From a virus, in IMG/VR virus record IMGVR_UViG_3300040801_004562, positions 1 to 64,000 of that record: DNA of 64,000 bases, one strand, 5' to 3'. A model generated the notes under the pieces. That model was not told the DNA's origin, did no database searches, and saw only the letters and a list, made by a program, of their open reading frames with translations. This document shows, one piece after another, positions 1 through 64,000 of the stretch. Position numbers and translations under genes: made by a program. The stretch's first letter is position 1; the number at the start of each line of letters is the position of its first letter.

Positions 1-702
1 AAGACCTATCTCCTTCTGCAGAGCGCACTGGCTGCCCATGCCGCCGGTCACACGCCATTATTTCACACGATGGAAATGTCGCCGCTGCAGGTTGCCCGCC
101 GGATTCTTGCCATGCGCTCGGGGACCCCGGTCCACCTGATCAGAAAGGGTATGCTGTCCAATCAGATAGGCAGAAAAGGGATCACCAAAGACCTCGCCAC
201 CCTGAAAGCGCTGTCGGACAAAACCCCCTTCCACCTTATGAGGGGGTCGCTCGCCAGCACCGTGGACGATCTGGTCCTGCGGGTTCGGGAGCTGAAGCCC
301 TCTGTTCTATACGTGGACGGAGCGTATCTGCTGACCACCCGGAACAAGAATGCCGCCCGGTGGGAGCGTGTTACCGAGGCGGCTGAAATCCTGAAGCGAA
401 CCGGGGCGGAGTTCAATATTCCCGTCATTGCCTCCTACCAGTTCAACCGGAAGGGGCCGGGTAGCCTTGGGAATATTGCCTTTGCCGATGCCGTCGGTCA
501 GCTTGCCAGTATCGTTATTGGGATTGAAGACGAGCCGAACCGGCGCGAAGAGCTGACCACCAATGCAATCTCCAGAAAAATTCTCGAACTGATCAAAGGA
601 CGTGAGGGGGAGCGGGGGGCCATTCGCGTGATCTATGATCTTGACAGAATGCGGATCACCCAGGATGAGATCCTTGAGGGGTACGGTTCCCGTCAACTTT
701 AA
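1..702 (+). CDS. DnaB-like replicative helicase, C-terminal part (5' end outside window)
   Basis: The frame is open from base 1, so the gene begins upstream; 233 residues remain. The first residues (KTYLLLQSA) look like the end of a Walker A loop and following helix of a RecA-like ATPase, PSVLYVDGAYLL near residue 101 fits a Walker B strand, and IPVIASYQF near residue 141 fits the sensor strand of DnaB-family helicases. The inferred role is a hexameric helicase that unwinds the fork for phage replication. The primase follows 21 bases downstream, the usual helicase-primase pairing. The family call is good, but the missing N-terminus prevents a subfamily call. Confidence 0.82.
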   Translation, partial: KTYLLLQSALAAHAAGHTPLFHTMEMSPLQVARRILAMRSGTPVHLIRKGMLSNQIGRKGITKDLATLKALSDKTPFHLMRGSLASTVDDLVLRVRELKPSVLYVDGAYLLTTRNKNAARWERVTEAAEILKRTGAEFNIPVIASYQFNRKGPGSLGNIAFADAVGQLASIVIGIEDEPNRREELTTNAISRKILELIKGREGERGAIRVIYDLDRMRITQDEILEGYGSRQL

Positions 703-705
703 CCT

Positions 706-723
706 TTTGCAAACGCGTGCAAA
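706..723. promoter_or_regulatory. 18-bp palindrome site 1 (two mismatches)
   Basis: TTTGCAAACGCGTGCAAA differs from the common palindrome TTTGCAAACGTTTGCAAA at two bases. It ends directly against the primase start codon and takes the place of its ribosome site, so bound protein could affect expression. Confidence 0.6.
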
Positions 724-1722
724 ATGCAACGAGACTCGGTAGTACGTTTTTTACGGATCGTTGGAGCCGAAGACATCCGGCACACGGAGCGGTGGGTGAA
801 TTGCAAATGCCCGCTTGCCCCCTGGACCCACGGGGCTGGAATAGACTCCCGCCCCAGCTTTGGGGTCTCGGTGAACGATGATGGGATTTCGTTCTATAAA
901 TGCTTCGGCTGCATGAACGACGCCCGTCCACTCTCGGCCCTCCTTCATACGATTTTTGTCCTCACCCTGCGATATCCGTTTGAGGCGGCAGACCTGCTGC
1001 TTGCTGAAGAGATCTGGAGCGGACTCGGCCAGGACGCCCCCGGAAGTGTCTGGGGGAATCCCCCGGATGAGTCTGCCCCGGTTGATCCCATCCCCTCTTG
1101 GGTGGTTGAAGCGTTCCCGCTGCTGCAGCACAACCGAAGCCCGATGGCTTGTGCCTTGAGGGAATGGATCGAGGTTGACCGGGGTGCCCCGGAATTTTAC
1201 CAGAACATGTTCCGCCTCCGGATCGACCACGGCAACAGTGCCGTTGTCTTCCCCATGACCGATCTTGCCGGGAGAATCTTTACCCTACGGAAGCGGGTTC
1301 TCAGGACCAAGCACATTTGGACGGTCTCCCCCAAGGAGTTCGGTCGGGAGGATGTAGCATTCCCGAGCCTACGCCAATCGGGCGCATGGTTCGGCCTGCA
1401 TCTTGTTGACTGGTCCAGGCCGGTGATGTTGGTGGAGGGTGAGTTTGACGCCCTCCGGGTTGCCGCCCTCGGCTTCCTCAATGTAATTGCCTCCGCTACC
1501 AGCAACGTCACCCATGCCCAGATCGCCTCGCTGATGGCCGGAGATAATTTCCTCCACGGATACGATGCTGACGACGCCGGGCGCAAGGCCCACGCGTTCC
1601 TGCGGAAACAGTTGCCTGCTGCCACCCATAGAACGATCGACTGGAGCGCTGTCGGGCGGAAAGATGGCGGGGAGCTTCAGAGCCGGGAGGAACTGGAAGA
1701 GGTGATCCGTCTCGCGAAATAA
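724..1722 (+). CDS. DNA primase with zinc finger and TOPRIM domain
   Basis: 332 residues. The N-terminus has a CHC2-type zinc-binding region: C-x-C near residues 28-30 (WVNCKCPLAPW), then FYKCFGC near 58. A TOPRIM catalytic domain follows: VEGEFDA near residue 237 gives the catalytic glutamate and GYDADDAG near 279 the DxD motif. These are the diagnostic parts of DnaG-type primases, which make RNA primers for lagging-strand synthesis. It lies directly after the DnaB-like helicase and before the SSB gene. Its length is short compared with bacterial DnaG, and I see no separate helicase-binding C-terminal domain. The start abuts a variant of the repeated palindrome. Confidence 0.9.
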   Translation: MQRDSVVRFLRIVGAEDIRHTERWVNCKCPLAPWTHGAGIDSRPSFGVSVNDDGISFYKCFGCMNDARPLSALLHTIFVLTLRYPFEAADLLLAEEIWSGLGQDAPGSVWGNPPDESAPVDPIPSWVVEAFPLLQHNRSPMACALREWIEVDRGAPEFYQNMFRLRIDHGNSAVVFPMTDLAGRIFTLRKRVLRTKHIWTVSPKEFGREDVAFPSLRQSGAWFGLHLVDWSRPVMLVEGEFDALRVAALGFLNVIASATSNVTHAQIASLMAGDNFLHGYDADDAGRKAHAFLRKQLPAATHRTIDWSAVGRKDGGELQSREELEEVIRLAK

Positions 1723-1726
1723 CCTA

Positions 1727-1755
1727 TTGACAAAAGTCATATACCTATGTTATAA
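1727..1755 (+). promoter_or_regulatory. Sigma-70-like promoter, ACCTTTG-spacer family (copy 1)
   Basis: TTGACA (1727-1732), 17-base spacer, TTATAA (1750-1755). The spacer ends in ATACCTATG, a variant of the TACCTTTGA word shared by seven promoters in this window. It drives the SSB gene. Confidence 0.75.
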
Positions 1756-1791
1756 CAAGCCAATAGACAACCATCATCGAAAGGATGAATT

Positions 1792-3221
1792 ATGGCTCAA
1801 AAATGGTTCCAGCGTGGTCGTGAGGGGATAGAGAAGTCGAAACAGATTGACGCTGCCGTCAAGGCGCGGCGGGAGCAGTCCGGCGCCATCCGTTTCTGGC
1901 TCAAAGCCGATGAGTCTGCAAAATTCACTTTTTTGGACTCCCCGGACTTTTTCCTCCACGAGCACAATCTGAAGTTGGGCGGGAAGTTCTTCAACTTCTT
2001 CACCTGTATCCAAGAGGCCGATACGTGCCCGCTTTGTGAGAGCGGCGACAACCCCAGCTATGTGCTGGTGGCCACCATTATTAACCACCGAGAGTTTGTC
2101 GACAAGGAAGGGAAGAAGCACAAAAACCAGAAGCAGCTTATGGTGCTCAAAGGACGGGCCAAGGATAAGATGATTCGCCAGATTGAAAAAAGACAGGACT
2201 TGAAATTTTGCACCTATGAATCGCATCGCGGTTCCGGCCCCACGGAATGCTCAACCGGTAAGCTCTTTGCCGCTTAGTGGTGGAAACCATTATGAAAAAC
2301 CTCGTGAATTCAGGGAAACCCGAAACAGGTGAGGCTGTCGGCAATCCTGAGCCAAGCCCAGAAAATTCTGGGAAGGTGCAGAGACTATCCCGAGAGGGAG
2401 TAGGGCCAAGCGGCCCGAAGCGCGAGGCACCCAGAACGGGTGAAAAGATAGTCCGATCCTTGCCGAAAGGTAAGGCAGTTCATGTTTGCAATGCCTGTGG
2501 GATCCCAAAGATTATCCCGGACGATTATTACGGGAGCAGCCGTGTCTGTAGGGAGTGCATCAAGACGCGTGTTGCCGCGTACCAGAAAACTGCTGCCGGT
2601 AGGGAATCCCACCGCAAGGCCCAGAGGCGGTGGAATGCAAAAGCATCGTCTCAACTACTCAAGGCCGATTGGAAAAAATCGGATAAGGGGATCGAGGCTG
2701 AAAGACGGTACTATGCCTCAAAAATGGATCGGATCCCTGAAAAACTTAGGGCGAGAGCATTGGTCAACACGCATGTCCGCCGGGGGAAGATACGAAAGCC
2801 TGCGAACTGCGAGTCATGCGGAAAGACCTGTGCGGTAGAAGCACACCATGAAGACTACACTCGTCCCCTTGACGTACAATGGCTTTGTCGAGATTGCCAT
2901 GAGCGGGTTGGGATCAGCGACCCCAACTGAACTTAAATGGAGGACTTCGAGTACCTCGGAAAGCTGACTGCTGAGAAACTTTCCAAACTGGCCCCTGAAG
3001 GGGAGGCCGCTGAATGGCTGAAGCCTTTTGATTACGAGAAGATCTTTGCTCCCAAAAGTTCGGAGGAGCTTAGAAGGGTTGTCGGGGGTGAAGTCCCGGT
3101 CGGGTCCTCGGAGGCTGATGATGCTTTCATGGACAACCTTCGCGGGAAGGAAACCGAAATCTCCCCTGCTCAAGTTGCCGGGGTCTCCTCGGACGATCTC
3201 AGCATTGACGATCTAATTTAA
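1792..3221 (+). CDS. Phage single-stranded DNA-binding protein, split gene (exons 1792-2259 and 2940-3221)
   Basis: Exon 1 (156 codons) encodes a basic N-terminus and a gp32-like zinc region (FTCIQEADTCPLCESGDNP). Read without splicing, it hits a stop at 2275-2277, five codons into the intron. Exon 2 resumes with EDFEYLGKL and runs to an acidic C-terminus ending SSDDLSIDDLI. Joining T2259 to G2940 keeps the frame and gives about 249 residues ending in an acidic tail, as expected for phage SSBs that recruit replication partners. The intervening 680 bases have a group I intron core and an HNH gene. Family assignment rests on the CPLCESGDNPS zinc motif, the acidic tail and the position between primase and recombination genes. 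The splice points are inferred. Confidence 0.8.
2260..2939 (+). ncRNA. Group I self-splicing intron in the SSB gene
   Basis: Conserved group I core elements are visible in order: a P-like element (CAGGGAAACCCG, 2311-2322), a P4/Q-like element (AATCCTGAGCCAAGC, 2343-2357), an R/P7 5' strand (GGTGCAGAGACTA, 2375-2387) and an S/P7 3' strand (AAGATAGTCCG, 2445-2455). A P1 helix can be drawn between exon bases CGGT (2256-2259) and intron bases GCCG (2269-2272), with the usual U-G wobble at the 5' splice site. The intron would end at G2939, as required. Spliced exons are in frame. An HNH gene fills the 3' half. Confidence 0.85.
2292..2930 (+). CDS. Intron-encoded HNH homing endonuclease
   Basis: The C-terminal half has two cysteine pairs (CESCG and CRDCH) around a histidine pair and acidic residues (VEAHHEDYTRPLDVQWL), the core of an HNH/zinc-ribbon nuclease. 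A second zinc ribbon (CNACG...CREC) starts near residue 67. The expected role is cutting intronless alleles to spread the intron. The start is uncertain. ATG 2292 is the first available, but the first ~55 codons would overlap the ribozyme core; TTG at 2460, just after the core, is an alternative. No good ribosome site is seen for either. The reading frame stays open across the core. Confidence 0.8.
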   Translation: MKNLVNSGKPETGEAVGNPEPSPENSGKVQRLSREGVGPSGPKREAPRTGEKIVRSLPKGKAVHVCNACGIPKIIPDDYYGSSRVCRECIKTRVAAYQKTAAGRESHRKAQRRWNAKASSQLLKADWKKSDKGIEAERRYYASKMDRIPEKLRARALVNTHVRRGKIRKPANCESCGKTCAVEAHHEDYTRPLDVQWLCRDCHERVGISDPN

Positions 3222-3239
3222 TTTGCAAACGTTTGCAAA
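3222..3239. promoter_or_regulatory. 18-bp palindrome site 2 (exact)
   Basis: TTTGCAAACGTTTGCAAA lies immediately after the SSB stop codon and 12 bases before the helicase start. Confidence 0.85.
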
Positions 3240-3251
3240 TAGAGACGGCTC

Positions 3252-4637
3252 ATGTACAGCAGGGTAGTTTTAAGTTCTCATCTCTGGATTCCGAAAGATG
3301 AGATGCCGGATTTGAGAAAGGCCCGCAACCTTTTCACTGTCGTTCCGAAGTATTCGGAGACGGAGATCTGTTTGTACGATCAACGCGGTGAGTGGTTCGG
3401 GGTTCCCCTTTATCATTTCCGGGACCCCTCAAAGATTGCCCAGTCTGTACTCGACCGTCGGGTGCTGGGGTTCCCAGCAGAGTTGAAGTTCAAATCCCCC
3501 TTCCGTCCGGGGCAGGATATTTTGATTTCCACCTTTGACGGTCTGGTCAAACGGGGGAGAACCGGGTTTATCCTGCAGGCCCCTCCGGGATTCGGGAAGA
3601 CCGTTGTTACCGTAGCGATGCTGGCAAGGCTCGGGAGGACCGCGCTTGTCGTTGTGCCTCGCTCCAATCTGGTGGAGCAGTGGAGGGACCGAATCCTTGA
3701 ACACACCAACCTCCGTCCCTCTGATATAGGGGTGGCCACCGGAGGAAAGGGGGAGTGGGAAGGCAAGAAGATTGTGGTTGCCCTTGTCCACACGCTTGCA
3801 CTTGACCGCTTCGGAGCGGAGTTCCGGAAGTATTTCGGTGTTGTGGCCTATGACGAGGTTGACCGCTCGGTCCCCCCGCAGACCTTTTCCCCGGTTGTCC
3901 AAATGTTCCCGTCCCTTTACCGGATAGGGGTGTCCGCGACCCTGAAGCGCCAGGACGGGATGGAGGTCGTATTCGAGAAGCACATTGGGCAGTGCTTCCT
4001 GCGGGGGGCCGACAAAAACCGGATGGCCCCTAAAGTTCTGATCCATCATTACTGGGGGTTTTCCGGAAACCTGTATGGCAAGACCCCCATTAACCGCCGA
4101 GGGCAGTTGATCTCCCGGCTGGCAGACAACCAGGAGAGAAATTCCATCATTGCCCATTACGTTAAACTGATCACCACTTCTGGAAGGAGAGTGTGCGTTC
4201 TGTCGGATAGAATCAGTCAGTTGATTGAAGTCAGTGAAATTCTGTTATCGAACCAGTGGGTCGGGAAAGAGGATGTTGGCTTTTACGTCCGTCGGATGCC
4301 CCGACCCACGGGGACTCTACGAGGAAAGACAAGTTTTAAAGAGACCAGCAGTGCTTATCGAGAGCGTGTTGCAAACGGTTGCAAAGTCATTCTGGCGACA
4401 TACGGTATGTTTTCAATCGGGACCGACATTAAGGATCTCGCCGGGTTGATTTACGCCACCCCCCAATCTGAAACTGAACAATCCAAGGGAAGGATTGAAC
4501 GTGAACTCGACGGGAAGCTGCAGCCGGTAGTTGTTGATATCGTAGACGTCCGGTACACGATGGCTCGGCGGTGGGCGGACAAGCGGGAACGTCAGTACAA
4601 CGCATCCGGTCTGACCATTAAGAAAATAAGGAGCTGA
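3252..4637 (+). CDS. Superfamily 2 DNA helicase, UvsW/XPB-like
   Basis: 461 residues. Motifs appear in order: Walker A APPGFGKT near residue 110, DEVD near 201 (DEAD-box position), SAT (GVSATLKR) near 227, and motif VI QSKGRIER near 410. The layout of a short N-terminal region and two RecA-like lobes fits UvsW/XPB-type helicases, which remodel branched DNA, regress forks and help recombination-dependent replication in T4-like systems. It stands between SSB and RecA-like genes, which supports a recombination role. A degenerate palindrome lies within codons for RVANGCKV (4368-4385). A frame overlap with the next gene is absent; the spacing is 2 bases. Confidence 0.9.
   Translation: MYSRVVLSSHLWIPKDEMPDLRKARNLFTVVPKYSETEICLYDQRGEWFGVPLYHFRDPSKIAQSVLDRRVLGFPAELKFKSPFRPGQDILISTFDGLVKRGRTGFILQAPPGFGKTVVTVAMLARLGRTALVVVPRSNLVEQWRDRILEHTNLRPSDIGVATGGKGEWEGKKIVVALVHTLALDRFGAEFRKYFGVVAYDEVDRSVPPQTFSPVVQMFPSLYRIGVSATLKRQDGMEVVFEKHIGQCFLRGADKNRMAPKVLIHHYWGFSGNLYGKTPINRRGQLISRLADNQERNSIIAHYVKLITTSGRRVCVLSDRISQLIEVSEILLSNQWVGKEDVGFYVRRMPRPTGTLRGKTSFKETSSAYRERVANGCKVILATYGMFSIGTDIKDLAGLIYATPQSETEQSKGRIERELDGKLQPVVVDIVDVRYTMARRWADKRERQYNASGLTIKKIRS
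4368..4385. promoter_or_regulatory. 18-bp palindrome site 3 (two mismatches, inside helicase gene)
   Basis: GTTGCAAACGGTTGCAAA differs from the common form at two bases. It is translated as part of the helicase. Confidence 0.5.
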
Positions 4638-4639
4638 TC

Positions 4640-5092
4640 ATGTCAGGACATTATTTCAAAGATTGGTATGAGAGAAACAAGGAGGATCTGAACCGGAGGA
4701 GACGGGAAAAGTATCACACCAACCCCGATTACCGGAAGACGCAGATTCAGAATGCAAAGAAGCGGTACAGTGAAGACCAAAGCCGATCCGTTGTTGCTGA
4801 TCGGCGGGTCCTGCGTAATGATGACGGCCAGCGGTTCTGGTCAATTGGAGTCTTGTCTGAAACCATCAACCGGACCATTCAGACTATTCGGGGATACCAT
4901 CGTAACGACTTCATTCCGTCCCCGACCCATTACGACTCTCGTGGGTGGCGTCTTTACACCTCCCACCAGATCAATCTTTTGCAGAGGGTATTCCGTGATT
5001 TTGACGAAAGACGCCTAAAAAATTTATCGGACGTGCGGAGGGAGCTTTATGCCAACTGGAACGGAAACGACGGAGCAGGCAGAGATAACTGA
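4640..5092 (+). CDS. Putative MerR-like DNA-binding protein
   Basis: 150 residues. A very basic, probably helical N-terminus (residues 1-50, rich in R, K and E) precedes a segment at 66-118 that follows the MerR helix-turn-helix-wing pattern: FWSIGVLSETINRTIQTIRG, then a polar FIPSP turn and RGWRLYTSHQINLL. In the MerR family this unit binds DNA, while the effector domain varies. Here no effector domain follows, so it may be a phage regulator or structural DNA binder. It overlaps the next gene by 44 bases, indicating translational coupling in the recombination operon. Confidence 0.6.
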   Translation: MSGHYFKDWYERNKEDLNRRRREKYHTNPDYRKTQIQNAKKRYSEDQSRSVVADRRVLRNDDGQRFWSIGVLSETINRTIQTIRGYHRNDFIPSPTHYDSRGWRLYTSHQINLLQRVFRDFDERRLKNLSDVRRELYANWNGNDGAGRDN

Positions 5093-5381
5093 ACGGGAAG
5101 GAACCCTCCTTGTTCAGCGGACAGTTCTCGGGAAGCGTGATGACGACCCCCCGAAGAAAATAAGAATCCGGCCCTTCGTGACTGCCACTGCCAACGTGTC
5201 GGTTAAGTTCGGGGCCACTATCCCCACCGTGGAGTATGGGAATGTGCGTGTCGATGTAATGCTGTCGGTCCCCTGCTACAAGGAAGAGATCTTGACAGTC
5301 TACAAGCAGACCCGCGACATTGTTGACAAACTCATCGACGCTGAGACTGCACGCCTGACTGGAGAGGGTATAGATGGCTGA
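5049..5381 (+). CDS. Conserved phage protein of unknown function, upstream of recA
   Basis: 110 residues. After a polar N-terminus, residues 45-75 (VSVKFGATIPTVEYGNVRVDVMLSVPC) read as a beta-rich domain of a sort I associate with uncharacterised phage proteins near recombination genes. The C-terminus is predicted helical. Start ATG has a GGAGGGA ribosome site inside the preceding gene, and the stop overlaps the recA-like start by 8 bases, so its product is likely made together with the recombinase. No function is assigned. Confidence 0.75.
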   Translation: MPTGTETTEQAEITEREGTLLVQRTVLGKRDDDPPKKIRIRPFVTATANVSVKFGATIPTVEYGNVRVDVMLSVPCYKEEILTVYKQTRDIVDKLIDAETARLTGEGIDG

Positions 5382-6480
5382 CTTTTCCCTGAACAACCTT
5401 ATGGAAGACGCCAATTCCCGGTTGGGGAAGGGAACAGTTATCGTCGGAAGCGATCTGAAGCGCGACCCGCCGAGATTGCCTTTCGGCGTTTTTGCCGTTG
5501 ATTACGCTACTGGCGGTGGTGCCCCAATCTGGGGGTCAACCTGCCTGTGGGGTGTGGATGCTGGAGGGAAGACCTCGCTTGCCATCAATGCTGTTGCCTC
5601 CGTTGCCAGGATATGCTGGAGATGCTTCAAGTACCTGGACTTTTGCGAGTGCAGTACAAGCCCCTTGAGGCTGAAAGCGTTCTGGGGAGACGCGGAGGGA
5701 ACTTTTGACCGGGACTGGGCGCTTTCAATCGGAGCCTCCCCGGATGACTATTATTATGCCCTTGCAGACTACGGGGAGATGTATATCAACCTGATGGAGA
5801 AGGCGCTCCAGGCTGATGACTGCGGACTTGTGGTGGCCGATAGCCTTGCTGCACTGACCCCGGTTGCCGAGTTTGAGGCGGCCAGTGAGGATCAGCAGAT
5901 TGGGATGCAAGCCCGTATGATCTCCAAGGCGGTGCGAACCCTGAAGCAGCGGATCATTCGGGAGCGGAAGCGGGAGCACCCTGTCTGTGTTATTTTCACG
6001 AATCAAATGCGGACAAAGATTGGGACCATGTATGGTGATCCTTCCACCATGCCGGGAGGACATGCCCTGCGCCATGAGTTCAGCCTGCTGCTGAGGATTG
6101 TCCAGAAGTCATTAACGGATTCCGACAAGAAACGGTATGTCGGTCGATTCAAAGACAAGCCCCCGGCCCTGCGCCATTCGTTCGCCATCAAAAAGGAAAA
6201 GGTCCTGACCCTATCCAGTATGGGGGAGTTTGTCCGTGTCAGGGAGGAAGTCGCCGGGCTGCATGCCGGTGAGGTTGATGATTATACGGTGGTTGCCAAT
6301 TACGCCAAGACCCTTGAATTGCTGCACCAGACAAAAGAAGGGTGGACGTGCCTCGGAGTCCATGGTAAGCGGTTGGTGGACCTCCAGGAAACCTGGAGGA
6401 ATACCCCGGATGAATACCTGAAATTGAAGCAGGAAATTATCATCAGAGCAAAAAGGAGGCTTGCCGATGCCCGCTCGTAA
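5374..6480 (+). CDS. RecA/UvsX-like recombinase
   Basis: 368 residues. Walker A GVDAGGKTS at about 60-68, the FWGDAEGTFD strand near 106 matching the catalytic-glutamate region of RecA (FIDAE), Walker B VVADSLAAL near 152 and FTNQMR near 208 (L2-side sensor) all fit RecA-family strand-exchange proteins. The MPGG/H region (STMPGGHALRH) matches the RecA switch segment. A cysteine-rich insertion (CWRCFKYLDFCEC, about 82-94) between Walker A and the catalytic strand looks like a zinc knuckle and is unusual. Role: homologous pairing and recombination-dependent replication with the neighbouring SSB, UvsW-like helicase and nucleases. Confidence 0.92.
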   Translation: MADFSLNNLMEDANSRLGKGTVIVGSDLKRDPPRLPFGVFAVDYATGGGAPIWGSTCLWGVDAGGKTSLAINAVASVARICWRCFKYLDFCECSTSPLRLKAFWGDAEGTFDRDWALSIGASPDDYYYALADYGEMYINLMEKALQADDCGLVVADSLAALTPVAEFEAASEDQQIGMQARMISKAVRTLKQRIIRERKREHPVCVIFTNQMRTKIGTMYGDPSTMPGGHALRHEFSLLLRIVQKSLTDSDKKRYVGRFKDKPPALRHSFAIKKEKVLTLSSMGEFVRVREEVAGLHAGEVDDYTVVANYAKTLELLHQTKEGWTCLGVHGKRLVDLQETWRNTPDEYLKLKQEIIIRAKRRLADARS

Positions 6481-6952
6481 GTGCAGCGTTTGCGATCGTT
6501 TCCAGCCTATTTCGACGAAGGACTGGAAGTACGCTTCGTGCCTTCCAGACCATTTCTGCTCCTGCGTCTGTCTTCTGGAGTGGATCCGTGAACAAAAACC
6601 CAACCCCGATGCTGAGTGGGGTGACTGGGCAGTTCCGAATCCCACCTACAGAACATCCCCAAACTTCCGGTCTGATTACGAAGCCCACTTTTCCGAGTGG
6701 CTGAACCAGAATGGGATCGGATGGGTTTATGAGCCGTTTACTTTTGCCGTCGGTGCGGGAACTTACACCCCGGACTTTTTCCTGCCCCGTCAAGGCGTTT
6801 TCCTGGAGACCAAGGGGGCGTGGGGGATCGGACAGAAGAAGAAGCTGGTCGATGTTACGGAGCAGTATTCTGATCTCCCCCTTGCCGTAGTCCCCTGGCT
6901 CCTTGCTGAGGAGATTTACAATGGGACTCAATGTGGATGTATTGTTCGGTAG
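6467..6952 (+). CDS. PD-(D/E)XK endonuclease, T7 endonuclease I/Vsr-like
   Basis: 161 residues. The nuclease core is E72 (DYEAHFSEWL), D103 (TPDFFLP) and E114-T-K116 (FLETKG), the order of catalytic residues in PD-(D/E)XK enzymes of the small resolvase or nickase type. The N-terminus carries cysteine pairs (CSVC, then C, H and CSC at about 25-33) that probably bind zinc. Start: ATG 6467 has an AAGGAGG site 7 bases upstream, while the in-frame TTG at 6461 is too close to it. It overlaps the recA-like gene by 14 bases. A role in resolving or trimming recombination intermediates is inferred. Confidence 0.72.
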   Translation: MPARKCSVCDRFQPISTKDWKYASCLPDHFCSCVCLLEWIREQKPNPDAEWGDWAVPNPTYRTSPNFRSDYEAHFSEWLNQNGIGWVYEPFTFAVGAGTYTPDFFLPRQGVFLETKGAWGIGQKKKLVDVTEQYSDLPLAVVPWLLAEEIYNGTQCGCIVR

Positions 6953-7196
6953 GGTAGAAAGCGATCGTTGCCAATGTACCACCTGTGCCAGTGTTATGGG
7001 CAGCCATGAAGTTATCCCGCTTTCGGATGCTGAGAAAGCGGCCGCTCGGAAGACAAACCCGGTAGGCCATTGCCCCCTTTGTAAGCAGTTCGATGCTGAC
7101 GGTCTCGTTTACCTGCAGAAAGATTTAGATGAGCTTCGCAAAACGCGTGATAAGGATGAGGGAACGAGCGGGGCGGCTGACCCCGGTAACCTCTGA
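6921..7196 (+). CDS. Small zinc-ribbon protein, unknown function
   Basis: 91 residues. Two cysteine pairs, CQCTTC near residue 16 and CPLC near 52, suggest one zinc site; the C-terminus is charged. Start ATG 6921 is preceded by GAGGAG and overlaps the upstream nuclease by 32 bases; the end overlaps the next nuclease by 68 bases. Position between two nucleases suggests a recombination accessory, but no family was recognised. Confidence 0.7.
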   Translation: MGLNVDVLFGRVESDRCQCTTCASVMGSHEVIPLSDAEKAAARKTNPVGHCPLCKQFDADGLVYLQKDLDELRKTRDKDEGTSGAADPGNL

Positions 7197-8043
7197 ACTA
7201 TCCGCCGTTGAACGATCGGGTGACCCTTACGCTGTGGCGTCTGAACACGTGAGGGTCACCTCTGATTTTGAGACCTCCATCATCGGACCTCCGCGAGCCT
7301 CCAGCCTCTACGACGCCTGCATCAGAATGCACGTCCTCGGAACCATCCACCAAAAAAGAAAAAATTCCAGGGTGACTTTGGCCGGGCGAGTGACATTTGG
7401 GATCGGCCGGGCCCTCCACTACTGGGTCCAAAACTCCCCGGATATTTTTGGGGATAAGCGTCGCGGCTGGTGGCGCTGCCGTGCCTGCAACCGCGTTGTT
7501 GGCTGGGGCGGACCCCCTACTGTCCCGTGCCGATTCTGCGGGGCCAAGCCGGACGCGATGGTCTACCACGAGCATTTCATGCGCCTGACGGGCGCAACTC
7601 CCGTCACCGGGCACCCTGATCTTTTTATTCAGCACCGTGAGAACCTCCGCGTGGTGGAAATGAAAACCATCGACGGAGACAAGTTTGCTGTGCTTCCGGC
7701 CCCACTTGCCGAGCATGAGCTGCAGCTTCAAACCTATATGTGGGGCCTACAGTCTGACAAGAGAATGCCGGTCAAGATTGATCCAGACTTCGGGTATCTG
7801 CTGTATCTTTCGAAGAAGCACGCGAGCGGAAAGCTGCCGTTGAAAATGTTCCCGATTCGACGAAACCCGGAACTGATCGAGGGAATTCAGTCCAGGCTTT
7901 CGGGATACCGGGCAGGACTCGACGATCCTGATTCCTGCCTCCCCGAGCCTCTGACGATCTGCCAGCGTTCCAGCTTCGAGAATTACCGTGCGCGGACTTG
8001 CCCATGCCTTGAGGAGTGTCGAAATGCGAATAGTGGGGATTGA
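7129..8043 (+). CDS. Cas4/RecB-like PD-(D/E)XK exonuclease
   Basis: 304 residues. GHPDLFI near residue 161 and VVEMKT near 175 supply the D and E-x-K of a RecB-type nuclease, followed by a glutamine-rich helix (HELQLQTYMWG) matching the QxxxY motif. An internal zinc ribbon (CRACN...CRFCG, about 117-140) and C-terminal cysteines (CPCLEEC) recall the Cas4/AddB iron-sulfur or zinc arrangement. Such phage enzymes resect DNA ends for recombination. No cas genes or arrays are nearby, so a CRISPR role is not suggested. Confidence 0.8.
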   Translation: MSFAKRVIRMRERAGRLTPVTSELSAVERSGDPYAVASEHVRVTSDFETSIIGPPRASSLYDACIRMHVLGTIHQKRKNSRVTLAGRVTFGIGRALHYWVQNSPDIFGDKRRGWWRCRACNRVVGWGGPPTVPCRFCGAKPDAMVYHEHFMRLTGATPVTGHPDLFIQHRENLRVVEMKTIDGDKFAVLPAPLAEHELQLQTYMWGLQSDKRMPVKIDPDFGYLLYLSKKHASGKLPLKMFPIRRNPELIEGIQSRLSGYRAGLDDPDSCLPEPLTICQRSSFENYRARTCPCLEECRNANSGD

Positions 8044-8632
8044 TCCCAGTGTGACGAGCGCCGGAGTGGTCGCCGTCGACCCGCTGTCTGACAACCTGAT
8101 CCACCTTGCCATAGGTACCAAGCCCGTCTTTGGCACGGTGTGGGAGCGGTATTCCCATTCCATCAGGACCCTACGAGACCAGTTGCGGCCGGGGGATGCG
8201 GTTTTCATGGAGGACTACGCGTTTGGGATTCGGGGGAAGCAGTCCCAACTCGCAACGATGGGGGAGATCGGCGGGCTGTTCAAAATGACCTGCCTCCAGA
8301 TAGCAGGATGTTGGCCGTTCCCGGTGTCTACCACCTCAGTGAAGAAGTTTATCTGCGGGGTGGGGACTGGGGTCAAAATGGAGGACTTGAAACTCGCGCT
8401 GTACAAAAAGAGCGGGCTGGAGTTTGGCACTGGCGATGAGGTCATTGCCTTTGGTGTTGCGGAGATCGGCCTCTGTGCTTTGGGTTGGGATCCTCGTGGG
8501 AGGGCCTCCGGTTGGTTTGGGTATGAGCTGGATGTGGTGGAGAAACTCCGGAAGGGGTGGGCGTTATTGGGGAGACTTGAGGATTTGCAAACGTTTGCAA
8601 AAAATTTTAAAAAAACACGCGAAAATGTTTGA
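8024..8632 (+). CDS. RuvC-like Holliday junction resolvase
   Basis: 202 residues starting at ATG 8024 (GAGGAG site upstream), overlapping the preceding gene by 20 bases. MRIVGIDPS gives the first catalytic aspartate (D7), MEDYAF the glutamate near 63, and GDEVIAFGVAE near 138 the distal acidic residues of the RNase H-like RuvC fold. Role: cutting four-way junctions before packaging. Its last codons contain an exact copy of the genome-wide palindrome (8584-8601), translated as LQTFAK, and its stop codon overlaps the -35 box of the next promoter. Confidence 0.85.
   Translation: MRIVGIDPSVTSAGVVAVDPLSDNLIHLAIGTKPVFGTVWERYSHSIRTLRDQLRPGDAVFMEDYAFGIRGKQSQLATMGEIGGLFKMTCLQIAGCWPFPVSTTSVKKFICGVGTGVKMEDLKLALYKKSGLEFGTGDEVIAFGVAEIGLCALGWDPRGRASGWFGYELDVVEKLRKGWALLGRLEDLQTFAKNFKKTRENV
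8584..8601. promoter_or_regulatory. 18-bp palindrome site 4 (exact, inside ruvC-like gene)
   Basis: TTTGCAAACGTTTGCAAA in the 3' end of the resolvase gene, 28 bases before the -35 box at 8629. Confidence 0.85.
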
Positions 8633-8657
8633 CTAAAAAACTGACCTTTGTTAAACT
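8629..8657 (+). promoter_or_regulatory. Sigma-70-like promoter, ACCTTTG-spacer family (copy 2)
   Basis: TTGACT (8629-8634), 17-base spacer ending GACCTTTGT, TAAACT (8652-8657). It precedes the leader peptide and the AAA+ ATPase gene. Confidence 0.75.
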
Positions 8658-8700
8658 CTCTCCAGTGATGATGTTCACCATTTAAAAAAGGAGACCACCT

Positions 8701-8757
8701 ATGCCCAAACCTTCCTTTAAACCCTTGACCACGAAAGGAGGTCACCCATGGCCGTGA
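8701..8757 (+). CDS. Possible 18-residue leader peptide ahead of the AAA+ ATPase
   Basis: ATG 8701 follows a strong AAAAGGAG site. The frame MPKPSFKPLTTKGGHPWP ends with TGA at 8755-8757, overlapping the ATPase start (8748) by 10 bases. The ATPase has its own GGAGG inside this little frame. This looks like a coupled leader peptide; whether it is translated is unknown. Confidence 0.4.
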   Translation: MPKPSFKPLTTKGGHPWP

Positions 8758-10337
8758 CTGAGGGACCCGGAATCCGGGAGTACCTCCAGGCCGGGTATCC
8801 CTGCCTTTTCCTGCCTACGGTTGAGCCTGAAGTGGCAGAGGGCCGGGTACGTGACGCCCTGAAGTCCCTTGATCTCGGGTCCATCGATTTTGGCGTGTGG
8901 AAGATCACCAACGGGTTTATGGTCGGGACTGTTGATGAAACGGTCCCCCCGATGCGTAAAGCGGAGGATCTGTATGAAGTCCTCGCCAACATTGAAGTTG
9001 CCCAGGCGCCAATCTGCGCGATCATCCACAATATGCGGCACTTCATTTCAAACCCGCAGATTCAGCAGGCGTTGATTGACGCCATTTATGCGGCCCGTCT
9101 GAAGGGGAGCCACATAATTCTGGTCGGGGCTTTCCTTGAACTCCCGCCGGAGCTTCGATCGCTGGTCACCTTTGTGGAGTGCCCCTTGCCCACACGGTCC
9201 CAGATCAGCCTGAAGTTCCTTGAAATTGTTGACGCCTACCGTGACGAAATCAAGAATCTCCCTTCTGAAAAAGACCTGGAGAAGCTGATTGATGACGCTG
9301 CCACTGCTGCGGTGGGGCTTGATCTGATGGGGGCGGAAAATGCCATCGCTCTAAGCCTTGCCACCCGCGATGAGATCGATATCCGGATTATCCAGGCCCA
9401 AAAAGAACAGGAGGTCAGAAAGTCTGACGTCCTTGAGTTTGTCCGGGTTGATGAGAGCATGTCCAACGTCGGCGGATTCGGACGGTTCAAGGAGTGGCTG
9501 AAGCGCAGGGAGCGTGTCTTCACGGATGAGGCCCGCGCTTACCGGCTCCCCTACCCAAAAGGCATGCTGATTGTCGGCCCTGCTGGTACGGGGAAATCGC
9601 TGGTTGCGAAAGCGGTGGGGAGCTACCTTCGCCTGCCCCTGCTTCGGCTTGACATGGGGAAGGTGTTCAGATCCCTGGTAGGCGAGTCTGAGGCTGCTAT
9701 CCGCACGGCCCTCAGTGTTGCTGAGGCGGTGTCTCCCTGTGTAATGTGGATGGACGAAATTGACAAGGGCCTCGCCGGAATGCGGGGGTCCGGTGAGCTT
9801 GATTCTGGCGTGACCGCCCGTGTGGTCAGCACCATCTTGACCTGGAGACAGGAAACCACCTACCCGGTTGTCCTGCTGGCGACTGCGAACGATGTTGCCG
9901 CCATCCCTTCAATGGTCTACCGGAAAGGCAGACTGGATGAAGTATGGGCAACCGACCTTCCCACCCATGAAGAACGTATAGAAATTTTTGCAATTCACCT
10001 GAAGAAGAGGGGGCGTGACCCAAAAAAGTTCAGCCTTGATCTGCTTTCCCAAAAGGCTGAACGGATGGTTGGTGCCGAAATTGAGGGCGTAATTGAAGAC
10101 GCGATGTTCTCTGCTTTTGACCAGGGAGAGGAAGTTGCTACCTCTCATATCCTCCAATCCATAGAGGACACGGTTCCACAAGCCGAGCGGGATGCGGAGG
10201 AGCTGCACGCGATTCGTGAATGGGTAAAAACAAGAGCCCGGATGGTTGGCGGAGAAGACAGACCTGAACCATCCCACAGCAAAGTCCGAAAACTGCGGAA
10301 AACCAAAAAGGAGGCCAACGATGGCAAAAAAGACTGA
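8748..10337 (+). CDS. Ycf46-like AAA+ ATPase
   Basis: 529 residues. The N-terminal third (REYLQAGYPCLFLPTVEPE and the following degenerate RecA-like region) resembles the non-catalytic N-domain of Ycf46-type AAA proteins. The C-terminal AAA+ module has Walker A GPAGTGKS near residue 276, Walker B CVMWMDEID near 330 and an ATAND sensor 1 strand, with arginines in the RKGRLDEVW region. Such ATPases remodel proteins or complexes; the phage substrate is unknown. Its gene starts a new operon with its own promoter after the recombination genes. A second unrelated AAA+ protein is encoded at 33.5 kb. Confidence 0.85.
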   Translation: MAVTEGPGIREYLQAGYPCLFLPTVEPEVAEGRVRDALKSLDLGSIDFGVWKITNGFMVGTVDETVPPMRKAEDLYEVLANIEVAQAPICAIIHNMRHFISNPQIQQALIDAIYAARLKGSHIILVGAFLELPPELRSLVTFVECPLPTRSQISLKFLEIVDAYRDEIKNLPSEKDLEKLIDDAATAAVGLDLMGAENAIALSLATRDEIDIRIIQAQKEQEVRKSDVLEFVRVDESMSNVGGFGRFKEWLKRRERVFTDEARAYRLPYPKGMLIVGPAGTGKSLVAKAVGSYLRLPLLRLDMGKVFRSLVGESEAAIRTALSVAEAVSPCVMWMDEIDKGLAGMRGSGELDSGVTARVVSTILTWRQETTYPVVLLATANDVAAIPSMVYRKGRLDEVWATDLPTHEERIEIFAIHLKKRGRDPKKFSLDLLSQKAERMVGAEIEGVIEDAMFSAFDQGEEVATSHILQSIEDTVPQAERDAEELHAIREWVKTRARMVGGEDRPEPSHSKVRKLRKTKKEANDGKKD

Positions 10338-11247
10338 ACAAAAACAGACCACCAAGGAAGCCACTGCTGTTACCACCAAAACGAAAGTCGCGGCCGCTAA
10401 GATGAAACGCTCCGAGCTGGTTCGCAAACAGATCAAAGACTGCTTCGAGAAAATCGACGAGTCGTACATTACCGCAGCCAAACTGCTGAACGAAGCGTAC
10501 CACAAAGAGTTCTTCTTGGAGTGGGGCTACGAGAAGTTTGATGAATACTGCGGGGCTGAGCTGGAGATCCATTACAGGAAGGCCATGTATTTCGTTGACA
10601 TTATCGACACGGTGAAGAAATTCGACCTTGACCTCAAGGAAGTGGAGGCGATGGGGTGGTCGAAAATGAAGGAAATCTGCACTGTGATCAATGAAAAGAA
10701 CGCGGCCACCTGGATGAAAAAAGCGAAGGACATGAGCGCCCGTGAACTGACGGAAGCGGTCAAGATGGTCCGTCGGAAGGACACCAGCCAGACTGACGTC
10801 CCCAGCATCACCACCATGACGCTTCGCATGTCTGAAGCCGAGGCTTCCATCATTATGGATGCTTTGACCGAGGCCAAGAAGATCTGCAACTCCGAGAACA
10901 CGGTTGTGGCTCTCGGAATGATCTGCCAGGACTGGATGGAGGCGCAGGGAACCACCCCGAATCTGGCCACCCTGGAGTCTCATGTCTCCCTGCTGGAGAA
11001 GGTCTACGGTGTCAAACTGACTCCGGTCTCCCAGGATGAGGCCAAGAAAGCGGCTGCCAAAAAGAAGGAAAAGAAAGAGGTCCTCAAAGAGGCGGCCAAG
11101 CGGGATGAGGCCAAGAAAGAGGCTGCTGAGGAATCCGGTGACCTCGGGATTGAAGACCTGCTTGACGATATCGGCCCCGAAGCCGAAGGCAGTGGGGAGG
11201 TCCTTGAAGACCCTGACGATATCAATGCGGCCCTCGGTCTTGACTGA
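10321..11247 (+). CDS. Conserved charged phage protein, unknown function
   Basis: 308 residues from ATG 10321, which has an AAAGGAGG site within the upstream gene; the overlap is 17 bases. The N-terminus is lysine-rich, residues 35-125 form a helical domain (FLEWGYEKFDEYCGAELEIHYRKAMYFV) of a type seen in phage proteins of unknown role. A lysine, alanine and glutamate-rich coiled region follows (residues 240-275), and the C-terminus is very acidic (LGIEDLLDDIGPEAEG). The charged tail resembles partner-binding tails of replication proteins. No firm family. Confidence 0.78.
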   Translation: MAKKTEQKQTTKEATAVTTKTKVAAAKMKRSELVRKQIKDCFEKIDESYITAAKLLNEAYHKEFFLEWGYEKFDEYCGAELEIHYRKAMYFVDIIDTVKKFDLDLKEVEAMGWSKMKEICTVINEKNAATWMKKAKDMSARELTEAVKMVRRKDTSQTDVPSITTMTLRMSEAEASIIMDALTEAKKICNSENTVVALGMICQDWMEAQGTTPNLATLESHVSLLEKVYGVKLTPVSQDEAKKAAAKKKEKKEVLKEAAKRDEAKKEAAEESGDLGIEDLLDDIGPEAEGSGEVLEDPDDINAALGLD

Positions 11248-11266
11248 TCCTTGACTGGGTGGGGAG

Positions 11267-11284
11267 TTTGCAAACGTGTGCAGA
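11267..11284. promoter_or_regulatory. 18-bp palindrome site 5 (two mismatches)
   Basis: TTTGCAAACGTGTGCAGA in the intergenic gap upstream of the promoter at 11312. Confidence 0.55.
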
Positions 11285-11311
11285 CTCCCCTCCCTATTCC
11301 GACGTCTTTCC

Positions 11312-11340
11312 TTGACAAATGATCTTACCTCTGATAAATT
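11312..11340 (+). promoter_or_regulatory. Sigma-70-like promoter, ACCTTTG-spacer family (copy 3)
   Basis: TTGACA (11312-11317), 17-base spacer ending TTACCTCTGA, TAAATT (11335-11340). It precedes the gene at 11371 and the sugar cassette behind it. Confidence 0.8.
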
Positions 11341-11370
11341 CCCACCAAAACATAGAAAAGGAGGGTTGCC

Positions 11371-12366
11371 ATGCGTCCGGATGACGCCCGTTATGGCGCT
11401 CACAGCGCAATTCAGAAAGCGGTTCGGAGGGGGGATCTTGATCTGGGGAAAACGTCTTTTGACCTCATGTGGCCTGCAAAGCCTCACCGGAACTGGCTGA
11501 AGTGGAGACTGACCTCTATCATCCAAGAAGACGTCTGGCCGCTGATCGGCGAGCTGCCGGACTTCTTCTCTGCTGCTCGTGATCTGACCGGTGCGGCTGA
11601 GGAAGAGCACTGGCGGAAAATGGTTTACCGCATGATCATTGCCCCTGCCAACAAAGACGCCGGTGCCTTGTCCAATCTTGCCCGGAGAACTGAGCCGGAA
11701 GAAAATGAACACCCGGAGCTTGCCCTGACCAGAAAGTGGTTTGCTCTGATGAAAGAGCGCGGGGACGATCCAGGAAAAGTTGCTGATGATCTTTTCGAGT
11801 CCCTGCTTGCTGAATATCCTGTTACCGATTACCAGAAAGCGGCCCTGCGGATTCTGGTCAAGCGAACGCAGATGGGCGGCATGCTCGGGGATCGTCAGTT
11901 GTCCCTGCCTGCCATGATTCTTGTTGTCCTTCGGAAGCTTGACCCCGAGGCAGTCCGAGAGGGGGTCAAGAAGGGAGCCGCTGACTGGGCCCAGCAGTCA
12001 GGACGGAGGAATCCCGTTACCGTTCCACTCCCCTGGTATTCCTTTGACATGCACACGCAAGTCGGAAAAATTGCCTTGTCCTCTTATTCCCGCCGATCAA
12101 AGATTGACCGCGACCAGCTTTTCAACTTGTGGTTCCTTGCTGAAAGCGCTTTCATTCCCCGATGGCACTGCCAGTTTTCCAGAATCGTTGATCACCCCAC
12201 CGTCTTTGATTCCATGTGGTGGCCCGTTGCCTTCAAGGAGCGGCTCGGCCCGAGCCTCAACGGCTCCACTGCAAAACAAAACCTCCAATGGTGGCGTGAA
12301 GAATTGAGAGAGGACGTGAAGGGACTCATTGAATGGCTGCTGACCAAACGCGAGAGCGAAGACTGA
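11371..12366 (+). CDS. Phage protein resembling the C-terminal helical region of MgsA-type clamp-loader ATPases
   Basis: 331 residues. The opening segment (DDARYGAHSAIQKAVRRGDLDL, then RLTSIIQEDVW) resembles the S-x-Q-K-S-x-R-R and EDVG segments of the MgsA/RarA C-terminal tetramer domain, and FDMHTQVGK near residue 227 resembles its DMHTxxG segment. No Walker A or B is present, so this would be the helical collar without the ATPase. In cells RarA/MgsA acts at stalled forks; a replication role is inferred. The similarity is from memory of the motif, not from alignment. Confidence 0.55.
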   Translation: MRPDDARYGAHSAIQKAVRRGDLDLGKTSFDLMWPAKPHRNWLKWRLTSIIQEDVWPLIGELPDFFSAARDLTGAAEEEHWRKMVYRMIIAPANKDAGALSNLARRTEPEENEHPELALTRKWFALMKERGDDPGKVADDLFESLLAEYPVTDYQKAALRILVKRTQMGGMLGDRQLSLPAMILVVLRKLDPEAVREGVKKGAADWAQQSGRRNPVTVPLPWYSFDMHTQVGKIALSSYSRRSKIDRDQLFNLWFLAESAFIPRWHCQFSRIVDHPTVFDSMWWPVAFKERLGPSLNGSTAKQNLQWWREELREDVKGLIEWLLTKRESED

Positions 12367-13046
12367 CCGAAACGTGGCGAGGGCGGGTCCGCCCGATCTC
12401 CTATTCAGCTTTCCCTACCATTCCCGATCCCGATATGACCAAACCCTGGTCATCCTGGAAGCGCAAAAAGACTGTAGAAAACGGGGTTGTCAAACTGCTG
12501 AAGGTAGATGGGGAAAAAGCCGTATTTCAGTTTGCGGTGAATGAGATCAAGCTCCTGTTCGGTGCCCGCCCCCTGAAGGTTGAAGTTGTCTTCGAGACTG
12601 AAGAGGAGATGCTGGCCCAGTTCATTGATTGGATTCCCGCCTTTACCAATATAGGTAAGATGGGCGCGTGGATGCGTGACACCCAAAACATGAAGGAGAT
12701 TGTCCGTCTGTTGCTGTTTGACGCGGTTGTCGCCAATAACGATCGGATGGTCTGCAATGTTCTGGTCGGGAAGGACTTCCGAATTTTTGGGATAGATGAA
12801 GCTGACTGCTTCCGGTTCAATTCCCCGGTTAAAATCAAATTCCGGAAGAGCTACCGAGATCGGATTGTCGGCTTTGCCAATCTGGAAAAGCCCTGGCTTG
12901 ACGAGCTTGTTGACTGTGCCTCATCCAAAACTGACGTTGTGCGGGACATTCTGGAGCGCTGCAGCCTGCCTGATGAACTCGTCTCCCCCATTGTTGACCG
13001 GATGCAAAACCTCGGAGATCTGGCCGTCCGTCTCTTTAAGGAGTAG
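12333..13046 (+). CDS. Putative HipA/PI3K-like small kinase
   Basis: 237 residues. The key segment is LLFDAVVANNDRMVCNVLVG near residues 127-146 followed by RIFGIDEADCF: a D-x3-x-N-x-DR-x3-N catalytic loop and an ID metal-binding strand, the pattern in HipA, FAM20-like and PI3/4-kinase folds. A glycine-rich N-lobe loop is not obvious, and residues 50-75 may form a beta sheet with lysines. It overlaps the preceding gene by 34 bases and sits directly before a methyltransferase and sugar genes. Substrate unknown: a protein or a small sugar-linked molecule is possible. Confidence 0.55.
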   Translation: MAADQTRERRLTETWRGRVRPISYSAFPTIPDPDMTKPWSSWKRKKTVENGVVKLLKVDGEKAVFQFAVNEIKLLFGARPLKVEVVFETEEEMLAQFIDWIPAFTNIGKMGAWMRDTQNMKEIVRLLLFDAVVANNDRMVCNVLVGKDFRIFGIDEADCFRFNSPVKIKFRKSYRDRIVGFANLEKPWLDELVDCASSKTDVVRDILERCSLPDELVSPIVDRMQNLGDLAVRLFKE

Positions 13047-13048
13047 CC

Positions 13049-13750
13049 ATGAAATTGTACGAGCGCGACAAGATTCCTGAACACAACCGGGTTGATCCGG
13101 TTGTCATCCCCCGTGCCGAGCTGATCGCCTGGATTGGGAAGGAAAAGTGGTATCAAACGATCAGCTTTTCCGAGGATATTTCCACCCCCGGCTCTTTCGA
13201 CTCAGAGGCCCAGATTGACAGCGTACTCCTGCACAAAGACATGTCTGGTATGCGTTATCTCGACATTGGGAGTAACCAGGGATTCCAGGTCATGTCTGCT
13301 GCGATGCGCGGTGCTGAGGCTTTCGGTATCGACAATAAGAAGAATCAGGTCTTGAAAGCCCGACGGATTGCTGCCCATTTCGGCATTCGCGCCGACTTCA
13401 CCCACTGCGATATTTTTGACACTCCCGAGCGCTATGCTGAGTACAGGACCGGGTTCGATTATATGACGATGATGTCAGTTTTCCACCATTTCAGAAAGCC
13501 TTTGCTCGCCTTGGATATTGTCCGTGGAATGTGTCGTGGCCAAATGCTTGGGGAGTTCTGCTGCTGGATAAAAGGTGAGAAGCGTTGGCTGATGGCCAGA
13601 AAGTTTCCGAGCGACTGGGGAGACTACTACCACAAAGCGTACCCGACGCTTGACTGCTGCGTGGCTGCGCTGGAAGAGAGGTTTTCACGTGTGACCGTTC
13701 TCGGTCCCGTTAAAACGAAATGGCGGATTGCCATCCTGAGCGAGGTATAG
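13049..13750 (+). CDS. Class I SAM-dependent methyltransferase
   Basis: 233 residues. MRYLDIGSNQGFQVMSAA near residue 69 is motif I of the Rossmann SAM site, AFGIDNKKNQ near 90 gives the acidic residue after strand 2, and FDYMTMMSVFHHFRKP near 137 fits motif IV. The architecture is that of small-molecule or sugar methyltransferases. The gene is 2 bases downstream of the kinase-like gene and 1 base upstream of the UDP-GlcNAc 2-epimerase gene, so it belongs to the sugar cassette. Confidence 0.8.
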   Translation: MKLYERDKIPEHNRVDPVVIPRAELIAWIGKEKWYQTISFSEDISTPGSFDSEAQIDSVLLHKDMSGMRYLDIGSNQGFQVMSAAMRGAEAFGIDNKKNQVLKARRIAAHFGIRADFTHCDIFDTPERYAEYRTGFDYMTMMSVFHHFRKPLLALDIVRGMCRGQMLGEFCCWIKGEKRWLMARKFPSDWGDYYHKAYPTLDCCVAALEERFSRVTVLGPVKTKWRIAILSEV

Positions 13751-13751
13751 C

Positions 13752-14843
13752 GTGAGAATTCTCGTTGTCGCGGGAGCAAGACCGAACTTTATGAAAGTGG
13801 CCCCGATTGTCCGGAACCTCACCGGCAGGGCCACTTTTTGCCTTGTCCATACCCAGCAGCACTGGGGGGACATGTCGGATGGGTTTCTGGAGTCACTCCG
13901 GATTGATCCCTCCATTATCAAAAGACTGCCGTTTGACGGTGGAGGTATGAGCCTTTTGCACACGTTTGCAAGAGTCTCAACCCAACTGGAGCCGGTTCTG
14001 GAGGACTTCCGTCCCGATTGGTGCGTCGTAGTCGGGGACGTGACCTCAACTGCTGCTGCCGCCCTGGCTGCAAAATATCATGGAATCCGTGTTGCCCACG
14101 TCGAGGCCGGGCTGAGGAGCTTTGATCAGTCCATGCCGGAAGAGATCAACCGGATGGTGACTGACAGTATTTCTGACCTTCTTTTGTGCTCCGAGGATAG
14201 CGGTGTTACGAACCTTCTCGCTGAGGGAAAACCGAGCCACTCTGTTCTGCTTGTCGGGAACGTGATGATCGACAGTCTGAAGTACGCGATAGAGTCCCTA
14301 CAGCCGTCTGAGATGGCCGTGGAGACGCGTTCTCTGCTCGGTGAGAGGTTTGGGTTCTGTACCCTTCACAGACCCTCCAATGTGGACCGTGTGGAGGATC
14401 TGAGGCGGCTCCTGGACACCATTTCAACCTGTTCTGCAATTATCGGCGGTAAGATCGTTATGCCGATCCACCCGAGAACTGAGAACCGGATCAAGGAGTT
14501 TGGGCTGCAACTCGGCCCAGGAATCCACCGGCTGCCCGCCCTGCGGTATGAGGACGCTCTATTTTTGATGCGAGGTGCCTGCGTGGTATTGACCGATAGT
14601 GGTGGTATCCAGGAGGAAACGACGTGGCTTGGGATTCCTTGTGTAACCCTGCGGGAGAACACGGAACGTCCGGCCACCTGCACCTACGGGACCAACCGGA
14701 TCGCTGGGGTCTCACGCGATGGGATCATGCTTGCTACCCGGCAGGCGCTTTCCGGCTCTGCAGAATACGTTGTGCCTCCCTTCTGGGATGGCAACGCTGC
14801 TGAAAGAATCGTCAACATTTTACTTGAGGAGGGGAATAGATGA
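13752..14843 (+). CDS. wecB: UDP-N-acetylglucosamine 2-epimerase
   Basis: 363 residues, GTG start. AGARPNFMKVAP opens the fold; HVEAGLRSFDQSMPEEINR near 116-134, LHRPSNVD near 199 and DSGGIQEETTWLGIP near 281-295 are hallmark motifs of WecB/MnaA enzymes that interconvert UDP-GlcNAc and UDP-ManNAc. The catalytic acidic and histidine residues in these blocks are present, so it should be active. An imperfect palindrome (13955-13972) lies within the gene. It overlaps the next gene by 4 bases. Confidence 0.9.
   Translation: MRILVVAGARPNFMKVAPIVRNLTGRATFCLVHTQQHWGDMSDGFLESLRIDPSIIKRLPFDGGGMSLLHTFARVSTQLEPVLEDFRPDWCVVVGDVTSTAAAALAAKYHGIRVAHVEAGLRSFDQSMPEEINRMVTDSISDLLLCSEDSGVTNLLAEGKPSHSVLLVGNVMIDSLKYAIESLQPSEMAVETRSLLGERFGFCTLHRPSNVDRVEDLRRLLDTISTCSAIIGGKIVMPIHPRTENRIKEFGLQLGPGIHRLPALRYEDALFLMRGACVVLTDSGGIQEETTWLGIPCVTLRENTERPATCTYGTNRIAGVSRDGIMLATRQALSGSAEYVVPPFWDGNAAERIVNILLEEGNR
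13955..13972. promoter_or_regulatory. 18-bp palindrome site 6 (two mismatches, inside wecB-like gene)
   Basis: TTTGCACACGTTTGCAAG, two changes from the common form; translated as LHTFAR. Confidence 0.5.
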
Positions 14844-15790
14844 AAGCATTGGTGACAGGAGGCATGGGGTTTATTGGTGGAGCCGTCGTGAACAAGCTTC
14901 TACGTGATGGGAATCGGGTGGTGGTCGTCGACAACATGTTCGATCCTGTTTTTCGGACGATGGCGGACCAGCGAAACCGTAAACTCACCCTGCATACCTT
15001 GGACTGCCGCAACCTGGACGGGCTGCTTAAGCTCGACGACGATATAGACGTTGTTTTCCACTTTGCGGCCCACTACGCAAATGAGCGGTCCCTGCAGGAG
15101 CCTCTGGCCTCTGTTTCAATTAACATGCTCGGCACCATGGCCGTCCTGGAGTTCTGCCGTATCCGTGGGGTCAAGCGGCTCGTCTACGCCTCAAGCAGTG
15201 GCGTTTACGGATCGATGGATATCGTTGCCTACAGCGAGAACCAGCCCCCTGCACCCTCCACCCCCTATGAGGTCACCAAGTACTCGGGAGAGCTGCTCTG
15301 TTCGGGGTACTGCGAGATCTACGGGATATCGCTGGTTGCCCCCCGGTATTTCAACGTCTACGGCCCTGGAGACGTTGCTGGTGAGTGGCGGGCGGTTATC
15401 CCGAAGTTCTTCGCGCTGGCAAAGAGAGGCGAGCCCCTCGTCATAACTGGGGAGAACGCGTCTCGGGACTTCACCTATATCGATGATGTCGTGGAGGGGA
15501 CGCTTGCTGGCCTGACCCGGGTCGATGAGGCCCCCTCAAGAATCACTTTGATCTATAATATCGGGACTGGTCGTGAAGTCTTCGTGAAGCACCTTGCCGG
15601 ACTTGTGGTCAAGGTTTCCGGCAGTAAGTCCGAAGTCATTACCAAACCCAAGAGGAATTGGGACAACGCACCACGTCGCGTTGCAGACTGCCATAAATAT
15701 CAGGCCCTTTTCCCTGATATCGCTAACCGGATGCGCTCTATCGACACCGGACTCCAGGATGCGTGCGAGTGGTATATGGACGTGTGCTGA
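14840..15790 (+). CDS. NAD-dependent nucleotide-sugar epimerase/dehydratase (extended SDR)
   Basis: 316 residues. VTGGMGFIGGAVV gives the N-terminal NAD-binding GxxGxxG, YASSSGVYG near 116 the catalytic serine region, and PYEVTKYSGE near 140 the Y-x3-K pair. YFNVYGPGD and FTYIDDVV follow at the usual spacing for UDP-glucose 4-epimerase or dTDP-glucose 4,6-dehydratase-like enzymes. The exact reaction cannot be set from sequence. With the 2-epimerase, deacetylase and aminotransferase it could supply an unusual amino sugar. Confidence 0.88.
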   Translation: MKALVTGGMGFIGGAVVNKLLRDGNRVVVVDNMFDPVFRTMADQRNRKLTLHTLDCRNLDGLLKLDDDIDVVFHFAAHYANERSLQEPLASVSINMLGTMAVLEFCRIRGVKRLVYASSSGVYGSMDIVAYSENQPPAPSTPYEVTKYSGELLCSGYCEIYGISLVAPRYFNVYGPGDVAGEWRAVIPKFFALAKRGEPLVITGENASRDFTYIDDVVEGTLAGLTRVDEAPSRITLIYNIGTGREVFVKHLAGLVVKVSGSKSEVITKPKRNWDNAPRRVADCHKYQALFPDIANRMRSIDTGLQDACEWYMDVC

Positions 15791-15800
15791 GGAGCTTTGG

Positions 15801-16454
15801 ATGAGAGATCTCGATTCAATCAGAAGCTGGTACGAGGAAAAGATCAGACGAGGGGAATTGGATCTGAGTGGATGGAGGCTGAGCCTGAGCCGTGAGCTGA
15901 GGTGGGACGCAACGTTCAGTCAGATCCACAACCTTTATGGCCCTTGCCATCTGTTGGCCGAAAAGCTGAAGGTTGTGGACTTCGGCTGCGGAACTGCCGG
16001 AATGTACTTTTCAATGTCATCCTGGATCTCGGAATATATCGGGATTGAAATCAGGGACGACGCTTACCGGGAGGCGCTCAGATGGGCTGGGCTGGACCCC
16101 CACATCGAAGTTCTACGCGATATCCCGGACTATTTTTACAGAAAGATGGATGTGGTGGTGAGCAATGCTGTTCACGGGCTGCCGGGACAAGACCCCATCG
16201 CCGACTTCAAGGCGCTCGATCGTGCTTTCAGGCCGAGGATGATTGTTGCTGATTTTTATTGCTCCAGGCATCCGCCGTCTTTGGGGTTTGAGGGAGGAAA
16301 GGCGTACGATCCCTTCGAAATGACCGAGAATATGGTGACGAATCTTGGGTTCAACAGTTTTTCGCTTGACCACACAAGAATGCCGCATGTCTTCACGGTT
16401 GCGGTTGTTCGCGGACGAACCGCTTGGGAAAGGATGAACGAGAATGCTCTTTGA
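15801..16454 (+). CDS. SAM-dependent methyltransferase
   Basis: 217 residues from ATG 15801 with a GAGGAGC site. KVVDFGCGTAGMYFSM near residue 57 is motif I; IGIEIRDDAYREAL near 76 gives the acidic ribose-binding position; DVVVSNAVHGLPG near 119 fits motif IV. It is unlike the methyltransferase at 13.0 kb in length and motif wording, so the cassette has two distinct methyl transfer steps. It overlaps the deacetylase gene by 11 bases. Confidence 0.82.
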   Translation: MRDLDSIRSWYEEKIRRGELDLSGWRLSLSRELRWDATFSQIHNLYGPCHLLAEKLKVVDFGCGTAGMYFSMSSWISEYIGIEIRDDAYREALRWAGLDPHIEVLRDIPDYFYRKMDVVVSNAVHGLPGQDPIADFKALDRAFRPRMIVADFYCSRHPPSLGFEGGKAYDPFEMTENMVTNLGFNSFSLDHTRMPHVFTVAVVRGRTAWERMNENAL

Positions 16455-17070
16455 TCGGGTGCTTGTTGTCGGGGCTCATGTAGACGACGCTGAACTGTTC
16501 GCTGGCGGGACGATTGCCAGATTTGCATCCACAACCCGAATCATGGTCTTTTCGCGACATTGGGGAATACTCCCCTCCCCGGAGGAAGAGTTCCGGCGGA
16601 GCTGCGAGGTCCTTGGGGTGGAATACGGCCACTGTATCAGCCGGGACCTGCCAGCCTGCCAGCCTGCCGGGGCCTCATTTCACGCAAACCGGCATGGAAT
16701 CTATAGAGAGCTTGAATCATTAAGAAATTCGTACAAGCCCACCCTTGTTATCACCCATCAGTCGACGGATACGAACCAGGACCACCGCCAAGTCCACGAA
16801 GAGGTCCTGCGGGTATTCCGAAAAACGTCCATTCTCTGTGGAACGTTCCTGCTGAATGATCTCCCCTCTGCCGACCGCCGTTTTTTTGTCGCGGTGGACA
16901 GCCTCCATCTGCAGAAGAAGATTGACGCCCTATCCTGCTATGAATCCCAGATCCGCGAGCATCGGACGTACTTTGATCCTGCACTTATCACCTGCGAGGC
17001 GCGGGTTTATGGTGAGATGGTAGGTGAGAAGTACGCAGAGGCATTCGAAGTTATCCGGCTGCACGTATGA
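16444..17070 (+). CDS. PIG-L/LmbE-family deacetylase
   Basis: 208 residues. AHVDDAELFAGGT at about 11-23 carries the zinc-binding H-x-DD motif and THQSTDTNQDHRQVHEE near 103 the HxxD and downstream histidine ligands of PIG-L/LmbE amidases, which remove N-acetyl groups from GlcNAc-type conjugates. In this cassette it may deacetylate the product of the epimerases before or after transfer. All metal ligands expected for the family seem present, so activity is plausible. Confidence 0.85.
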   Translation: MLFDRVLVVGAHVDDAELFAGGTIARFASTTRIMVFSRHWGILPSPEEEFRRSCEVLGVEYGHCISRDLPACQPAGASFHANRHGIYRELESLRNSYKPTLVITHQSTDTNQDHRQVHEEVLRVFRKTSILCGTFLLNDLPSADRRFFVAVDSLHLQKKIDALSCYESQIREHRTYFDPALITCEARVYGEMVGEKYAEAFEVIRLHV

Positions 17071-17079
17071 GGACGCCCC

Positions 17080-18591
17080 ATGGCCTGCAAATTTTTATGT
17101 GATCCAATCTACACGCTCAAGGATACGAGACGGTGCATCGCCCATTATTCAGTTGACGAGTGCGCCCGGCATGTCTTAAACAAGTACCCGGATTCTTTCG
17201 TGTATTACATCCGACCGGCGGAGCCTGGAGACGATCATTTCATTTTCGAGGAGGATCTGGCCGCAGACTTTCCCGGACGGGTCAAGTACTGGAACGGCTT
17301 CCATATCCCCCACAACCGAGTTTTTCAGTTCATTTGGAGGCATGAGTGGTTTTCCGATCTGATTGCCGGTACAGGCTACGCATGGGACTGGGACGTTTTG
17401 CTGACCATGCGCGGGCCTGTCATGCAACACGTGAAGTGGCTGAACTGGGGAGGGACCCATCAGGCCAAGAAGATCCTGATCCAGGACCATTTCCCGATTC
17501 TTGACTTCAAGGTTGCCGCCAAGTTCTATTTCAGAGGGGACAAGATGACCCAGCTTACCACGCTTGGATCCTACGCCTGCGCGGACAAGGTTGTGGTTGG
17601 TGCGGACTACGAGGCCAAGCGCATTATGAAGACAGCCCGCCAGTATCTCTCCCCCTCAATTTGCAAACGTTTGCAAAACAAGTTGGAATCCGGTTTTGTG
17701 ATCCCACGTGGACTCGACCTGGAGTATCCGTTCAAGAAGACAGCACCGAAGAAAGGGCGTCCCATTGTCGGTATCTTTACCCAGCGGATCGGGCTGGCCG
17801 GGAGACACCCGTTTGCCGCCCTCGACGCCTTCTTCTACAGCTTCGTTCAGCGGGACTCTGAGAGGGTCAAGTTCCATATCTCCACCAACTCTATGACGTC
17901 GTTTTCTGACGATGCCCTGAACAAATACTCGTTTGTGGAGTTCTACCAGTCAGATCGGTCTCAGTTCTACGAGAAACTCCGTCAATCCGACTTCTGCATC
18001 AGCTTCAGCACGACCGAGGGAATGCCAACGTCCATCCTGGAGGCGGTCTGTTGGGGCTGCATCCCGGTGCTGGTCAGGTATGACTGGTCGGTGGATATGG
18101 TCGGAGAGGATTACCCGCTTCTTTTCCGATCGCAGACGGAGGCTGTTGCCATGGTAGGGAAGATCCTGGACAACCCGGCTGAGATGTTTGCCCGCTACCA
18201 GGAGTGGTATCGTTCTTATTTCCTCCCTTACCTTGACCGCTGTGGGAGCCTTCTGCGAGCCTGTGAGGAGATGGTGGAGCGAAACGCCGTTGAAGTTGAC
18301 GAGTTTGCTTCAAAACGCCAGGACAACCCGCTTTATGGGGAGATCCAGAAGTATGTGGAAAGAAAGAAGATCCGTCGGGTTGTCCTGTATGACCTCCTTA
18401 AAAAGCTGAAGGAGGAGGGGATTATCCGTGTTGATCCTGATATTATGGGAGTTGGGAAGCGACCGCAGCGGGCGATGGGGCGGGCGGTTCCTGCCCGGCT
18501 GCCGAACTATTATACCATCCTGCATACCCTGCTGAAGAAGACCGGGTGGCAGAGAGGACTTGAGGTTGGCGAAATTGTTACCGATCTTTAA
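17080..18591 (+). CDS. Glycosyltransferase, GT-B fold (GT4-like)
   Basis: 503 residues. The second half has the sugar-nucleotide-binding lobe: IVGIFTQRIGLAGRHPFAAL near 227, FVEFYQSDRSQFYEKLRQSDFCISFSTTEGMPTSILEA near 285-322 with the EGMP...E signature of GT4-type retaining transferases. The N-terminal half (residues 1-200) would bind the acceptor. About 100 C-terminal residues are basic and unusual for the family, perhaps DNA- or protein-binding. It closes the sugar cassette and is the enzyme that would attach the sugar. It carries an exact palindrome at 17660. Confidence 0.8.
   Translation: MACKFLCDPIYTLKDTRRCIAHYSVDECARHVLNKYPDSFVYYIRPAEPGDDHFIFEEDLAADFPGRVKYWNGFHIPHNRVFQFIWRHEWFSDLIAGTGYAWDWDVLLTMRGPVMQHVKWLNWGGTHQAKKILIQDHFPILDFKVAAKFYFRGDKMTQLTTLGSYACADKVVVGADYEAKRIMKTARQYLSPSICKRLQNKLESGFVIPRGLDLEYPFKKTAPKKGRPIVGIFTQRIGLAGRHPFAALDAFFYSFVQRDSERVKFHISTNSMTSFSDDALNKYSFVEFYQSDRSQFYEKLRQSDFCISFSTTEGMPTSILEAVCWGCIPVLVRYDWSVDMVGEDYPLLFRSQTEAVAMVGKILDNPAEMFARYQEWYRSYFLPYLDRCGSLLRACEEMVERNAVEVDEFASKRQDNPLYGEIQKYVERKKIRRVVLYDLLKKLKEEGIIRVDPDIMGVGKRPQRAMGRAVPARLPNYYTILHTLLKKTGWQRGLEVGEIVTDL
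17660..17677. promoter_or_regulatory. 18-bp palindrome site 7 (exact, inside glycosyltransferase gene)
   Basis: TTTGCAAACGTTTGCAAA, translated as part of SICKRLQNK. Confidence 0.85.
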
Positions 18592-18607
18592 AGGAGGGGA
18601 GAACTGA

Positions 18608-19513
18608 ATGGCTACCAAGTATCCGACTTTCATGGAAGAGGCCGAGATCGCAGCACTGCTTGAGGGGAAACTTGACCTTGAGCACGGGGACGTTATCGAT
18701 GTTTCAATGAAGCTTGTCATGCCAAACGAGTGGAACCCGAACGAGATGTCGCTCGACGAGTTCAACATGCTGTCTGACAACATACACGAAGTTGGGTTCC
18801 TCGACCCGGTGCTGGTAGTCCCGGTATTCCAGGACGATCGATATCGCTTCCGCGTCGTAGACGGCGAACACCGGTACGAGGCCCAGAGGCTTCGGGATGC
18901 CGTGGTCCTGAGAGCGGTGTACACCTCTCCTGACCGGTTTGACGAAAACACCCAAAAGTTCCAGACTGTCCGTATGAACAAGATCCGGGGGAAGATGAAC
19001 CAGAAAAAGTTCTCGAATCTGGTCTCCGATCTCATGCAAAGCGGTGCCTACACCTACGACCAGTTGGCTCATAACTTTGGCTTCGTTGACGAGGATGAGT
19101 TTGAACACCTGATTGAACGGACTCGGGAATCGCTGCCGACGGAGGATATGAAGAAGGAGTTCGATAAGGCGAAGGACGACATCAAGACCGTGGATGACCT
19201 AAGCCTCGTCCTGAACCGCCTGTTCACTCGTTACGGTGATTCGCTGCCGTATCATTTCATGGTCCTGGACTTCGGAGGAAAGGACCACCTATGGGTCCGA
19301 ATGAAGCATTCGTCTTACCGGCAGGTCGTTGCCCAGGCCCGAAACGCGATGGAGGCTGGTGTAACGTTCGATTCGGTGCTTGCAACTGTCCTGTCGGTGA
19401 TGAATATGCCGAAGTTTGTTGACAAGTGGCGGGATCGCCTTGACGCTCCTGACCCAAAACAAGATGAAACCAGCATCGACGACCTGATCGAGTCTGATGA
19501 GGACGCCGCCTGA
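18608..19513 (+). CDS. ParB-like nuclease-domain protein
   Basis: 301 residues with AAAGGAGGGG upstream. Residues 35-105 match the ParB/Srx N-terminal fold: a PNEWNPNEMS entry, EVGFLDPVLVVP, YRFRVVDGEHRYEAQRLR with the GEHR box that in ParB binds CTP or in nucleases supports catalysis. Residues 118-175 are helical (NQKKFSNLVSDLMQSGAYTYDQLAHNFGF), possibly a helix-turn-helix. The C-terminus is acidic (DETSIDDLIESDEDAA), like the SSB tail. Exactly one base after its stop lies a perfect copy of the dispersed palindrome. It precedes the terminase genes, so a role in packaging or DNA partition are both possible. Confidence 0.8.
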   Translation: MATKYPTFMEEAEIAALLEGKLDLEHGDVIDVSMKLVMPNEWNPNEMSLDEFNMLSDNIHEVGFLDPVLVVPVFQDDRYRFRVVDGEHRYEAQRLRDAVVLRAVYTSPDRFDENTQKFQTVRMNKIRGKMNQKKFSNLVSDLMQSGAYTYDQLAHNFGFVDEDEFEHLIERTRESLPTEDMKKEFDKAKDDIKTVDDLSLVLNRLFTRYGDSLPYHFMVLDFGGKDHLWVRMKHSSYRQVVAQARNAMEAGVTFDSVLATVLSVMNMPKFVDKWRDRLDAPDPKQDETSIDDLIESDEDAA

Positions 19514-19514
19514 T

Positions 19515-19532
19515 TTTGCAAACGTTTGCAAA
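19515..19532. promoter_or_regulatory. 18-bp palindrome site 8 (exact, next to parB-like gene)
   Basis: TTTGCAAACGTTTGCAAA lies between the parB-like stop and the next ribosome site (AAGGAAAG), overlapping the leader of the putative small terminase gene. Confidence 0.88.
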
Positions 19533-19544
19533 AAAGGAAAGCCG

Positions 19545-20321
19545 ATGGAAGTGAATAGGGAATTCCCTCCTGATCTGAAGGGAAAGGTTGAGCTGACCGG
19601 GCAGTCGCTTATCGATAAGATGCGGGAGGCTGTAGCCCCGCCCGGTAAGAAAGGAACGTGGCTGCGGAAGCTGAACAATCACCAACTCGCCGAGGTTTAC
19701 CACCGGCTGAAACTCGGCCAACCGGCGTACAAGATCGCGCAGATAGCCCAGGTAGAGTGGGGATACCACAAGAAGTCCGCTATCAAATCCCTTGCCCGGG
19801 CTGTCCGTAAATTCAAAGAGGACATGCTCGGTGACCTCACCCTTGAAAAGACGAGTCCGTTCCCAAGTAGGGCAGAGGAGGGAAAGAAGCTCTCGAAACG
19901 TGCCCAGAATATAGTCAAGATGCTCGATTCGATGGGGAGGTACCGCTGGGCGATTGAGTGCCAGACTGAACGTGTTGCCATCCTGCGGGAACGAGAGAAG
20001 AATGCCATCCCCTTCAAGGCGACGGAGGATGCAATCCGGACACTCTCCGACATGCTTGACCGGTACACCCATCTGGAGATCAAACTCGGTACGCTCGACA
20101 GCAAGCCGTCAGAGATCAACCTGAATATCAAAGGAAGGTTTGACGGCCTGCTGCAGCACACGGTGCAGCCCGGCACTGCGGTTGTGGAGGCCACGGATAA
20201 GTGGCTCTCGCTTTGCGAGAAGAACGCCCTTACGCTGAAGCTCGGTGAGGATGGTGCCTACCGGCTTGAGGCCCCGGAGGAAGAGTTTGATGCTTGCTCA
20301 CCAAAAAGTCCTCCCGATTGA
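19545..20321 (+). CDS. Putative terminase small subunit
   Basis: 258 residues. It lies directly before, and overlaps by 32 bases, the large terminase gene. Residues 45-85 (LNNHQLAEVYHRLKLGQPAYKIAQIAQVEWGYHKKSAIKSLARAVRKF) read as a helix-turn-helix DNA-binding region, followed by a long helical segment (REREKNAIPFKATEDAIRTLSDMLDRYTHLEIKLG) suited to oligomerisation. Both agree with small terminases, which recognise the packaging site. The assignment is by position and architecture, not by strong sequence identity. Confidence 0.55.
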   Translation: MEVNREFPPDLKGKVELTGQSLIDKMREAVAPPGKKGTWLRKLNNHQLAEVYHRLKLGQPAYKIAQIAQVEWGYHKKSAIKSLARAVRKFKEDMLGDLTLEKTSPFPSRAEEGKKLSKRAQNIVKMLDSMGRYRWAIECQTERVAILREREKNAIPFKATEDAIRTLSDMLDRYTHLEIKLGTLDSKPSEINLNIKGRFDGLLQHTVQPGTAVVEATDKWLSLCEKNALTLKLGEDGAYRLEAPEEEFDACSPKSPPD

Positions 20322-22332
20322 TGCTGCGGTGGCACTTGCGATGGAGGTTGGGCAGAGCATGGATGCCCGCCTCACCCCGCAAGAGTCCCAGATGATTCAG
20401 CTCATTGCCCAGAGCTGCAAGACTCTCGACGTCGACGGGACGCCCTTTGTCTACCTTGAGGAGCTGCGCGGTTTTGTAACCAACCTCCAGAAGGCGATCG
20501 TTGAGAAGGACAGCAGCTTCCTGATGCAACGTCGTGGCCTGCGAGTGGATCGCGTGGTGGACGTTCAGGAATTCGTCGAGTCCAGAGAGTTCATGGGACA
20601 GGCCGGATACATCCGGCCCAAGGTCCTGGAAGGTTTGATCGAGCTTTTCGGGAACGAGCGCTACATCGAATGCGTCTTGTCCGGCTCGATCGGGTGGGGT
20701 AAGACGTACTTCGGGTATATGGCAATCGGATATATGATTTATCTGCTATCCTGCTACCACAACCCGCAGGCTGAGTTCGACCTCGCCCCCGGAACGACGA
20801 TTGTCTTTATCCAGCAGTCGAAGACCTACCAGCTCGCCAAAAAGGTCGTATTCGAGCAATTCAGCGAGCTTTTGCGACAGAGCCCGTATTTCAAGAACTC
20901 ATTCCCCTATGATCCTGGGGTGAAGTCCGAGCTGCGGTTCCCAAAGAACATCCTGGTCCTGCCTGTCGGCGGTTCCGATACTGCCGCCCTCGGCATGAAC
21001 GTCTTTGGGGGGATCATCGATGAAATGAACTTCATGCAGCGCACGCGGGACAGTGTGAACGTACAGCACACGAACGAGGAGGAATACGATCAGGCAGAGA
21101 GGCTCTACACGACGATCCGACGTCGTATGACCTCCCGCTTCATGCAACGTGGAAGACTCCCCGGAAAGCTGCTGCTTGTGTCCTCTGTGAACTACCCGGA
21201 CGACTTTACCAGCAGGAAGATGGAGGAGGCCCGAACAGACCCCACCATTCTTGCCATCACCCATAGCCAGTGGGCGGTTCTGCCTGCTGACCGCTTCTGC
21301 GGAGACACGTTCCTCGTAGAAGTCGGCAACGAGTTCAAACAGAGTCGTATCTTACGGTCCATAGAGGAGGCAGTGGACGTCAGCGACGTACTGAACGTCC
21401 CGGTCGAGTACCGTACGGAGTTCGAACGCGATCTGGAATCCGCCCTTCGCGATCTGGCTGGGGTGACCAGTGGGACCCGAAACCCCTTCATTCCCTACCG
21501 GCAGGAGATTATCCAGGCTGCGGAGGAATTCGGCAAGGCCACGGATGGTCGGCAGCTGTTCAGAATGCCTGAGATCAACATTAACGAGATAGCAGACGCC
21601 AGTGCGCCGGATTGGAGCCGTATCGTGGACGTCAGCTATATTGATGAGTGCCTGCTTGACCGGTCCCAGCCCTTTGCTGTTCACCTTGACGTTGCTCTGT
21701 CCGAGGACTGCTGCGGGTTGGCGGTGGGCCACATAGCGGGGTACAAGATGCTGCCCAGCACGAAGTTTTACAGCGAGCGGCGAAGGGAGTTCGTTGAGAT
21801 CCGTGACATACGCGCCCCAATTTACCAAATAGATGGTGTGCTGCGCGTAGTGCCGCCGCGTGGAGGAGGTGAGATCGACCTGCAGCTTTTGCGGGACCTC
21901 GTATTGTGGCTTCGAGGCGAGCTGTTTATCAAGTGGGGGACGTGCGACAGTTACCAATCTGCCATGATGATTCAGGCGTTTAGAAAAGCGCGGGTGAGAT
22001 CCGGTGTCCTGTCTGTTGATCAGTCCATAGCACCGTACACGGAGCTGAAACTGGCCACGAAAGATGGTAGGCTGCTGATCCCATACCACGAGATGTTGAT
22101 GAAAGAGATGCGCGAGGTCGAGAAATGCCCGGATAAAGACAAGGTTGACCACCCACCCGGCGGGAGCAAGGACTGTGCTGACGCAGTTGCCGGTGTTGTC
22201 TTCATGCTGCAGACCAAGGAGGCCAGCTACGGCCGACCCGTGGCATCGAGGAGGACCGTCGACGGCCAGTCGGTGGCCAGAGGCGGCGGGAGAGTCCGTA
22301 AAGTGAGGATGGGGAATTCCAGACGACGGTAG
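20290..22332 (+). CDS. Terminase large subunit
   Basis: 680 residues. The ATPase has Walker A SGSIGWGKT near 131 and Walker B FGGIIDEMN near 240 with the catalytic glutamate. The C-terminal RNase H-like nuclease is marked by AVHLDVALSEDCCG near 464 (first Asp), TCDSYQSAMM near 551 and SKDCADAVAG near 625 (last acidic residues). It powers DNA packaging through the portal and cuts the concatemer. The start is set by GGAGGAAGA before ATG 20290. The C-terminus is arginine-rich. No portal gene follows, which is unusual. Confidence 0.92.
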   Translation: MLAHQKVLPIDAAVALAMEVGQSMDARLTPQESQMIQLIAQSCKTLDVDGTPFVYLEELRGFVTNLQKAIVEKDSSFLMQRRGLRVDRVVDVQEFVESREFMGQAGYIRPKVLEGLIELFGNERYIECVLSGSIGWGKTYFGYMAIGYMIYLLSCYHNPQAEFDLAPGTTIVFIQQSKTYQLAKKVVFEQFSELLRQSPYFKNSFPYDPGVKSELRFPKNILVLPVGGSDTAALGMNVFGGIIDEMNFMQRTRDSVNVQHTNEEEYDQAERLYTTIRRRMTSRFMQRGRLPGKLLLVSSVNYPDDFTSRKMEEARTDPTILAITHSQWAVLPADRFCGDTFLVEVGNEFKQSRILRSIEEAVDVSDVLNVPVEYRTEFERDLESALRDLAGVTSGTRNPFIPYRQEIIQAAEEFGKATDGRQLFRMPEININEIADASAPDWSRIVDVSYIDECLLDRSQPFAVHLDVALSEDCCGLAVGHIAGYKMLPSTKFYSERRREFVEIRDIRAPIYQIDGVLRVVPPRGGGEIDLQLLRDLVLWLRGELFIKWGTCDSYQSAMMIQAFRKARVRSGVLSVDQSIAPYTELKLATKDGRLLIPYHEMLMKEMREVEKCPDKDKVDHPPGGSKDCADAVAGVVFMLQTKEASYGRPVASRRTVDGQSVARGGGRVRKVRMGNSRRR

Positions 22333-22362
22333 AGAGCCGTAACGAAGACGAAAGGAGGAGGC

Positions 22363-22674
22363 ATGATACGAGACGACGTGAGACCCCCGAAGATCATCCA
22401 CAGCAAGGCGCCGATGTACCGGAGGAAATTCGGTGCCATTATGAACACCTTCAAGACCCGGGTGATGGCTGGGGCGGACCAATTTCTGGGGCCGCAAGCC
22501 TTTGAACCCACAACAGACAACCTGCTGAACTATCGGACCCAGCTCGTGAAGACGATCAAGGCGGGAATGCTGGAGAAAAAGGACATGGAGGTGGAGATCG
22601 CCACGCTGGCGGCCATAGTCTGGTTCCTTCGCCTGTCGGCAGATGAGCGGTCGTCCATCACTGGCCTATGGTAG
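22363..22674 (+). CDS. Small protein downstream of terminase, unknown
   Basis: 103 residues with AAAGGAGG ahead of its ATG. The N-terminus is basic (PPKIIHSKAPMYRRKFG), and the C-terminal half is helical with a hydrophobic stretch (IATLAAIVWFLRL). It may belong with packaging because of its place, but no family was recognised. The repeat-rich non-coding region begins straight after its stop. Confidence 0.7.
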   Translation: MIRDDVRPPKIIHSKAPMYRRKFGAIMNTFKTRVMAGADQFLGPQAFEPTTDNLLNYRTQLVKTIKAGMLEKKDMEVEIATLAAIVWFLRLSADERSSITGLW

Positions 22675-22728
22675 GCCGGGAGGAGGCCAGACGGAGGACA
22701 GCGGTAGGCCAGTAGGAGGCCCGACGTT

Positions 22729-22746
22729 TTTGCAAACGTTTGCAAA
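22729..22746. promoter_or_regulatory. 18-bp palindrome site 9 (exact)
   Basis: TTTGCAAACGTTTGCAAA near the start of the repeat-rich non-coding region. Confidence 0.88.
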
Positions 22747-23438
22747 ATGACCGCAGCGCTCAACCCTACCCCCCACCCCTACGGCGGGGGAACTGATCAC
22801 AACGTACCGGGGAGGCGTAATCCCTCCCCCTGCCACCAATCGGGGGGCGAACCCATAAGTTCCCCCCACAACCAAGCACCCCTACCCTATACGACCCGGC
22901 GGGGAAACCATGACGCATCCCACCCCAAACAGTCCCCCTCATAGGGAGGCTTCCCACGCTCCTGAAACGCCCCCACCGGGAGGTCTTGTTCAATGATTCC
23001 AGGTACTTAAGTATATCGCCCCCTCGCCACCGCCCCACCCCGTGAGGCCAACGGCGGGGGAATAGGTAGATCCCCCCACGCTACCCCCCACCCTGCGGGG
23101 AATGGGACCCCAGGTGTAGGAACCTGACTGATGACCCGACCCCAAGACTATGGTGTGCCATCCATAAGACCCAACGAACGGCGGGGGAGGTAAGCAGGAG
23201 GCCCAATAGAGGTATAAGAAGCGGCCCGAAGACGTATCCTGTCCATCCTGCCCATGCCCAGGAAGGAGGGCGGGGGGAGTGAGCGCTGAAACCCTTCTCC
23301 TGCCTACCCGTAAGGAGGGCGGGGGAGTGAGTAAGGACCAGCAGAGAAGGAGACCGTAGCGTCCGAACCAGAGCGTAAGCAGCAGAGAGGCACCGGAGCT
23401 TCCGAGGTACCATAGAGCGTCACCGTAGCTTCCGGTTC

Positions 23439-23493
23439 ACCGTAGAGTTACCATAGAGTTACCAGAGAGGAACCGTAGAGTCACCATAGCTTC
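23439..23493. repeat. Five 11-bp tandem repeats (ACCRTAGAGTY)
   Basis: Units at 23439, 23450, 23461, 23472 and 23483 share ACC-R-TAG-AG-T with small changes; looser copies lie at 23353, 23409 and 23422. An 11-base period puts each unit on the same helix face, as in iterons or operator arrays. Confidence 0.7.
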
Positions 23494-23759
23494 CGAACCA
23501 CCGGCGACCGAGATCAGGCTCGCCCAGAGCGCCCAAGTGGAACAGATGCCCACGTGCCCGCTGCCTTCCTTGTCGATATGCCCGGAATCGACGCCGCGCG
23601 CCCGCGTATTCGTGCGAAACAGAAGGCCCGCGACACGAAGACAACCCTAAAATCTGGACCCGGCGAGGTGGCCGGTGCCGCTTTTACAACCTGAAAAATC
23701 GGGCGGGGTGGTGGTAGTTGACGAAAAATGTGACCTTTTGAGTGGGGAGGCGTTATTTC

Positions 23760-23788
23760 TTGACAAAATGCGTTACCTTTGATAATGT
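23760..23788 (+). promoter_or_regulatory. Sigma-70-like promoter, ACCTTTG-spacer family (copy 4)
   Basis: TTGACA (23760-23765), spacer ending GTTACCTTTGA, TAATGT (23783-23788). A decayed look-alike (TTGACG with ACCTTTTGA but no -10) lies at 23718. It drives the gene cluster from 23810. Confidence 0.8.
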
Positions 23789-23809
23789 GGGGGATGATGG
23801 GGAGGAGCG

Positions 23810-24256
23810 ATGCGGGGTTTGAGCGGAGCGATGCGGGTATGCCTGCGTGGGCTGGGGAGGGAGGTGAGGAAGGTGTGGATTTGGAGCGATGGGATCGAGG
23901 ATCGGGTGCGGGAGAGGATAGCGGACGGGGTGTGGAAACAGCGGAGCCTGCGGTCGATGGAGCTTGTGCTGTATGCCCGGATGGGCGGGGCTGAGGTGGG
24001 CGGGGAGTATGATCCTTTGATGCGGCGGTATGAGCTGCGGTGCAAGCGCTGTGGTGGGCTGGTGGCCTGGATTGATGCGGATCTGGCTGAAGAGGCGGGG
24101 ATGGAGATTGAGCTGGAGGCTGCGAAGCATGCGTGCGGGGAGCAGGGTGGTGCGGTTGGTGAGGTGGAGAGGGTGAGGTTTTGCAAACGTTTGCAAAAAC
24201 GGACGCGGGTGATCCGGATGGGGAAGGGAGGGGGTAGGGGTGACGAGAGCGATTAG
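23810..24256 (+). CDS. Small basic zinc-ribbon protein, unknown
   Basis: 148 residues; start ATG with GGGGAGG upstream. A zinc ribbon is likely formed by CKRCG near residue 73 and HACG near 102. The rest is arginine-rich and the 3' end contains an exact palindrome (24180-24197) translated as RFCKRLQK. The gene has a strong bias for G over C on the coding strand, which starts here and continues to about 28.6 kb, unlike the flanking modules. It overlaps the next gene by 17 bases. Confidence 0.7.
   Translation: MRGLSGAMRVCLRGLGREVRKVWIWSDGIEDRVRERIADGVWKQRSLRSMELVLYARMGGAEVGGEYDPLMRRYELRCKRCGGLVAWIDADLAEEAGMEIELEAAKHACGEQGGAVGEVERVRFCKRLQKRTRVIRMGKGGGRGDESD
24180..24197. promoter_or_regulatory. 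18-bp palindrome site 10 (exact, inside gene)
   Basis: TTTGCAAACGTTTGCAAA near the 3' end of the zinc-ribbon gene. Confidence 0.85.
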
Positions 24257-24605
24257 GTTCAATGTGGAGGAGGAGCAACGGCCGAGGGTGAAGCGGGTGC
24301 TGCTGAATAAAATTGTCGGGTACTCGCCGGAGATGGGGGTGATGGTGTATGAGGATCCGAGGGATGGCTGCCGGTATGGGGTTTACTTGCGGACGGGGGC
24401 GAAGAAGAGGTTGGATCTGTTCGATGTGAGGGTATGGACGGTGGGGCCGGATGGGCGGCAGCGGGAGGTGGTGACGGAGGTGTGCCAGTTTGTTGATCCG
24501 CCTGAACCGGCACTGTCGCATGCACCAGAGTGTGAATGTATTGATTGTCGGAAGAGGCAAAAGGCGTTGGAATTCGTTGATGACTTTGGACAGCCGGGAG
24601 ACTGA
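24240..24605 (+). CDS. Hypothetical protein with C-terminal CxCxxC motif
   Basis: 121 residues, GTG start at 24240 preceded by GGGAGGGGG. The first 75 residues are beta-rich (VYEDPRDGCRYGVYLRTGAKKRLDLFDVRVWTVG); the end has ECECIDCRK, a probable metal site. It overlaps both neighbours by a few bases, so is co-translated. No family recognised. Confidence 0.7.
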   Translation: MTRAIRFNVEEEQRPRVKRVLLNKIVGYSPEMGVMVYEDPRDGCRYGVYLRTGAKKRLDLFDVRVWTVGPDGRQREVVTEVCQFVDPPEPALSHAPECECIDCRKRQKALEFVDDFGQPGD

Positions 24606-24829
24606 TGATGATTAGAGAGATGAGCGATGGGATGGCGAGGAGTATCCGGATCAGTGTGTACCTGAAGGATGGGAGGAGCTTCCGGCAGAGGAATGTGCCG
24701 CCGAACTTCTTCGGGGACCATGAGCGGGTGGTGTCGTTTTGGGAGGGGGACGTCCTGATGGTGTATCCGATGCGGGATGTGGAGCATGTGGAGTACCACT
24801 TTGAAACTACCACCACGGTGACGGTGTAG
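24605..24829 (+). CDS. Small beta-rich protein ending in a TTTTVTV tail
   Basis: 74 residues. SIRISVYLKDGRSF and VSFWEGDVLMVYPMRDVEHVEYHF read as a small beta barrel. The last residues ETTTTVTV are a member of the threonine-tail set otherwise found on virion proteins at 49.6-59.9 kb, which hints that this product may also be displayed or processed with virions. Function unknown. Confidence 0.68.
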   Translation: MMIREMSDGMARSIRISVYLKDGRSFRQRNVPPNFFGDHERVVSFWEGDVLMVYPMRDVEHVEYHFETTTTVTV

Positions 24830-24838
24830 GGGGGGGGT

Positions 24839-25312
24839 ATGAGTCGGGCGTATGTGAATGTGGTGGGGACGCTGGCGATAGCGACGGCGGTGGTGGATCA
24901 TATCCAGAGGGAGCAGATGGGGAGGGGGTTGATTGAGACGGGGGAGTTTTGCCGGGAGCTGCTGGAGAAGATCGTGTCAACCTGCTGCAACTGGCCCGGT
25001 GGGTATGATCGGGAGAAGGTGTTTTGGGAGGTGCATGCGAAGCTGGACAAGTGGGAACGGGAGAATATAGGGTCGGTGGTGAATGTGCCTGCGTTGGTGT
25101 CGGCTGTGATCCTGTTGCTGTCGGAATTGTCGGTTGCGCTGGGGAAGTCGCCCAGGAGGAAGGTGATCGATGAGATTACGGAGGGGATGGCGGTGCTGTA
25201 TGATGCCTACGAACGGCATGCGAGCGAGATCGGGGAGGATATTGAGCCAGAGGTTGCCCGGTCGTTGGATGTGGCCGGGGTGTATGCCAAACTGTTGGAG
25301 AAGAGGAGATAG
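24839..25312 (+). CDS. Hypothetical helical protein
   Basis: 157 residues, with a run of G's as ribosome site. Mostly helical; residues 78-100 (SVVNVPALVSAVILLLSELSVALG) are hydrophobic and might form one membrane or core helix. The end (KLLEKRR) is basic. Its G-rich codons fit its neighbours in this island. No family recognised. Confidence 0.65.
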   Translation: MSRAYVNVVGTLAIATAVVDHIQREQMGRGLIETGEFCRELLEKIVSTCCNWPGGYDREKVFWEVHAKLDKWERENIGSVVNVPALVSAVILLLSELSVALGKSPRRKVIDEITEGMAVLYDAYERHASEIGEDIEPEVARSLDVAGVYAKLLEKRR

Positions 25313-25314
25313 GG

Positions 25315-25596
25315 ATGAGTGGGTGGGTGTCCATTGGGGATCAACGTGATGATCAACTGCCGGAGATGGATGAGCCGGTGTGGCTGTTCCTGCCTGCCCG
25401 GGCGTCGTGGAGGCCGTCGATGGTGATCGGTTGCCGGGCTGATAACCAGAATGGGCACTGGTACTGGTGCCGGTGCTATGATGATGTCTGGTATGATGAC
25501 CGGGACGGGCGGTGGAAGACCTGCACGGCTGAGCCGGAGGACTACCGGCCGACGCACTGGATGGCGCTGCCGATGCCGCCGGAAAAGGAGCGCTGA
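25315..25596 (+). CDS. DUF551-like protein
   Basis: 93 residues. WVSIGDQRDDQLPEMDEPVWLFLP at the start and YRPTHWMALPMPP at the end match the pattern of DUF551, a phage and prophage family of unknown role with W-I/V-S-x-x-x-x-LP and THW-M-P-L-P-x-PP ends. It sits 2 bases after the previous gene. Confidence 0.72.
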   Translation: MSGWVSIGDQRDDQLPEMDEPVWLFLPARASWRPSMVIGCRADNQNGHWYWCRCYDDVWYDDRDGRWKTCTAEPEDYRPTHWMALPMPPEKER

Positions 25597-25597
25597 G

Positions 25598-25822
25598 ATG
25601 GAGGATCAGCAGATGTCCTTCTGCTTTGTGCTGTCACTCGTTGCGGCGGGGGGATTCCTGGCGTTTTGGGTGTGGGCGGGGAAGGCGATATGGTTTGCCT
25701 GCAGGACTGGCTGGGGAAGGACTGCCGGGATGGTAATGATGGCAGTTGGAATCCTGCTGACTGGGGTTTCTTTGGGAGTGGTCGTAATGATGATTGTCAT
25801 GCTCGTACAGGGAAGCGATTAA
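25598..25822 (+). CDS. Small membrane protein with two predicted helices
   Basis: 74 residues from ATG 25598, 1 base after the previous stop. Two hydrophobic spans (VLSLVAAGGFLAFWVWAG near 10-27 and MVMMAVGILLTGVSLGVVVM near 46-65) with a short basic loop between suggest a hairpin in the inner membrane. Possible roles include superinfection exclusion or lysis timing, but nothing specific supports either. Confidence 0.62.
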   Translation: MEDQQMSFCFVLSLVAAGGFLAFWVWAGKAIWFACRTGWGRTAGMVMMAVGILLTGVSLGVVVMMIVMLVQGSD

Positions 25823-25962
25823 ACCGATATGGGGGCCAAGACCGGCGAAATTGAAAACATCAAATAGGATAAGTCAGTATCGAACGTGGGACGCCTTGGA
25901 TGGACGTCGACACCTTGACACTATGCCGGTGGCCCCCACCACCACAATGAGAGGAGAAGAGG

Positions 25963-26370
25963 ATGAGATGGAAACCGGACCGACCGTTGTCGGAAGCGCT
26001 GATGAAGAAAGCCGGGTTTGTGGAGGAGACAGAGATCGAACCTGTGAACCGGGGGTTTGACCGGCTGGGGGACTGGCGGAAGTTCAGCCAGCGGATGGAA
26101 GAATATCTGCAAGGGCCGATTTCCAAGTACGGGGGAAAGCGGAAGTTCAATGATCTGCTGCACTATACAGGACTGCGGGTGATGTGCTGGAATCTGCTGA
26201 AGTATTCGCTCAGAATCTGGCTGGGTCAGGGGAAGCGGCATGATTTCGAAAAGCTGGCCCATTACGCGCAGATGGCGTGGACGAGGGCGAGGGCGGAGGG
26301 GCGGCAGGCGCCGTTCTTTGTAGAGGATGAGGTGCAGGAGCGAGAGTTTATCGTTCCGGAGGGAGACTGA
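25963..26370 (+). CDS. Hypothetical protein
   Basis: 135 residues preceded by GAGGAGAAGAGG. Helical, tryptophan-rich, with KYGGKRKFNDLLHYTGLRVMCWNLLKY near residues 53-80. The 140-base gap ahead of it has no clear gene or promoter. No family recognised. Confidence 0.68.
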   Translation: MRWKPDRPLSEALMKKAGFVEETEIEPVNRGFDRLGDWRKFSQRMEEYLQGPISKYGGKRKFNDLLHYTGLRVMCWNLLKYSLRIWLGQGKRHDFEKLAHYAQMAWTRARAEGRQAPFFVEDEVQEREFIVPEGD

Positions 26371-26372
26371 AA

Positions 26373-26651
26373 ATGACCGAGCATGTGATTGTTCCGGTGT
26401 GCGCGTGCCCGAGGTGCAAGGCGAAGATGGATGCGGTAACCCCAATGTCGGGGAAGCGGCTGCAGATGCCGAAGCCGGGGGACTTTACGTTGTGCTCCCG
26501 GTGCTTCGCCCTGCTGAGGTTTAATGCGGAGTTGGGGCTGGCTGCGGCGACGACGGCTGACCTTGACCTGTTGACCAAGGAGCAGAGGGAGACACTGGGG
26601 AATGCGGCCCGGATGCTGTGGGCACAACGGGTGGCGACGAATATGAACTGA
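26373..26651 (+). CDS. Small zinc-ribbon protein
   Basis: 92 residues. CACPRCKAKM at 10-19 and LCSRCFALLRF near 41-51 give four metal-binding cysteines; the rest is helical (DLDLLTKEQRETLGNAARMLW). It lies 2 bases after the preceding gene. Such small zinc proteins are common in phage accessory regions; no function can be assigned. Confidence 0.68.
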   Translation: MTEHVIVPVCACPRCKAKMDAVTPMSGKRLQMPKPGDFTLCSRCFALLRFNAELGLAAATTADLDLLTKEQRETLGNAARMLWAQRVATNMN

Positions 26652-26662
26652 GGCGTTTTTAC

Positions 26663-26691
26663 TTGACGAAAACATTTATCTTTGATACAAT
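26663..26691 (+). promoter_or_regulatory. Sigma-70-like promoter, ACCTTTG-spacer family (copy 5)
   Basis: TTGACG (26663-26668), spacer ending TTTATCTTTGA, TACAAT (26686-26691). Confidence 0.8.
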
Positions 26692-26732
26692 GGCCCAAAC
26701 CTGAAGCCTTAACCCAAGGAGGTGATGCGGGA

Positions 26733-26948
26733 ATGGCGTTCAATCTGTACAATCGGAACGGAGGACCGGCGCTGAAGCAGTGGATGTACGATGCTTTGAA
26801 CAAAAGCGACCTCACCAAGGAAGAGTACGAGCTGCTGGCGCGGGAGGGCTTGCTGGTGATTGAGGATGGCGGCTGGAGGGGGAACGTGTGCGACCGGTGG
26901 CGGAGTCTTGGCTTCAACTCGGCCAAGATACATGACTTTTACCCCTGA
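26733..26948 (+). CDS. Hypothetical protein
   Basis: 71 residues from ATG 26733, preceded by AAGGAGGTGAT. MAFNLYNRNGGPALKQWMYDALN then an acidic helix and a tryptophan-rich end. First gene behind its own promoter, followed by a 161-residue protein gene. Confidence 0.65.
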   Translation: MAFNLYNRNGGPALKQWMYDALNKSDLTKEEYELLAREGLLVIEDGGWRGNVCDRWRSLGFNSAKIHDFYP

Positions 26949-26966
26949 ACAAAAAGGCGGTGGGAG

Positions 26967-27452
26967 ATGGATTGGAAAGAGGAGGCGGAAAAGCTGGCGG
27001 ATAAGGCCAGATTGTGGAACGAGGAGCAGTTCCGGGATCATGGGGAAGTTATGCCCATGGTGGTTATCCAGAAGGGGGAAGATACGGCGATGATTCCGCT
27101 GCCCTGGAATAGCGAGCGGATGAAGGTTGCGGTGACTCGTGCAATGAACGACACGCTCAAGAAGATGCAGCCCGACATCGCGCTCTTTTCGTCGGAGTGT
27201 TGGATGGCGGCGATGAGGAAGGACGAGTATGCCCCTGGTGTTCGTCCGAGCGAGCATCCGGAACGAATCGAAGCCGTGATGATCCTGGTGCAGTGGAAGG
27301 GGGGAGCGATCCTGCGGAGCTACCCGATTCTGGAGTCGGCGGGGATGCGGTATCTCGGGGACCTGATCCGTGACTTGAGTGATGACGGCAGTAAGATGCA
27401 GCTCACGTCGCAGATGTTCAAGGGGGTCTTTGAAGAGGTGGGGCATTCCTGA
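26967..27452 (+). CDS. Hypothetical protein
   Basis: 161 residues. Alpha-beta pattern (MPMVVIQKGEDTAMIPLPW, then IEAVMILVQWKGGAILRSYPIL) reminiscent of small regulatory or immunity-type folds, but no motif is diagnostic. It is followed after 33 bases by the SLOG gene. Confidence 0.68.
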   Translation: MDWKEEAEKLADKARLWNEEQFRDHGEVMPMVVIQKGEDTAMIPLPWNSERMKVAVTRAMNDTLKKMQPDIALFSSECWMAAMRKDEYAPGVRPSEHPERIEAVMILVQWKGGAILRSYPILESAGMRYLGDLIRDLSDDGSKMQLTSQMFKGVFEEVGHS

Positions 27453-27485
27453 TGCTGAAAACGTTTTGCGGAAACGGAGGAAGCC

Positions 27486-27929
27486 ATGCGGATTTTGGTC
27501 TGTGGGGACAGGGACTGGGAGGATGCGGTGCTGATCCACCGGGCGTTGAAGAGCCTGCTGCCGGGGTTGAAGGCGGTTGTGCACGGGGACTGCAAGGGGG
27601 CGGACAGGCTCGCGGGGGAGGCGGCTTCCCGGCTTGGGCTTGAGGTCTCACCTGTGCCTGCACAATGGGGGAAGTTTGGGCGGGCGGCGGGTCCCATCCG
27701 AAATTCGGTGATGCTTAAAGAGAATCCAGAAATTCGACTGGTGCTTGCTTTCCACGACAATTTGGAGGCGTCGCGGGGGACAGCGGATATGATCAAAAAG
27801 GCGCTGCGAGCGGGGAAGCTGGTACGGCACTGGTTCCACGGGGAGAATGGGAGGTCCTGTGTCCGGTTTATATTTCCGAGGGAGTCTGCGAGAGAGGCTG
27901 CGAATGTTAAAAATGCTGACCCTTGTTAA
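27486..27929 (+). CDS. SLOG-superfamily (YspA/DUF2493-like) protein
   Basis: 147 residues. MRILVCGDRDW, VVHGDCKGADRLAGEAA near 36-52, PVPAQWGKFGRAAGPIRNSVML near 56-78 and GTADMIKKAL match the SLOG/YspA pattern, a Rossmann-like fold that binds nucleotides or nucleotide-derived ligands. Related proteins appear in phages and near defence or stress systems; biochemistry is mostly unknown. Its 3' end overlaps the next gene by 26 bases. Confidence 0.8.
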   Translation: MRILVCGDRDWEDAVLIHRALKSLLPGLKAVVHGDCKGADRLAGEAASRLGLEVSPVPAQWGKFGRAAGPIRNSVMLKENPEIRLVLAFHDNLEASRGTADMIKKALRAGKLVRHWFHGENGRSCVRFIFPRESAREAANVKNADPC

Positions 27930-28647
27930 GGAGGAGCCGGTTGCGTTCCGGCCGCTGCCGTGGACGGAGGTGACCGTGCCGTGGATTGAGGAGCAGAGCT
28001 TTGGGGAGTGGCAGATCGACACGATGCGGTTGCCACTCCTGCGGGGGTACTTCCGGGGACTGCGGTCGCTGCAAGCCCCCATCATTCGGTTGAAGAGGGG
28101 GGACACCCTCTGGATGAGCACCACGCCGATGGAGCTGGAGAGCATGCAGCCTGCACTGCATGAAATGTCTGGACATGTGGTGATAGCGGGCGGGGGACTG
28201 GGGGTCTCGGTTTATAATGCGCTGCGGAAACGAATGGTTTCCAAGGTCACGATGGTGGAGATTGATCCGGGGGTTGCCAACCTGATCCGGCACCTCTCGG
28301 AGGGGTGGCCCAACAAGAGGAAGCTTGAGATTGTGGTGGCTGATGCGCTCGACCCAGGACCCATCCCGGATGTGGACTTTTTGTGGGCGGATATCTGGAT
28401 GGAACTCGGATCCTCGGCGGCCCTGCAGGATGTGCTCAAGATTTACCGGGCGATCCCGGCGGGGGTGGTTGCGTGGTGGGGGATGGAGCTTGATTTCCTC
28501 GTCTGGATGGAGGGAGTGGGGTCCACCCGGCCACCGACGGAGGAGGACTGGGACGAGTTTGCCGCCTCCACCGGACTGCCGATAATGAAGGCGGAGCGGC
28601 AGTGGCGGTATGCGGTCGATGCCGGGAGGAACGTCCTTCTGTCCTGA
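27904..28647 (+). CDS. SAM-dependent methyltransferase-like protein
   Basis: 247 residues from ATG 27904; an upstream in-frame ATG at 27847 would add 19 residues. GHVVIAGGGLGVSVYNALRKR near residue 88 and VTMVEIDPGVANLI near 115 form a Rossmann SAM site like that of spermidine-synthase-type enzymes, and VVADALD near 144 gives the adenine-binding acidic residue. No catalytic domain beyond this is recognised. It ends the G-rich gene island and is followed by a strong terminator. Confidence 0.72.
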   Translation: MLKMLTLVKEEPVAFRPLPWTEVTVPWIEEQSFGEWQIDTMRLPLLRGYFRGLRSLQAPIIRLKRGDTLWMSTTPMELESMQPALHEMSGHVVIAGGGLGVSVYNALRKRMVSKVTMVEIDPGVANLIRHLSEGWPNKRKLEIVVADALDPGPIPDVDFLWADIWMELGSSAALQDVLKIYRAIPAGVVAWWGMELDFLVWMEGVGSTRPPTEEDWDEFAASTGLPIMKAERQWRYAVDAGRNVLLS

Positions 28648-28676
28648 TCCAAAAACGGTTTACACCTTATTATATA

Positions 28677-28706
28677 GGGGGGTCCAAATGGGCCCCCTTT
28701 TCTTTT
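28677..28706 (+). terminator. Intrinsic terminator
   Basis: GGGGGTCC and GGGCCCCC pair around an AAAT loop and are followed by TTTTCTTTT. It closes the operon ending with the methyltransferase-like gene. Confidence 0.85.
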
Positions 28707-28755
28707 GCGAAAAAACTGCGGAACGACGATTTTTTGCTTTAGTGCGCGAAACTTC

Positions 28756-28784
28756 TTGACGATAAGAATAACATAGGGTAAACT
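28756..28784 (+). promoter_or_regulatory. Conserved-spacer promoter, CATAGGG family (copy 1)
   Basis: TTGACG, 17-base spacer ending AATAACATAGGG, TAAACT (28779-28784). An upstream CTTTAGTGCGCGAAACTT box is also shared with five later copies. Confidence 0.85.
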
Positions 28785-28838
28785 GTCCTTGAAAATTGAA
28801 AACAACTGACCCAAGCCAAACGGCAGAAAGGTGTCACC

Positions 28839-29021
28839 ATGAAAAAACCCACCCAGAAAAAAACGGATCTGATCTACTCCAGCCTGAGCGGCCTTATCTG
28901 GTTCGATCGCCTCTCCCTTGATCGGCAGGGTGAAATTTGCATCGCGATTGCGGAGCGCCTGACCCTGGCAGAGTGCAATGATCGCCTTGTAGTATGGGAA
29001 GAGGCAAAATACGTTTCCTGA
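28839..29021 (+). CDS. Hypothetical small protein
   Basis: 60 residues, first gene behind the CATAGGG-family promoter. MKKPTQKKTDLIYSS then a helical body (RLSLDRQGEICIAIAERLTLAEC). No family recognised. Confidence 0.65.
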   Translation: MKKPTQKKTDLIYSSLSGLIWFDRLSLDRQGEICIAIAERLTLAECNDRLVVWEEAKYVS

Positions 29022-29056
29022 AGACCCAAGCCTTTAATGGCAGAAAGGAGTCTGAA

Positions 29057-30544
29057 ATGTCCGAGATCAAAGGCCAAGTTTCCATCCCCCGCGAGTACTT
29101 CTTCAAAATGGCTTGTGCAGACTATGAGTCCTGGCAAGCTGCCCTGCCCCGCGAGTTCTTCCAGAATTCCATTGATGCTGGGGCCTCTAAGATAGAGGTC
29201 ACCTTTGATGACGCTGCCCGTCTGGTCACTGTCGTTGATAACGGCAGCGGGATGAGCCTGCAGACCCTGACTGAAAAACTGCTGGTCCTGGGCGGGTCCT
29301 TGAAAGACAGCGCCAGTGCGGTTGGGGCCTTTGGCAAGGCGAAAGAGCTGCTGTTCTTCTCCTGGGATCGGTATGAAATCTTGACCAAGGATCTGCGGGT
29401 TGTGGGGGTTGGTGCCGAGTACACCATCACCCATACTGCCACCCAGGTGGGAGGGACCACTTGCAAAATTTGGCTTCCGGACGGAAGTCCGCTCGATTAC
29501 CTCAAGAATTCCTTCACCACGGTGGCGGGGCGGATGCAAACTGCTGCCAAAATTTATGTGGACGGGGAGCGGTGTGACGGAACCCTTCGCCGGGGGACCC
29601 CTGTCAGAACCATTGAGAATATCGGCCAGATTTACCAGACCAAGTGCCGCCAGAATTCCTACATGGCGGTTCGGATCAACGGAATTTGGATGTTTGCCCT
29701 TTATGTTGGGGACGGCAAGGGGGAGTTGGTCCTTGAACTTGAGCGGTCCAGCCTTGAACTGCTGACCAGCAACCGGGACGGCTTCAAGTGGCCCCACGGT
29801 AGAGATATCAGCAAGGTGGTTGCTGACTTGTTGATCAATCCTGATTCGGCCCTGTCCAAAAAGAAGAACATTGTCAAGGAGCGCATCCGGGGCACCGGGA
29901 AAGTCCGGGTTGCTGCTGAGGCGGTTGATCGCGCAAGGGGTGTCATGGAGACCGGATCCATCAATGATTTCCGGGATGCTGTGAAGGCCATGCTGCTGGA
30001 CCTTGGGCAGCTCCAGGGTTTGGCGAAGGCGCGTGCCAACGACCTGAAGCAGCTCGCCAAGACGGATAACCGTGAGGCCCTGAGCCTGCTGTCCCTTGCC
30101 GGTTACCAGCCGGATTTTGTCCTGAAGTATGAGGACGGCCAGCGGAAAACGGTGGCTTCCTTCATGTCCAAGCCTCGGGCCTCTATGCTGAGCAAGATTT
30201 GGACGGAGACCATCCGGCAGGTGTTGCTGGATAACCGGATTTCCCTGGAGTTCTCTGCCGGGTTCGTCTTTGATGATGATGTGGAAGCCTGCATAGAGCG
30301 GGTTGACGGTGACGTTACCATCTACGTGAATCCCCTGAAGATCGGGAAGATCTCACCTCGGAGAATCCTGATGGGCGATTTGACCATGAAGGCGGCCCAT
30401 GAGCTTTCCCACCTGAAAGTCAGCGAGCACAATGAAGCGTTCGTGAATGAACTCCACCGGATGATGGGGGAGACCTACAAGAGCGATTACTGTTACATCA
30501 AGATCGGAAAGATCAAAGCTTCCGATGAATACCGGGGGAGGTAA
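29057..30544 (+). CDS. GHKL (Hsp90/MutL-type) ATPase with C-terminal HExxH-like motif
   Basis: 495 residues from ATG 29057 (AAAGGAG upstream). The Bergerat ATP fold is clear: N box EFFQNSIDAGA near 32, G1 VDNGSGM near 60, G2 GAFGKAKELLFF near 91. The last 60 residues contain HELSHLKVSEHNEAF near 448, which has the HExxH order with an extra histidine and glutamate, as in zinc metallopeptidases. This pairing is uncommon. The protein could be an ATP-gated peptidase or a chaperone-like factor acting on host proteins. Strong promoter and early position in its operon suggest high expression. No partner recognised. Confidence 0.75.
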   Translation: MSEIKGQVSIPREYFFKMACADYESWQAALPREFFQNSIDAGASKIEVTFDDAARLVTVVDNGSGMSLQTLTEKLLVLGGSLKDSASAVGAFGKAKELLFFSWDRYEILTKDLRVVGVGAEYTITHTATQVGGTTCKIWLPDGSPLDYLKNSFTTVAGRMQTAAKIYVDGERCDGTLRRGTPVRTIENIGQIYQTKCRQNSYMAVRINGIWMFALYVGDGKGELVLELERSSLELLTSNRDGFKWPHGRDISKVVADLLINPDSALSKKKNIVKERIRGTGKVRVAAEAVDRARGVMETGSINDFRDAVKAMLLDLGQLQGLAKARANDLKQLAKTDNREALSLLSLAGYQPDFVLKYEDGQRKTVASFMSKPRASMLSKIWTETIRQVLLDNRISLEFSAGFVFDDDVEACIERVDGDVTIYVNPLKIGKISPRRILMGDLTMKAAHELSHLKVSEHNEAFVNELHRMMGETYKSDYCYIKIGKIKASDEYRGR

Positions 30545-30547
30545 GAA

Positions 30548-30895
30548 ATGAAAGCTGCTGCCAAAACCCCTGGAGATCGGGTGCTCGAAGCGCTCAGGAT
30601 TGTAAACCGGCTGCGGAGGGTCACGAGGGGGCGTGACCCATCCCTTTATCGGGAATTGCAGAAGGTCCGGAATCAGCTTGTTGAAGCCCGCCGGGACCTG
30701 CGGACTGAGGAGAATCCTGAAATTGCAAACGTTTGCAAAGATATGAAACCGGCGGACCAGATGACAGACAAGGAGATCAAGGACGTGCTGTTCCGGCATT
30801 ACCAGTGGCCGCCGAGCTGCCTTCCCAAAGATGGGGATAAGCTCCGGCAGTTGTTGCTTGATTGCCGAAAGCGCCATCCGCAGATCAGACAGTAG
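30548..30895 (+). CDS. Hypothetical protein containing the palindrome
   Basis: 115 residues, helical and basic. The palindrome copy at 30722-30739 is translated as EIANVCKDM between two helical halves, in a reading frame different from that in the ruvC-like and glycosyltransferase genes. No family recognised. Confidence 0.66.
   Translation: MKAAAKTPGDRVLEALRIVNRLRRVTRGRDPSLYRELQKVRNQLVEARRDLRTEENPEIANVCKDMKPADQMTDKEIKDVLFRHYQWPPSCLPKDGDKLRQLLLDCRKRHPQIRQ
30722..30739. promoter_or_regulatory. 18-bp palindrome site 11 (one mismatch, inside gene)
   Basis: ATTGCAAACGTTTGCAAA, one change at the outer base. Confidence 0.8.
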
Positions 30896-30929
30896 AGACT
30901 GCTGTTTGCAAAGAAAGGAGGTATAACTG

Positions 30930-31085
30930 TACGAAACCGTATTCTATGATACTCCACCGTATTGTATCTAACAGTGTCCATTAGAGGAGGTAGAACCGTC
31001 CGAACCCCACGGTACCGAATCTTATTGGATAGAACAGCACCGCATCCTATTGAATTGTATAGAACTGGACGGTATCACCTCAGAG
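30930..31085. repeat. Irregular ACCGNATYYTAT repeats, non-coding
   Basis: Four copies of an ACCG-N-AT-YY-TAT word lie at 30936, 30956, 31014 and 31039, mixed with AGGAGGTA-like words. The stretch between two genes is AT-richer than its surroundings. No gene is seen in it. It may be a protein-binding array. Confidence 0.5.
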
Positions 31086-31093
31086 GAATTAAA

Positions 31094-31732
31094 ATGGAGA
31101 TCACAAAAAAAGCGCGGTTTGTAACGAAGTTTTACGGGGGGCGTCCATATTGCCAGGGAGAGGAGATCGTAGAGCAGTGGCTGGCGGATCAGACCGATAA
31201 GCTGGCTCACCCAAGATATGCGGAGTTGAACAAAGCGATCAAGAGCCCTGACAAGCTGGAGCGCATCCTGTCTGTGTTCAATGTCAATGATGATGGGCAC
31301 CCGATCATCGGAAACTGGATGCTGCTTCGCTGTTCGATCAATGCCCAGAAACTGTCGGGGACGTGGAAAAAATACAAGGTGTCGGCGGACCGGTGGAGAT
31401 CGATGGTGCAGTTCACGCCCCCGTTCTGCCCGCTGGTCAACGGATCTCGGCTTGTTCAACCTGATGGGGTGGACGTTTATACGGTGACCACCCCGAAGAA
31501 CAGCTTCTTCACTGCATACCAGCTTGTGAATTCTGGGACGAAATTCAAGTTTACGATCCACGTGCCGGACGATCTATGTGAGATCGCAGTAAAAGACGCC
31601 GATGGAAATGTCACCACTGAAGCCGATGAGGAGCAGACGTTAGCCTGCGTGACAGACATTCTGGACAAGATGCAGATTATCGGTCTCGGTGCCTTCCGTG
31701 AACGGTATGGGAAGTTCGAGTACTTTGAATAG
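31094..31732 (+). CDS. Hypothetical protein flanked by repeat DNA
   Basis: 212 residues from ATG 31094. Mixed alpha/beta; VDVYTVTTPKNSFFTAYQLVNSGTKFKFTIHVPDDLCEIAVKD forms a clear beta-rich stretch near residues 125-170. Both flanks are AT-rich repeat DNA unlike the rest of the genome, which suggests an inserted unit or a gene next to a functional site. No family recognised. Confidence 0.65.
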   Translation: MEITKKARFVTKFYGGRPYCQGEEIVEQWLADQTDKLAHPRYAELNKAIKSPDKLERILSVFNVNDDGHPIIGNWMLLRCSINAQKLSGTWKKYKVSADRWRSMVQFTPPFCPLVNGSRLVQPDGVDVYTVTTPKNSFFTAYQLVNSGTKFKFTIHVPDDLCEIAVKDADGNVTTEADEEQTLACVTDILDKMQIIGLGAFRERYGKFEYFE

Positions 31733-31967
31733 CATAATACCGAATAACCTCCCATCCGATGGTGTGCGATAGGATCTTATGGCATGCTATTTTATGTGAT
31801 TTGAACAAACCCCCGAGGGGGTATCTGAGACCGCCCATCCTACTCAATGTGATGCTATTTTATGGGATTCAATCAAATAGTAACTGATGGCATGTTATTA
31901 ACCGACCGGATCGGCCGAATCGAATTGATCGACCGGCTGACTGGTCAACCAAGAAAGGAGACAGAAA
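31733..31967. repeat. AT-rich region with direct repeats and hairpin, no gene
   Basis: ATGCTATTTTATG occurs at 31784-31796 and 31852-31864, each followed by a GATT word; CCCCCGAGGGGG (31810-31821) can form a short hairpin between them; a run of CGATCG-like words lies at 31905-31950. No gene is seen. Confidence 0.55.
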
Positions 31968-32270
31968 ATGGGAGAGAACTTGAAGCCGTTGGTAGATGAG
32001 AAAATCGTTGGTAAGTTCATCGACAAGGCCCTGACGCTTGGGGCCGGACTACTGGAAAAGGCGGAGACTGACAATGCTGCCCACATTCTGAGGATCCTGA
32101 AGGACCTTAGTCCGTATGTGGGAAATGGGGTCGGGATGGTCTCCCAGGCCACGGCACGGGAGCGGAACACGATTGTCGAAAAGAAGATGGCACAGTTGGG
32201 GTATAAGAAACGGGAAGAGGAAGATAAAAGAACAGGCCAAGTTGATCAGAAAGGAGACCCGGCACAATGA
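31968..32270 (+). CDS. Hypothetical helical protein
   Basis: 100 residues, AAAGGAGAC upstream. Helical throughout, with a lysine- and glutamate-rich C-terminus. It overlaps the aminotransferase gene by 4 bases, so the two are co-translated. No family recognised. Confidence 0.65.
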   Translation: MGENLKPLVDEKIVGKFIDKALTLGAGLLEKAETDNAAHILRILKDLSPYVGNGVGMVSQATARERNTIVEKKMAQLGYKKREEEDKRTGQVDQKGDPAQ

Positions 32271-33430
32271 ACTTTGCCAACCTGGATCGTCAGGCTGCGA
32301 TGTACTTCCGCGAGCTGAACGCTGCTGTGGCGGACGTCTGCAGCCACGCCAAGTTTATCCTGGGACCGGAGGTAGAGCACTTCGAGTCCCTCATGGCCGA
32401 GCGCTGCAAGAGGAAGCACGCCATCGGCTGCGCCTCCGGGACTGATGCACTGACCATGGCCCTGATGGTTGCCCGTTCCTGGAAGAAGACCGGGGGAACT
32501 GTCCTGACTTCTCCCTTCTGCTTCGTTGCGACGGCGGAGGCTGCTGCCCTTCTCGGGATGGAGGTCCTCTTTTCGGACATCGAAGTCGAGACCTTCTCCC
32601 TTGACCCGGAATATGTCTGGGCGGAGGTGAACCGGCAGGCCCCCTGGTGGCGTCCTACCGACGGTCGACTCCGGACCCTGGATGCGGTTGTGATCCCCAA
32701 TATGTTTGGGAGGATGGCCCAGTGGGAGCGGTTCGAGAAACTCCAAGCGCGGGGGATCATCCTTATTGAGGACGCTGCCCAGTCCTTCGGTGCCTCACGG
32801 GGTGGTAGGCCCTCCGGGTGCTTCGGTGATATGTCTATTCTCTCGTTTTTCCCCACCAAGCCTCTGGGATGTTATGGGGACGGTGGGATGGTCCTGACCG
32901 ACTCTGATGAATACGCCGACATGTTGCGATCGATCCGGTCCCACGGCTGCGGGAATTCCAAGTATGATCACCGGATGGTCGGGATGAATTCCAGGCTGGA
33001 CACGATCCAGGCTGCTGTCCTGCTGACCAAGATTGAATGGGTAGAGAAGGAGCGGTCCCGGCGGATAATGACCGCCCAGCACTACTGTTCCGAGTTTGAC
33101 GGGCTCGACTGGCTGTACGTCCCTGAACATGGGGAGGACTCAGCCGTTGCCCAGTTCTCCCTTCTCCTTCCGAACAAGCGGATTCGGTACGCGTTCCAGG
33201 AATACATGAAATCCCAGGGAATCCCGACCATGGTGCACTACCCGAAACCGTTGAATTTACAGGTCCCCTACCTCGACGGGAAGGTTTACGAGCAGGCCCA
33301 GGAAACGTGTGGGAGAATAGTCCAGATCCCCTGCGATGCTTACATGACAGATGAGGAAGTTCTTCAAGTGGTGACGGCGGTGAAGATGTTCGATTCCGCC
33401 CCAATGTTCGGATTGACAAGCGAAGGATAG
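32267..33430 (+). CDS. DegT/DnrJ/EryC1/StrS-type sugar aminotransferase
   Basis: 387 residues. CASGTDALTMAL near 51, TSPFCFVATAEAA near 76, LIEDAAQSFGA near 164 (Asp contacting PLP) and SFFPTKPLGCYGDGGM near 188 with the PLP-binding lysine are the signature of sugar aminotransferases, which convert keto sugars of nucleotide-sugar pools into amino sugars. The nearest partners (epimerases, deacetylase, glycosyltransferase) are 14 kb upstream, so the pathway is split between two operons. All key residues are present. Confidence 0.9.
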   Translation: MNFANLDRQAAMYFRELNAAVADVCSHAKFILGPEVEHFESLMAERCKRKHAIGCASGTDALTMALMVARSWKKTGGTVLTSPFCFVATAEAAALLGMEVLFSDIEVETFSLDPEYVWAEVNRQAPWWRPTDGRLRTLDAVVIPNMFGRMAQWERFEKLQARGIILIEDAAQSFGASRGGRPSGCFGDMSILSFFPTKPLGCYGDGGMVLTDSDEYADMLRSIRSHGCGNSKYDHRMVGMNSRLDTIQAAVLLTKIEWVEKERSRRIMTAQHYCSEFDGLDWLYVPEHGEDSAVAQFSLLLPNKRIRYAFQEYMKSQGIPTMVHYPKPLNLQVPYLDGKVYEQAQETCGRIVQIPCDAYMTDEEVLQVVTAVKMFDSAPMFGLTSEG

Positions 33431-33480
33431 GAATAGCCGAACGGGACTGTGGCGGTCCCCAAACTGAGAGGAGATTGACA

Positions 33481-34965
33481 ATGGCTGCAAAGAAGACGGA
33501 GGTTGTGAAGGCACCCAAGAAGAAGACCGAGATTGAGGTGCTGAGCAAGAAGCTGCAGATTGCCCTGCAACGGCACGGTGAAATGCAGAACAGTATTTCG
33601 CGGGATGGGAACCAGCTTGTGGTGCCCTCCTTTATGAAGCTGCAGGATGCAGCGGATGCGATCATGGCCTGGGAGACGGCGATGGAGGATGACGCCACCC
33701 AGATCCTGGAGTGGAAAGGACACCGGACGGAGATCCTGGTTGCCATTGAAAGCGGGCTGAGGAAATGCTTCGGGCAGTTCTTCGGAACCTCGTCTGAAGT
33801 GCAGACGTTCTTTGGGGCCTTCAAGCAGAGCGGACGTCAGATCACCCTGTCTGTTGGTCCAGGAAAAACGAAGACTGTTCCGATCGGTCGGGTGACCATC
33901 CCTGGCCTGCCGATTACGATGGATGTTGGGGCCGGGAATAAGTCGTCGGACAACCCGATGGAGGATGTTGCCGGGATCAGGCTCAACTACAAGAAAAAGT
34001 TCGAGCCCCTTGTTGCCATGATCAAGACGGCAGTGGACGAAGAGTTGAAGAAGAACAGCGTCTTCAAGGGGCAGGCGGTTGATAGCGACTTCAACTTCCT
34101 GGACCTGAACGCGTTCCCGACAGACAAGATCGTCTACTCTGAGCGAATCCGGCAGCAGCTTGACGGCAACGTCTTCGGGCCTGTCCGAAACTGGAAGCGG
34201 CTGATTGAACTCGGCCTGTCGGTGAGACGCTCGATCCTGCTGCACGGCCAGTATGGGACCGGCAAGACCCTGACGGCCCTGCTTGCTGCCAAGTGCTGCC
34301 TGGAGAATGGCTGGACGTTTATGAACGTTCTGCCCGGCGGGTCGATTACGCACGCCATTGATTTTGCGAATCGCTACCAGCCCGCGCTGGTGTTCTTCGA
34401 AGACATCGATATGGTGGCGGGGCACGGCAGAACCAGCGGGGTGAATGAAATCCTGAATGTGGTGGACGGGTTCCTGTCGAAGCAGTCCAAGGTGATGATT
34501 GTTCTCACGACGAACCACACCGACAAGATTGAGAAAGCCATGCTCCGGCCGGGACGGATCGATGCCGTTATCAAGATGGGGGATGTAGACGCCAATGTCC
34601 TGCTGAAAATGATCCAGTCGTACTGCCCGAATATGACGAACGGACTGGATATTGGCTCGCTGGTCAAGGCGTCTGAGGGATTCACCCCGTCCTTTGTTGC
34701 GGAAGCCTGCCAGCGCTCGGTGCTCTATGCTCTGGAGCGGTCACGCGGGAACGGCGGGGAGCTGAAGATTGCCTCCGAAGACATCGAAGCCTCGCTGATC
34801 GGACTGCGCGACCAGTTTGAACTGATGACTGCGAAGGCGAATATCCCGCCGACCCCGATGGATGCGGTCTTTGCCGGGATGCTGGAGCACCACCTTGCCG
34901 GGCTGCGGAACCAGATATCGACGATGCTGGAGAAGGAGTTCGGTATGGAGAGGGAGGACCGATGA
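33481..34965 (+). CDS. AAA+ ATPase, Cdc48-like core
   Basis: 494 residues from ATG 33481 (GAGGAGA upstream). The first 180 residues are a lysine-rich and then mixed N-domain without family match. The AAA core has Walker A HGQYGTGKT near 255, Walker B LVFFEDIDM near 302, sensor 1 VLTTNH near 341 and arginine finger region RPGRIDAVI near 355. Such proteins unfold or remodel complexes. It differs from the Ycf46-like ATPase at 8.7 kb. No partner is evident; the next gene overlaps by 4 bases. Confidence 0.85.
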   Translation: MAAKKTEVVKAPKKKTEIEVLSKKLQIALQRHGEMQNSISRDGNQLVVPSFMKLQDAADAIMAWETAMEDDATQILEWKGHRTEILVAIESGLRKCFGQFFGTSSEVQTFFGAFKQSGRQITLSVGPGKTKTVPIGRVTIPGLPITMDVGAGNKSSDNPMEDVAGIRLNYKKKFEPLVAMIKTAVDEELKKNSVFKGQAVDSDFNFLDLNAFPTDKIVYSERIRQQLDGNVFGPVRNWKRLIELGLSVRRSILLHGQYGTGKTLTALLAAKCCLENGWTFMNVLPGGSITHAIDFANRYQPALVFFEDIDMVAGHGRTSGVNEILNVVDGFLSKQSKVMIVLTTNHTDKIEKAMLRPGRIDAVIKMGDVDANVLLKMIQSYCPNMTNGLDIGSLVKASEGFTPSFVAEACQRSVLYALERSRGNGGELKIASEDIEASLIGLRDQFELMTAKANIPPTPMDAVFAGMLEHHLAGLRNQISTMLEKEFGMEREDR

Positions 34966-35159
34966 CCGCTGCCTGGACCTTGGAGGTTTGCATCCACGGG
35001 GTGCGAGAGGAGCCGGACGGCCACCCTTGCCCAGAATGCCAGAAAATTGCAGCGTCGCTGGGATGGGAGGTGGTGCCCGGAATTGCCACCTATATTTTCA
35101 CGGAGGATTGGGTACGGAGGAACAAGAAAAAATTTCCAGAATTACTACCGAATGAGTAA
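34962..35159 (+). CDS. Small protein with CPECQK motif
   Basis: 65 residues, ATGA overlap with the AAA+ gene. CIHGVREEPDGHPCPECQKIA near residues 10-30 suggests a metal-binding knuckle. Its stop codon lies inside a hairpin (ATTACT/AGTAAT) that is repeated downstream. No family recognised. Confidence 0.65.
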   Translation: MTAAWTLEVCIHGVREEPDGHPCPECQKIAASLGWEVVPGIATYIFTEDWVRRNKKKFPELLPNE

Positions 35160-35217
35160 TCTTACGGGAGAGCACAGCCTGAATGTCTACCGCTGAGCAA
35201 TTCTACGGGAGAGCACA

Positions 35218-35249
35218 GCCGGTATTACTACCGAGTGAGTAATACCGGC
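35218..35249 (+). terminator. Long hairpin, probable terminator
   Basis: GCCGGTATTACT (35218-35229) pairs perfectly with AGTAATACCGGC (35238-35249) around ACCGAGTG; a T-rich stretch follows after a few bases. The same hairpin core with loop ACCGAATG is at the end of the preceding gene. Confidence 0.6.
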
Positions 35250-35656
35250 TTCTCCGTTTCTTCTTTCCTCAGTTTACTCCGATACCGTAGAGCATGTAGT
35301 AAATCACCGCCGTTTTCCCTCGCGACGAAATTTTTGACGAAAAATCCAGGCATTGCTTTTGCTTTCAGGTTTTCCGTTCAGAAGTCGTCGCAAATCCACT
35401 AATACCAACGCTTTCCCGAACGACGCCGCATTTGACCAGCAAGGAACTTTCGACCCGACCGCCTTCCCCTTATATTGACCTCCGCGATACCGTATATAAC
35501 GAATCTTTGTCAAGATCTTCGAACTTTAGAGCGGCGATGCTCGGCGAGAAGTGGCGACGGGACATTCAAAACCCAGGCCACCAGTTTACGTCAAAAAAAC
35601 CCGAAAATTTTTTTGGGTCCCACCTTTTGCCCCCTTTGAGCCGTTGAGCAATTCAT

Positions 35657-35674
35657 TTTGCAAACGTTTGCAAA
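35657..35674. promoter_or_regulatory. 18-bp palindrome site 12 (exact)
   Basis: TTTGCAAACGTTTGCAAA, 97 bases before the promoter at 35771. Confidence 0.88.
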
Positions 35675-35770
35675 TTCCAGAAGACCACAGACCCGACACC
35701 TTTATATAGGCGCTCCCGCCAGACGAAAATTGCCGAAAGACGCTTTTTTTGCTTTAGTCGTCGAAACTTC

Positions 35771-35799
35771 TTGACGAAAAGAATAACATAGGGTAAATT
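35771..35799 (+). promoter_or_regulatory. Conserved-spacer promoter, CATAGGG family (copy 2)
   Basis: TTGACG, 17-base spacer ending GAATAACATAGGG, TAAATT (35794-35799). Confidence 0.88.
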
Positions 35800-35841
35800 G
35801 AAACCATGATCACAAACCCCAACAGCATAGGAGGCGCCACC

Positions 35842-36162
35842 ATGTCAGACTTCCAAGTTGTCGGTGTCAAAGTCCAAAAAGCGGAGAAGGCCAGTCAGAA
35901 ATGTCGGATTTACATCCATCCGGAGAGCTTCTCGGTTGCCCAGAATTTTATTGATCGGGCCTACCGGGGCGGGGCTGTCGAGCCCCACAAGATCTACAGA
36001 AAACTGGTCCTGCCGGAGGTTCTTGAGAAACTCGGCCTGCCTGCGGATGGTGTGAAGTTTGGGTGGAGCCGCAAGGCCGGTTGCTCCTGCGGCTGCAGCC
36101 CCGGCTTTGTCTGCAACAGCGGGCATCTGTTCGGCAAGGATGTCTTTGTCACCATCAAATAA
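35842..36162 (+). CDS. Cys-rich small protein, paralogue of 36962 gene
   Basis: 106 residues from ATG 35842 (GGAGG). The C-terminus GCSCGCSPGFVC is a compact four-cysteine motif, preceded by LPADGVKFGWSRKA. The same layout recurs in the gene at 36962 (LPADEVKFSWSKVAGCKCGCSPGFIC), so they are paralogues in one accessory block. The N-terminal part (VAQNFIDRAYRGGAVEPHKIYRKLVLPEVL) is helical. A metal- or Fe-S-binding role is possible. Confidence 0.7.
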   Translation: MSDFQVVGVKVQKAEKASQKCRIYIHPESFSVAQNFIDRAYRGGAVEPHKIYRKLVLPEVLEKLGLPADGVKFGWSRKAGCSCGCSPGFVCNSGHLFGKDVFVTIK

Positions 36163-36169
36163 TTCAGCC

Positions 36170-36187
36170 GGGGGGCTTCGGCCCCCC
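36170..36187 (+). terminator. UUCG hairpin between genes
   Basis: GGGGGGC-TTCG-GCCCCCC, directly upstream of a ribosome site and without a T-tract. It could act as a weak terminator or mRNA stabiliser. Confidence 0.6.
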
Positions 36188-36203
36188 TGAAAGGAGATCA
36201 AAA

Positions 36204-36446
36204 ATGTTCGTGACCCAGCCTGCAAAGAGACAGCCCGTTTCCCGGAAACTCTATTATGCCATCTACAAAACCCAGGACGGCCTGGAGTTTCATGTCGGCC
36301 GTAAGATCCTGGAGGTTGCCCGCAGAGAGTCCCTGTCCCAGTCGATCCCTTCTGCTTCCCCTCTCAGAGAGATGGTTCTCAGTGACTGGAGACGTCAGGT
36401 TAGGATTTACCGCATGGCCAAGGTTGCTGATGAGAGCGAGTCCTGA
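36204..36446 (+). CDS. Hypothetical small protein
   Basis: 80 residues from ATG 36204 (AAAGGAGAT). A short beta segment (KLYYAIYKTQDGLEFHVG) then a basic helix. No family recognised. Confidence 0.65.
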   Translation: MFVTQPAKRQPVSRKLYYAIYKTQDGLEFHVGRKILEVARRESLSQSIPSASPLREMVLSDWRRQVRIYRMAKVADESES

Positions 36447-36465
36447 TCAATCCCGCTGCTGATCC

Positions 36466-36492
36466 GGGGGGCTTCGGCCCCCCTCTTTTTTT
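36466..36492 (+). terminator. Intrinsic terminator (UUCG hairpin plus T-tract)
   Basis: GGGGGGC-TTCG-GCCCCCC followed by TCTTTTTTT. A promoter of the CATAGGG family begins 40 bases downstream. Confidence 0.9.
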
Positions 36493-36531
36493 GCCGAAAG
36501 ACGATTTTTTTGCTTTAGTCGACGAAACTTC

Positions 36532-36560
36532 TTGACGAAAAGAATAATATAGGGTAAATT
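36532..36560 (+). promoter_or_regulatory. Conserved-spacer promoter, CATAGGG family (copy 3)
   Basis: TTGACG, 17-base spacer ending AATAATATAGGG, TAAATT (36555-36560); the only copy with ATAATATAGGG. Confidence 0.88.
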
Positions 36561-36594
36561 GAATCAAAACTTGAAACAAACAAGGAGACCACCC

Positions 36595-36894
36595 ATGAAA
36601 AAAATCAGCAAGAAAGACCTTTTCACTCCCGGAATGAAAGTGACGGAGACCAAGGAGATGGGCGGGACCATGTACGGATGGCGGATGATCGGCGGCCACA
36701 TGGGGGCGCGCATCATTGACACCATGCTGAACAAAGCCCGAGCCCTTGGTCTGGAGTGCTTCCTGCCTCCTGCCTATGAGGGGCCTGTTACCTATCGTTC
36801 GGAAGACCACAGTGTGGTCCTGACTGTCCGGAAGCACTATGCCCGGACGGCCAGCAAGAACATGTTCACTGCGGCCCTGTGGATTAGGGACTGA
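36595..36894 (+). CDS. Hypothetical small protein
   Basis: 99 residues from ATG 36595 (AAGGAGAC). Glycine- and methionine-rich middle (KEMGGTMYGWRMIGGHMGARIID), then a helical and basic end. No family recognised. Confidence 0.65.
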   Translation: MKKISKKDLFTPGMKVTETKEMGGTMYGWRMIGGHMGARIIDTMLNKARALGLECFLPPAYEGPVTYRSEDHSVVLTVRKHYARTASKNMFTAALWIRD

Positions 36895-36902
36895 TGGAGC
36901 CG

Positions 36903-36918
36903 GGGGGCTTCGGCCCCC
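36903..36918 (+). terminator. UUCG hairpin between genes
   Basis: GGGGGC-TTCG-GCCCCC followed by TTCATTTAT; possible weak terminator. Confidence 0.6.
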
Positions 36919-36961
36919 TTCATTTATAACCTGCACCCCAACGCTCAAGGAGACAGCCAAC

Positions 36962-37267
36962 ATGCTTAAAGTCACCGGAATCAGCGTACGCAAGTATTAC
37001 AACATTGATCGGGTCGGGAGAGTCTACTGCCAGCCCCCTGCTGGAATCATCGCTGCCCAGATTTCAGAGTCTTCGGCCACCCTCCAGCGCCTCTACCGCG
37101 AGCAGCTCCTGCCGGTCCTGTGCGAGAAATTCAAGCTCCCGGCTGATGAGGTTAAGTTCTCGTGGAGCAAGGTTGCGGGTTGCAAGTGCGGGTGCAGTCC
37201 CGGTTTCATCTGCAAGAGCAACCACCTGAAGGGAGTGGACGTCACTGTTCATTACGCGGTTGAGTAG
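36962..37267 (+). CDS. Cys-rich small protein, paralogue of 35842 gene
   Basis: 101 residues from ATG 36962. Same C-terminal block as the gene at 35842 (GCKCGCSPGFIC) but a diverged N-terminus. Duplicated cysteine-motif proteins in the same operon group suggest a conserved accessory function, of unknown nature. Confidence 0.7.
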   Translation: MLKVTGISVRKYYNIDRVGRVYCQPPAGIIAAQISESSATLQRLYREQLLPVLCEKFKLPADEVKFSWSKVAGCKCGCSPGFICKSNHLKGVDVTVHYAVE

Positions 37268-37273
37268 AACTTT

Positions 37274-37290
37274 GGGGGGCTCCGGCCCCC
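37274..37290 (+). terminator. UCCG hairpin between genes
   Basis: GGGGGGC-TCCG-GCCCCC, followed by TCC and a ribosome site; no T-tract. Confidence 0.55.
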
Positions 37291-37309
37291 TCCAAAAGGA
37301 GACAGTCAA

Positions 37310-37714
37310 ATGTACGCATTGATCCACCAAGAAAAGACGGAGAGCCAGAAGGAGAGCCTCGGTGGGTACAACTCCCTTCCTCCCAACTGGGCGGAGATCA
37401 CAGAGAAGGAGTTTTCCCAGTCGAACTTCTTCTCCTACACCCCGGAGTTTGTGGAGTTCCGGCAGGCCCCTCTGGATGGGACGTTTACTGGAATCCATCT
37501 TTTCCACTTCTTTGATGGGACCGGGGTGGCGCTGACGCGGGACTACTGGAAGGGGACGGTTCGTTACTTCAAGTTTGCGGCCTGTGAACACTCCCTTGTT
37601 GAGCTTTCCGGGGAGGATTGTCGGGCTGCTGGGATTCACCACGCGGGAAACTGTTACCATGTTTACCGCTGCACGAAATGCGGTTTTGTCCAGTCGATGG
37701 ACAGCTCGGGCTGA
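37310..37714 (+). CDS. Hypothetical protein with C-terminal zinc-like Cys pair
   Basis: 134 residues, AAAGGAGACAG upstream. YHVYRCTKCGFVQSMDSSG at the end has one C-x2-C pair, and CEHSLVELSGEDC earlier offers further ligands. No family recognised. Confidence 0.66.
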   Translation: MYALIHQEKTESQKESLGGYNSLPPNWAEITEKEFSQSNFFSYTPEFVEFRQAPLDGTFTGIHLFHFFDGTGVALTRDYWKGTVRYFKFAACEHSLVELSGEDCRAAGIHHAGNCYHVYRCTKCGFVQSMDSSG

Positions 37715-37764
37715 TCACTCCAAACCGGCCACCATCAGCAGGGGCCAAATAGAAGGGAGACGGT

Positions 37765-37935
37765 ATGAAACGCGAAGTGTGGTCTGTCTGGAAAGAGGAA
37801 GACGGCTGGTGGAGGGTCCAGCTCCCCAACGGGCGGTTGGAATACAAGACCAAGCGTCAGGCGCGGCTGGTTGCTGACGCGATGAAATCCATGCACGACT
37901 CATTCAAAAAGGAGGCGACTGGGGAGCACGCCTGA
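37765..37935 (+). CDS. Small protein MKREVWSVWKEEDGW-
   Basis: 56 residues from ATG 37765 (AAGGGAGA 7 bases upstream) to TGA 37935. Tryptophan-rich start (WSVWKEEDGWW) followed by a basic helix. The frame is open and has a good ribosome site, and the palindrome with terminator follows its stop. No family recognised. Confidence 0.6.
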   Translation: MKREVWSVWKEEDGWWRVQLPNGRLEYKTKRQARLVADAMKSMHDSFKKEATGEHA

Positions 37936-37940
37936 TCCAT

Positions 37941-37958
37941 TTTGCAAACGTTTGCAAA
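37941..37958. promoter_or_regulatory. 18-bp palindrome site 13 (exact)
   Basis: TTTGCAAACGTTTGCAAA immediately before an intrinsic terminator and the next promoter. Confidence 0.9.
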
Positions 37959-37959
37959 A

Positions 37960-37996
37960 CGCGGGAGGATTTTTTTATTCCCCCCGCGTTTTTTTT
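37960..37996 (+). terminator. Intrinsic terminator
   Basis: CGCGGG (37960-37965) and CCCGCG (37983-37988) pair, extended by GGA/TCC with one mismatch, then TTTTTTTT. Confidence 0.8.
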
Positions 37997-38016
37997 GCTT
38001 TAGTCGCCGAAACTTA

Positions 38017-38045
38017 TTGACGAAAAGAATAACATAGGGTAAAAT
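38017..38045 (+). promoter_or_regulatory. Conserved-spacer promoter, CATAGGG family (copy 4)
   Basis: TTGACG (38017-38022), 17-base spacer ending AATAACATAGGG, TAAAAT (38040-38045). Confidence 0.85.
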
Positions 38046-38110
38046 GAAGCCATGAAAATGAGGAAACCCCACAGACCACAAAAAGCAGAGTCAGAATAGG
38101 GGGAGCAGGG

Positions 38111-38230
38111 ATGGTTGGAGTGATCACAAAAAAACATTGGTTGATGGTCGGAAAGACATTTGGATGGCGGAAAGCGGTCCGGCTGCTGCTGAGCCGCAAG
38201 CCCGTGGCACTCTCAATTCTTATGGCATAA
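38111..38230 (+). CDS. Small basic hydrophobic peptide
   Basis: 39 residues, start ATG 38111 behind GGGGGAGC. MVGVITKKHWLMVGKTFGWRKAVRLLLSRKPVALSILMA is too long to call a family and is shown here only by its parts: basic amphipathic centre and a hydrophobic end. It stops 11 bases before the next start. Could be a leader or small toxin-like peptide. Confidence 0.4.
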   Translation: MVGVITKKHWLMVGKTFGWRKAVRLLLSRKPVALSILMA

Positions 38231-38241
38231 GGAGAACGGAC

Positions 38242-38892
38242 ATGACGCACAAAGACCACATTGAAAAACTTGATGGATTGCTGGGGAAGCTCGCTCCGAG
38301 AGACAAAGTTTTTGCCTCCAGCCTTTCACAACAGTTCAAGAGTCGCGGGAAGCTGTCTTCAAAACAGTGGGCGTGGGTTGCAAAACTGATCGAGCGTGCT
38401 GAGGCGCCGCCTCCACCGCCACCCAAAAAAATGGAGGTTGGAGATCTGCAGGCCCTTTATCGGATGTTCGGGTTTGCCAAACAGCACCTCAAGTACCCGA
38501 AGATCCACCTGCAGGCCGGTGACCAGCCGGTGATGCTTGCGGTTGCCGGGGAGCGGTCAAAATACAATGGCAAGATCATGGTGACGGACGGACAACCCTA
38601 CGGCCGCAACAAATGGTGGGGAGCCATTGACGCCTCCGGTTGCTGGGAACACCCGAGAGCCGGTGTCCCCGATGCGGTTGTCGACCTGATCCGCCGGATG
38701 GCTGCTGATCCTTCCGGGACGGCCACCGCGCACGGTTCCCTCACTGGTCACTGCTGCTTTTGCAATTCCAAGTTGACCGACGGCCGGAGCAAGGTGGTTG
38801 GGTACGGCCCCACTTGCGCGAAAAATTTCAACCTTGCCTGGGGGACGGCGAAACAAGCCAGGGAGATGGAGCGAGAGTGGGCCACTGCCTGA
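38242..38892 (+). CDS. Protein with C-terminal zinc ribbon (DUF6011-like)
   Basis: 216 residues from ATG 38242 (AAGGAGAAC). The N-terminal third is a short helical unit (SSKQWAWVAKLIERAE), then a proline-rich linker (APPPPPPKK, about 55-63). The end has GHCCFCNSKLTDGRSKVVGYGPTCAKNF, a zinc-ribbon style seen in phage proteins annotated as DUF6011. No enzymatic motif is visible. Terminator follows. Confidence 0.68.
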   Translation: MTHKDHIEKLDGLLGKLAPRDKVFASSLSQQFKSRGKLSSKQWAWVAKLIERAEAPPPPPPKKMEVGDLQALYRMFGFAKQHLKYPKIHLQAGDQPVMLAVAGERSKYNGKIMVTDGQPYGRNKWWGAIDASGCWEHPRAGVPDAVVDLIRRMAADPSGTATAHGSLTGHCCFCNSKLTDGRSKVVGYGPTCAKNFNLAWGTAKQAREMEREWATA

Positions 38893-38904
38893 TCTGCTGA
38901 CCAC

Positions 38905-38934
38905 GGGGGGCTTCGGCCCCCCACAGTTTTTTTT
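38905..38934 (+). terminator. Intrinsic terminator (UUCG hairpin plus T-tract)
   Basis: GGGGGGC-TTCG-GCCCCCC, then ACAG and eight T's. Confidence 0.85.
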
Positions 38935-38973
38935 CGAAATGTCGATAAAAAACACTTTAGTCGACGAAACTTC

Positions 38974-39002
38974 TTGACGAAAAGAATAACATAGGGTAAA
39001 TT
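38974..39002 (+). promoter_or_regulatory. Conserved-spacer promoter, CATAGGG family (copy 5)
   Basis: TTGACG, 17-base spacer ending AATAACATAGGG, TAAATT (38997-39002). Confidence 0.88.
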
Positions 39003-39035
39003 GAATCAAAACTTGAAACAAACAAGGAGAGCAAA

Positions 39036-39236
39036 ATGAAGAAAGACTGCCGGTACACCTTCTGCCACAAGAATGACGGAACCCTGATGGAAGTTGCTTG
39101 GAACCAGGGCGCGAAAGAATGGTACGGTGAAAACGGGCGGTTTGACTTCAGCAGAAAGTCAGCCAAGGAAGCCAAGGCGATGCTGGATCGCTGGGGGTAT
39201 GACCTGAAACCCATTGCGGTGTCAAAACTTCGGTAG
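39036..39236 (+). CDS. Hypothetical small protein
   Basis: 66 residues, AAGGAGAGC upstream. KDCRYTFCHKNDGTLMEVAWNQG then EWYGENGRFDFSRKS; alternating short beta strands. No family recognised. Confidence 0.65.
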   Translation: MKKDCRYTFCHKNDGTLMEVAWNQGAKEWYGENGRFDFSRKSAKEAKAMLDRWGYDLKPIAVSKLR

Positions 39237-39250
39237 ACCTCAACCTGAAC

Positions 39251-39267
39251 GGGGGGCACAGCCCCCC
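39251..39267 (+). terminator. GC hairpin between genes
   Basis: GGGGGGC-ACA-GCCCCCC, immediately before a ribosome site; no T-tract. Confidence 0.55.
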
Positions 39268-39284
39268 AAAAAAGGAGGCCCCAC

Positions 39285-39596
39285 ATGACCAGACAGACCA
39301 TGAAAAACCGGATCAACAAGGTTCTTCACAGCAGCACCAAAGGAATCCACCGGGATGATTCTTGGATTCCGGTGCATGATGCCTTCAGAGCCCTGGAGTC
39401 CAGCGGGTACCCAGTCATCATCGTTGGAACCTCGTACCGCACGGACGAGAACGGAAACCCCTGCCAGAAGCGCTGGAACTTCACGGTTCCCCATCCTGAC
39501 GGTGGAAAGCCCTTTTCCGGGATTGTGGTCGCCTCCGGGTGCGGCACTGTCGCAGATCCCCTGTCCCAGTATGATGTTGTAGCGTATGTCTCTTAA
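39285..39596 (+). CDS. Hypothetical small protein
   Basis: 103 residues. Basic start (RQTMKNRINKVLHSS) then a beta-rich body with VIIVGTSYRTDENGNPCQKRWNFTV. No family recognised. Confidence 0.65.
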   Translation: MTRQTMKNRINKVLHSSTKGIHRDDSWIPVHDAFRALESSGYPVIIVGTSYRTDENGNPCQKRWNFTVPHPDGGKPFSGIVVASGCGTVADPLSQYDVVAYVS

Positions 39597-39610
39597 CCTG
39601 CTTTGTGAAC

Positions 39611-39628
39611 GGGGGGCTCCGGCCCCCC
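39611..39628 (+). terminator. UCCG hairpin between genes
   Basis: GGGGGGC-TCCG-GCCCCCC, followed directly by AGAAAGGCGG, the ribosome site of the next gene. Confidence 0.55.
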
Positions 39629-39642
39629 AGAAAGGCGGATCG

Positions 39643-39870
39643 ATGAAAACGGACAAAACCTTGATGGCCGGAAAAATTGACGTGGTTGTCGCTGGTAGAC
39701 TCTTGGAGGCGGAGTATGTGCTGTACACTCCCCACCGTTACTCGACGGTGGAGCACCTGGATATCCTGGGTGCCTGGGAAAAGAATGGCGTGAGACTCGG
39801 GGAGGATGAGCTTGACGCCCTGGACTTTGATCTTGCGGTAGAGGTGGAGCGCGCTCTCGGACTGACGTGA
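39643..39870 (+). CDS. Hypothetical small protein
   Basis: 75 residues from ATG 39643. DVVVAGRLLEAEYVLYTPHRYSTVEHL is beta-rich; the end is acidic (DELDALDFDLAVEVERALGL). No family recognised. Confidence 0.65.
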   Translation: MKTDKTLMAGKIDVVVAGRLLEAEYVLYTPHRYSTVEHLDILGAWEKNGVRLGEDELDALDFDLAVEVERALGLT

Positions 39871-39900
39871 TCCACCCTGCCTGGAGAGGGGGTGAGTTCG

Positions 39901-39993
39901 ATGATGTCGGCGATTTTTTGGAACCCTTGGGTGTGGGCGATTATCAACCTGCTGATTTGGCAGCGGGTTATCGCGGCGATCCTGAACTTCTGA
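39901..39993 (+). CDS. 30-residue membrane peptide
   Basis: ATG 39901 follows GGAGAGGGGGTG. The peptide is a single hydrophobic helix (FWNPWVWAIINLLIWQRVIAAIL) with no charge except one arginine. A real gene seems likely because of the ribosome site and tight packing between 39870 and 40005, but it is very short. Confidence 0.5.
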   Translation: MMSAIFWNPWVWAIINLLIWQRVIAAILNF

Positions 39994-40004
39994 TGGAGGA
40001 ATAG

Positions 40005-40223
40005 ATGAAGAGTTACACGGTTACGTTATCTGGGCCTGAGATGGACCGGCTGCTGTCGGTTGTCCAATACCACAACGCGAAGCGGTTCCTGGATGCCCAG
40101 GATGCCCCGAGCCTTTGGCCGAAGGAGGACAGAGCCCTTGACGAGTCGATTGCCGGGAAACTGGCCACTGTTGAATTCGAAATTTGGATGGAGAGGAGGA
40201 AGAACCCGATCCTGCCCTGGTGA
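40005..40223 (+). CDS. Hypothetical small protein
   Basis: 72 residues, GGAGGAATAG upstream. SYTVTLSGPEMDRLLSVVQYHNAKRF and a helical rest. It ends before the palindrome, terminator and promoter that start the next operon. Confidence 0.65.
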   Translation: MKSYTVTLSGPEMDRLLSVVQYHNAKRFLDAQDAPSLWPKEDRALDESIAGKLATVEFEIWMERRKNPILPW

Positions 40224-40224
40224 T

Positions 40225-40242
40225 TTTGCAAACGTTTGCAAA
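40225..40242. promoter_or_regulatory. 18-bp palindrome site 14 (exact)
   Basis: TTTGCAAACGTTTGCAAA right after the stop codon at 40221-40223 and 8 bases before the terminator. Confidence 0.9.
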
Positions 40243-40249
40243 TTTTGGA

Positions 40250-40282
40250 GCGCACGAAATTTACGTTTCGTGCGCTTTTTTT
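40250..40282 (+). terminator. Intrinsic terminator
   Basis: GCGCACGAAA pairs perfectly with TTTCGTGCGC around a six-base loop, then seven T's. Confidence 0.92.
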
Positions 40283-40302
40283 GCTTTAGTCGACGAAACT
40301 TC

Positions 40303-40331
40303 TTGACGAAAAGAATAACATAGGGTAAATT
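40303..40331 (+). promoter_or_regulatory. Conserved-spacer promoter, CATAGGG family (copy 6)
   Basis: TTGACG, 17-base spacer ending AATAACATAGGG, TAAATT (40326-40331). Confidence 0.9.
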
Positions 40332-40372
40332 GAATCAAAACCTGAAACAAACCTTTAACCAAGGAGCCGAAA

Positions 40373-41050
40373 ATGAGGAAAGAGCGAGTAGAAGACAATT
40401 TCCGGGGAATCGGGGATTGCAAGCTTGCCCGTGGCCATTACTCCTACGGTGTGATTCTGGAGAGCGAGCGTGAAGCGCAAGAGATCGCGGATCGCATCTG
40501 TGATGAATTCGGAGAGAAGCGGTGGAATGTCTTTTTCCATTCCTCCAATGCCCGGCGTTTGATGGGGACGGCGAACCGGAGCTACCGGAGAATTCGCCTC
40601 TACCCAGCCGGACGGAATGCCGGAGTCCTCCTGCACGAGTTGGCGCATGAATACGGTCGGCACCATGATTCGGAGTTTAAGGCGTATCAATCCCATATTT
40701 TGCGCGCCTTTGAAAAACTTTACCCCTATTCCTCCATCCAGTCCCTGCGGACCCCACGGGCCGACTGGAGTGACGTGCCCATTGTCACCTTCACCTTTCC
40801 CGCACAGCCCGCGATCCCTGCTGCTCCTGCTCCTGCCGCGCCTGCTCCTGCCCCGTATGTCCCTGATGAGGGGGAGACGGATGACATTTTGGAGACGGTT
40901 GTTGACATGGCGATAGAGAGCGCAAGTGGCGGGATCGTGAGTGCTCTGTTCATTCACCGCATGCTGAAGGAGTGGGGAGTCAGCAACGGTGCCAATTACA
41001 ATCTGGTCCGTGAGCTGGTAGAGACTGCCGGTGTCCGGGTTGCTGTCTGA
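40373..41050 (+). CDS. SprT/WSS1-like zinc metallopeptidase
   Basis: 225 residues. HELAHEYGRHHD near 88-99 is a zincin motif (HExxH with a third ligand at H97, H98 or E101). The first 80 residues are a mixed alpha/beta fold ahead of it. A proline- and alanine-rich linker (PAAPAPAAPAPAPY, about 140-156) joins an acidic helical tail. SprT-like proteases process protein-DNA adducts in cells; the phage role may be host protein cleavage or DNA repair. The family call rests on the motif only. Confidence 0.7.
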   Translation: MRKERVEDNFRGIGDCKLARGHYSYGVILESEREAQEIADRICDEFGEKRWNVFFHSSNARRLMGTANRSYRRIRLYPAGRNAGVLLHELAHEYGRHHDSEFKAYQSHILRAFEKLYPYSSIQSLRTPRADWSDVPIVTFTFPAQPAIPAAPAPAAPAPAPYVPDEGETDDILETVVDMAIESASGGIVSALFIHRMLKEWGVSNGANYNLVRELVETAGVRVAV

Positions 41051-41076
41051 AAACCCTTCAAAACAGGGGACGGAAA

Positions 41077-41262
41077 ATGGAAAAACAGTGGAAAAAAGAC
41101 TGCATCAAAAAGGGCAAGTTTGACTATTACCCAATCAAAGAAAAAGAGTTTTTCGCCCGCTACCGGTCCTACCTCCGGGGAGCCACGGTGAGCGAGACAA
41201 TGGGGCCAAACTGGAAACCAATCGTTTGGCTCGGTGGCCGCCCGCTGACCTGGGAAAAATAA
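41077..41262 (+). CDS. Hypothetical small basic protein
   Basis: 61 residues. Lysine-rich N-terminus (KQWKKDCIKKGKFDYYPIKEKEF), tryptophan pairs at the C-terminus (KPIVWLGGRPLTWEK). Weak ribosome site. No family recognised. Confidence 0.55.
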   Translation: MEKQWKKDCIKKGKFDYYPIKEKEFFARYRSYLRGATVSETMGPNWKPIVWLGGRPLTWEK

Positions 41263-41295
41263 ATCTTGCAAACCCTTCAATCAAGGAGTCGAAAA

Positions 41296-41592
41296 ATGGA
41301 GAAAAGAACTGAATCCAAACTTCACAGATTTGCGGCTGCAGTGCAGGCGATGAATGACAGCGAGCTTGATGAGGCCGTCCGCTGGTTTAACGCCCACATG
41401 AGAGAGCGCTCTTCTGCCCGTGCCCGGATTGCCAGCCGTAAGTTCGAACGGGGACAGCGGGTTATCTGGGATTACCGTGACCGGCTTTACCACGGAACCA
41501 TTTTGAACCTGAACACCAAAACCGCGAGCGTTCGTGCTGAGGACGGAACCAAGTGGCGTATCGCCTACTCCAATCTGGCTGCCGCGATCTGA
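41296..41592 (+). CDS. Small basic protein with SH3/KOW-like C-terminus
   Basis: 98 residues from ATG 41296 (AAGGAG 8 bases upstream). Helical N-terminus; the end (FERGQRVIWDYRDRLYHGTILNLNTKTASVRAEDGTKWRIAYSNL) reads as a small beta barrel with glycine turn, as in KOW or SH3 units that bind nucleic acid or ribosomes. Family uncertain. Confidence 0.6.
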   Translation: MEKRTESKLHRFAAAVQAMNDSELDEAVRWFNAHMRERSSARARIASRKFERGQRVIWDYRDRLYHGTILNLNTKTASVRAEDGTKWRIAYSNLAAAI

Positions 41593-41605
41593 CAGGCGAA
41601 TCTGC

Positions 41606-41634
41606 TTGACAAAAACCATTACCTTTGATAACTA
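41606..41634 (+). promoter_or_regulatory. Sigma-70-like promoter, ACCTTTG-spacer family (copy 6)
   Basis: TTGACA (41606-41611), spacer ending ATTACCTTTGA, TAACTA (41629-41634). Drives the ligase gene. Confidence 0.8.
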
Positions 41635-41652
41635 CAATCCAGGAGGCAACAA

Positions 41653-42633
41653 ATGCGCGATCTCAGAAACGAGTTTTCAATCGATGCTCCCAGATGTCGC
41701 GGCGGGTACCTTGAAACCTTACCCGAGGGGATTCTGGGAAATCCGGACTATGCCCTTGAAATCAAGGAGGACGGTACCCGGATCACCATGCAGATCGGAG
41801 CCGAGCGCTCCCTGCTGGTCGGACGGAACCGACAGGATTTCCTGAAGGGTGTCCAGAATGCCGGTCCCTTCCGGGACCTGTCCCATGAGAACCAAGTCCT
41901 TTCAGCCTTTGCGGTCCCTGAACTTGACGGCACCGTCCTGGATGGCGAGCTGACTGAATCCTACAATCAAGATGGCTTTATGACCAAAAGTACCCGTCGG
42001 CGGAGAGACAACGGCGAGTATGTCGGATACACCGTTTGGGGCGTCCTGTTCTACAAGTACCGCGATGTCCGGTCCCTGCCTGATGATGACCGATTTCGGC
42101 TTGCTTCCCAGATCGTCTATGGCCTCGTTGGAGACCACAAGTCCCCCATGATTCGCATGGTCAAGCGATTTCCCTGCACCGAGCAAAACCTTGAAAAAAT
42201 CTTCATGGCCGGGTTCGAGGGTGGGATAGCCAAGCATCGTAAGATGCCCATCCCCGCCAATCAGCGGACCAACTCCTGGTGGTGGAAACTGAAGGGCAAC
42301 GACAAGCGGACTGTTGATGCTTTCGTGGTTGGCGCGAGCGAAGCCAGCTCCGGGGGATCCGGTCTGACCGGGATCAAACCCACGAAAAACGGCAAGGCTG
42401 CCACCTTCACCATTGCAATGGTTCGCGATGGGCAAGTTGTCGAGGTAGGGAAAATGACCAACCTGCCGAAAGATGCCCGCGCCAACGGACTTTCCGATTT
42501 CGGCAAGTATAAATTCCGGGTTGCTGAACTGGTCGTCAGCGGGTGGGATGGGGAGCGATTCCGGTGGCCACGCTTCAAGAAATGGCGTGAGGATAAATCC
42601 CCTTCTGACTGCATCTTTACGGAGCAAGTATGA
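41653..42633 (+). CDS. ATP-dependent DNA ligase
   Basis: 326 residues. Motif I KEDGTR at 38-43 carries the lysine that takes the AMP; DGTVLDGEL near 96 is motif III, EGGIAKH near 190 motif IV and WWKLKG near 211 motif V. The C-terminal OB-fold with WPRFKKWREDKSP near 307 follows. No N-terminal DNA-binding domain is present, so it is of the minimal type, like T7 or Chlorella virus ligase. It has its own promoter. It would seal nicks in replication and repair, possibly with the nucleotidyltransferase at 46.4 kb. It overlaps the next gene by 4 bases. Confidence 0.92.
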   Translation: MRDLRNEFSIDAPRCRGGYLETLPEGILGNPDYALEIKEDGTRITMQIGAERSLLVGRNRQDFLKGVQNAGPFRDLSHENQVLSAFAVPELDGTVLDGELTESYNQDGFMTKSTRRRRDNGEYVGYTVWGVLFYKYRDVRSLPDDDRFRLASQIVYGLVGDHKSPMIRMVKRFPCTEQNLEKIFMAGFEGGIAKHRKMPIPANQRTNSWWWKLKGNDKRTVDAFVVGASEASSGGSGLTGIKPTKNGKAATFTIAMVRDGQVVEVGKMTNLPKDARANGLSDFGKYKFRVAELVVSGWDGERFRWPRFKKWREDKSPSDCIFTEQV

Positions 42634-43367
42634 CGGGAAAAGACGAAAAATCACCGCTGGACGGTGTAACCGTTGACGGTGTTTCCGTTGAAGAGTGGCT
42701 TGGGAAGAAACGGGTCTCTGAGAAAACCCTTGAAATAGAACGGGAGCGCCGAGCTGCGGAGAGAATGTCGCGGGGACGGCACCGCCCGTACATGCCCAAA
42801 ACCAAAGAAGGCGGGCCTCGGGTTGCCCGGAGGGTTGTCCACCTAACCGACAGACAGATCAGAAAGGAGTATGGCATCATGCAAAAACCGTTTGAAACGA
42901 AGGCGGAAAATACGTTGTGGTTGATCTTTGAGCAGGGGCCGGTCACGAGCCGGGATATCATGGCAGCGCTGCCTTCCCCGACCCAACTGAACTCTTTGAC
43001 CGCGCTGCTCGCGTCGCTGTGGAAGACTTTGGGGGATTCCGGTGCCAGGATCATTGACCGTGAGCGCAGGAATGGGGTGTATTTCTACAGCAAGAAGCCC
43101 GGTGTTGACGTGTCCGTAGAATCTGCTGCTGAGAAATACCGAGCGGCCTTGCGTAGGGAGCGCATTGAACTGAAAGCCTCCCAGGAAATTGACGCGTTGC
43201 CTTCTCAGGATCGTCCGGAACCCGATCAGATTGAAGAGCCGCGCCCTGAGCCCCCCACCGGAAAACCCGTTGCTGATCTGCTGTCCACCGCCTGCCGAAA
43301 CTACGGTTTGAACGTTACCTTTGGCGGCCGGGTCGAGATCGTCTTCCGTTTTAAGATTGGAGATTGA
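42630..43367 (+). CDS. Hypothetical protein with winged-helix-like middle
   Basis: 245 residues, ATGA overlap with the ligase gene. The N-terminus is charged. Residues 85-150 (KAENTLWLIFEQGPVTSRDIMAAL, then NSLTALLASLWKTLGDSGARIIDRERRNGVYFY) look like a winged helix that reads DNA. A proline- and glutamate-rich linker follows. May act with ligase or as a regulator; not proven. Confidence 0.62.
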   Translation: MTGKDEKSPLDGVTVDGVSVEEWLGKKRVSEKTLEIERERRAAERMSRGRHRPYMPKTKEGGPRVARRVVHLTDRQIRKEYGIMQKPFETKAENTLWLIFEQGPVTSRDIMAALPSPTQLNSLTALLASLWKTLGDSGARIIDRERRNGVYFYSKKPGVDVSVESAAEKYRAALRRERIELKASQEIDALPSQDRPEPDQIEEPRPEPPTGKPVADLLSTACRNYGLNVTFGGRVEIVFRFKIGD

Positions 43368-43368
43368 T

Positions 43369-43626
43369 ATGCTCTTGAAAACCTCGTTTTTCCTGCTGCT
43401 TGCTGCTGGGGTTGCGGTTGCCGGGGACATTCGGCCTGATCCCCTCTTGAAAGATCGACAGTACCAAGTGCGGGATGACCAGGGAAGGACTGTCCAGACG
43501 ATTCGGAAAGACCCTGTGGTCGATGGGCAGTTCCGAGTTTATGATAAAGACGGTCGGCTGACCGGGACCATACGGCGGGACGTGCTCTTCCCGGAAAGGA
43601 TGGTGCAGCGAAATGATCCCAAGTGA
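43369..43626 (+). CDS. Small exported protein with YD-type repeats
   Basis: 85 residues from ATG 43369. The first 19 residues (MLLKTSFFLLLAAGVAVAG) form a signal peptide with an AVA-G cleavage site, so it is likely exported. The mature part has two copies of a Y-x-V-x-D-x-x-GR-x3-TIR unit (near 31-47 and 57-70). Similar repeats are common in cell-envelope proteins with C-terminal adaptor function. A role in the cell envelope is inferred. Confidence 0.65.
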   Translation: MLLKTSFFLLLAAGVAVAGDIRPDPLLKDRQYQVRDDQGRTVQTIRKDPVVDGQFRVYDKDGRLTGTIRRDVLFPERMVQRNDPK

Positions 43627-44110
43627 GACTACAATGATAACCTCCATAGTTGGGGATGAGGAGACGGTTATGACCGGGACCGAGACCTACCGGATCTTTG
43701 GATCCAAGCTCACCCGTGATCAACTGCGCTGCATTTACGAGGGGTGCGCCGGTCTGAATCTGTACTGGGACTGCCTCCGAAAAGCGTTTATCGTCAAACA
43801 GTATCTTGGATTTGGGGTGGTTGTCGCCGGGCGCTGCATGATTCTTAGCGCTGACGGCTCGTCCTCGTATGGACATTACTGGAACCCACCCTATGAATTC
43901 CACGCATGGTGGCAGCCATGGTTCAAACGAGGAATTTCCACGGACATCATTGACGTCGCCCTCCCCGGACTGATCCTGAAGGGGAGCAGCAGCCAGGATA
44001 AAATTGGCTTCATGCTGACCGGGCGGTCTCCCGTTGTCCTGGCCGGGCCCCATGCGGATTGGATGGCCTATGACGGCGCGATCGAGGTTGCGGACGTGGA
44101 CATCATCTGA
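43613..44110 (+). CDS. Possible transglutaminase-like cysteine protease fold
   Basis: 165 residues, overlapping the previous gene by 14 bases. WDCLRKAFIVKQYLGF near 52-67, HAWW near 97-100 and DIIDVALPG near 111-119 have the Cys-His-Asp order of transglutaminase or papain-like enzymes (C54, H97, D114). Sequence similarity beyond the triad is not visible, so the call is tentative. Could be a peptidase, amidase or an inactive binding domain. Confidence 0.5.
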   Translation: MIPSETTMITSIVGDEETVMTGTETYRIFGSKLTRDQLRCIYEGCAGLNLYWDCLRKAFIVKQYLGFGVVVAGRCMILSADGSSSYGHYWNPPYEFHAWWQPWFKRGISTDIIDVALPGLILKGSSSQDKIGFMLTGRSPVVLAGPHADWMAYDGAIEVADVDII

Positions 44111-44122
44111 AAGAGGACAGCC

Positions 44123-44296
44123 ATGGACGAGAGAATTGAAAAAGCGAAACGCATTCTGAACCAGGGGCTGCGGTCCCAGTTGCTGCGTGGGGATAGGACC
44201 CTTCAGCAGTGCTGGCTGATCAGCCTGAACTGCATTGAACGGGCGCTTGAAGAGCTGAACCAGATTGAAGAGGAGGTGGCGGATGCTGGTGATTGA
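44123..44296 (+). CDS. Small helical protein MDERIEKAKRI-
   Basis: 57 residues from ATG 44123 (AAGAGGAC upstream) to TGA 44296. Short amphipathic helices with an acidic end. It overlaps the next gene by 14 bases, which supports a real gene. Confidence 0.6.
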   Translation: MDERIEKAKRILNQGLRSQLLRGDRTLQQCWLISLNCIERALEELNQIEEEVADAGD

Positions 44297-44708
44297 TAAC
44301 AAGACGGCGGCGGAGATTGAACGACTGTCGGACAAGATGAGCCACATTCTGGAGCGTGTGGTCTCTCTCGGCCAACTCGACCCGATGGCGAGCGATGGAT
44401 CTGCCGAGACGGCCATGATGACCTTCGCGGCAGAAATGTACGAGCTTGGAGGACAGTCGGATGTACGTCGCGCCTATGAGCTGTTTAAGAACATCGCGAA
44501 TATGAGAACCGACATCCACATGCTGCGGATTTATCCTGAACTGGTGAAGCTGCGTAGAATGCTGGACATGTCGGTGCGGAATGAGTTTGGCCCGTATGAC
44601 GACCCACCTTCTGATGAATGGGTGGGGAAGCGGATCGATGAGTATGAATCCGCTGTGAAGGAAATCCTAAGAGAGGAAGACATGCTGAAAGGAGAATCGA
44701 ATGGCTGA
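44283..44708 (+). CDS. Hypothetical helical protein
   Basis: 141 residues from ATG 44283 (GAGGAGG upstream). Helical, acidic. Overlaps the next gene by 8 bases. No family recognised. Confidence 0.65.
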   Translation: MLVIDNKTAAEIERLSDKMSHILERVVSLGQLDPMASDGSAETAMMTFAAEMYELGGQSDVRRAYELFKNIANMRTDIHMLRIYPELVKLRRMLDMSVRNEFGPYDDPPSDEWVGKRIDEYESAVKEILREEDMLKGESNG

Positions 44709-45207
44709 AGAACGGTATTCACACGCTGGAAAACTGACGGAGATGCAGCGGAAGATCCAGAAGGAGAAGGAGGATTTGCTCAAAGGAACGCTGATTGAGG
44801 AGACGGTCAACTCGGCTGAATCTGAACCCACTGCAAAGATCGATTCAGAGGAGACAGTGGTCGGAGAAATGACGAACTGGGAGGTCAGGCTTTACACTGC
44901 TTCCACCAGATATCGCAAAATTTCTGACATGATCCAGGTCAAGGTTCGGTGGGATCCTATCACGGCGGAGGAGAAGGACAAGCTTATGTCGGATGTTTCC
45001 ATAGCGAACGAAACCGGCAGGACGCTTATGAAGCTCTTGTGGGCAGAGATCAGACACCGGCTCGACATTGGGGATGTCAATCTCGGGGTCCGTTCCGGGC
45101 GTAAGATTGTAACGTTTGAGCGAGATTCCGACGCCACGGAAATTACCGGCAACATGAAGGATAAGATGCTCCAGGCGTTATACGAGGCACTCAGACCGAA
45201 ATCCTGA
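44701..45207 (+). CDS. Hypothetical charged protein
   Basis: 168 residues with AAAGGAG upstream. The first 60 residues are highly charged (KLTEMQRKIQKEKEDLLKG); residues 70-130 (ASTRYRKISDMIQVKVRWDPITAEEKDKLMSDVSIANETGRTLMKLLWAE) look like a helical bundle. No family recognised. Confidence 0.65.
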   Translation: MAEERYSHAGKLTEMQRKIQKEKEDLLKGTLIEETVNSAESEPTAKIDSEETVVGEMTNWEVRLYTASTRYRKISDMIQVKVRWDPITAEEKDKLMSDVSIANETGRTLMKLLWAEIRHRLDIGDVNLGVRSGRKIVTFERDSDATEITGNMKDKMLQALYEALRPKS

Positions 45208-45230
45208 TCATCCTATTGCGGAGGCGGAGA

Positions 45231-45719
45231 ATGAAGTTTTCAGTGGAGATCAATGTGGACAAAATGAGTTCCGGGATGACTGCTGGAGTGGTTGACCGGC
45301 TGCGGTGGCTGGCGGACAGGATTGAATCCACCCTCGATCTGTCTGGGCTGGTCATTGATCCTGAGCGTGGTGATGAGATTGGAGTGTACGGTGTTGACCG
45401 GGCCTGGGCCTGGGGAGGGGACGGGGCCATTGCCATCGAACAGGAGATGCTGCCTGGGATATTCCGGGGGAGTCTCGGGGTTTCTATCGCCGGGAAGCAG
45501 GCGTGGATCTGCATCGACGGTGCCGCAGCCATTCGGTTTTCTTCCCGGCTGCTCGTCAGCCAAATGATGAAACCAAGACCCCTTAGGACGAACCAACTGC
45601 AGGAGCTTTGCTGTGAACTGCTGTCCCTGGTTGACGATGCCGGGCTGAGAGCCAAAGCTATGGCGGTTCTCGGCCCGACTGCTATGGAGAAGATCAATGC
45701 TGCGGTGCCCGAGAAGTGA
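45231..45719 (+). CDS. Hypothetical protein
   Basis: 162 residues from ATG 45231 (GGAGGCGG). Mixed alpha/beta (MKFSVEINVDKMSSGMTAGVVDRLRWLADRIE, later VSIAGKQAWICIDGAAAIRFSSRLL). The end overlaps the next gene by 23 bases. No family recognised. Confidence 0.65.
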   Translation: MKFSVEINVDKMSSGMTAGVVDRLRWLADRIESTLDLSGLVIDPERGDEIGVYGVDRAWAWGGDGAIAIEQEMLPGIFRGSLGVSIAGKQAWICIDGAAAIRFSSRLLVSQMMKPRPLRTNQLQELCCELLSLVDDAGLRAKAMAVLGPTAMEKINAAVPEK

Positions 45720-45936
45720 GTTTCTGCTGCTCGCGCAAGGAATCCTGTTGGAGCGTGGCCCTGACCGGAAGGTGTATGTTGGCGATACGCCGGAGGCCAG
45801 GGCTGCACTTGAAGCCCACGACCGTGGAGAGACCGTCGCACTGACGGCCGGTCGATATGGGCGGGTGGTCTCCTATGTCTGCAACGGTGTTGAAACCTAC
45901 GAGAACCAGAAAGGCGGTGACGATTGGGAGACTTGA
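45697..45936 (+). CDS. Hypothetical small protein
   Basis: 79 residues, ATG inside the preceding gene. Beta-rich (KVYVGDTPEARAALEAHDRGETVALTAGRYGRVVSYVCNG). No family recognised. It overlaps the next gene by 13 bases. Confidence 0.6.
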   Translation: MLRCPRSEFLLLAQGILLERGPDRKVYVGDTPEARAALEAHDRGETVALTAGRYGRVVSYVCNGVETYENQKGGDDWET

Positions 45937-46388
45937 GGCTGCATCCAAAACTCGGCGTAAATCCGAAACTGACTTATTGCCCCCGGTGTGGTGGTGAGTC
46001 GCGTGAACTGCTTCTGATCGGAATCCACACTGGAATGTACGAGTGCCGGACATGCGGAAAGAAATGTCTCGGGTACCCGATGGGAGGACTTTGCCAGGAT
46101 CCCTCCTGCCGGGCGCATGTCGTGAAGGTTGGGGAGATCGGGGAGAATGACCGGCTGCCTGCCTCTGAACCTTGTGATGCGTGCAAGGCGGAGATTGCTG
46201 AGCACAAGCGGCTGGTTGCGGAAGGAGGGGTTTACTGGCGCTGTCTGAAATGCGGTAGCGAGGGCGTCATCAAGGACAGTGAGTTTGCTCAGAATATCCG
46301 CAAGATGTCGAATCATCCGGCCCCGGAACCTGTCGGGATCGAGTTTAATGGGCCGCCTCAGTGCCCGACGTGCGTGAAAAACGCTTGA
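45924..46388 (+). CDS. Multi-zinc-ribbon protein
   Basis: 154 residues with a TTG start at 45924 and AAAGGCGG before it. Several C-x2-C knuckles (CPRC, CRTC, CDAC, CLKC, CPTC) give at least four potential zinc sites. The protein may bind nucleic acid or be a scaffold for partners; no enzymatic motif is seen. The next promoter overlaps its end. Confidence 0.66.
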   Translation: MGDLRLHPKLGVNPKLTYCPRCGGESRELLLIGIHTGMYECRTCGKKCLGYPMGGLCQDPSCRAHVVKVGEIGENDRLPASEPCDACKAEIAEHKRLVAEGGVYWRCLKCGSEGVIKDSEFAQNIRKMSNHPAPEPVGIEFNGPPQCPTCVKNA

Positions 46389-46413
46389 CAAAAAATCTTA
46401 TCTTTGCTAATTA
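46385..46413 (+). promoter_or_regulatory. Sigma-70-like promoter, ACCTTTG-spacer family (copy 7)
   Basis: TTGACA (46385-46390), spacer ending CTTATCTTTGC, TAATTA (46408-46413). Drives the Pol X-like gene. Confidence 0.78.
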
Positions 46414-46433
46414 AAAGATAGGAGGATTTTGTT

Positions 46434-46961
46434 ATGCCGAGCTTTAAAGTGAAAATGCCGAGAAATGAGGCCCTTCCGATTGCCCGTGACCTGCTCGCGG
46501 CCCTTGACAGTAAAGGATTTACCCCCCATCTGTGCGGTTCCCTTCGGAGGAACTGCCCAGTCATCGGGGATATCGACATCGCGTGTGCCGGTCCCATCTC
46601 GGCTGCTGTCTCTTCAATCGTGGAGGGGGTTGACCGGGAGGTTACGGTTTTGACCAATATGGATCGGGCACAGAAGGCGGCCACCCTTATTATTGACGGT
46701 ACCCAGCTCAATCTCTACGTGGCTGAGTATGGGGCGTTCGGCGCCATGATCCTTTTCCTGACCGGAAACCAGATTTTTAACGTTGTGATCAGAAAACTCG
46801 CCAAGAACCAGGGGTACAAATTGAACCAATACGGCCTTTGGCATGGTGTGGAGCTTTTGGCTGCAAAGACGGAGCGACAGATATTTGATGCACTCGGGAT
46901 TAAATATCTGGAGCCGGAAGAGCGAACCCTCAATTACGGTGCCCGCCTCGCTGTGCTATGA
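46434..46961 (+). CDS. Pol X-like nucleotidyltransferase lacking the third catalytic aspartate
   Basis: 175 residues with ATAGGAGG upstream. GSLRRNCPVIGDIDIACAG near 36-54 is the palm motif of family X polymerases with two metal aspartates. FLTGNQIFNVVIRKLAKNQGYKLNQYGLW near 107-135 matches the FTGS...NEYGL thumb segment, and TERQIFDALGIKYLEPEER matches the closing block of Pol beta-like enzymes. The third catalytic aspartate, in the strand before FTG (RIDIR in Pol beta), is asparagine here (QLNLY, N93). The 8-kDa lyase and fingers domains are absent. The protein may bind DNA or catalyse a different transfer; it may act with the ligase at 41.7 kb. Confidence 0.75.
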   Translation: MPSFKVKMPRNEALPIARDLLAALDSKGFTPHLCGSLRRNCPVIGDIDIACAGPISAAVSSIVEGVDREVTVLTNMDRAQKAATLIIDGTQLNLYVAEYGAFGAMILFLTGNQIFNVVIRKLAKNQGYKLNQYGLWHGVELLAAKTERQIFDALGIKYLEPEERTLNYGARLAVL

Positions 46962-46993
46962 AACCAATCAGAATTATAAGGCTTGGAGGAGAG

Positions 46994-47473
46994 ATGAAAA
47001 AACAGATTCGAAAGATGAGACTTGGGGAGGAATCGGTCCCCTTGAGAGTACGGGACTTGTCCACCCTACTGAACCCCCACGCAGACCAGGAGGCGATGGT
47101 GAAGAGCCTGAAGGATTCCGAGGTCTCTCTCCTGATCGATGCAGGGGCTGAGGCCGACGCCATCAGGAAAGAAAAAGATGCCATCGCCAAGGCGGCCAAA
47201 GCTCTTTTGAGGGAGCACGCCCGGCTTCATTCCTGGAAGACGCGTGCCGGGAACACCGCCACCTGTTCAATCAAACCGTCCACCTCCACGAAAATCGATC
47301 CTGTCGCCCTGCTGACCGAAATGAAGCGACAGAATAAGCAGACGCTTTTCGGAACTGTCTTCTCCGTGCTTGTCGGGAAGGCGAAAGAATACCTCGGACG
47401 CGATCTTGTCGATCAGGTTGCTGAAGAGGTGACTGAAGAATACGGATCCGTATCTCTCAAGCAGTTGAAGTGA
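46994..47473 (+). CDS. Hypothetical protein, helical
   Basis: 159 residues from ATG 46994 (GGAGGAGAG); an earlier in-frame ATG 46958 overlaps the preceding stop but lacks a site. Helical, charged (KEKDAIAKAAKALLREHARLH). The C-terminus has VDQVAEEVTEEYGSVSLKQLK. It resembles Gam-like DNA-end binders only in length and helicity. No family assigned. Confidence 0.6.
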   Translation: MKKQIRKMRLGEESVPLRVRDLSTLLNPHADQEAMVKSLKDSEVSLLIDAGAEADAIRKEKDAIAKAAKALLREHARLHSWKTRAGNTATCSIKPSTSTKIDPVALLTEMKRQNKQTLFGTVFSVLVGKAKEYLGRDLVDQVAEEVTEEYGSVSLKQLK

Positions 47474-47487
47474 CCCATTCCCCCAAA

Positions 47488-47525
47488 AGGGCCACGGTTT
47501 AAAGTGGCCCTCTCTCCCTCTTTTG
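47488..47525 (+). terminator. Probable terminator
   Basis: AGGGCCAC (47488-47495) and GTGGCCCT (47504-47511) form a perfect stem; the T-tract is broken (CTCTCCCTCTTTT). Confidence 0.65.
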
Positions 47526-47825
47526 CGTTAAGAAGTCTTAAGTTCCGCCCTTCTGCTGCCGATCTCTCTGCTTATATGGGGTTGCCCGGTGGTGGGAACA
47601 GATTGGTCTCTTAAGACTCATTTTGCAAACGTTTGCAAAGATAGACCCCCGAAAATTCTCGCCCCGGGTTCCCCGAAGAAGGTAGAGCTTTCCTTTTATC
47701 CGTATCCAGGGTCCCCACCTCAAGACTTTGAATTGACTCCGGAATCCAACAAATAGCTTGACAACTACTCCCAGGTCGTAGGAGTATCTGACCACCTGAA
47801 ATCTCAACGTTTTGGAGGAGGGTGC
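47526..47825. other. Intergenic leader of the structural operon
   Basis: No gene seen. It contains an exact palindrome (47622-47639), a 9-base inverted repeat AGTCTTAAG (47534) / CTTAAGACT (47610) beside it, and a weak TTGACA (47758) with no convincing -10. Neither promoter family occurs here. Confidence 0.55.
47622..47639. promoter_or_regulatory. 18-bp palindrome site 15 (exact)
   Basis: TTTGCAAACGTTTGCAAA in the leader of the structural operon. Confidence 0.88.
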
Positions 47826-48428
47826 GTGGAGGAGAAAAAAGCTCGAATCGTCGTCAAATCCCATGAGAGGCGTCTTGTTTACGGGGAGGTTTATGCCCCA
47901 CTTCGCGTGGATACCGACGCTGAGGCCATGACTGCTGATGAGATCGAGAAAATGGCGCACAACTTCTTGGCGAGTGGACGAACCGATAAGATTGACGTTC
48001 AACACGGTTTTAAAGAATCGGGTTGTATGGTGGTGGAATCCTTCATTGCGCGAAAGGACGACCCTGACGGTTTTGTGGAGGGAGCGTGGGTTTTGGGCGT
48101 GAAGGTACTTCCAGATGCCTTGTGGGAAGCCGTTAAGTCCGGGGAGCTTAACGGCTTTTCTTTTGCCGGAAATCTGGGGAACAGAATAGAGACCCGATCG
48201 GTGGTTATGATGACCCGACGTCTTGAGGGTGAAACGGAAAAGTCTGCCGACTCCGGTCCCCTCCCTCCCCACGAGCACCACCTTTCCCTTGCCCTTGATC
48301 ATAACGGCAGAATAATTCCCACGGAGAGTGGGGAGACCCTCGGACACCGGCACAATATACGGAAGGCAACTGCGACCGAGCCCGAGTTCGACCATGCCCA
48401 CCGAATGATTCTGATCCAAAACGAATAG
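47826..48428 (+). CDS. XkdF-like prohead protease, N-terminal domain
   Basis: 200 residues with a GTG start and GGAGGAGGG upstream. RLVYGEVYAPLRVDTDAEAMTADEIEKMAHNF near 20-50, DKIDVQHGFKESGCMVVESFI near 58-78, and EGAWVLGVKVLPDALWEAVKSGELNGFSFAG near 88-120 match the XkdF/phage serine protease pattern. H64 (QH) and S73/S116 are candidate catalytic residues. The C-terminus is histidine-rich (HEHHLSLALDHNG, GHRHNI), perhaps metal-binding. Role: cleaving scaffold or capsid during head maturation. Confidence 0.75.
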   Translation: MEEKKARIVVKSHERRLVYGEVYAPLRVDTDAEAMTADEIEKMAHNFLASGRTDKIDVQHGFKESGCMVVESFIARKDDPDGFVEGAWVLGVKVLPDALWEAVKSGELNGFSFAGNLGNRIETRSVVMMTRRLEGETEKSADSGPLPPHEHHLSLALDHNGRIIPTESGETLGHRHNIRKATATEPEFDHAHRMILIQNE

Positions 48429-48437
48429 GAGGACCCA

Positions 48438-49550
48438 ATGCCGGTACGAGTGATTGAGGAGACCGTTGAAAAGGACGTCGCCTTCCTGGAGGACGTTGAC
48501 GTCAAGTTTGTGTCTCTCGTACGTCACGGCGCCAACCAAATGCCTTTTCGGGTTTTGAAATCCGAAAAGACGGAAGGAGGTGATCAAGACATGATGGTGG
48601 TTCAAAGTATTTTGGTTTCGAAGCATGTTGACCCTTCTGCCTTGCCGGAAACGGAAGGGCTGGAATGGTTGTCCGAGGCCAAGATGGATCGAGGACGTGA
48701 GTACGAGAGTTACCGGAAGTTTGACCAGACGGACCTGGACGCCTTTGATGATTCCACCCTGAAAATGGTGAAGCTGCACGATGACGGGGTTTGGGCGCTC
48801 GCCGGGGTTTTGAAGGAGGCCGCCAAGACGGAGAGGGTTCTTACCCTCAACTCGGCCCAGGCGGTCGCTGCGAACAAGATGCCCGTTCCCCCTCTGGATG
48901 AACCGGTACCCCCCACCACTGCTGCGGCGGTGACGTCTTTTCGTGATCTATTCTATTCGGAGCTGGACAGCATGATTGCGGTCCTCACCGGTGCATTGAA
49001 CCAGAGCGGTGGGGATATGAAGAAACGCAAGTCCACCGTCCTCAACGCGCTTGATGCTTTCAGAGCTTTCCTGTCCTTTGGTCTGGATGCTCTGGGCAGC
49101 GAGTCAGCAAAAATGGAGGCCCGAGATCCCGTGGCCAAAGAACCCAAGGAGGTAGAAAAAATGGAATTGTTTAAGACGAAGGAAGAGTTTGCGGAGTCTG
49201 TCACTGCCATCCTGACGGAGACGCTCCCCGGACTCATCGACGAGAAGGTAAGCGAGAAGGTCGAGGCCCTGAAAGCCGCTCTCCAGGAAGAGAAGGCAGC
49301 CAAGACCGAGCCTGCCCCTGCTGCGGAACCCACTGCAGCCAAGTCGGATGACGACCCGATGGAGAAAATTACCGCTGCGGTCGCCAAACTGACAGAGCGT
49401 GTGGACGAGATCGCCCTGAAATGGGACAACGGTCTTGCCACCCAGCCTGCAGGAAACCGGACTGATGAGGCCGCGACAAGCAAATCCGACAAGACTGAGA
49501 CGAAGAGGTCTGTCTTTTCCGGACTTCTTGTTCCCGCGCCCCAGGAATGA
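48438..49550 (+). CDS. XkdF C-terminal/scaffold-like protein
   Basis: 370 residues. The start (FVSLVRHGANQMPFRV near 24-39) is an XkdF-type block. Residues 110-240 are helical and proline-rich (PVPPLDEPVPPTT). The last third (from ME-LFKTKEEFAESV) is a long acidic coiled coil, typical for scaffolding. An internal ribosome site with ATG 49161 could make this part separately. Position between protease and capsid gene supports a scaffold role. Confidence 0.66.
   Translation: MPVRVIEETVEKDVAFLEDVDVKFVSLVRHGANQMPFRVLKSEKTEGGDQDMMVVQSILVSKHVDPSALPETEGLEWLSEAKMDRGREYESYRKFDQTDLDAFDDSTLKMVKLHDDGVWALAGVLKEAAKTERVLTLNSAQAVAANKMPVPPLDEPVPPTTAAAVTSFRDLFYSELDSMIAVLTGALNQSGGDMKKRKSTVLNALDAFRAFLSFGLDALGSESAKMEARDPVAKEPKEVEKMELFKTKEEFAESVTAILTETLPGLIDEKVSEKVEALKAALQEEKAAKTEPAPAAEPTAAKSDDDPMEKITAAVAKLTERVDEIALKWDNGLATQPAGNRTDEAATSKSDKTETKRSVFSGLLVPAPQE
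49161..49550 (+). CDS. Possible internal-start scaffold protein
   Basis: In-frame ATG 49161 inside the XkdF-like gene, preceded by AAGGAGG with good spacing. Product of 129 residues is acidic and helical, matching scaffold proteins made by in-frame internal starts (as Nu3 inside gpC of lambda). The start is inferred, not shown. Confidence 0.5.
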   Translation: MELFKTKEEFAESVTAILTETLPGLIDEKVSEKVEALKAALQEEKAAKTEPAPAAEPTAAKSDDDPMEKITAAVAKLTERVDEIALKWDNGLATQPAGNRTDEAATSKSDKTETKRSVFSGLLVPAPQE

Positions 49551-49588
49551 TCACCCACAACTGATAATTTTTTAGGAGGTAAAAGGCG

Positions 49589-50530
49589 ATGAGCCCGAGT
49601 ACAAAGACTATCCTGGAGAAGGCCGATATGGCGGTTGCCGATCTGGTTTCCAACGGCGGCTACCTGAACCCGATGCAGGCGAACACGTTCATTCGGATGA
49701 TGATTGAACAGCCCACCCTGCTGAATGAAATCCGCGTGGTTCCTATGAACGCGCCGACGATGGAGATCAACAAGATCGGCTTTGCCGACCGGATCCTTCG
49801 TCGCGCTCCTGCCAGCGGCACCGCCCTTTCTGCAAGTGACCGCAGCAAGCCCTCCACCGACAAGGTGGAACTCGCGACGAAAGAGATCATCGCCGAGGTG
49901 CACATTCCGTACGACGTCCTGGAGGATAACATCGAGACCGGGCGCCTGGAAGACACCATCATGGCGCTGATTGCCGAGCGTTCTTCGCTGGACCTGGAAG
50001 AGCTGCTTCTTCAAGGCGACCTCGGCTCAGGGGACAGTTACCTTTCCCTGATGAACGGGATGCTGAATCAGGCGCAGTCCCACGTTGTCGATTTTGTCTC
50101 TGTCCAGCCTACGATCACCAAAGCGGTTTTCAAGGCCGGGCTGAAAACCATGCCCAACAAGTACCTCCGCAATCGGTCCGCGATGCGTTTCTACGTGTCC
50201 CCCCATGCGGAGATTGAGTATGCCGACAGCCTCGCCAACCGTGAAACTCCGTTCGGCGATACCAAGATCACCGGGTGGACCCCGAACTTTGCGTATGGAG
50301 TGCCTGTCAAGGCGGCTGCTTTGATGCCGAATGACAAGTACCTGTTCACATGGCCGAAGAATTTCATTCTGGGTATCCAGCGGAAGATTATGATCGAGAC
50401 CGATCGCGACATCCGTGCCCGAGTGCTGATTGTCGTCCTGACCATGCGGATCGACATCAAGTACGAGGAGGAAGATGCCGTTGTGAAGTGCCTCGGCCTG
50501 AATGTTGGTAACGTTTCCACCACAACGTAA
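49589..50530 (+). CDS. Major capsid protein, HK97 fold
   Basis: 313 residues, AGGAGG upstream. FIRMMIEQPTLLNEIRVVPMNAPTMEINKIGF near 30-65 and the E-loop-like and P-domain segments that follow (VPASGTALSASDRSKPSTDKVELATKEI, VHIPYDVLEDNIETGRLEDTIMALIAERSSLDLEELLLQGD) match HK97-type major capsid proteins. No delta domain is present; the scaffold upstream supplies that role. The last residues NVGNVSTTT carry the threonine tail. Confidence 0.8.
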   Translation: MSPSTKTILEKADMAVADLVSNGGYLNPMQANTFIRMMIEQPTLLNEIRVVPMNAPTMEINKIGFADRILRRAPASGTALSASDRSKPSTDKVELATKEIIAEVHIPYDVLEDNIETGRLEDTIMALIAERSSLDLEELLLQGDLGSGDSYLSLMNGMLNQAQSHVVDFVSVQPTITKAVFKAGLKTMPNKYLRNRSAMRFYVSPHAEIEYADSLANRETPFGDTKITGWTPNFAYGVPVKAAALMPNDKYLFTWPKNFILGIQRKIMIETDRDIRARVLIVVLTMRIDIKYEEEDAVVKCLGLNVGNVSTTT

Positions 50531-50553
50531 TTCGCAGTAGCGGAGGTGAATAG

Positions 50554-50853
50554 ATGTCTTTGCCGAAAGTGACACTGCTCGGAGCCCCTGGAAATACGTA
50601 CACGATCGCCTACGGTACCGGTACCTATGAGTTCACCGCAGGGGTCACCCGGAAGGTTCCAGTACCGATCGCCCTCGAAGCGAGAAAACGGAAGACACGG
50701 GACGGTCGGCCTATGTTCGACATTTCCATGCCTGCCACCATTCTTGACGAGGCTCGGGCTGAAACCAAGGTACGGATTCCCAAGAAGGCGAAAGCCGCCA
50801 GTGAAAAGCAGACTGCACCGGCAGCGCCTCAACAGACCAAGTTAGAGTTGTAG
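50554..50853 (+). CDS. Small protein downstream of capsid, possible decoration protein
   Basis: 99 residues. Beta-rich first half (LPKVTLLGAPGNTYTIAYGTGTYEFTAGVTRKVPVPIA) and a basic end with alanine and glutamine (ASEKQTAPAAPQQTKLEL). Position next to the capsid gene suggests a head accessory or decoration protein, without firm homology. Confidence 0.6.
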   Translation: MSLPKVTLLGAPGNTYTIAYGTGTYEFTAGVTRKVPVPIALEARKRKTRDGRPMFDISMPATILDEARAETKVRIPKKAKAASEKQTAPAAPQQTKLEL

Positions 50854-50855
50854 CC

Positions 50856-51443
50856 ATGGCTCTTACCACCCATATCGGCGGGGGCGAATCCGACAGCTTC
50901 GTTACAGTTGAAGAGGCTGACGGCATCGTTGATTCCCTCTTTACTGACGCCAGTTTCTGGGAGGATTTATCGGAAACCCAGAAGGAGCTGCGGCTGCAGT
51001 TGGGAGCCCAGTTGCTGGGACATTTCCCGTTGCGGGGGCGTCCGGTATTCAGGAATCAGCGTCTGTGCTTTCCCCGTGATTGCGTGCCCTACGGACAACG
51101 GTTCTCAATCCCTGCTGACGTCAAAAAGGCCCAGGTCTGGCTCGCGGCCGATGCTGTTCACCGCGCCCTTTCCTCCCTGCCTGATGCTGAAGCCGGGCTT
51201 CCGTCGTTGTACGGCAGGCCGTCGCAGATCTCCCTCGGTGGCCTCCTGTCGGTTTCTTTTTCCGGGGACTCCACGGCTGGGGGATCTCTCGTCGAGCGGA
51301 TCGCTGCCTCCCTTCCCTTCACAATCCAGATGCAGATGAAAAAGTATATGGCCCAGATCCGTGGGGGATCTGTTGGAGAGGAGCGAACTTTGTCCACTAC
51401 CACAACGGTTTTGGTGACCCCAACGACCACCACGACGATTTAG
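50856..51443 (+). CDS. Head-tail connector/adaptor-like protein with threonine tail
   Basis: 195 residues. DSFVTVEEADGIVDSLF and DVKKAQVWLAADAVHRALSSLP near 90-112 follow the helical pattern of gp6/gp15-type adaptor proteins that join the portal to the tail. The C-terminus RTLSTTTTVLVTPTTTTTI is the longest threonine tail in the window, with two blocks of Thr separated by LVTP. Homology is by pattern and position. Confidence 0.65.
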   Translation: MALTTHIGGGESDSFVTVEEADGIVDSLFTDASFWEDLSETQKELRLQLGAQLLGHFPLRGRPVFRNQRLCFPRDCVPYGQRFSIPADVKKAQVWLAADAVHRALSSLPDAEAGLPSLYGRPSQISLGGLLSVSFSGDSTAGGSLVERIAASLPFTIQMQMKKYMAQIRGGSVGEERTLSTTTTVLVTPTTTTTI

Positions 51444-51458
51444 TATGGAGGTGCTGAA

Positions 51459-51623
51459 ATGACCATTGGAAAAGGTACCGGACGATCCGGCCCCACGATC
51501 GGTTCCGGGAAGAGCGCTGGACCGATCGGTTCGAGTAAATCGATACACGGCTCAGCCCTGACACTCGATCAGGACAAAACAAAAGTCGGGTATCCTCTGA
51601 CCACCACCACAACCGCCGGTTAA
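51459..51623 (+). CDS. 54-residue Gly/Ser/Thr-rich protein with threonine tail
   Basis: ATG 51459 follows TGGAGG; the frame ends TAA 51623. MTIGKGTGRSGPTIGSGKSAG is glycine- and serine-rich and the end PLTTTTTAG is a threonine block. Short enough to be missed by gene callers. Located among connector genes, so likely virion-associated. Confidence 0.65.
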   Translation: MTIGKGTGRSGPTIGSGKSAGPIGSSKSIHGSALTLDQDKTKVGYPLTTTTTAG

Positions 51624-51636
51624 CCTGGAGCCTGAC

Positions 51637-52017
51637 GTGTCCCTGTTTTCCCAGATCATCCCCCCGACGAAGTGGGTGGTTTCTCAGCTTCTGTTTGATC
51701 AGAACTTTGCAGAAGACGTGACGCTGAGAATCCGTACTGGGCAGGCGTTCGACCCGACGGATGGGTTCGTGGTTGATCAATACACGGATTATCCTCTCCG
51801 GGCTGTTCGGATGCGGCACACCCAGGAGAGTGTTGGTGTTTCCTCTTCTGACGTCGAGATCGGAGACACTCTGTTCTTTTTCGGGATTGATGGTTTCCCT
51901 GTGGAGTGCTCAACCAAAGACGTCATCATTGATAGCGACGGTGTTGAATTTGGGATCAAAGGAATAGATCACATCTTTGCAGTTGCCGTGGCCATTACGG
52001 TAGTTGGTGCCCAATGA
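51637..52017 (+). CDS. Head closure/stopper-like protein
   Basis: 126 residues, GTG start. The middle (RIRTGQAFDPTDGFVVDQYTDYPLRAVRMRHTQESV) resembles small beta-barrel head-completion proteins placed between the adaptor and the tail. It overlaps the next gene by 4 bases. Assignment is by place and length. Confidence 0.55.
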   Translation: MSLFSQIIPPTKWVVSQLLFDQNFAEDVTLRIRTGQAFDPTDGFVVDQYTDYPLRAVRMRHTQESVGVSSSDVEIGDTLFFFGIDGFPVECSTKDVIIDSDGVEFGIKGIDHIFAVAVAITVVGAQ

Positions 52018-52424
52018 TCGAGACGTCGGTAGAAATAGATGGGTTGGCTGTTGTACTCAGAGCACTGGAGTCCATCCCTGATGCTTTTGCCGCTGGGGTT
52101 TTCGACTCGGCCAAGACGTTGCGACTCCTTGCCCAGGGGAGAACCCCATACAAGACTGGTCACGCGAAGCGAAGCTGGGGAGCGGTAGAGACCGCTGCAG
52201 GCGGGTACTCCTTCAAAAACCCTGTTGATTACACGGTGACCCTTGAAGAAGGTGGCTACCCGAGAGCAGGGCCGAGAACCATTGAAGTTGACGGACAGGT
52301 TTACAGCCGACAAGCAGTACGGGGAATTCTGACCCCCCTTGTCAGCCAAGACAGAACGTTGACCAGGATTGCCCAACTCATAGCCGACGAGATCGAGCGG
52401 GGAATAAACCGTGCAGGAACGTGA
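52014..52424 (+). CDS. HK97 gp10-like neck/tail completion protein
   Basis: 136 residues. TPYKTGHAKRSWGAVETAAGGYSFKNPVDYTVTLEEGGYPRAG near 43-84 is the pattern of HK97 gp10-type proteins (TP-x-x-TG-x-x-x-x-SW, VDYA-x-x-x-E-x-G), which complete the neck. Role inferred from the family; it overlaps both neighbours. Confidence 0.75.
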   Translation: MIETSVEIDGLAVVLRALESIPDAFAAGVFDSAKTLRLLAQGRTPYKTGHAKRSWGAVETAAGGYSFKNPVDYTVTLEEGGYPRAGPRTIEVDGQVYSRQAVRGILTPLVSQDRTLTRIAQLIADEIERGINRAGT

Positions 52425-52857
52425 GAAGATCGTTGTTCGACTCTGGCAGTTGCTGAGTGGCGTTTCTGGGGTCCGTATGACCTCCAGGAATCCCATCAAC
52501 CCGCCAAGAGAATCGGATCTACCTTGCATCAATTTCTTCGAGATGGCCGATACCGTCAAGGATGTACAGAAAAGAGGGGCCTCCCAATTCCCCGCCTACA
52601 AGCGTGAGCTGTCCGTTGTAATAGAAGCGTTCCAGGTTGGAGAATCGGAGCATGCGGCCTCCAGTGCAGTCGTTGACTTCATGTCCGAAATAAAAAAGAG
52701 CATTTATTCCAGCGGGGTCACTCTCGGGCTTCCTGGAGTTGAGATCGTTGAGAAAGACGCCGGAAGGATACTGAGGCCCCCCGGACTCGAAAAGGTTGCC
52801 GGTTTGGGGATCTCGGTTGGAATCCGTTATATCGAAGATGTCTCGAAACTGTTTTAA
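52411..52857 (+). CDS. Tail terminator-like protein
   Basis: 148 residues, GTG start. Lies between the gp10-like gene and the tail tube gene, the normal place of the tail terminator. KRELSVVIEAFQVGESEHAASSAVVDFMSEIKKSIYSS near 66-103 matches the alpha/beta fold of such proteins. No strong sequence match known. Confidence 0.6.
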   Translation: MQEREKIVVRLWQLLSGVSGVRMTSRNPINPPRESDLPCINFFEMADTVKDVQKRGASQFPAYKRELSVVIEAFQVGESEHAASSAVVDFMSEIKKSIYSSGVTLGLPGVEIVEKDAGRILRPPGLEKVAGLGISVGIRYIEDVSKLF

Positions 52858-52858
52858 A

Positions 52859-52876
52859 ATTGCAAACGTTTGCAAA
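52859..52876. promoter_or_regulatory. 18-bp palindrome site 16 (one mismatch)
   Basis: ATTGCAAACGTTTGCAAA, just after the tail terminator stop and overlapping the leader of the tail tube gene (TGGAGG follows). Confidence 0.82.
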
Positions 52877-52892
52877 ATGGAGGACTTAAATC

Positions 52893-53435
52893 ATGCCTGC
52901 TAACCCGCACAGTACGACCCTCTACCAGCTCGGGAAGGGCATTCTGTACATTGCAGAATGGAATGGATCGACTCCGCCCGATGTTGGTGCCTTCTCAGAC
53001 GTCGGCAACTGCCCCCGTTTTGAGGTGGAGGTCTCCGAGGAGAAGCTGGACCACTACAGCTCCCGGTCCGGAGTCAAGCAGAAGGACAAGACCGTTACCC
53101 TGGAGATTGGGTACACGGTGAACTTTGATCTGGATGAGGTTTCTATCGGCAACCTCGCCCGGTACCTGCGCGGCACCCTTACCGGGAGCAAGATCAATGC
53201 GCTGACGGCCCTGGACAAGGAGTACGCTCTGAAGTTTGTCTCCGACAACCCGGTCGGGGAGAACGAGAAATGGGAGATGTGGCGCGTCCGACTGACCCCT
53301 GGAGGACCCTTCAACCTGATTTCTGACGAGTGGAACGTGATGTCCTTCTCCGGTGAAGGTCTTGCCGACACCACGAATCACGCTATCAGCCCGTACTTTG
53401 ACGTGAGCTGGTTCACCACCACTACCACAGTATAA
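52893..53435 (+). CDS. Major tail tube protein with threonine tail
   Basis: 180 residues. LYQLGKGILYIAEWNG near 10-25, CPRFEVEVSEEKLDHYSSRSGVKQKDKTVTLEIGYTVNFDLDE near 44-86 and a beta-rich body match tail tube proteins, which polymerise into the tail around the tape measure. It ends in SWFTTTTTV, one of the clearest threonine tails. One tail tube gene and no sheath fits a siphovirus. Confidence 0.8.
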   Translation: MPANPHSTTLYQLGKGILYIAEWNGSTPPDVGAFSDVGNCPRFEVEVSEEKLDHYSSRSGVKQKDKTVTLEIGYTVNFDLDEVSIGNLARYLRGTLTGSKINALTALDKEYALKFVSDNPVGENEKWEMWRVRLTPGGPFNLISDEWNVMSFSGEGLADTTNHAISPYFDVSWFTTTTTV

Positions 53436-53568
53436 GTCGAGACCGCTCAACGTCCGCACTTCCCGGTGCAAGGCGGAGCACCCTCGGCACCCACCTGATT
53501 CAGTTTAATGGCGCAGACCTTCTGGCCGCAAGCCCACGAAGCTGCGTAACATTATGAATGGAGGCAAC

Positions 53569-53961
53569 ATGACGGACCCCACACCCACGAGGGACCCCCT
53601 CGAAGTTTTATTCCCTGAAAAAACTCTGACCGCCAGCGGTCTTACCATCAAAATTACCCCCCTGAGTTTGCAGAATCTGCCCAAGGTTGTGGAGGCATTC
53701 GGTGTCCTTATGCGACTTGCCGAGGCCAATATGCCGCCCTCTCAGATTGCAACGGCGGCGATGAAAGAGCTGCTCGAAATCTTACCCTATTGCCTTGACG
53801 TTCCGATTGAGAAAATTCCCGCTTCTTTGGCCCCCGAGATAATTGATATCGTTCTTGATCAAAACTTGACCGAGGCCGTCGTGGGAAAGTGGACAGCTCT
53901 GATCCAAAGAATCGCAAAGTCCGTCACGCAGGGTCAGAGCCAAATAGTGACAGAACACTAA
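53569..53961 (+). CDS. Tail assembly chaperone, short form (gpG-like)
   Basis: 130 residues from ATG 53569 (GGAGG). MTDPTPTRDPLEVLFPEKTLTASGLTIKITPLSLQNLPKVVEAF near 1-45 is the N-terminal domain of lambda G-like chaperones. The frame contains the heptamer G-GGA-AAG at 53883-53889, from which a -1 shift leads into the downstream frame. Role: keeping the tape measure and tube from aggregating. Confidence 0.82.
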   Translation: MTDPTPTRDPLEVLFPEKTLTASGLTIKITPLSLQNLPKVVEAFGVLMRLAEANMPPSQIATAAMKELLEILPYCLDVPIEKIPASLAPEIIDIVLDQNLTEAVVGKWTALIQRIAKSVTQGQSQIVTEH

Positions 53962-54236
53962 GCGAACTTGTTGCCCTGCACGTGGAGTTGCTCATCAGTG
54001 AGGGGCACAGCTTCTCTGAGATCAAAGGATACTCGTTTCCGCAACTCCTGCTTTTTGTCAGCCTGATCCATGACAGATGGCGGAGGGAGGCCGAGGCCAT
54101 CCGATCCCAGGACGGGAAAAAGACCGATGGCGACGAAGGACGTACAATTAAGACTAGTTATCTCGGCCGTAAACGAGGCCGGGGCGAAGCTGAAGGAAAT
54201 CGGAAACCAGCTAAGCTCCGTCAGCAAAAACGCTGA
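53889..54236 (+). CDS. Tail assembly chaperone, frameshift extension (gpT-like)
   Basis: 115 codons read after a -1 shift at 53883-53889; shared with the short form, the fused product would be about 222 residues. The frame reads VDSSDPKNRKVRHAGSEP then a helical body (LSELVALHVELLISEGHSFSEIKGYSFPQLLLFVSLIHDRW). It ends inside the tape measure gene. As a standalone gene it has no ribosome site, which supports frameshifting. Confidence 0.82.
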   Translation: MDSSDPKNRKVRHAGSEPNSDRTLSELVALHVELLISEGHSFSEIKGYSFPQLLLFVSLIHDRWRREAEAIRSQDGKKTDGDEGRTIKTSYLGRKRGRGEAEGNRKPAKLRQQKR

Positions 54237-57200
54237 AGAGGTTACCAAAGCGTCCAAAAAAATCGGCGATGCAGGTGCTGCAAGCGTTGATAAATTCGGG
54301 AAGGCCCTCGACGACCTGAAGACCAAGATGGAGGGGGTCAAAAAGGTCGGGGACAAGATGGTGAGCTTCGGCACCCAGCTCTCCCTTGTGGGAGCCGGGA
54401 TGCTGAGCACCCTTGTCTTTCCTGTCACCAACGCCGCCAAGTTTGAGAAGCAGATGTCTGGGGTCCGTGCGGTAACTGAGGGGACCGCAGAGCAGTTTGT
54501 GACCCTTGCGAACAAGGCCAAGAAACTCGGTGCGGAGACCAAGTTTACTGCTGTCCAGGCTGCTGAAGGTCTGAAACTCCTGGGGCAGGGCGGTCTCAAT
54601 GCCGAGCAGGCTCTGATTGCTTTGGAGCCCGTTCTGAACCTTGCCGCTGCCGGTGAGCTGGAACTGGCGGAGGCAGCCTCTGTTGCCATGAGCGTCATGC
54701 AGGGGCTGGAGATGCCGGTCACGGAACTCGGTCGGATCACCGACGTCCTCGCCAAAGCCGCCGCAGTATCCACCACTGAAGTCTCCGATATGGGTGAGGC
54801 GTTCTCCTATGTTGCCGGGGACATTGCCACTGTCCGTATGCCACTTGAGCAGGCCGGTGCTTTTCTTGCCGTCCTGGCTGATGGTGCCCAGAAGGGCACC
54901 CGTGGCGGTACGGCCCTTCGAGGTGTCCTGTCTGGTCTTGCCGGGCGGATCGTCCCCCGGGCGGCTGAGGCTTTTGATCGTCTCGGTGTCTCCGTCTCCC
55001 GGAACGCGGACGGTACGGTTGACTTCATAAAAACCCTGGAGGACCTGCACAAAGCCGGGGCCGGACTACCGGAATGGCAGGTGATCTTTGGGGAAAGCTA
55101 CGGCGCGTACGCTGCCGGGCTTGCCCGGAATGTGGACAAACTCAGGAAGAACGAACAGGTACTCAAGGATGCGACCGGGGCCGGGAAGGAGATGGCCCAT
55201 ATTCTTGAGGACAATTTGGTCGGTGCGTTTACCCGCCTGAAATCTGCTGCAGAAGGGGCTTCCATTGCAATCGGTGACCCGCTTCTGAAGCCCCTCAAAG
55301 AGATTACGGATGCGGTCGCTGGGGTGATGGGGGCCATTACCAAGTGGATGAACTTGAACCCAATCTTTGCCTCCACCATGGCCACCGTGATCGGCGGGAT
55401 TGGAGGGATAGCCCTTGCCATCGGAGCGGTTCTGATCCCCCTCGGCCTGCTTGTCCGTTTGGTCGCCACTGCTTTGGGGGGTCTCGGGGTTTTGCGTACG
55501 GCCTCCATTGCGGCCGCTGCCGGTCTCCGGAACTTTGCCGCCGCGACCTACGCGGCAGCCACGGCAGGAACCGCCCTTTCCACTGCCTTTGTCGCCCTCG
55601 CTGCTGCCTGGGGCGCCTTCCAGATTTATAAAGCGGTCGAAGCCTTTATCCAGTGGCGGCAGGCCGCAGCCATGGCGGCCGAGTCCACCCGCCGACTTGT
55701 TGAACAATCTGAAGCCCTCCTTTCCAAGCATGCCGGTTTGAAGGATTTCAAGCTCCCGGCTGATTTTGCATCCAAATCAAACGAGGAGTTGAAGGACTTC
55801 CGGTCAAAACTCTGGGCTGCGACCACGTACGCCATGAGCCTGAAAAATCTCCTTGAGGAGAAAGCCAAGGAGACGAACTGGCTCGGGATGGTGACCGACG
55901 AGGCCAAAGCCGCAGAGGCGGAGCTGGTCGTTGTAAAGAAGCGCCTGGAGGAGCTGCAGGGTGCCCGGGCCGCCCTCGCTGCTGAACAACAGAAACGCGC
56001 TCCGGCGGCGGCTGTTCCAGAAGCCGAGCCCATAGATCCCAGAGCTGCGGCTGAGAAAAGAGCGGATGCTATCAAGGCAACCGAGAAGCTGCGTGTCTCC
56101 TTGATGGAGGAGGGCATCGCGAAGGTCAACGCCCTCCGGAAACTTGAACTTGCAGAGTTTGAGGCTTCCGAGGAAAAGAGGGTTTTGACCGCCCAGGAAG
56201 CACAGGATCGAATTAACCTGATCAACCAGTCTTTTGACAAGAAGATCGATGAGACCAAGAAGGCGCTTGCGGAAAAATCGATCAACGTCACCAGACAGAT
56301 TCGGGAAAAGGAGATCCAGGTTGCCCGTGAGATGTCGGAAACTGAACTTCGGGCGCTCGAAGATGGGTACCAGCGGGGCAATGTCTCCCTTGCCGCCTTC
56401 CTTGAAGAGCGGCGCGAAATCAAGCTTTCGAGTTACGACGCGGACATAGCAGAGATCAACAAGAAGATCGAAGAGGAACTCGACCCGGACAAGAAGCGGG
56501 TTATCCAATTTGAACTCCAGGTTGCAGAGGCAAAACGCGCCTCGGCCTCTACGGAACTCGATATTCAGGACCGGCAAGCCTATGAATCCAAACTCCAGCA
56601 GGAGAGGGATTTCCAGACTGAACTGAACCAAATCAAGCAGGAGGTTGCCGGGGCCTTTGACGTTGAAGCGGCCTTTGAACTTGAAAAACAGGCCATTATC
56701 AAACAGAACGAGTGGAGGCTTGCTGAATACGAGAGGATGGGGATCGAGAAGGGGCAGCTCCTGGAGATGGCGGCGGCCCAGGAGGAACAGCTCCAACTTC
56801 GGGTGGCCGAGCACGAGAAGCAGGTTCTGACGGCGCGGCTTGATGCTGCGTCAGAGATCGCCGGTAACATAGAGTCCACCTTTGCTGACCTGTACTCGGC
56901 CTCTGATGAGCAGGTCAAGGCGTTCTTTTACATCCAGAAGGCTGCCGCCTTTGCCGAAGCCCTGATCAGCGCGTACTCTGCGGCGAATAAGGCCCTGAAC
57001 TCCCCTCTTGCCTCCGTATCCCCGACCATGGCACAGGCCATGTCTGCCACCATCCTTGCTGCTGGTATGGCACGGGCTGCGATGATTGCGGCCACCACGA
57101 TCAAAGCGGCTGAGGGCGGGCTGATCAAAGTCGACCGTCCAAATGGGCCCCCCATCCTGGTGCGGAGATTTGCGGACGGAGGCTCAACTTCTGGAAGGAA

Positions 57201-57783
57201 AGCCCCGGTTAAAGCTTCCTCGGTAACCCGCCTCACCCCCGCTGCAAAGAGAAAGTCCAAGGAGCACCCTGTTGAAATCCTTGTTCGTGCCCGGGAGCTG
57301 GGGGCTGCACTCACCCCGACCCGCCTGCCGACGACCACCAGATCTGGGATTGTTCGGGGGCCGAAGGGACGTGACGTCATCCCGGCGTGGTTGACCGACA
57401 ATGAGTATGTGATGAACCCGAGGGCGGTGGAAAAATACGGTGTCGGGTTTATGGAGGCACTGAACCGCCGGTTGATTGACATGCGCGATATCATGTCCCC
57501 GACTGTTCGCCTCTCCAGGACCGTGGTGCTTGCGAAGCATGGCGTACCGGTTTACCGGGCTGAGGGCGGTCCGGTAGGATCAGCGCCGTCAAGCCGGGGC
57601 GGGTCGGCCGGTGGGGGAGGTTCCGGCCAGGGTGCTGCGGCCCAGCCGGTCAATATTGTCAATGTCGTTGATTCCAGCCTGATGGATCAGTACCTGTCGA
57701 GCAATTCCGGCCAAAAGATGGTGCTGAATATCCTGTCGGCCAATCAGCCCGCCGCTCAGCGTGCGATCATGGGGAGAACGTAA
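54127..57783 (+). CDS. Tail tape measure protein
   Basis: About 1218 residues from ATG 54127; an upstream ATG 54070 would add 19 residues but lacks a site. The N-terminal half is the TP901-type tape measure domain (EKQMSGVRAVTEGTAEQFVTLANKAKKLGAETKFTAVQAAEGLKLLGQGG near 118-168). Residues 410-460 are hydrophobic (TMATVIGGIGGIALAIGAVLIPLGLLVRLVATALG), probably the membrane-insertion segments. Long coiled coils lie at 650-930, ending in glycine-rich tails (SRGGSAGGGGSG near 1177). Length sets tail length in siphoviruses. Confidence 0.9.
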   Translation: MATKDVQLRLVISAVNEAGAKLKEIGNQLSSVSKNAEEVTKASKKIGDAGAASVDKFGKALDDLKTKMEGVKKVGDKMVSFGTQLSLVGAGMLSTLVFPVTNAAKFEKQMSGVRAVTEGTAEQFVTLANKAKKLGAETKFTAVQAAEGLKLLGQGGLNAEQALIALEPVLNLAAAGELELAEAASVAMSVMQGLEMPVTELGRITDVLAKAAAVSTTEVSDMGEAFSYVAGDIATVRMPLEQAGAFLAVLADGAQKGTRGGTALRGVLSGLAGRIVPRAAEAFDRLGVSVSRNADGTVDFIKTLEDLHKAGAGLPEWQVIFGESYGAYAAGLARNVDKLRKNEQVLKDATGAGKEMAHILEDNLVGAFTRLKSAAEGASIAIGDPLLKPLKEITDAVAGVMGAITKWMNLNPIFASTMATVIGGIGGIALAIGAVLIPLGLLVRLVATALGGLGVLRTASIAAAAGLRNFAAATYAAATAGTALSTAFVALAAAWGAFQIYKAVEAFIQWRQAAAMAAESTRRLVEQSEALLSKHAGLKDFKLPADFASKSNEELKDFRSKLWAATTYAMSLKNLLEEKAKETNWLGMVTDEAKAAEAELVVVKKRLEELQGARAALAAEQQKRAPAAAVPEAEPIDPRAAAEKRADAIKATEKLRVSLMEEGIAKVNALRKLELAEFEASEEKRVLTAQEAQDRINLINQSFDKKIDETKKALAEKSINVTRQIREKEIQVAREMSETELRALEDGYQRGNVSLAAFLEERREIKLSSYDADIAEINKKIEEELDPDKKRVIQFELQVAEAKRASASTELDIQDRQAYESKLQQERDFQTELNQIKQEVAGAFDVEAAFELEKQAIIKQNEWRLAEYERMGIEKGQLLEMAAAQEEQLQLRVAEHEKQVLTARLDAASEIAGNIESTFADLYSASDEQVKAFFYIQKAAAFAEALISAYSAANKALNSPLASVSPTMAQAMSATILAAGMARAAMIAATTIKAAEGGLIKVDRPNGPPILVRRFADGGSTSGRKAPVKASSVTRLTPAAKRKSKEHPVEILVRARELGAALTPTRLPTTTRSGIVRGPKGRDVIPAWLTDNEYVMNPRAVEKYGVGFMEALNRRLIDMRDIMSPTVRLSRTVVLAKHGVPVYRAEGGPVGSAPSSRGGSAGGGGSGQGAAAQPVNIVNVVDSSLMDQYLSSNSGQKMVLNILSANQPAAQRAIMGRT

Positions 57784-58755
57784 ATGAGTTTGTTGATCAC
57801 TCCGGCTTACACGACCGGATCGGTTCCAGGGTTCGCAGGTGCCACCGGCCTGCTGCAGACGATCGTTGCCTACGTGACCGGTGCTCCAGGTACTCCCGGT
57901 CGGGACTGGACCGTGGAGATGAACCGGGACATCACCGACAACGTTGGAAACCCGATTGTTACCTCGCCGCAGTTGAAAGAGGTGATCCTGTCCAATACTG
58001 GAATTTCTGGGCTGGAGAACATCATAGTGGCGATGCGGGAGTACCAATACCCGTCGAACTCGGAATGGGGAATCGAGCTGAATGGCCACGTTGTCGTTCC
58101 AAGCGGCTGGAATGCTGATGCTGCAGCCACGCATAACAAGATAGGCTGGGATGCTGACCGTAAGCACTGGAAAGACCTCCCGCACGTTCAGGCTGCTGAT
58201 CAGCAGATGGACTACTGGATTTATTCGACCCAGGAGTTCATTGGGTTCTGTGTCCGTGTGGGGACGTCCTACTTCCAAGGCTACCTCGGAAACGGTGCCC
58301 GCCTTGGAACTCCGTCCGAGTACCCGAATCCGCTTTACATCGCAGGATCTGAAGTCGGGAATATTTCGTATCAGGCGGGAGGAAACGGACCAGTCCGGCC
58401 GAAGGATAACACGTATTTCCTTGTTGATCCAAATGGCGCTTTTCGATCCGGAACAGACTGTGAAGTCCTGCCGATGCAGTTGGCTCCGATGTACACGGAC
58501 AACACGCAAGTTGATGTGGCTCCAAACGGTGCGCTTGTCCTCTCCCCGGTTTATGTCACCACGTCGCAGATTTTAGCCTTCCAGCTATGGAATACGTTCG
58601 CTGTGAGAGTGATGGCCCCGCAGCCAGAGAATTACTACGACGACATCAACGGATTGCGATTCCGAATCTGGCCGCAGGGCAAGAACGACTACAATTACGA
58701 CTTTATGGCGTTCTACGAGATTGATGCCGGGTATCTGACCTCGACGACCGTTTAA
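57784..58755 (+). CDS. Tail-associated virion protein with threonine tail
   Basis: 323 residues, starting 1 base after the tape measure stop. Beta-rich (STQEFIGFCVRVGTSYFQGYLGNGARLGTPSEYPNPLYIAGS near 147-190) and ending GYLTSTTV. Related in style to the two paralogues that follow. Position suggests a distal tail or adhesin component. No family recognised. Confidence 0.65.
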   Translation: MSLLITPAYTTGSVPGFAGATGLLQTIVAYVTGAPGTPGRDWTVEMNRDITDNVGNPIVTSPQLKEVILSNTGISGLENIIVAMREYQYPSNSEWGIELNGHVVVPSGWNADAAATHNKIGWDADRKHWKDLPHVQAADQQMDYWIYSTQEFIGFCVRVGTSYFQGYLGNGARLGTPSEYPNPLYIAGSEVGNISYQAGGNGPVRPKDNTYFLVDPNGAFRSGTDCEVLPMQLAPMYTDNTQVDVAPNGALVLSPVYVTTSQILAFQLWNTFAVRVMAPQPENYYDDINGLRFRIWPQGKNDYNYDFMAFYEIDAGYLTSTTV

Positions 58756-58766
58756 GGAGAATTCCG

Positions 58767-59864
58767 TTGCTGCTGGATTACGTTACATACACGAACTTGA
58801 CCGGATGTTCTGATTTCTTCAACAAGCTTCGCCTCTGGGCTGTATCTAAAGGGTGGACCCAAGAGGAGTGGTTGGAGAATGTGACTTGGGGAACGTCTCC
58901 TTATGGTTGGAAGACAGATTCAAGAGCGGATTTTCTTCAGCTCTCCAAGACCGGCTATGGGACTCAGAATTTGATCGCTGCTATTTCCTCTATGATAAAG
59001 GAGGATTATCCGTCGTGTAGCCTTGCCATCTGTATGCGGAGCCAGACTGCGTACGAAACATCCTCTAGCAAGCATCCGATGAACCAGAACCCGCTGGTTG
59101 GAATGATAAGTTCGCTAACTGCGGACAGCTTGTTTTATCAAGGAGTAAATAATGCTTGTGGCGGTCTTGATCTCACCGCGTCGGATAACATCCCACAAGC
59201 GTGGTTTTTTGCGGGGCCACACTGGATTTGTGCCGTCGCTAAAATGAGTGAAGAGTTCTGTCAGATGATGCACTTCGGGTCGTTTGAGATGTTTGAAGAC
59301 AACCCGTCTCAGGGCCAGTGTTTCGGCATGACCACCACTGTTTATGGTCCTGGTTCTTATGAGTACGATACAAGTTGGAAGACTGGATGGGAGCGCCGTC
59401 TCTTCTTTACCACCCCCTTTTCTTCCGGGAAGAAGAGTGGATTCAGCTACTACACGAACCACGGACTCGGGTTTTACTACTTCAACCGTGCGTCGATTGC
59501 TCCGTACGGAACGAATTACATTTACCATCGCGACAACTGCCACGTTTACTTTGGGGATTACTGGTCCGCATCGTCCGGAGGGAATGAGCTGCTTGGCGTT
59601 TCTGGGGCAGTTCTTTCGAACCACTTTTCAGCAAAGCGACCAATGATCAAGCCGATTTTTGCCATCCAACGTCCTGCTGATAGCGTTTGGGTTCCTGTTT
59701 TCAAAGCTCCTGTTTGGTGCCTAAATACTGCGGGGCTTGAAATTGGACAGCAGCTTGAGCAGGACGGATCGAAGTACCTCGTATTTCCGTTCCCGACGAT
59801 TTATACCCCGCAGGGATACGCCTTTTGTATTGATGACGGCACCCTTACCACGACGACGGTTTAA
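58767..59864 (+). CDS. Tail protein, tandem paralogue A, with threonine tail
   Basis: 365 residues with a TTG start behind AAGGAGA. LLDYVTYTNLTGCSDFFNKLRLWAVSKGWTQEEWLENVTWG, then QLSKTGYGTQNLI and MMHFGSFEMFEDNPSQGQCFGM, all repeat in the next gene. The end reads GYAFCIDDGTLTTTTV, adding a threonine tail to a shared GYAF end. Likely tail-tip or receptor-contact proteins arising from tandem duplication. Confidence 0.7.
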   Translation: MLLDYVTYTNLTGCSDFFNKLRLWAVSKGWTQEEWLENVTWGTSPYGWKTDSRADFLQLSKTGYGTQNLIAAISSMIKEDYPSCSLAICMRSQTAYETSSSKHPMNQNPLVGMISSLTADSLFYQGVNNACGGLDLTASDNIPQAWFFAGPHWICAVAKMSEEFCQMMHFGSFEMFEDNPSQGQCFGMTTTVYGPGSYEYDTSWKTGWERRLFFTTPFSSGKKSGFSYYTNHGLGFYYFNRASIAPYGTNYIYHRDNCHVYFGDYWSASSGGNELLGVSGAVLSNHFSAKRPMIKPIFAIQRPADSVWVPVFKAPVWCLNTAGLEIGQQLEQDGSKYLVFPFPTIYTPQGYAFCIDDGTLTTTTV

Positions 59865-59875
59865 GGAGGTCAGTT

Positions 59876-60973
59876 TTGCTGTTGGATTACACGGTTTACA
59901 CGAACGTCGTTGGACTGGCGGACTTCTTCGATAAGCTTCGTGGATGGTGCATTTCCCACGGATGGACGGAGGAGGAGTGGATTCCAGAAGTCACCTGGGC
60001 GACTATAACGGGCACGGGTGCATGGAGATCCTATTCTGACGGCGGTTTCCTTCAAATGTCAAAGACCGGTTATGGGACTCAGAATCTGATCGTATCCCTT
60101 GCCTGCGTTGCTCGGGAGGCATTTGGTGCTCATGGGATCAATGGTAGCATGCGAAGCCAGCTCGCTTATGAGGCGAATTATTTTGGCGCCCAGGAAAATC
60201 CGATATGCCAGAACGCTATTGCGGGTCCGCCTGTATCGTGTGCCGAAAATTTATTCTACAGCCTGGGGAATAATACTGGTGGGTTTGATGTTGGCCGATC
60301 TTCACTTATACCGAAAGTTTGGTTCTTTGCTGGGCCTCATTGGATTTGCGTCGTTACCCAGATGAATTCGGTTTACTCGCAAATGATGCACTTTGGCTCA
60401 TTTGAGATGTACGAGGACAACCCATCCCAAGGTCAGGTTTTCGGGTTGTCGACGCAGAATCTGTCGGTCAAAATTGGATCAACGTACTACGACAATTGGG
60501 CATGGAGTGTGTATCCGTCGTTGTCGAAGGCCGTGATTCCGTTTTCTACTGGGTACGTGGGTAGTTTTGGTTACGACTGGATTTTTGGCAGCTACTTTTA
60601 CTACCACTCCAGAACTGAGAACCACACGTACGATAACATATGGAGAATGCGCGATAACTGCAATATTGATGAGACGAATTATGGGTCGGAGAGCAACTTG
60701 GGAATTCCCGTTATGGATCTTGGACCGGCCGTCAAGGCGAATCATTACTCAGAAAAGCGCCCTCTGCTAAAGCCTGTTTATTACATCTCTCATCCTGTTG
60801 AGAACGGTCCGTTGGATAATGTCTGGCAGCCGATCTGCCGCGCCCCTGTCTGGTGCACTCGGTTCAGCGGTCTGCAAATCGGATCTGAACTGACCTACGG
60901 AAGTGAAAAGTATCTTGTATTTCCGGCTCGGACTGTAAACTCGACCTACGGATACGCGTTTAGGATAGCATGA
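59876..60973 (+). CDS. Tail protein, tandem paralogue B, without threonine tail
   Basis: 365 residues with a TTG start and AAGGAGG upstream. Same blocks as the gene before it (LLDYTVYTNVVGLADFFDKL, QMSKTGYGTQNLIVSL, MMHFGSFEMYEDNPSQGQVFGL), but it stops at YGYAFRIA and has no threonine block. It overlaps the next gene by 4 bases. Comparison of A and B shows the tail is an added piece. Confidence 0.7.
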   Translation: MLLDYTVYTNVVGLADFFDKLRGWCISHGWTEEEWIPEVTWATITGTGAWRSYSDGGFLQMSKTGYGTQNLIVSLACVAREAFGAHGINGSMRSQLAYEANYFGAQENPICQNAIAGPPVSCAENLFYSLGNNTGGFDVGRSSLIPKVWFFAGPHWICVVTQMNSVYSQMMHFGSFEMYEDNPSQGQVFGLSTQNLSVKIGSTYYDNWAWSVYPSLSKAVIPFSTGYVGSFGYDWIFGSYFYYHSRTENHTYDNIWRMRDNCNIDETNYGSESNLGIPVMDLGPAVKANHYSEKRPLLKPVYYISHPVENGPLDNVWQPICRAPVWCTRFSGLQIGSELTYGSEKYLVFPARTVNSTYGYAFRIA

Positions 60974-62058
60974 GCAAATATCTGACGATCCATTCCGATG
61001 CCCCCGCAGGTGATGGGGGAGTTTTGGCTCAGGCTACTGTAGCTGATGTCATTCCGAAAGATATGTCGGTTGCTGTTACGGACATGCTGGCCGAGACAAC
61101 CGAAGAATATCCGATGGACACTGGTGGAGAAGTCACGATCTTTCGGAAGCCGAGCCATAAAGAGCCTGACCTTGCATTTTCCGAATTGTCAGCAGGAGAC
61201 CTGATTTACAACCGAATTTGGACGACGCAGCATATCGACTTCGCGCTGATCAACGAAGAGATGTCCAATGTGATTTCGATCTGGAACGCCTACATAGACC
61301 GCAGCGTTGAACTGACCACCATCAATGATCCAGGTGAATCTGGACTGTTTCTTTCCACCGTGACGACGCCGTTTTCGATGACGCCGAATTACGAAGTTAC
61401 CTTGACTGTGACGGCCTACCCGTCCGGGCCTGCGGTTCAGGAGACGACGTATTCGTTCTTGGTTGACGGCCTCACCTTTGAAACGCTGGTTGAAGGCTGG
61501 CGGATTATCCAGTGGCTGGTGCATCCGGATTGGAGCCAGGGGGTGACGATCGAGTATGCCTTCAAAACGATCCTTTCCGCGAATCCGAAAAGAGCGAATG
61601 AGCAGCGCCGCCCGTTGTACGACAAATGGCTCAGGGCTGCCGAGTTTCAACTGTGGGAGAAGGGCCGGGCAGCGCACCGGGCACTGAATGATGTCAATGC
61701 CCATGCCGGGAAGATCTTCGCGGTGCCGATCTGGCCGGAGCGCTGCACGACGAATTCGACGATCTTTCAGCAGACTGCCCTTGTGATCAACGAAGACCTG
61801 TCGACAAAGATCAATATGCTGAACACTCAGTACATCATCGTGATTGACCCGGTTTTGCGGCTTGGGGAGGTGAAGGAGGTCAGCAACATTACTGGGCAGG
61901 TGGTGACTGTCGGGCTGTCTTTCAAGGTGAACTTTGCCCCCTCCCGTGCTGTGATCTACCCGGTCTTTTTGGGGATTCTGGAGAATTCCGGCCCCAGGTC
62001 CCTGACCGACAACGTGCTGAGTATGGGGATGCGGTTTCAGGAGGTGTTCGTTGGCTGA
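60970..62058 (+). CDS. Distal tail region protein
   Basis: 362 residues. Beta-rich (TVTTPFSMTPNYEVTLTVTAYPSGPAVQETTYSFLV near 118-153) with a following globular region (GRAAHRALNDVNAHAGKIFAVPIWPERC near 234-261). It lies between the tail paralogues and a Dit-like gene, so a tail-tip role is likely. No family recognised. Confidence 0.65.
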   Translation: MSKYLTIHSDAPAGDGGVLAQATVADVIPKDMSVAVTDMLAETTEEYPMDTGGEVTIFRKPSHKEPDLAFSELSAGDLIYNRIWTTQHIDFALINEEMSNVISIWNAYIDRSVELTTINDPGESGLFLSTVTTPFSMTPNYEVTLTVTAYPSGPAVQETTYSFLVDGLTFETLVEGWRIIQWLVHPDWSQGVTIEYAFKTILSANPKRANEQRRPLYDKWLRAAEFQLWEKGRAAHRALNDVNAHAGKIFAVPIWPERCTTNSTIFQQTALVINEDLSTKINMLNTQYIIVIDPVLRLGEVKEVSNITGQVVTVGLSFKVNFAPSRAVIYPVFLGILENSGPRSLTDNVLSMGMRFQEVFVG

Positions 62059-62677
62059 TTCCATCACCGGTCTGGGAACGGGGATTCCGATCTTTTCTGC
62101 CCCGCTGGAGTGGAGTAAGGATGTTGCGTATGGGCTTGCGCCCTTTCGAACCATTATCCAGTATCCAGGAACGATTACCTCGCTTTACGACAACGAGGAG
62201 ATGAAGCCTGAATCCTTCTCGTTTACCGTCACCTTGATGGACGAAAGTGAGATCTTTGCTTTCCTCGACTTCTTCAAGGCCCGGATGGGACGGTGGCAGA
62301 AGTTCTGGTACTTCATAGACCGGTCGGATTTCCTGCCACAAGACGATTTTGACGTTGGGTCCTCCAGCATCAAGGTGCTCAATGATGGGTACGCCGCCTT
62401 TGAGAACCACCGGCTTTGCATCTACTTGTGGAATGGGGACAAGATCGTCCGGGAGATAACGAATGCAGTCCCTGCCCTTGACGGATCGTACATCAGTCTG
62501 GATCTGGACTTGGCCATGGATCGGACCGTTCTGATGGACGACGTGATGATGATTGGACGGGTCGTACTGTGCCGGTTCGACGTTGACAGCATTCAGATGG
62601 AGTACCTGTCTGTCTCCAAGGCGATCGCCAGCATCAGGTTCTATGAGCTGGTGAAAGAATATTCGGAGGTTGCATGA
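62051..62677 (+). CDS. DUF2460-like/distal tail-like protein
   Basis: 208 residues, TTG start overlapping the preceding gene. FFKARMGRWQKFWYFIDRSDFLPQDDFDVGSSS near 75-108 is the W-x-F-x-x-x-D pattern of DUF2460 (GTA ORFg12-like), a distal tail family. Followed by a BR0599-like gene, the same order as in gene transfer agents and related phages. Confidence 0.65.
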   Translation: MADSITGLGTGIPIFSAPLEWSKDVAYGLAPFRTIIQYPGTITSLYDNEEMKPESFSFTVTLMDESEIFAFLDFFKARMGRWQKFWYFIDRSDFLPQDDFDVGSSSIKVLNDGYAAFENHRLCIYLWNGDKIVREITNAVPALDGSYISLDLDLAMDRTVLMDDVMMIGRVVLCRFDVDSIQMEYLSVSKAIASIRFYELVKEYSEVA

Positions 62678-63468
62678 CCACTCCTGCTGAAAATATGCTG
62701 AGGACGGAGCAGTATCCGTTCGCTGAGTTGTACGAGATCATTACAGGAACCGCAGTTGCCAGGTACACGTCGTATCACCAAGCGTTGATCGTGGCTGACC
62801 TTGAGTATAAGCCTGCCTCCATCCGCCGGTCTGGTCTGAGCTTCGATACAGCCATGGGAGATGTTCGTGTGACGCTGACCTCCACGGTGCTGGCAGAGCT
62901 GGCTGTCTTCATTGCGAACAACCCGACTGAATCCACCCTGATCCGGTGCCTGCGTGCGGTGACAGACGCTCTTGATGACTGGGTGATCCTTTTCCAGGGG
63001 CCGGTGGTGTCGGTTGGGTTCGAAGAAGAACGGGCCTCGGCAACGATCTCCGCGAGCGGAAATGTGCTGAATAACATCCTGCCGCCGTTCATGTATCAGG
63101 CCCGATGTAACCATTTCCTGTTTGACGGAGGTTGTCAGGTCAACAAGTACTTTTACGAGGTGGAAGGTCCGGTGGTGGTGTCTGGGTCGAACCTTGTTGT
63201 CGCCGCCTGCGCCTCTTACGACGATGGCTATTTCACGCAGGGATTTGTCGAGTACCAGAATGATTCACGCCTGATCCTGAAGCATGTCGGAAACACGTTG
63301 ACACTGCATGTCCCGTTTGATTCCAGGGTGTACGATGGGGTGACGGCAAAGATCTACCCCGGCTGCGACGGCTCTCCGGAAACCTGCAAGACGAAGTACA
63401 ATAACTGGGTCCGTTTTGTCGGAATGCCAATGATTCCGTCGAAAAGCCCGGTGGTGTGGGGAATATGA
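62674..63468 (+). CDS. DUF2163/Phage_BR0599-like tail tip protein
   Basis: 264 residues. MYQARCNHFLFDGGCQVNKY near 139-158 and GCDGSPETCKTKYNNWVRFVGMPMIP near 232-257 are the cysteine signature of BR0599/DUF2163 (GTA ORFg13-like) proteins, found at the tail tip. Homology is good; biochemistry is unclear, though a zinc or disulfide core is suggested. Confidence 0.82.
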   Translation: MTTPAENMLRTEQYPFAELYEIITGTAVARYTSYHQALIVADLEYKPASIRRSGLSFDTAMGDVRVTLTSTVLAELAVFIANNPTESTLIRCLRAVTDALDDWVILFQGPVVSVGFEEERASATISASGNVLNNILPPFMYQARCNHFLFDGGCQVNKYFYEVEGPVVVSGSNLVVAACASYDDGYFTQGFVEYQNDSRLILKHVGNTLTLHVPFDSRVYDGVTAKIYPGCDGSPETCKTKYNNWVRFVGMPMIPSKSPVVWGI

Positions 63469-63956
63469 CGCGCTGGTACTTTGAAAGCGAAGAGCGCTGG
63501 CTGCCTGTGAAAGATGAACTGCTTTCATGGGACGGCACCCCGCACCGGCACATGCAGGCCGTAAAAGGCCGCGCTGCTGATTGCTCCCTCTTCCTTTTGC
63601 AAACGTTTGCAAAATTCGGTCTTGCTGGGGAGTGCCCGGTTCCTGAACTGCAGACAGATTGGTGGCTGCACTCGGACCGGGAGGTTTTGATCGAATGCTG
63701 GGAGGAATGTCTGAGCGCCACCCATCCTGACGGCCTATGGTGGCACTCGCTCGATCCGGATCGGGAAGAGGCTTTCCGGGGAGACCTGCTGCTGTTCAAT
63801 ATGGATCTGAATGTCTCGACCCACGCGGCGGTGTTCATGGGTCCGAACCTGATCCACAGCGTGAACCGGTCAAGAAGTGGGGTTTGCCAATCCACGTACT
63901 GCCTTTGGTGGAAGAAGAGGATTACACGAATGTTCCGGCTGGGGGACCTTGAATAA
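63465..63956 (+). CDS. NlpC/P60-like tail-tip hydrolase
   Basis: 163 residues from ATG 63465, overlapping the previous gene by 4 bases. ADCSLFLLQTFAKFG near 42-56 gives the catalytic cysteine, THAAVF near 122 the histidine of NlpC/P60 cysteine peptidases, which cut peptidoglycan to let DNA enter. In GTAs and related phages it follows the BR0599 protein. The palindrome at 63596 is translated as LQTFAK beside the catalytic cysteine. Confidence 0.8.
   Translation: MTRWYFESEERWLPVKDELLSWDGTPHRHMQAVKGRAADCSLFLLQTFAKFGLAGECPVPELQTDWWLHSDREVLIECWEECLSATHPDGLWWHSLDPDREEAFRGDLLLFNMDLNVSTHAAVFMGPNLIHSVNRSRSGVCQSTYCLWWKKRITRMFRLGDLE
63596..63613. promoter_or_regulatory. 18-bp palindrome site 17 (exact, inside hydrolase gene)
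   Basis: TTTGCAAACGTTTGCAAA in the NlpC/P60-like gene. Confidence 0.85.
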
Positions 63957-64000
63957 TGGGGATTGAGATTGCCACCGCATTGACGTACGCCTACTACGCG
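63956..64000 (+). CDS. Start of next tail gene (partial)
   Basis: ATG 63956 overlaps the preceding stop (TAA 63954-63956). Only MGIEIATALTYAYYA is in the window. The tail hub/central tip gene is expected at this place; the sequence is too short to identify. Confidence 0.6.
   Translation, partial: MGIEIATALTYAYYA

What the first reader, a model, noticed from the sequence alone, without database searches (positions are those of the whole stretch)
12333..18591. Sugar-modification cassette with seven enzymes, aminotransferase encoded 14 kb away
A kinase-like protein, two methyltransferases, UDP-GlcNAc 2-epimerase, an NAD-dependent epimerase, a PIG-L deacetylase and a glycosyltransferase form a tight operon; a DegT-type aminotransferase at 32267 could supply the amino group. 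A phage making and attaching a methylated or deacetylated amino sugar is plausible. Targets could be phage DNA, the host surface (blocking superinfection), or the threonine tails of virion proteins.
Basis: partly seen in the sequence, partly recalled or inferred. Interest (0 to 1): 0.8.

Follow-up and report, generated by a model that had tools for sequence, protein, structure and literature searches.

The report
Phage amino-sugar cassette, probably for DNA
A phage carries a block of enzymes that make, trim and attach an amino sugar, and the same block sits beside the DNA-packaging genes in distant phages whose DNA most restriction enzymes fail to cut, so it probably coats the phage's own DNA with an unusual sugar.

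Summary
The seven genes are real and form one tight operon. The kinase call is weak; the other six enzyme calls are sound. The same set, with its glycosyltransferase directly upstream of ParB in 17 of 19 loci, recurs in very divergent ~87-101 kb phages of Stenotrophomonas, Rhodobacter, Rhizobium and Vibrio and, reduced, in an Arthrobacter phage. Two of them, DLP3 and DLP5, have published genomic DNA that resists 15/15 and 32/36 restriction enzymes, chemistry undetermined. GT and a DegT aminotransferase are two of eight families found in all five genomes compared. I conclude that phage DNA is the likeliest acceptor (about 0.5). No TET, hydroxymethylase, ThyX, C5-methylase or TGT was found in the window's phage, so the attachment point on the base is unknown. 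Host-surface modification is less likely. Virion glycosylation remains open: six proteins end in TTTTV-type tails, but relatives lack such tails, and a second glycosyltransferase cluster at 68-85 kb is a better candidate. Sugar identity is unresolved.

The parts
11312..11340 (+). promoter-like site (TTGACA-17-TAAATT) before the operon
   Evidence: consensus scan; 9 sites found against 6.5 expected by chance, so weak on its own
11371..12366 (+). RarA/MgsA C-terminal-domain protein, first gene of the operon
   Evidence: orthologous by profile to RcZahn_141/KarBoss/TM16 genes at the same place (hhalign probability 94.7, E 5.7e-8); profile matches RarA/MgsA C-terminal structures 8g28, 2r9g, 2qw6, 3pvs (E 5e-8 to 1e-3)
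12333..13046 (+). kinase-like protein (weak; alternative start 12435)
   Evidence: NCBIfam TIGR03843 (SCO1664 family) E 2.1e-6, below cut-off
13049..13750 (+). SAM-dependent methyltransferase
   Evidence: Pfam Methyltransf_31 3.8e-11; TIGR04290 3.9e-19
13752..14843 (+). non-hydrolysing UDP-HexNAc 2-epimerase (WecB/WbpI type)
   Evidence: Epimerase_2 1e-87; TIGR00236 wecB above cut-off; PDB WbpI 2.8e-59 against E. coli WecB 3.5e-39
14840..15790 (+). SDR nucleotide-sugar epimerase (4-epimerase type)
   Evidence: Epimerase 5.5e-52; SSSGVYG and YEVTK signature; best PDB 6pmh 2.2e-50
15801..16454 (+). second SAM-dependent methyltransferase
   Evidence: Methyltransf_25 3.6e-4; weak similarity (30% over 81 aa) to a gene in cassette L026
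16444..17070 (+). PIG-L family de-N-acetylase
   Evidence: PIG-L 1.7e-13; BshB1 1.5e-11, below cut-off; HVDD and QDH conserved across the cassettes
17080..18591 (+). GT-B fold retaining-type glycosyltransferase
   Evidence: homologous over its length to RcZahn_146/DLP5_105/KarBoss/TM16 (hhalign probability 99.8); model pLDDT 71, Foldseek hits GlgM, SenB, PimA, MshA, BshA
18608..19513 (+). ParB-like nuclease-family protein
   Evidence: phrog_26387 2.4e-60; directly follows the GT in 17 of 19 loci
19545..20321 (+). likely small terminase (TerS)
   Evidence: weak homology to the genes between ParB and TerL in relatives
20290..22332 (+). large terminase (TerL)
   Evidence: 34-37% identical to annotated TerL of DLP5, RcZahn, KarBoss, TM16
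32267..33430 (+). DegT/WbpE-like PLP aminotransferase
   Evidence: DegT 1.3e-82; PDB WbpE 3.9e-62; relatives encode a DegT inside the cassette

Best explanation
The block is the sugar part of a phage DNA hypermodification system. The epimerases, and probably the aminotransferase at 32267, convert host UDP-GlcNAc into an unusual amino-sugar nucleotide. The GT-B glycosyltransferase (17080-18591) transfers the sugar to a nucleobase of phage DNA. The PIG-L enzyme removes the N-acetyl group to expose an amine, and one or both methyltransferases cap the sugar. The RarA-C-domain protein may hold the enzymes at replicating DNA, and co-location with ParB and the terminases suggests the modification is finished before packaging. 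The product would shield the genome from host nucleases. Shown: gene identities, intact motifs, conserved gene set and position, and published restriction resistance of two relatives. Inferred: acceptor, order of steps, sugar identity. Unknown: which base is used and what makes its attachment point.
For: GT directly followed by ParB in 17 of 19 loci, with the terminase genes after ParB in nearly all loci that extend far enough, in phages of unrelated hosts. GT and DegT are two of eight families present in all five genomes, with DnaB, RecA, a Cas4-like nuclease, TerL, PolA and portal. DLP3 DNA resists all 15 restriction enzymes tested (PMC7326821) and DLP5 DNA is cut by only 4 of 36 (PMC5834331); both carry PIG-L/SDR/DegT/MT/GT/ParB/TerL. 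The first gene matches the C-terminal domain of RarA, a replication-associated protein, and the L026 version has an N-terminal SWIM-type Cys/His motif (read from sequence). GT divergence tracks that of DegT (r 0.96) and PIG-L (r 0.94), as expected of one module. Tailoring genes vary (L028 has only PIG-L+MT+GT; TM16 lacks PIG-L and MT) around a constant GT-ParB core. No membrane segments in the cassette proteins.
Against: No Tet_JBP, ThyA-type hydroxymethylase, ThyX, C5-methylase or TGT in the window's phage, so no known source of an attachment point. The restriction resistance is from distant relatives (GT 19-24% identical) and nobody has linked it to these genes. Those relatives also share a PPDK/phosphatase gene group that was not found in this phage and that could equally be responsible. 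The GT shows no sequence similarity to the T4 DNA glucosyltransferases. The epimerase here is not orthologous to the relatives' SDR (25% against 59-77% among themselves). Neither methyltransferase is detectably related to theirs.
Confidence: 0.5

Rival explanations
1. Virion-protein glycosylation: the cassette makes a sugar that is O-linked to the threonine tails of structural proteins, as reported for mycobacteriophage capsids.
For: Six proteins of this phage end in T4-5(V/I) tails, every TTTT run in its proteome lies in the last 20 residues, and the codons are mixed, so selection is at protein level. Phage virion glycosylation is a known phenomenon (cited in PMC12619734).
Against: The four relatives with the same cassette have no such tails. 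A separate GT cluster among and after the tail genes (68-85 kb: four GTs, three hexapeptide transferases) is a closer match in position and occurrence.
Confidence: 0.18
2. Host-surface modification (seroconversion or superinfection exclusion), as the DLP3 authors proposed for their GT.
For: WecB/WbpI, WbpE and WbpB-like enzymes belong to O-antigen pathways. DLP5 and DLP3 are temperate.
Against: No flippase, polyprenol GT or membrane protein in the cassette. The set is kept across Stenotrophomonas, Rhodobacter, Rhizobium, Vibrio and Arthrobacter phages, whose hosts' surfaces differ, beside ParB.
Confidence: 0.17
3. A small-molecule glycoside, parallel to bacillithiol or mycothiol: the GT glycosylates a metabolite and PIG-L deacetylates it.
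For: PIG-L is nearest BshB1; the GT model matches MshA and BshA folds.
Against: No cysteine-adding enzyme (BshC/MshC) was seen among the ORFs scanned. It does not explain the ParB/terminase linkage, the RarA-domain partner or the modified DNA of relatives.
Confidence: 0.07

Closest known systems
Sugar cassette of Delepquintavirus DLP3/DLP5, RcZahn, RHph_TM16, KarBoss
   Same: GT-ParB-(TerS)-TerL order, PIG-L, SDR, DegT and RarA-C-domain protein; DLP3 and DLP5 have restriction-resistant DNA
   Different: Here DegT lies 14 kb away, a 2-epimerase and a kinase-like gene are added, the SDR is a canonical epimerase of another origin, the methyltransferases are unrelated, and the PPDK/phosphatase group was not found
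Phage TET (5mYOX)/glycosyltransferase cytosine hypermodification clusters (Pyle et al. 2024, known here only by citation and memory)
   Same: Phage GT plus sugar-tailoring enzymes; DNA as acceptor is the working hypothesis
   Different: No Tet_JBP and no C5-methylase in this phage or the compared records
T4/RB69 glycosyl-hydroxymethylcytosine and Shewanella phage Thanatos pentosyl-cytosine
   Same: Phage-encoded GT and sugar-nucleotide enzymes, protection from restriction
   Different: No TS-fold hydroxymethylase in this phage; GT unrelated in sequence to AGT/BGT; an amino sugar with a deacetylase and methyltransferases rather than glucose or a pentose
Bacillithiol/mycothiol start (BshA-BshB, MshA-MshB)
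   Same: GT4-like GT followed by PIG-L deacetylation
   Different: No ligase partner seen; linked to replication and packaging genes instead
WbpB-E-D-I pathway to UDP-ManNAc3NAcA
   Same: Among the nearest solved relatives of 32267-33430, 13752-14843 and the Gfo/Idh gene at 80777 of the record are WbpE, WbpI and WbpB
   Different: Genes scattered over 67 kb, no WbpA seen, WbpB-like protein only 239 aa; an archaeal UDP-GlcNAc 2-epimerase outranks WbpI

Membership tests
ParB-linked GT cassette of large siphophages (defined here) | GT of this family directly before ParB, then terminase genes | tested here: met
ParB-linked GT cassette of large siphophages (defined here) | PIG-L and RarA-C-domain gene in the same operon | tested here: met
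   hhalign 98.8 and 94.7 probability; some members lack PIG-L (TM16)
ParB-linked GT cassette of large siphophages (defined here) | DegT aminotransferase inside the cassette | tested here: not met
   DegT is 14 kb downstream and closer to WbpE; also absent from member L028, so not a strict requirement
TET/5mYOX-glycosyltransferase DNA hypermodification | Tet_JBP dioxygenase | tested here: not met
   0 of 12 records; the record is a fragment
TET/5mYOX-glycosyltransferase DNA hypermodification | C5-cytosine DNA methylase | tested here: not met
   0 of 10 records
T4-type glycosyl-hmC | TS-fold dCMP/dUMP hydroxymethylase | tested here: not met
   no PF00303 in the record; one relative (G001) has one
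T4-type glycosyl-hmC | AGT/BGT-family glucosyltransferase | tested here: not met
   profile search of PDB sequences gives no AGT/BGT at E<=1; not among the 50 Foldseek matches shown
7-deazaguanine DNA modification | TGT-family transglycosylase | tested here: not met
   0 of 10 records
Glycosylated phage DNA (general) | sugar on a nucleobase in virion DNA | not testable with these tools
   needs LC-MS; relatives' DNA resists restriction
Seroconversion gtr-type cluster | membrane flippase and polytopic GT | tested here: not met
   no membrane segment in any cassette protein by hydropathy
Virion glycosylation | Ser/Thr-rich acceptor tails on virion proteins | tested here: met
   six T4-5(V/I) C-termini; absent in relatives that carry the cassette; glycosylation itself not testable
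Bacillithiol/mycothiol synthesis | BshC or MshC cysteine ligase | tested here: inconclusive
   none among the ORFs scanned with Pfam; structural ORFs not all scanned

The most novel reading that the evidence does not exclude
A class of phage DNA hypermodification in which a methylated, de-N-acetylated amino sugar is attached to bases without a TET dioxygenase or hydroxymethylase, by a GT family that travels with ParB and the terminase and is tied to replication by a RarA-like domain. It would be an inherited core trait of a whole lineage of ~90-100 kb phages.
Probability: 0.3. Interest if true: 0.82.

Novelty: new variant of a known kind. Interest (0 to 1): 0.6.

Why it matters
DLP3 and DLP5 were reported to have heavily modified DNA of undetermined type, and their PIG-L, WecE, methyltransferase and GT genes were treated as moron genes or as host-surface modifiers. 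Showing that these genes are a lineage-wide, packaging-linked core block gives a specific gene set to test for that open chemistry. If right, it adds an amino sugar to the known DNA hypermodifications and points to an unknown way of making the attachment point.

Tried and rejected
Megablast of the region against phages: no match. Single-protein scans for the GT and the kinase-like gene in IMG/VR: no relatives; the GT needed a profile. A regex that seemed to show PIG-L motifs missing in relatives was too strict; the alignment shows H-x-D-D in all. The same script missed the GT motif by one spacing. Single-sequence AlphaFold of the kinase-like protein failed (pLDDT 40). I considered the relatives' SDR as the ortholog of 14840-15790 and rejected it (25% identity, different active-site signature). 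PPDK/phosphatase genes were considered as source of the base handle; homologues were not found in this phage. The published reading of DLP3_099, the cassette methyltransferase, as Erm(45) was considered as a hint for an adenine target; no Pfam family matches it even at E 10, so I did not use it. Papers on phage amino-sugar DNA: none found in the library.
Full report
WHAT IS THERE. The window is bases 1-64000 of a 98,252-base virus record. The record starts inside a dnaB gene and is therefore a fragment of unknown missing length. Pfam supports both methyltransferases (the second weakly), the 2-epimerase, the SDR epimerase, the PIG-L deacetylase and, weakly, the glycosyltransferase; the DegT aminotransferase at 32267 is strong. 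The glycosyltransferase is confirmed by a GT-B model (pLDDT 71) that matches GlgM, SenB, PimA, MshA and BshA in Foldseek and by an E-x7-E motif kept in its relatives. The kinase call rests on a sub-threshold match to the SCO1664 family; the attempt to model it failed.

THE OPERON IS LARGER. It is orthologous by profile comparison to the gene that heads the same cassette in RcZahn, KarBoss and RHph_TM16. That family matches the C-terminal domain of RarA/MgsA, a replication-associated protein, in six solved structures, without the ATPase part. Downstream, the operon continues into a ParB-like protein (phrog_26387), a probable small terminase and the large terminase.

RELATIVES. tblastn of the GT against annotated phages found only nine records. 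Eight of them are ~87-102 kb phages: Rhizobium RHph_TM16 and Y1_11, Stenotrophomonas DLP3/DLP5 (two records)/Summit, Rhodobacter RcZahn, and Vibrio KarBoss; Arthrobacter DanielleIgnace (61 kb) is the ninth. Their neighbourhoods and IMG/VR loci show the block RapZ-C / RarA-C / PIG-L / SDR / DegT / MT / GT / ParB / TerS / TerL with additions and losses. In 17 of 19 loci ParB is the next recognised gene after the GT; the exceptions are L012, where ParB-TerL lies upstream, and L025 (L018 is cut and belongs to the same record as L034). The smallest set with tailoring enzymes is PIG-L+MT+GT (L028). Clustering five genomes leaves only eight families in all of them: DnaB, RecA, a Cas4-like nuclease, TerL, PolA, portal, and the GT and DegT. 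My ORF picker missed ParB in DLP5, but tblastn finds it there. Pairwise identities of GT follow those of DegT (r 0.96) and PIG-L (r 0.94). The cassette therefore behaves as an inherited module, not as a passing moron.

WHY DNA. Two carriers of the cassette have been tested for restriction. DLP3 DNA resisted all 15 enzymes, and the authors wrote that the modification is undetermined (PMC7326821). DLP5 was cut by only 4 of 36 (PMC5834331). The DLP3 authors mentioned both DNA and LPS as possible GT targets and tested neither. Position beside ParB and terminase, the RarA-like partner, absence of membrane proteins and conservation across hosts with different surfaces all fit an intracellular acceptor handled with the DNA. 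This is inference: no gene has been linked to the resistance, and the relatives share a PPDK/phosphatase group, not found in this phage, that could also be involved.

THE GAP. I searched this record and relatives for Tet_JBP, thymidylate-synthase-fold hydroxymethylases, ThyX, C5-methylases and TGT. The window's phage has none. One relative (G001) has a ThyA-type gene; RcZahn has ThyX and DLP5 a marginal match. Either the handle enzyme is in the missing part, is of an unrecognised kind, comes from the host, or DNA is not the acceptor.

WHICH SUGAR. The 2-epimerase is closer to WbpI than to E. coli WecB among solved structures, though an archaeal UDP-GlcNAc 2-epimerase (4neq) ranks first (its identity as archaeal is from memory). 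The aminotransferase is closest to an uncharacterised DegT (4qgr) and then to WbpE; a Gfo/Idh/MocA gene at 80777 of the record is closest to WbpB. This suggests, but does not show, a 2,3-diamino-uronic type of sugar; no WbpA was seen. The SDR here has the ordinary epimerase signature SSSGVYG..YEVTK, whereas the relatives' SDR, 59-77% identical among themselves, has NVAKPHF in that place. The sugar of this phage probably differs from theirs.

THREONINE TAILS. Six proteins, mostly in the structural region, end in T4-5(V/I), with mixed threonine codons, and the relatives have none. Since the relatives have the cassette without the tails, I assign the tails, if glycosylated at all, to the second cluster at 67.7-84.7 kb (GTs at 67712, 76581, 77508 and 83717; hexapeptide transferases at 79402, 79878 and 80336).

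VERDICT. It is a new variant of phage sugar hypermodification clusters, unproven, and directly testable on phages already isolated.

Noticed in passing
window 3222, 8584, 11267, 13955, 17660, 19515, 22729, 24180, 30724, 35657, 37941, 40225, 47622, 52861, 63596: A palindrome TTTGCAAACGTTTGCAAA is dispersed through the genome: 36 both-strand matches in the window against 1.45 expected. Four relatives have their own versions of TGCAR-N4-YTGCA, 16-34 copies each against 0.35-0.6 expected, only with spacer 4. It may be a ParB/parS-like or repressor site; one copy starts 2 bp after the ParB stop codon.
   Followed up: partly
window 24605-24829, 50856-51443, 52893-53435, 58767-59864; record 63956-66592, 66820-67653: Six proteins end in TTTTV/TTTTTV/TTTTTI-type tails with mixed codons; none of four relatives has such tails.
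   Followed up: partly
L002:4713-17759 and L003:777-4721 (record 67712-84724): A second glycan cluster outside the window among and after the tail genes: four glycosyltransferases, three hexapeptide transferases and a WbpB-like Gfo/Idh/MocA protein.
   Followed up: partly
L003:5470-8046 (record 85470-88049): DNA polymerase I with an N-terminal family-4 uracil-DNA glycosylase domain (TIGR00758 1.1e-28).
   Followed up: no
L039:4149-4829 (DLP3_099): The cassette methyltransferase of DLP3 was published as the macrolide-resistance enzyme Erm(45); the test compared a lysogen with wild type, not the gene alone, and no Pfam family matches the protein. Its place in the sugar cassette suggests another role.
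   Followed up: partly
L009:4303-9547 and homologues in DLP5, TM16, KarBoss, L013, L015, L017, L034: Relatives share a PPDK-like kinase, one or two tyrosine-phosphatase-like genes and an unknown protein (phrog_20946) near TerL or PolA; no homologues found in this phage.
   Followed up: partly
L006:12299-13240 and homologues: The relatives' cassette SDR keeps YxxxK but has NVAKPHF where epimerases have the catalytic SSS motif, and is 59-77% identical between phages of different hosts.
   Followed up: partly
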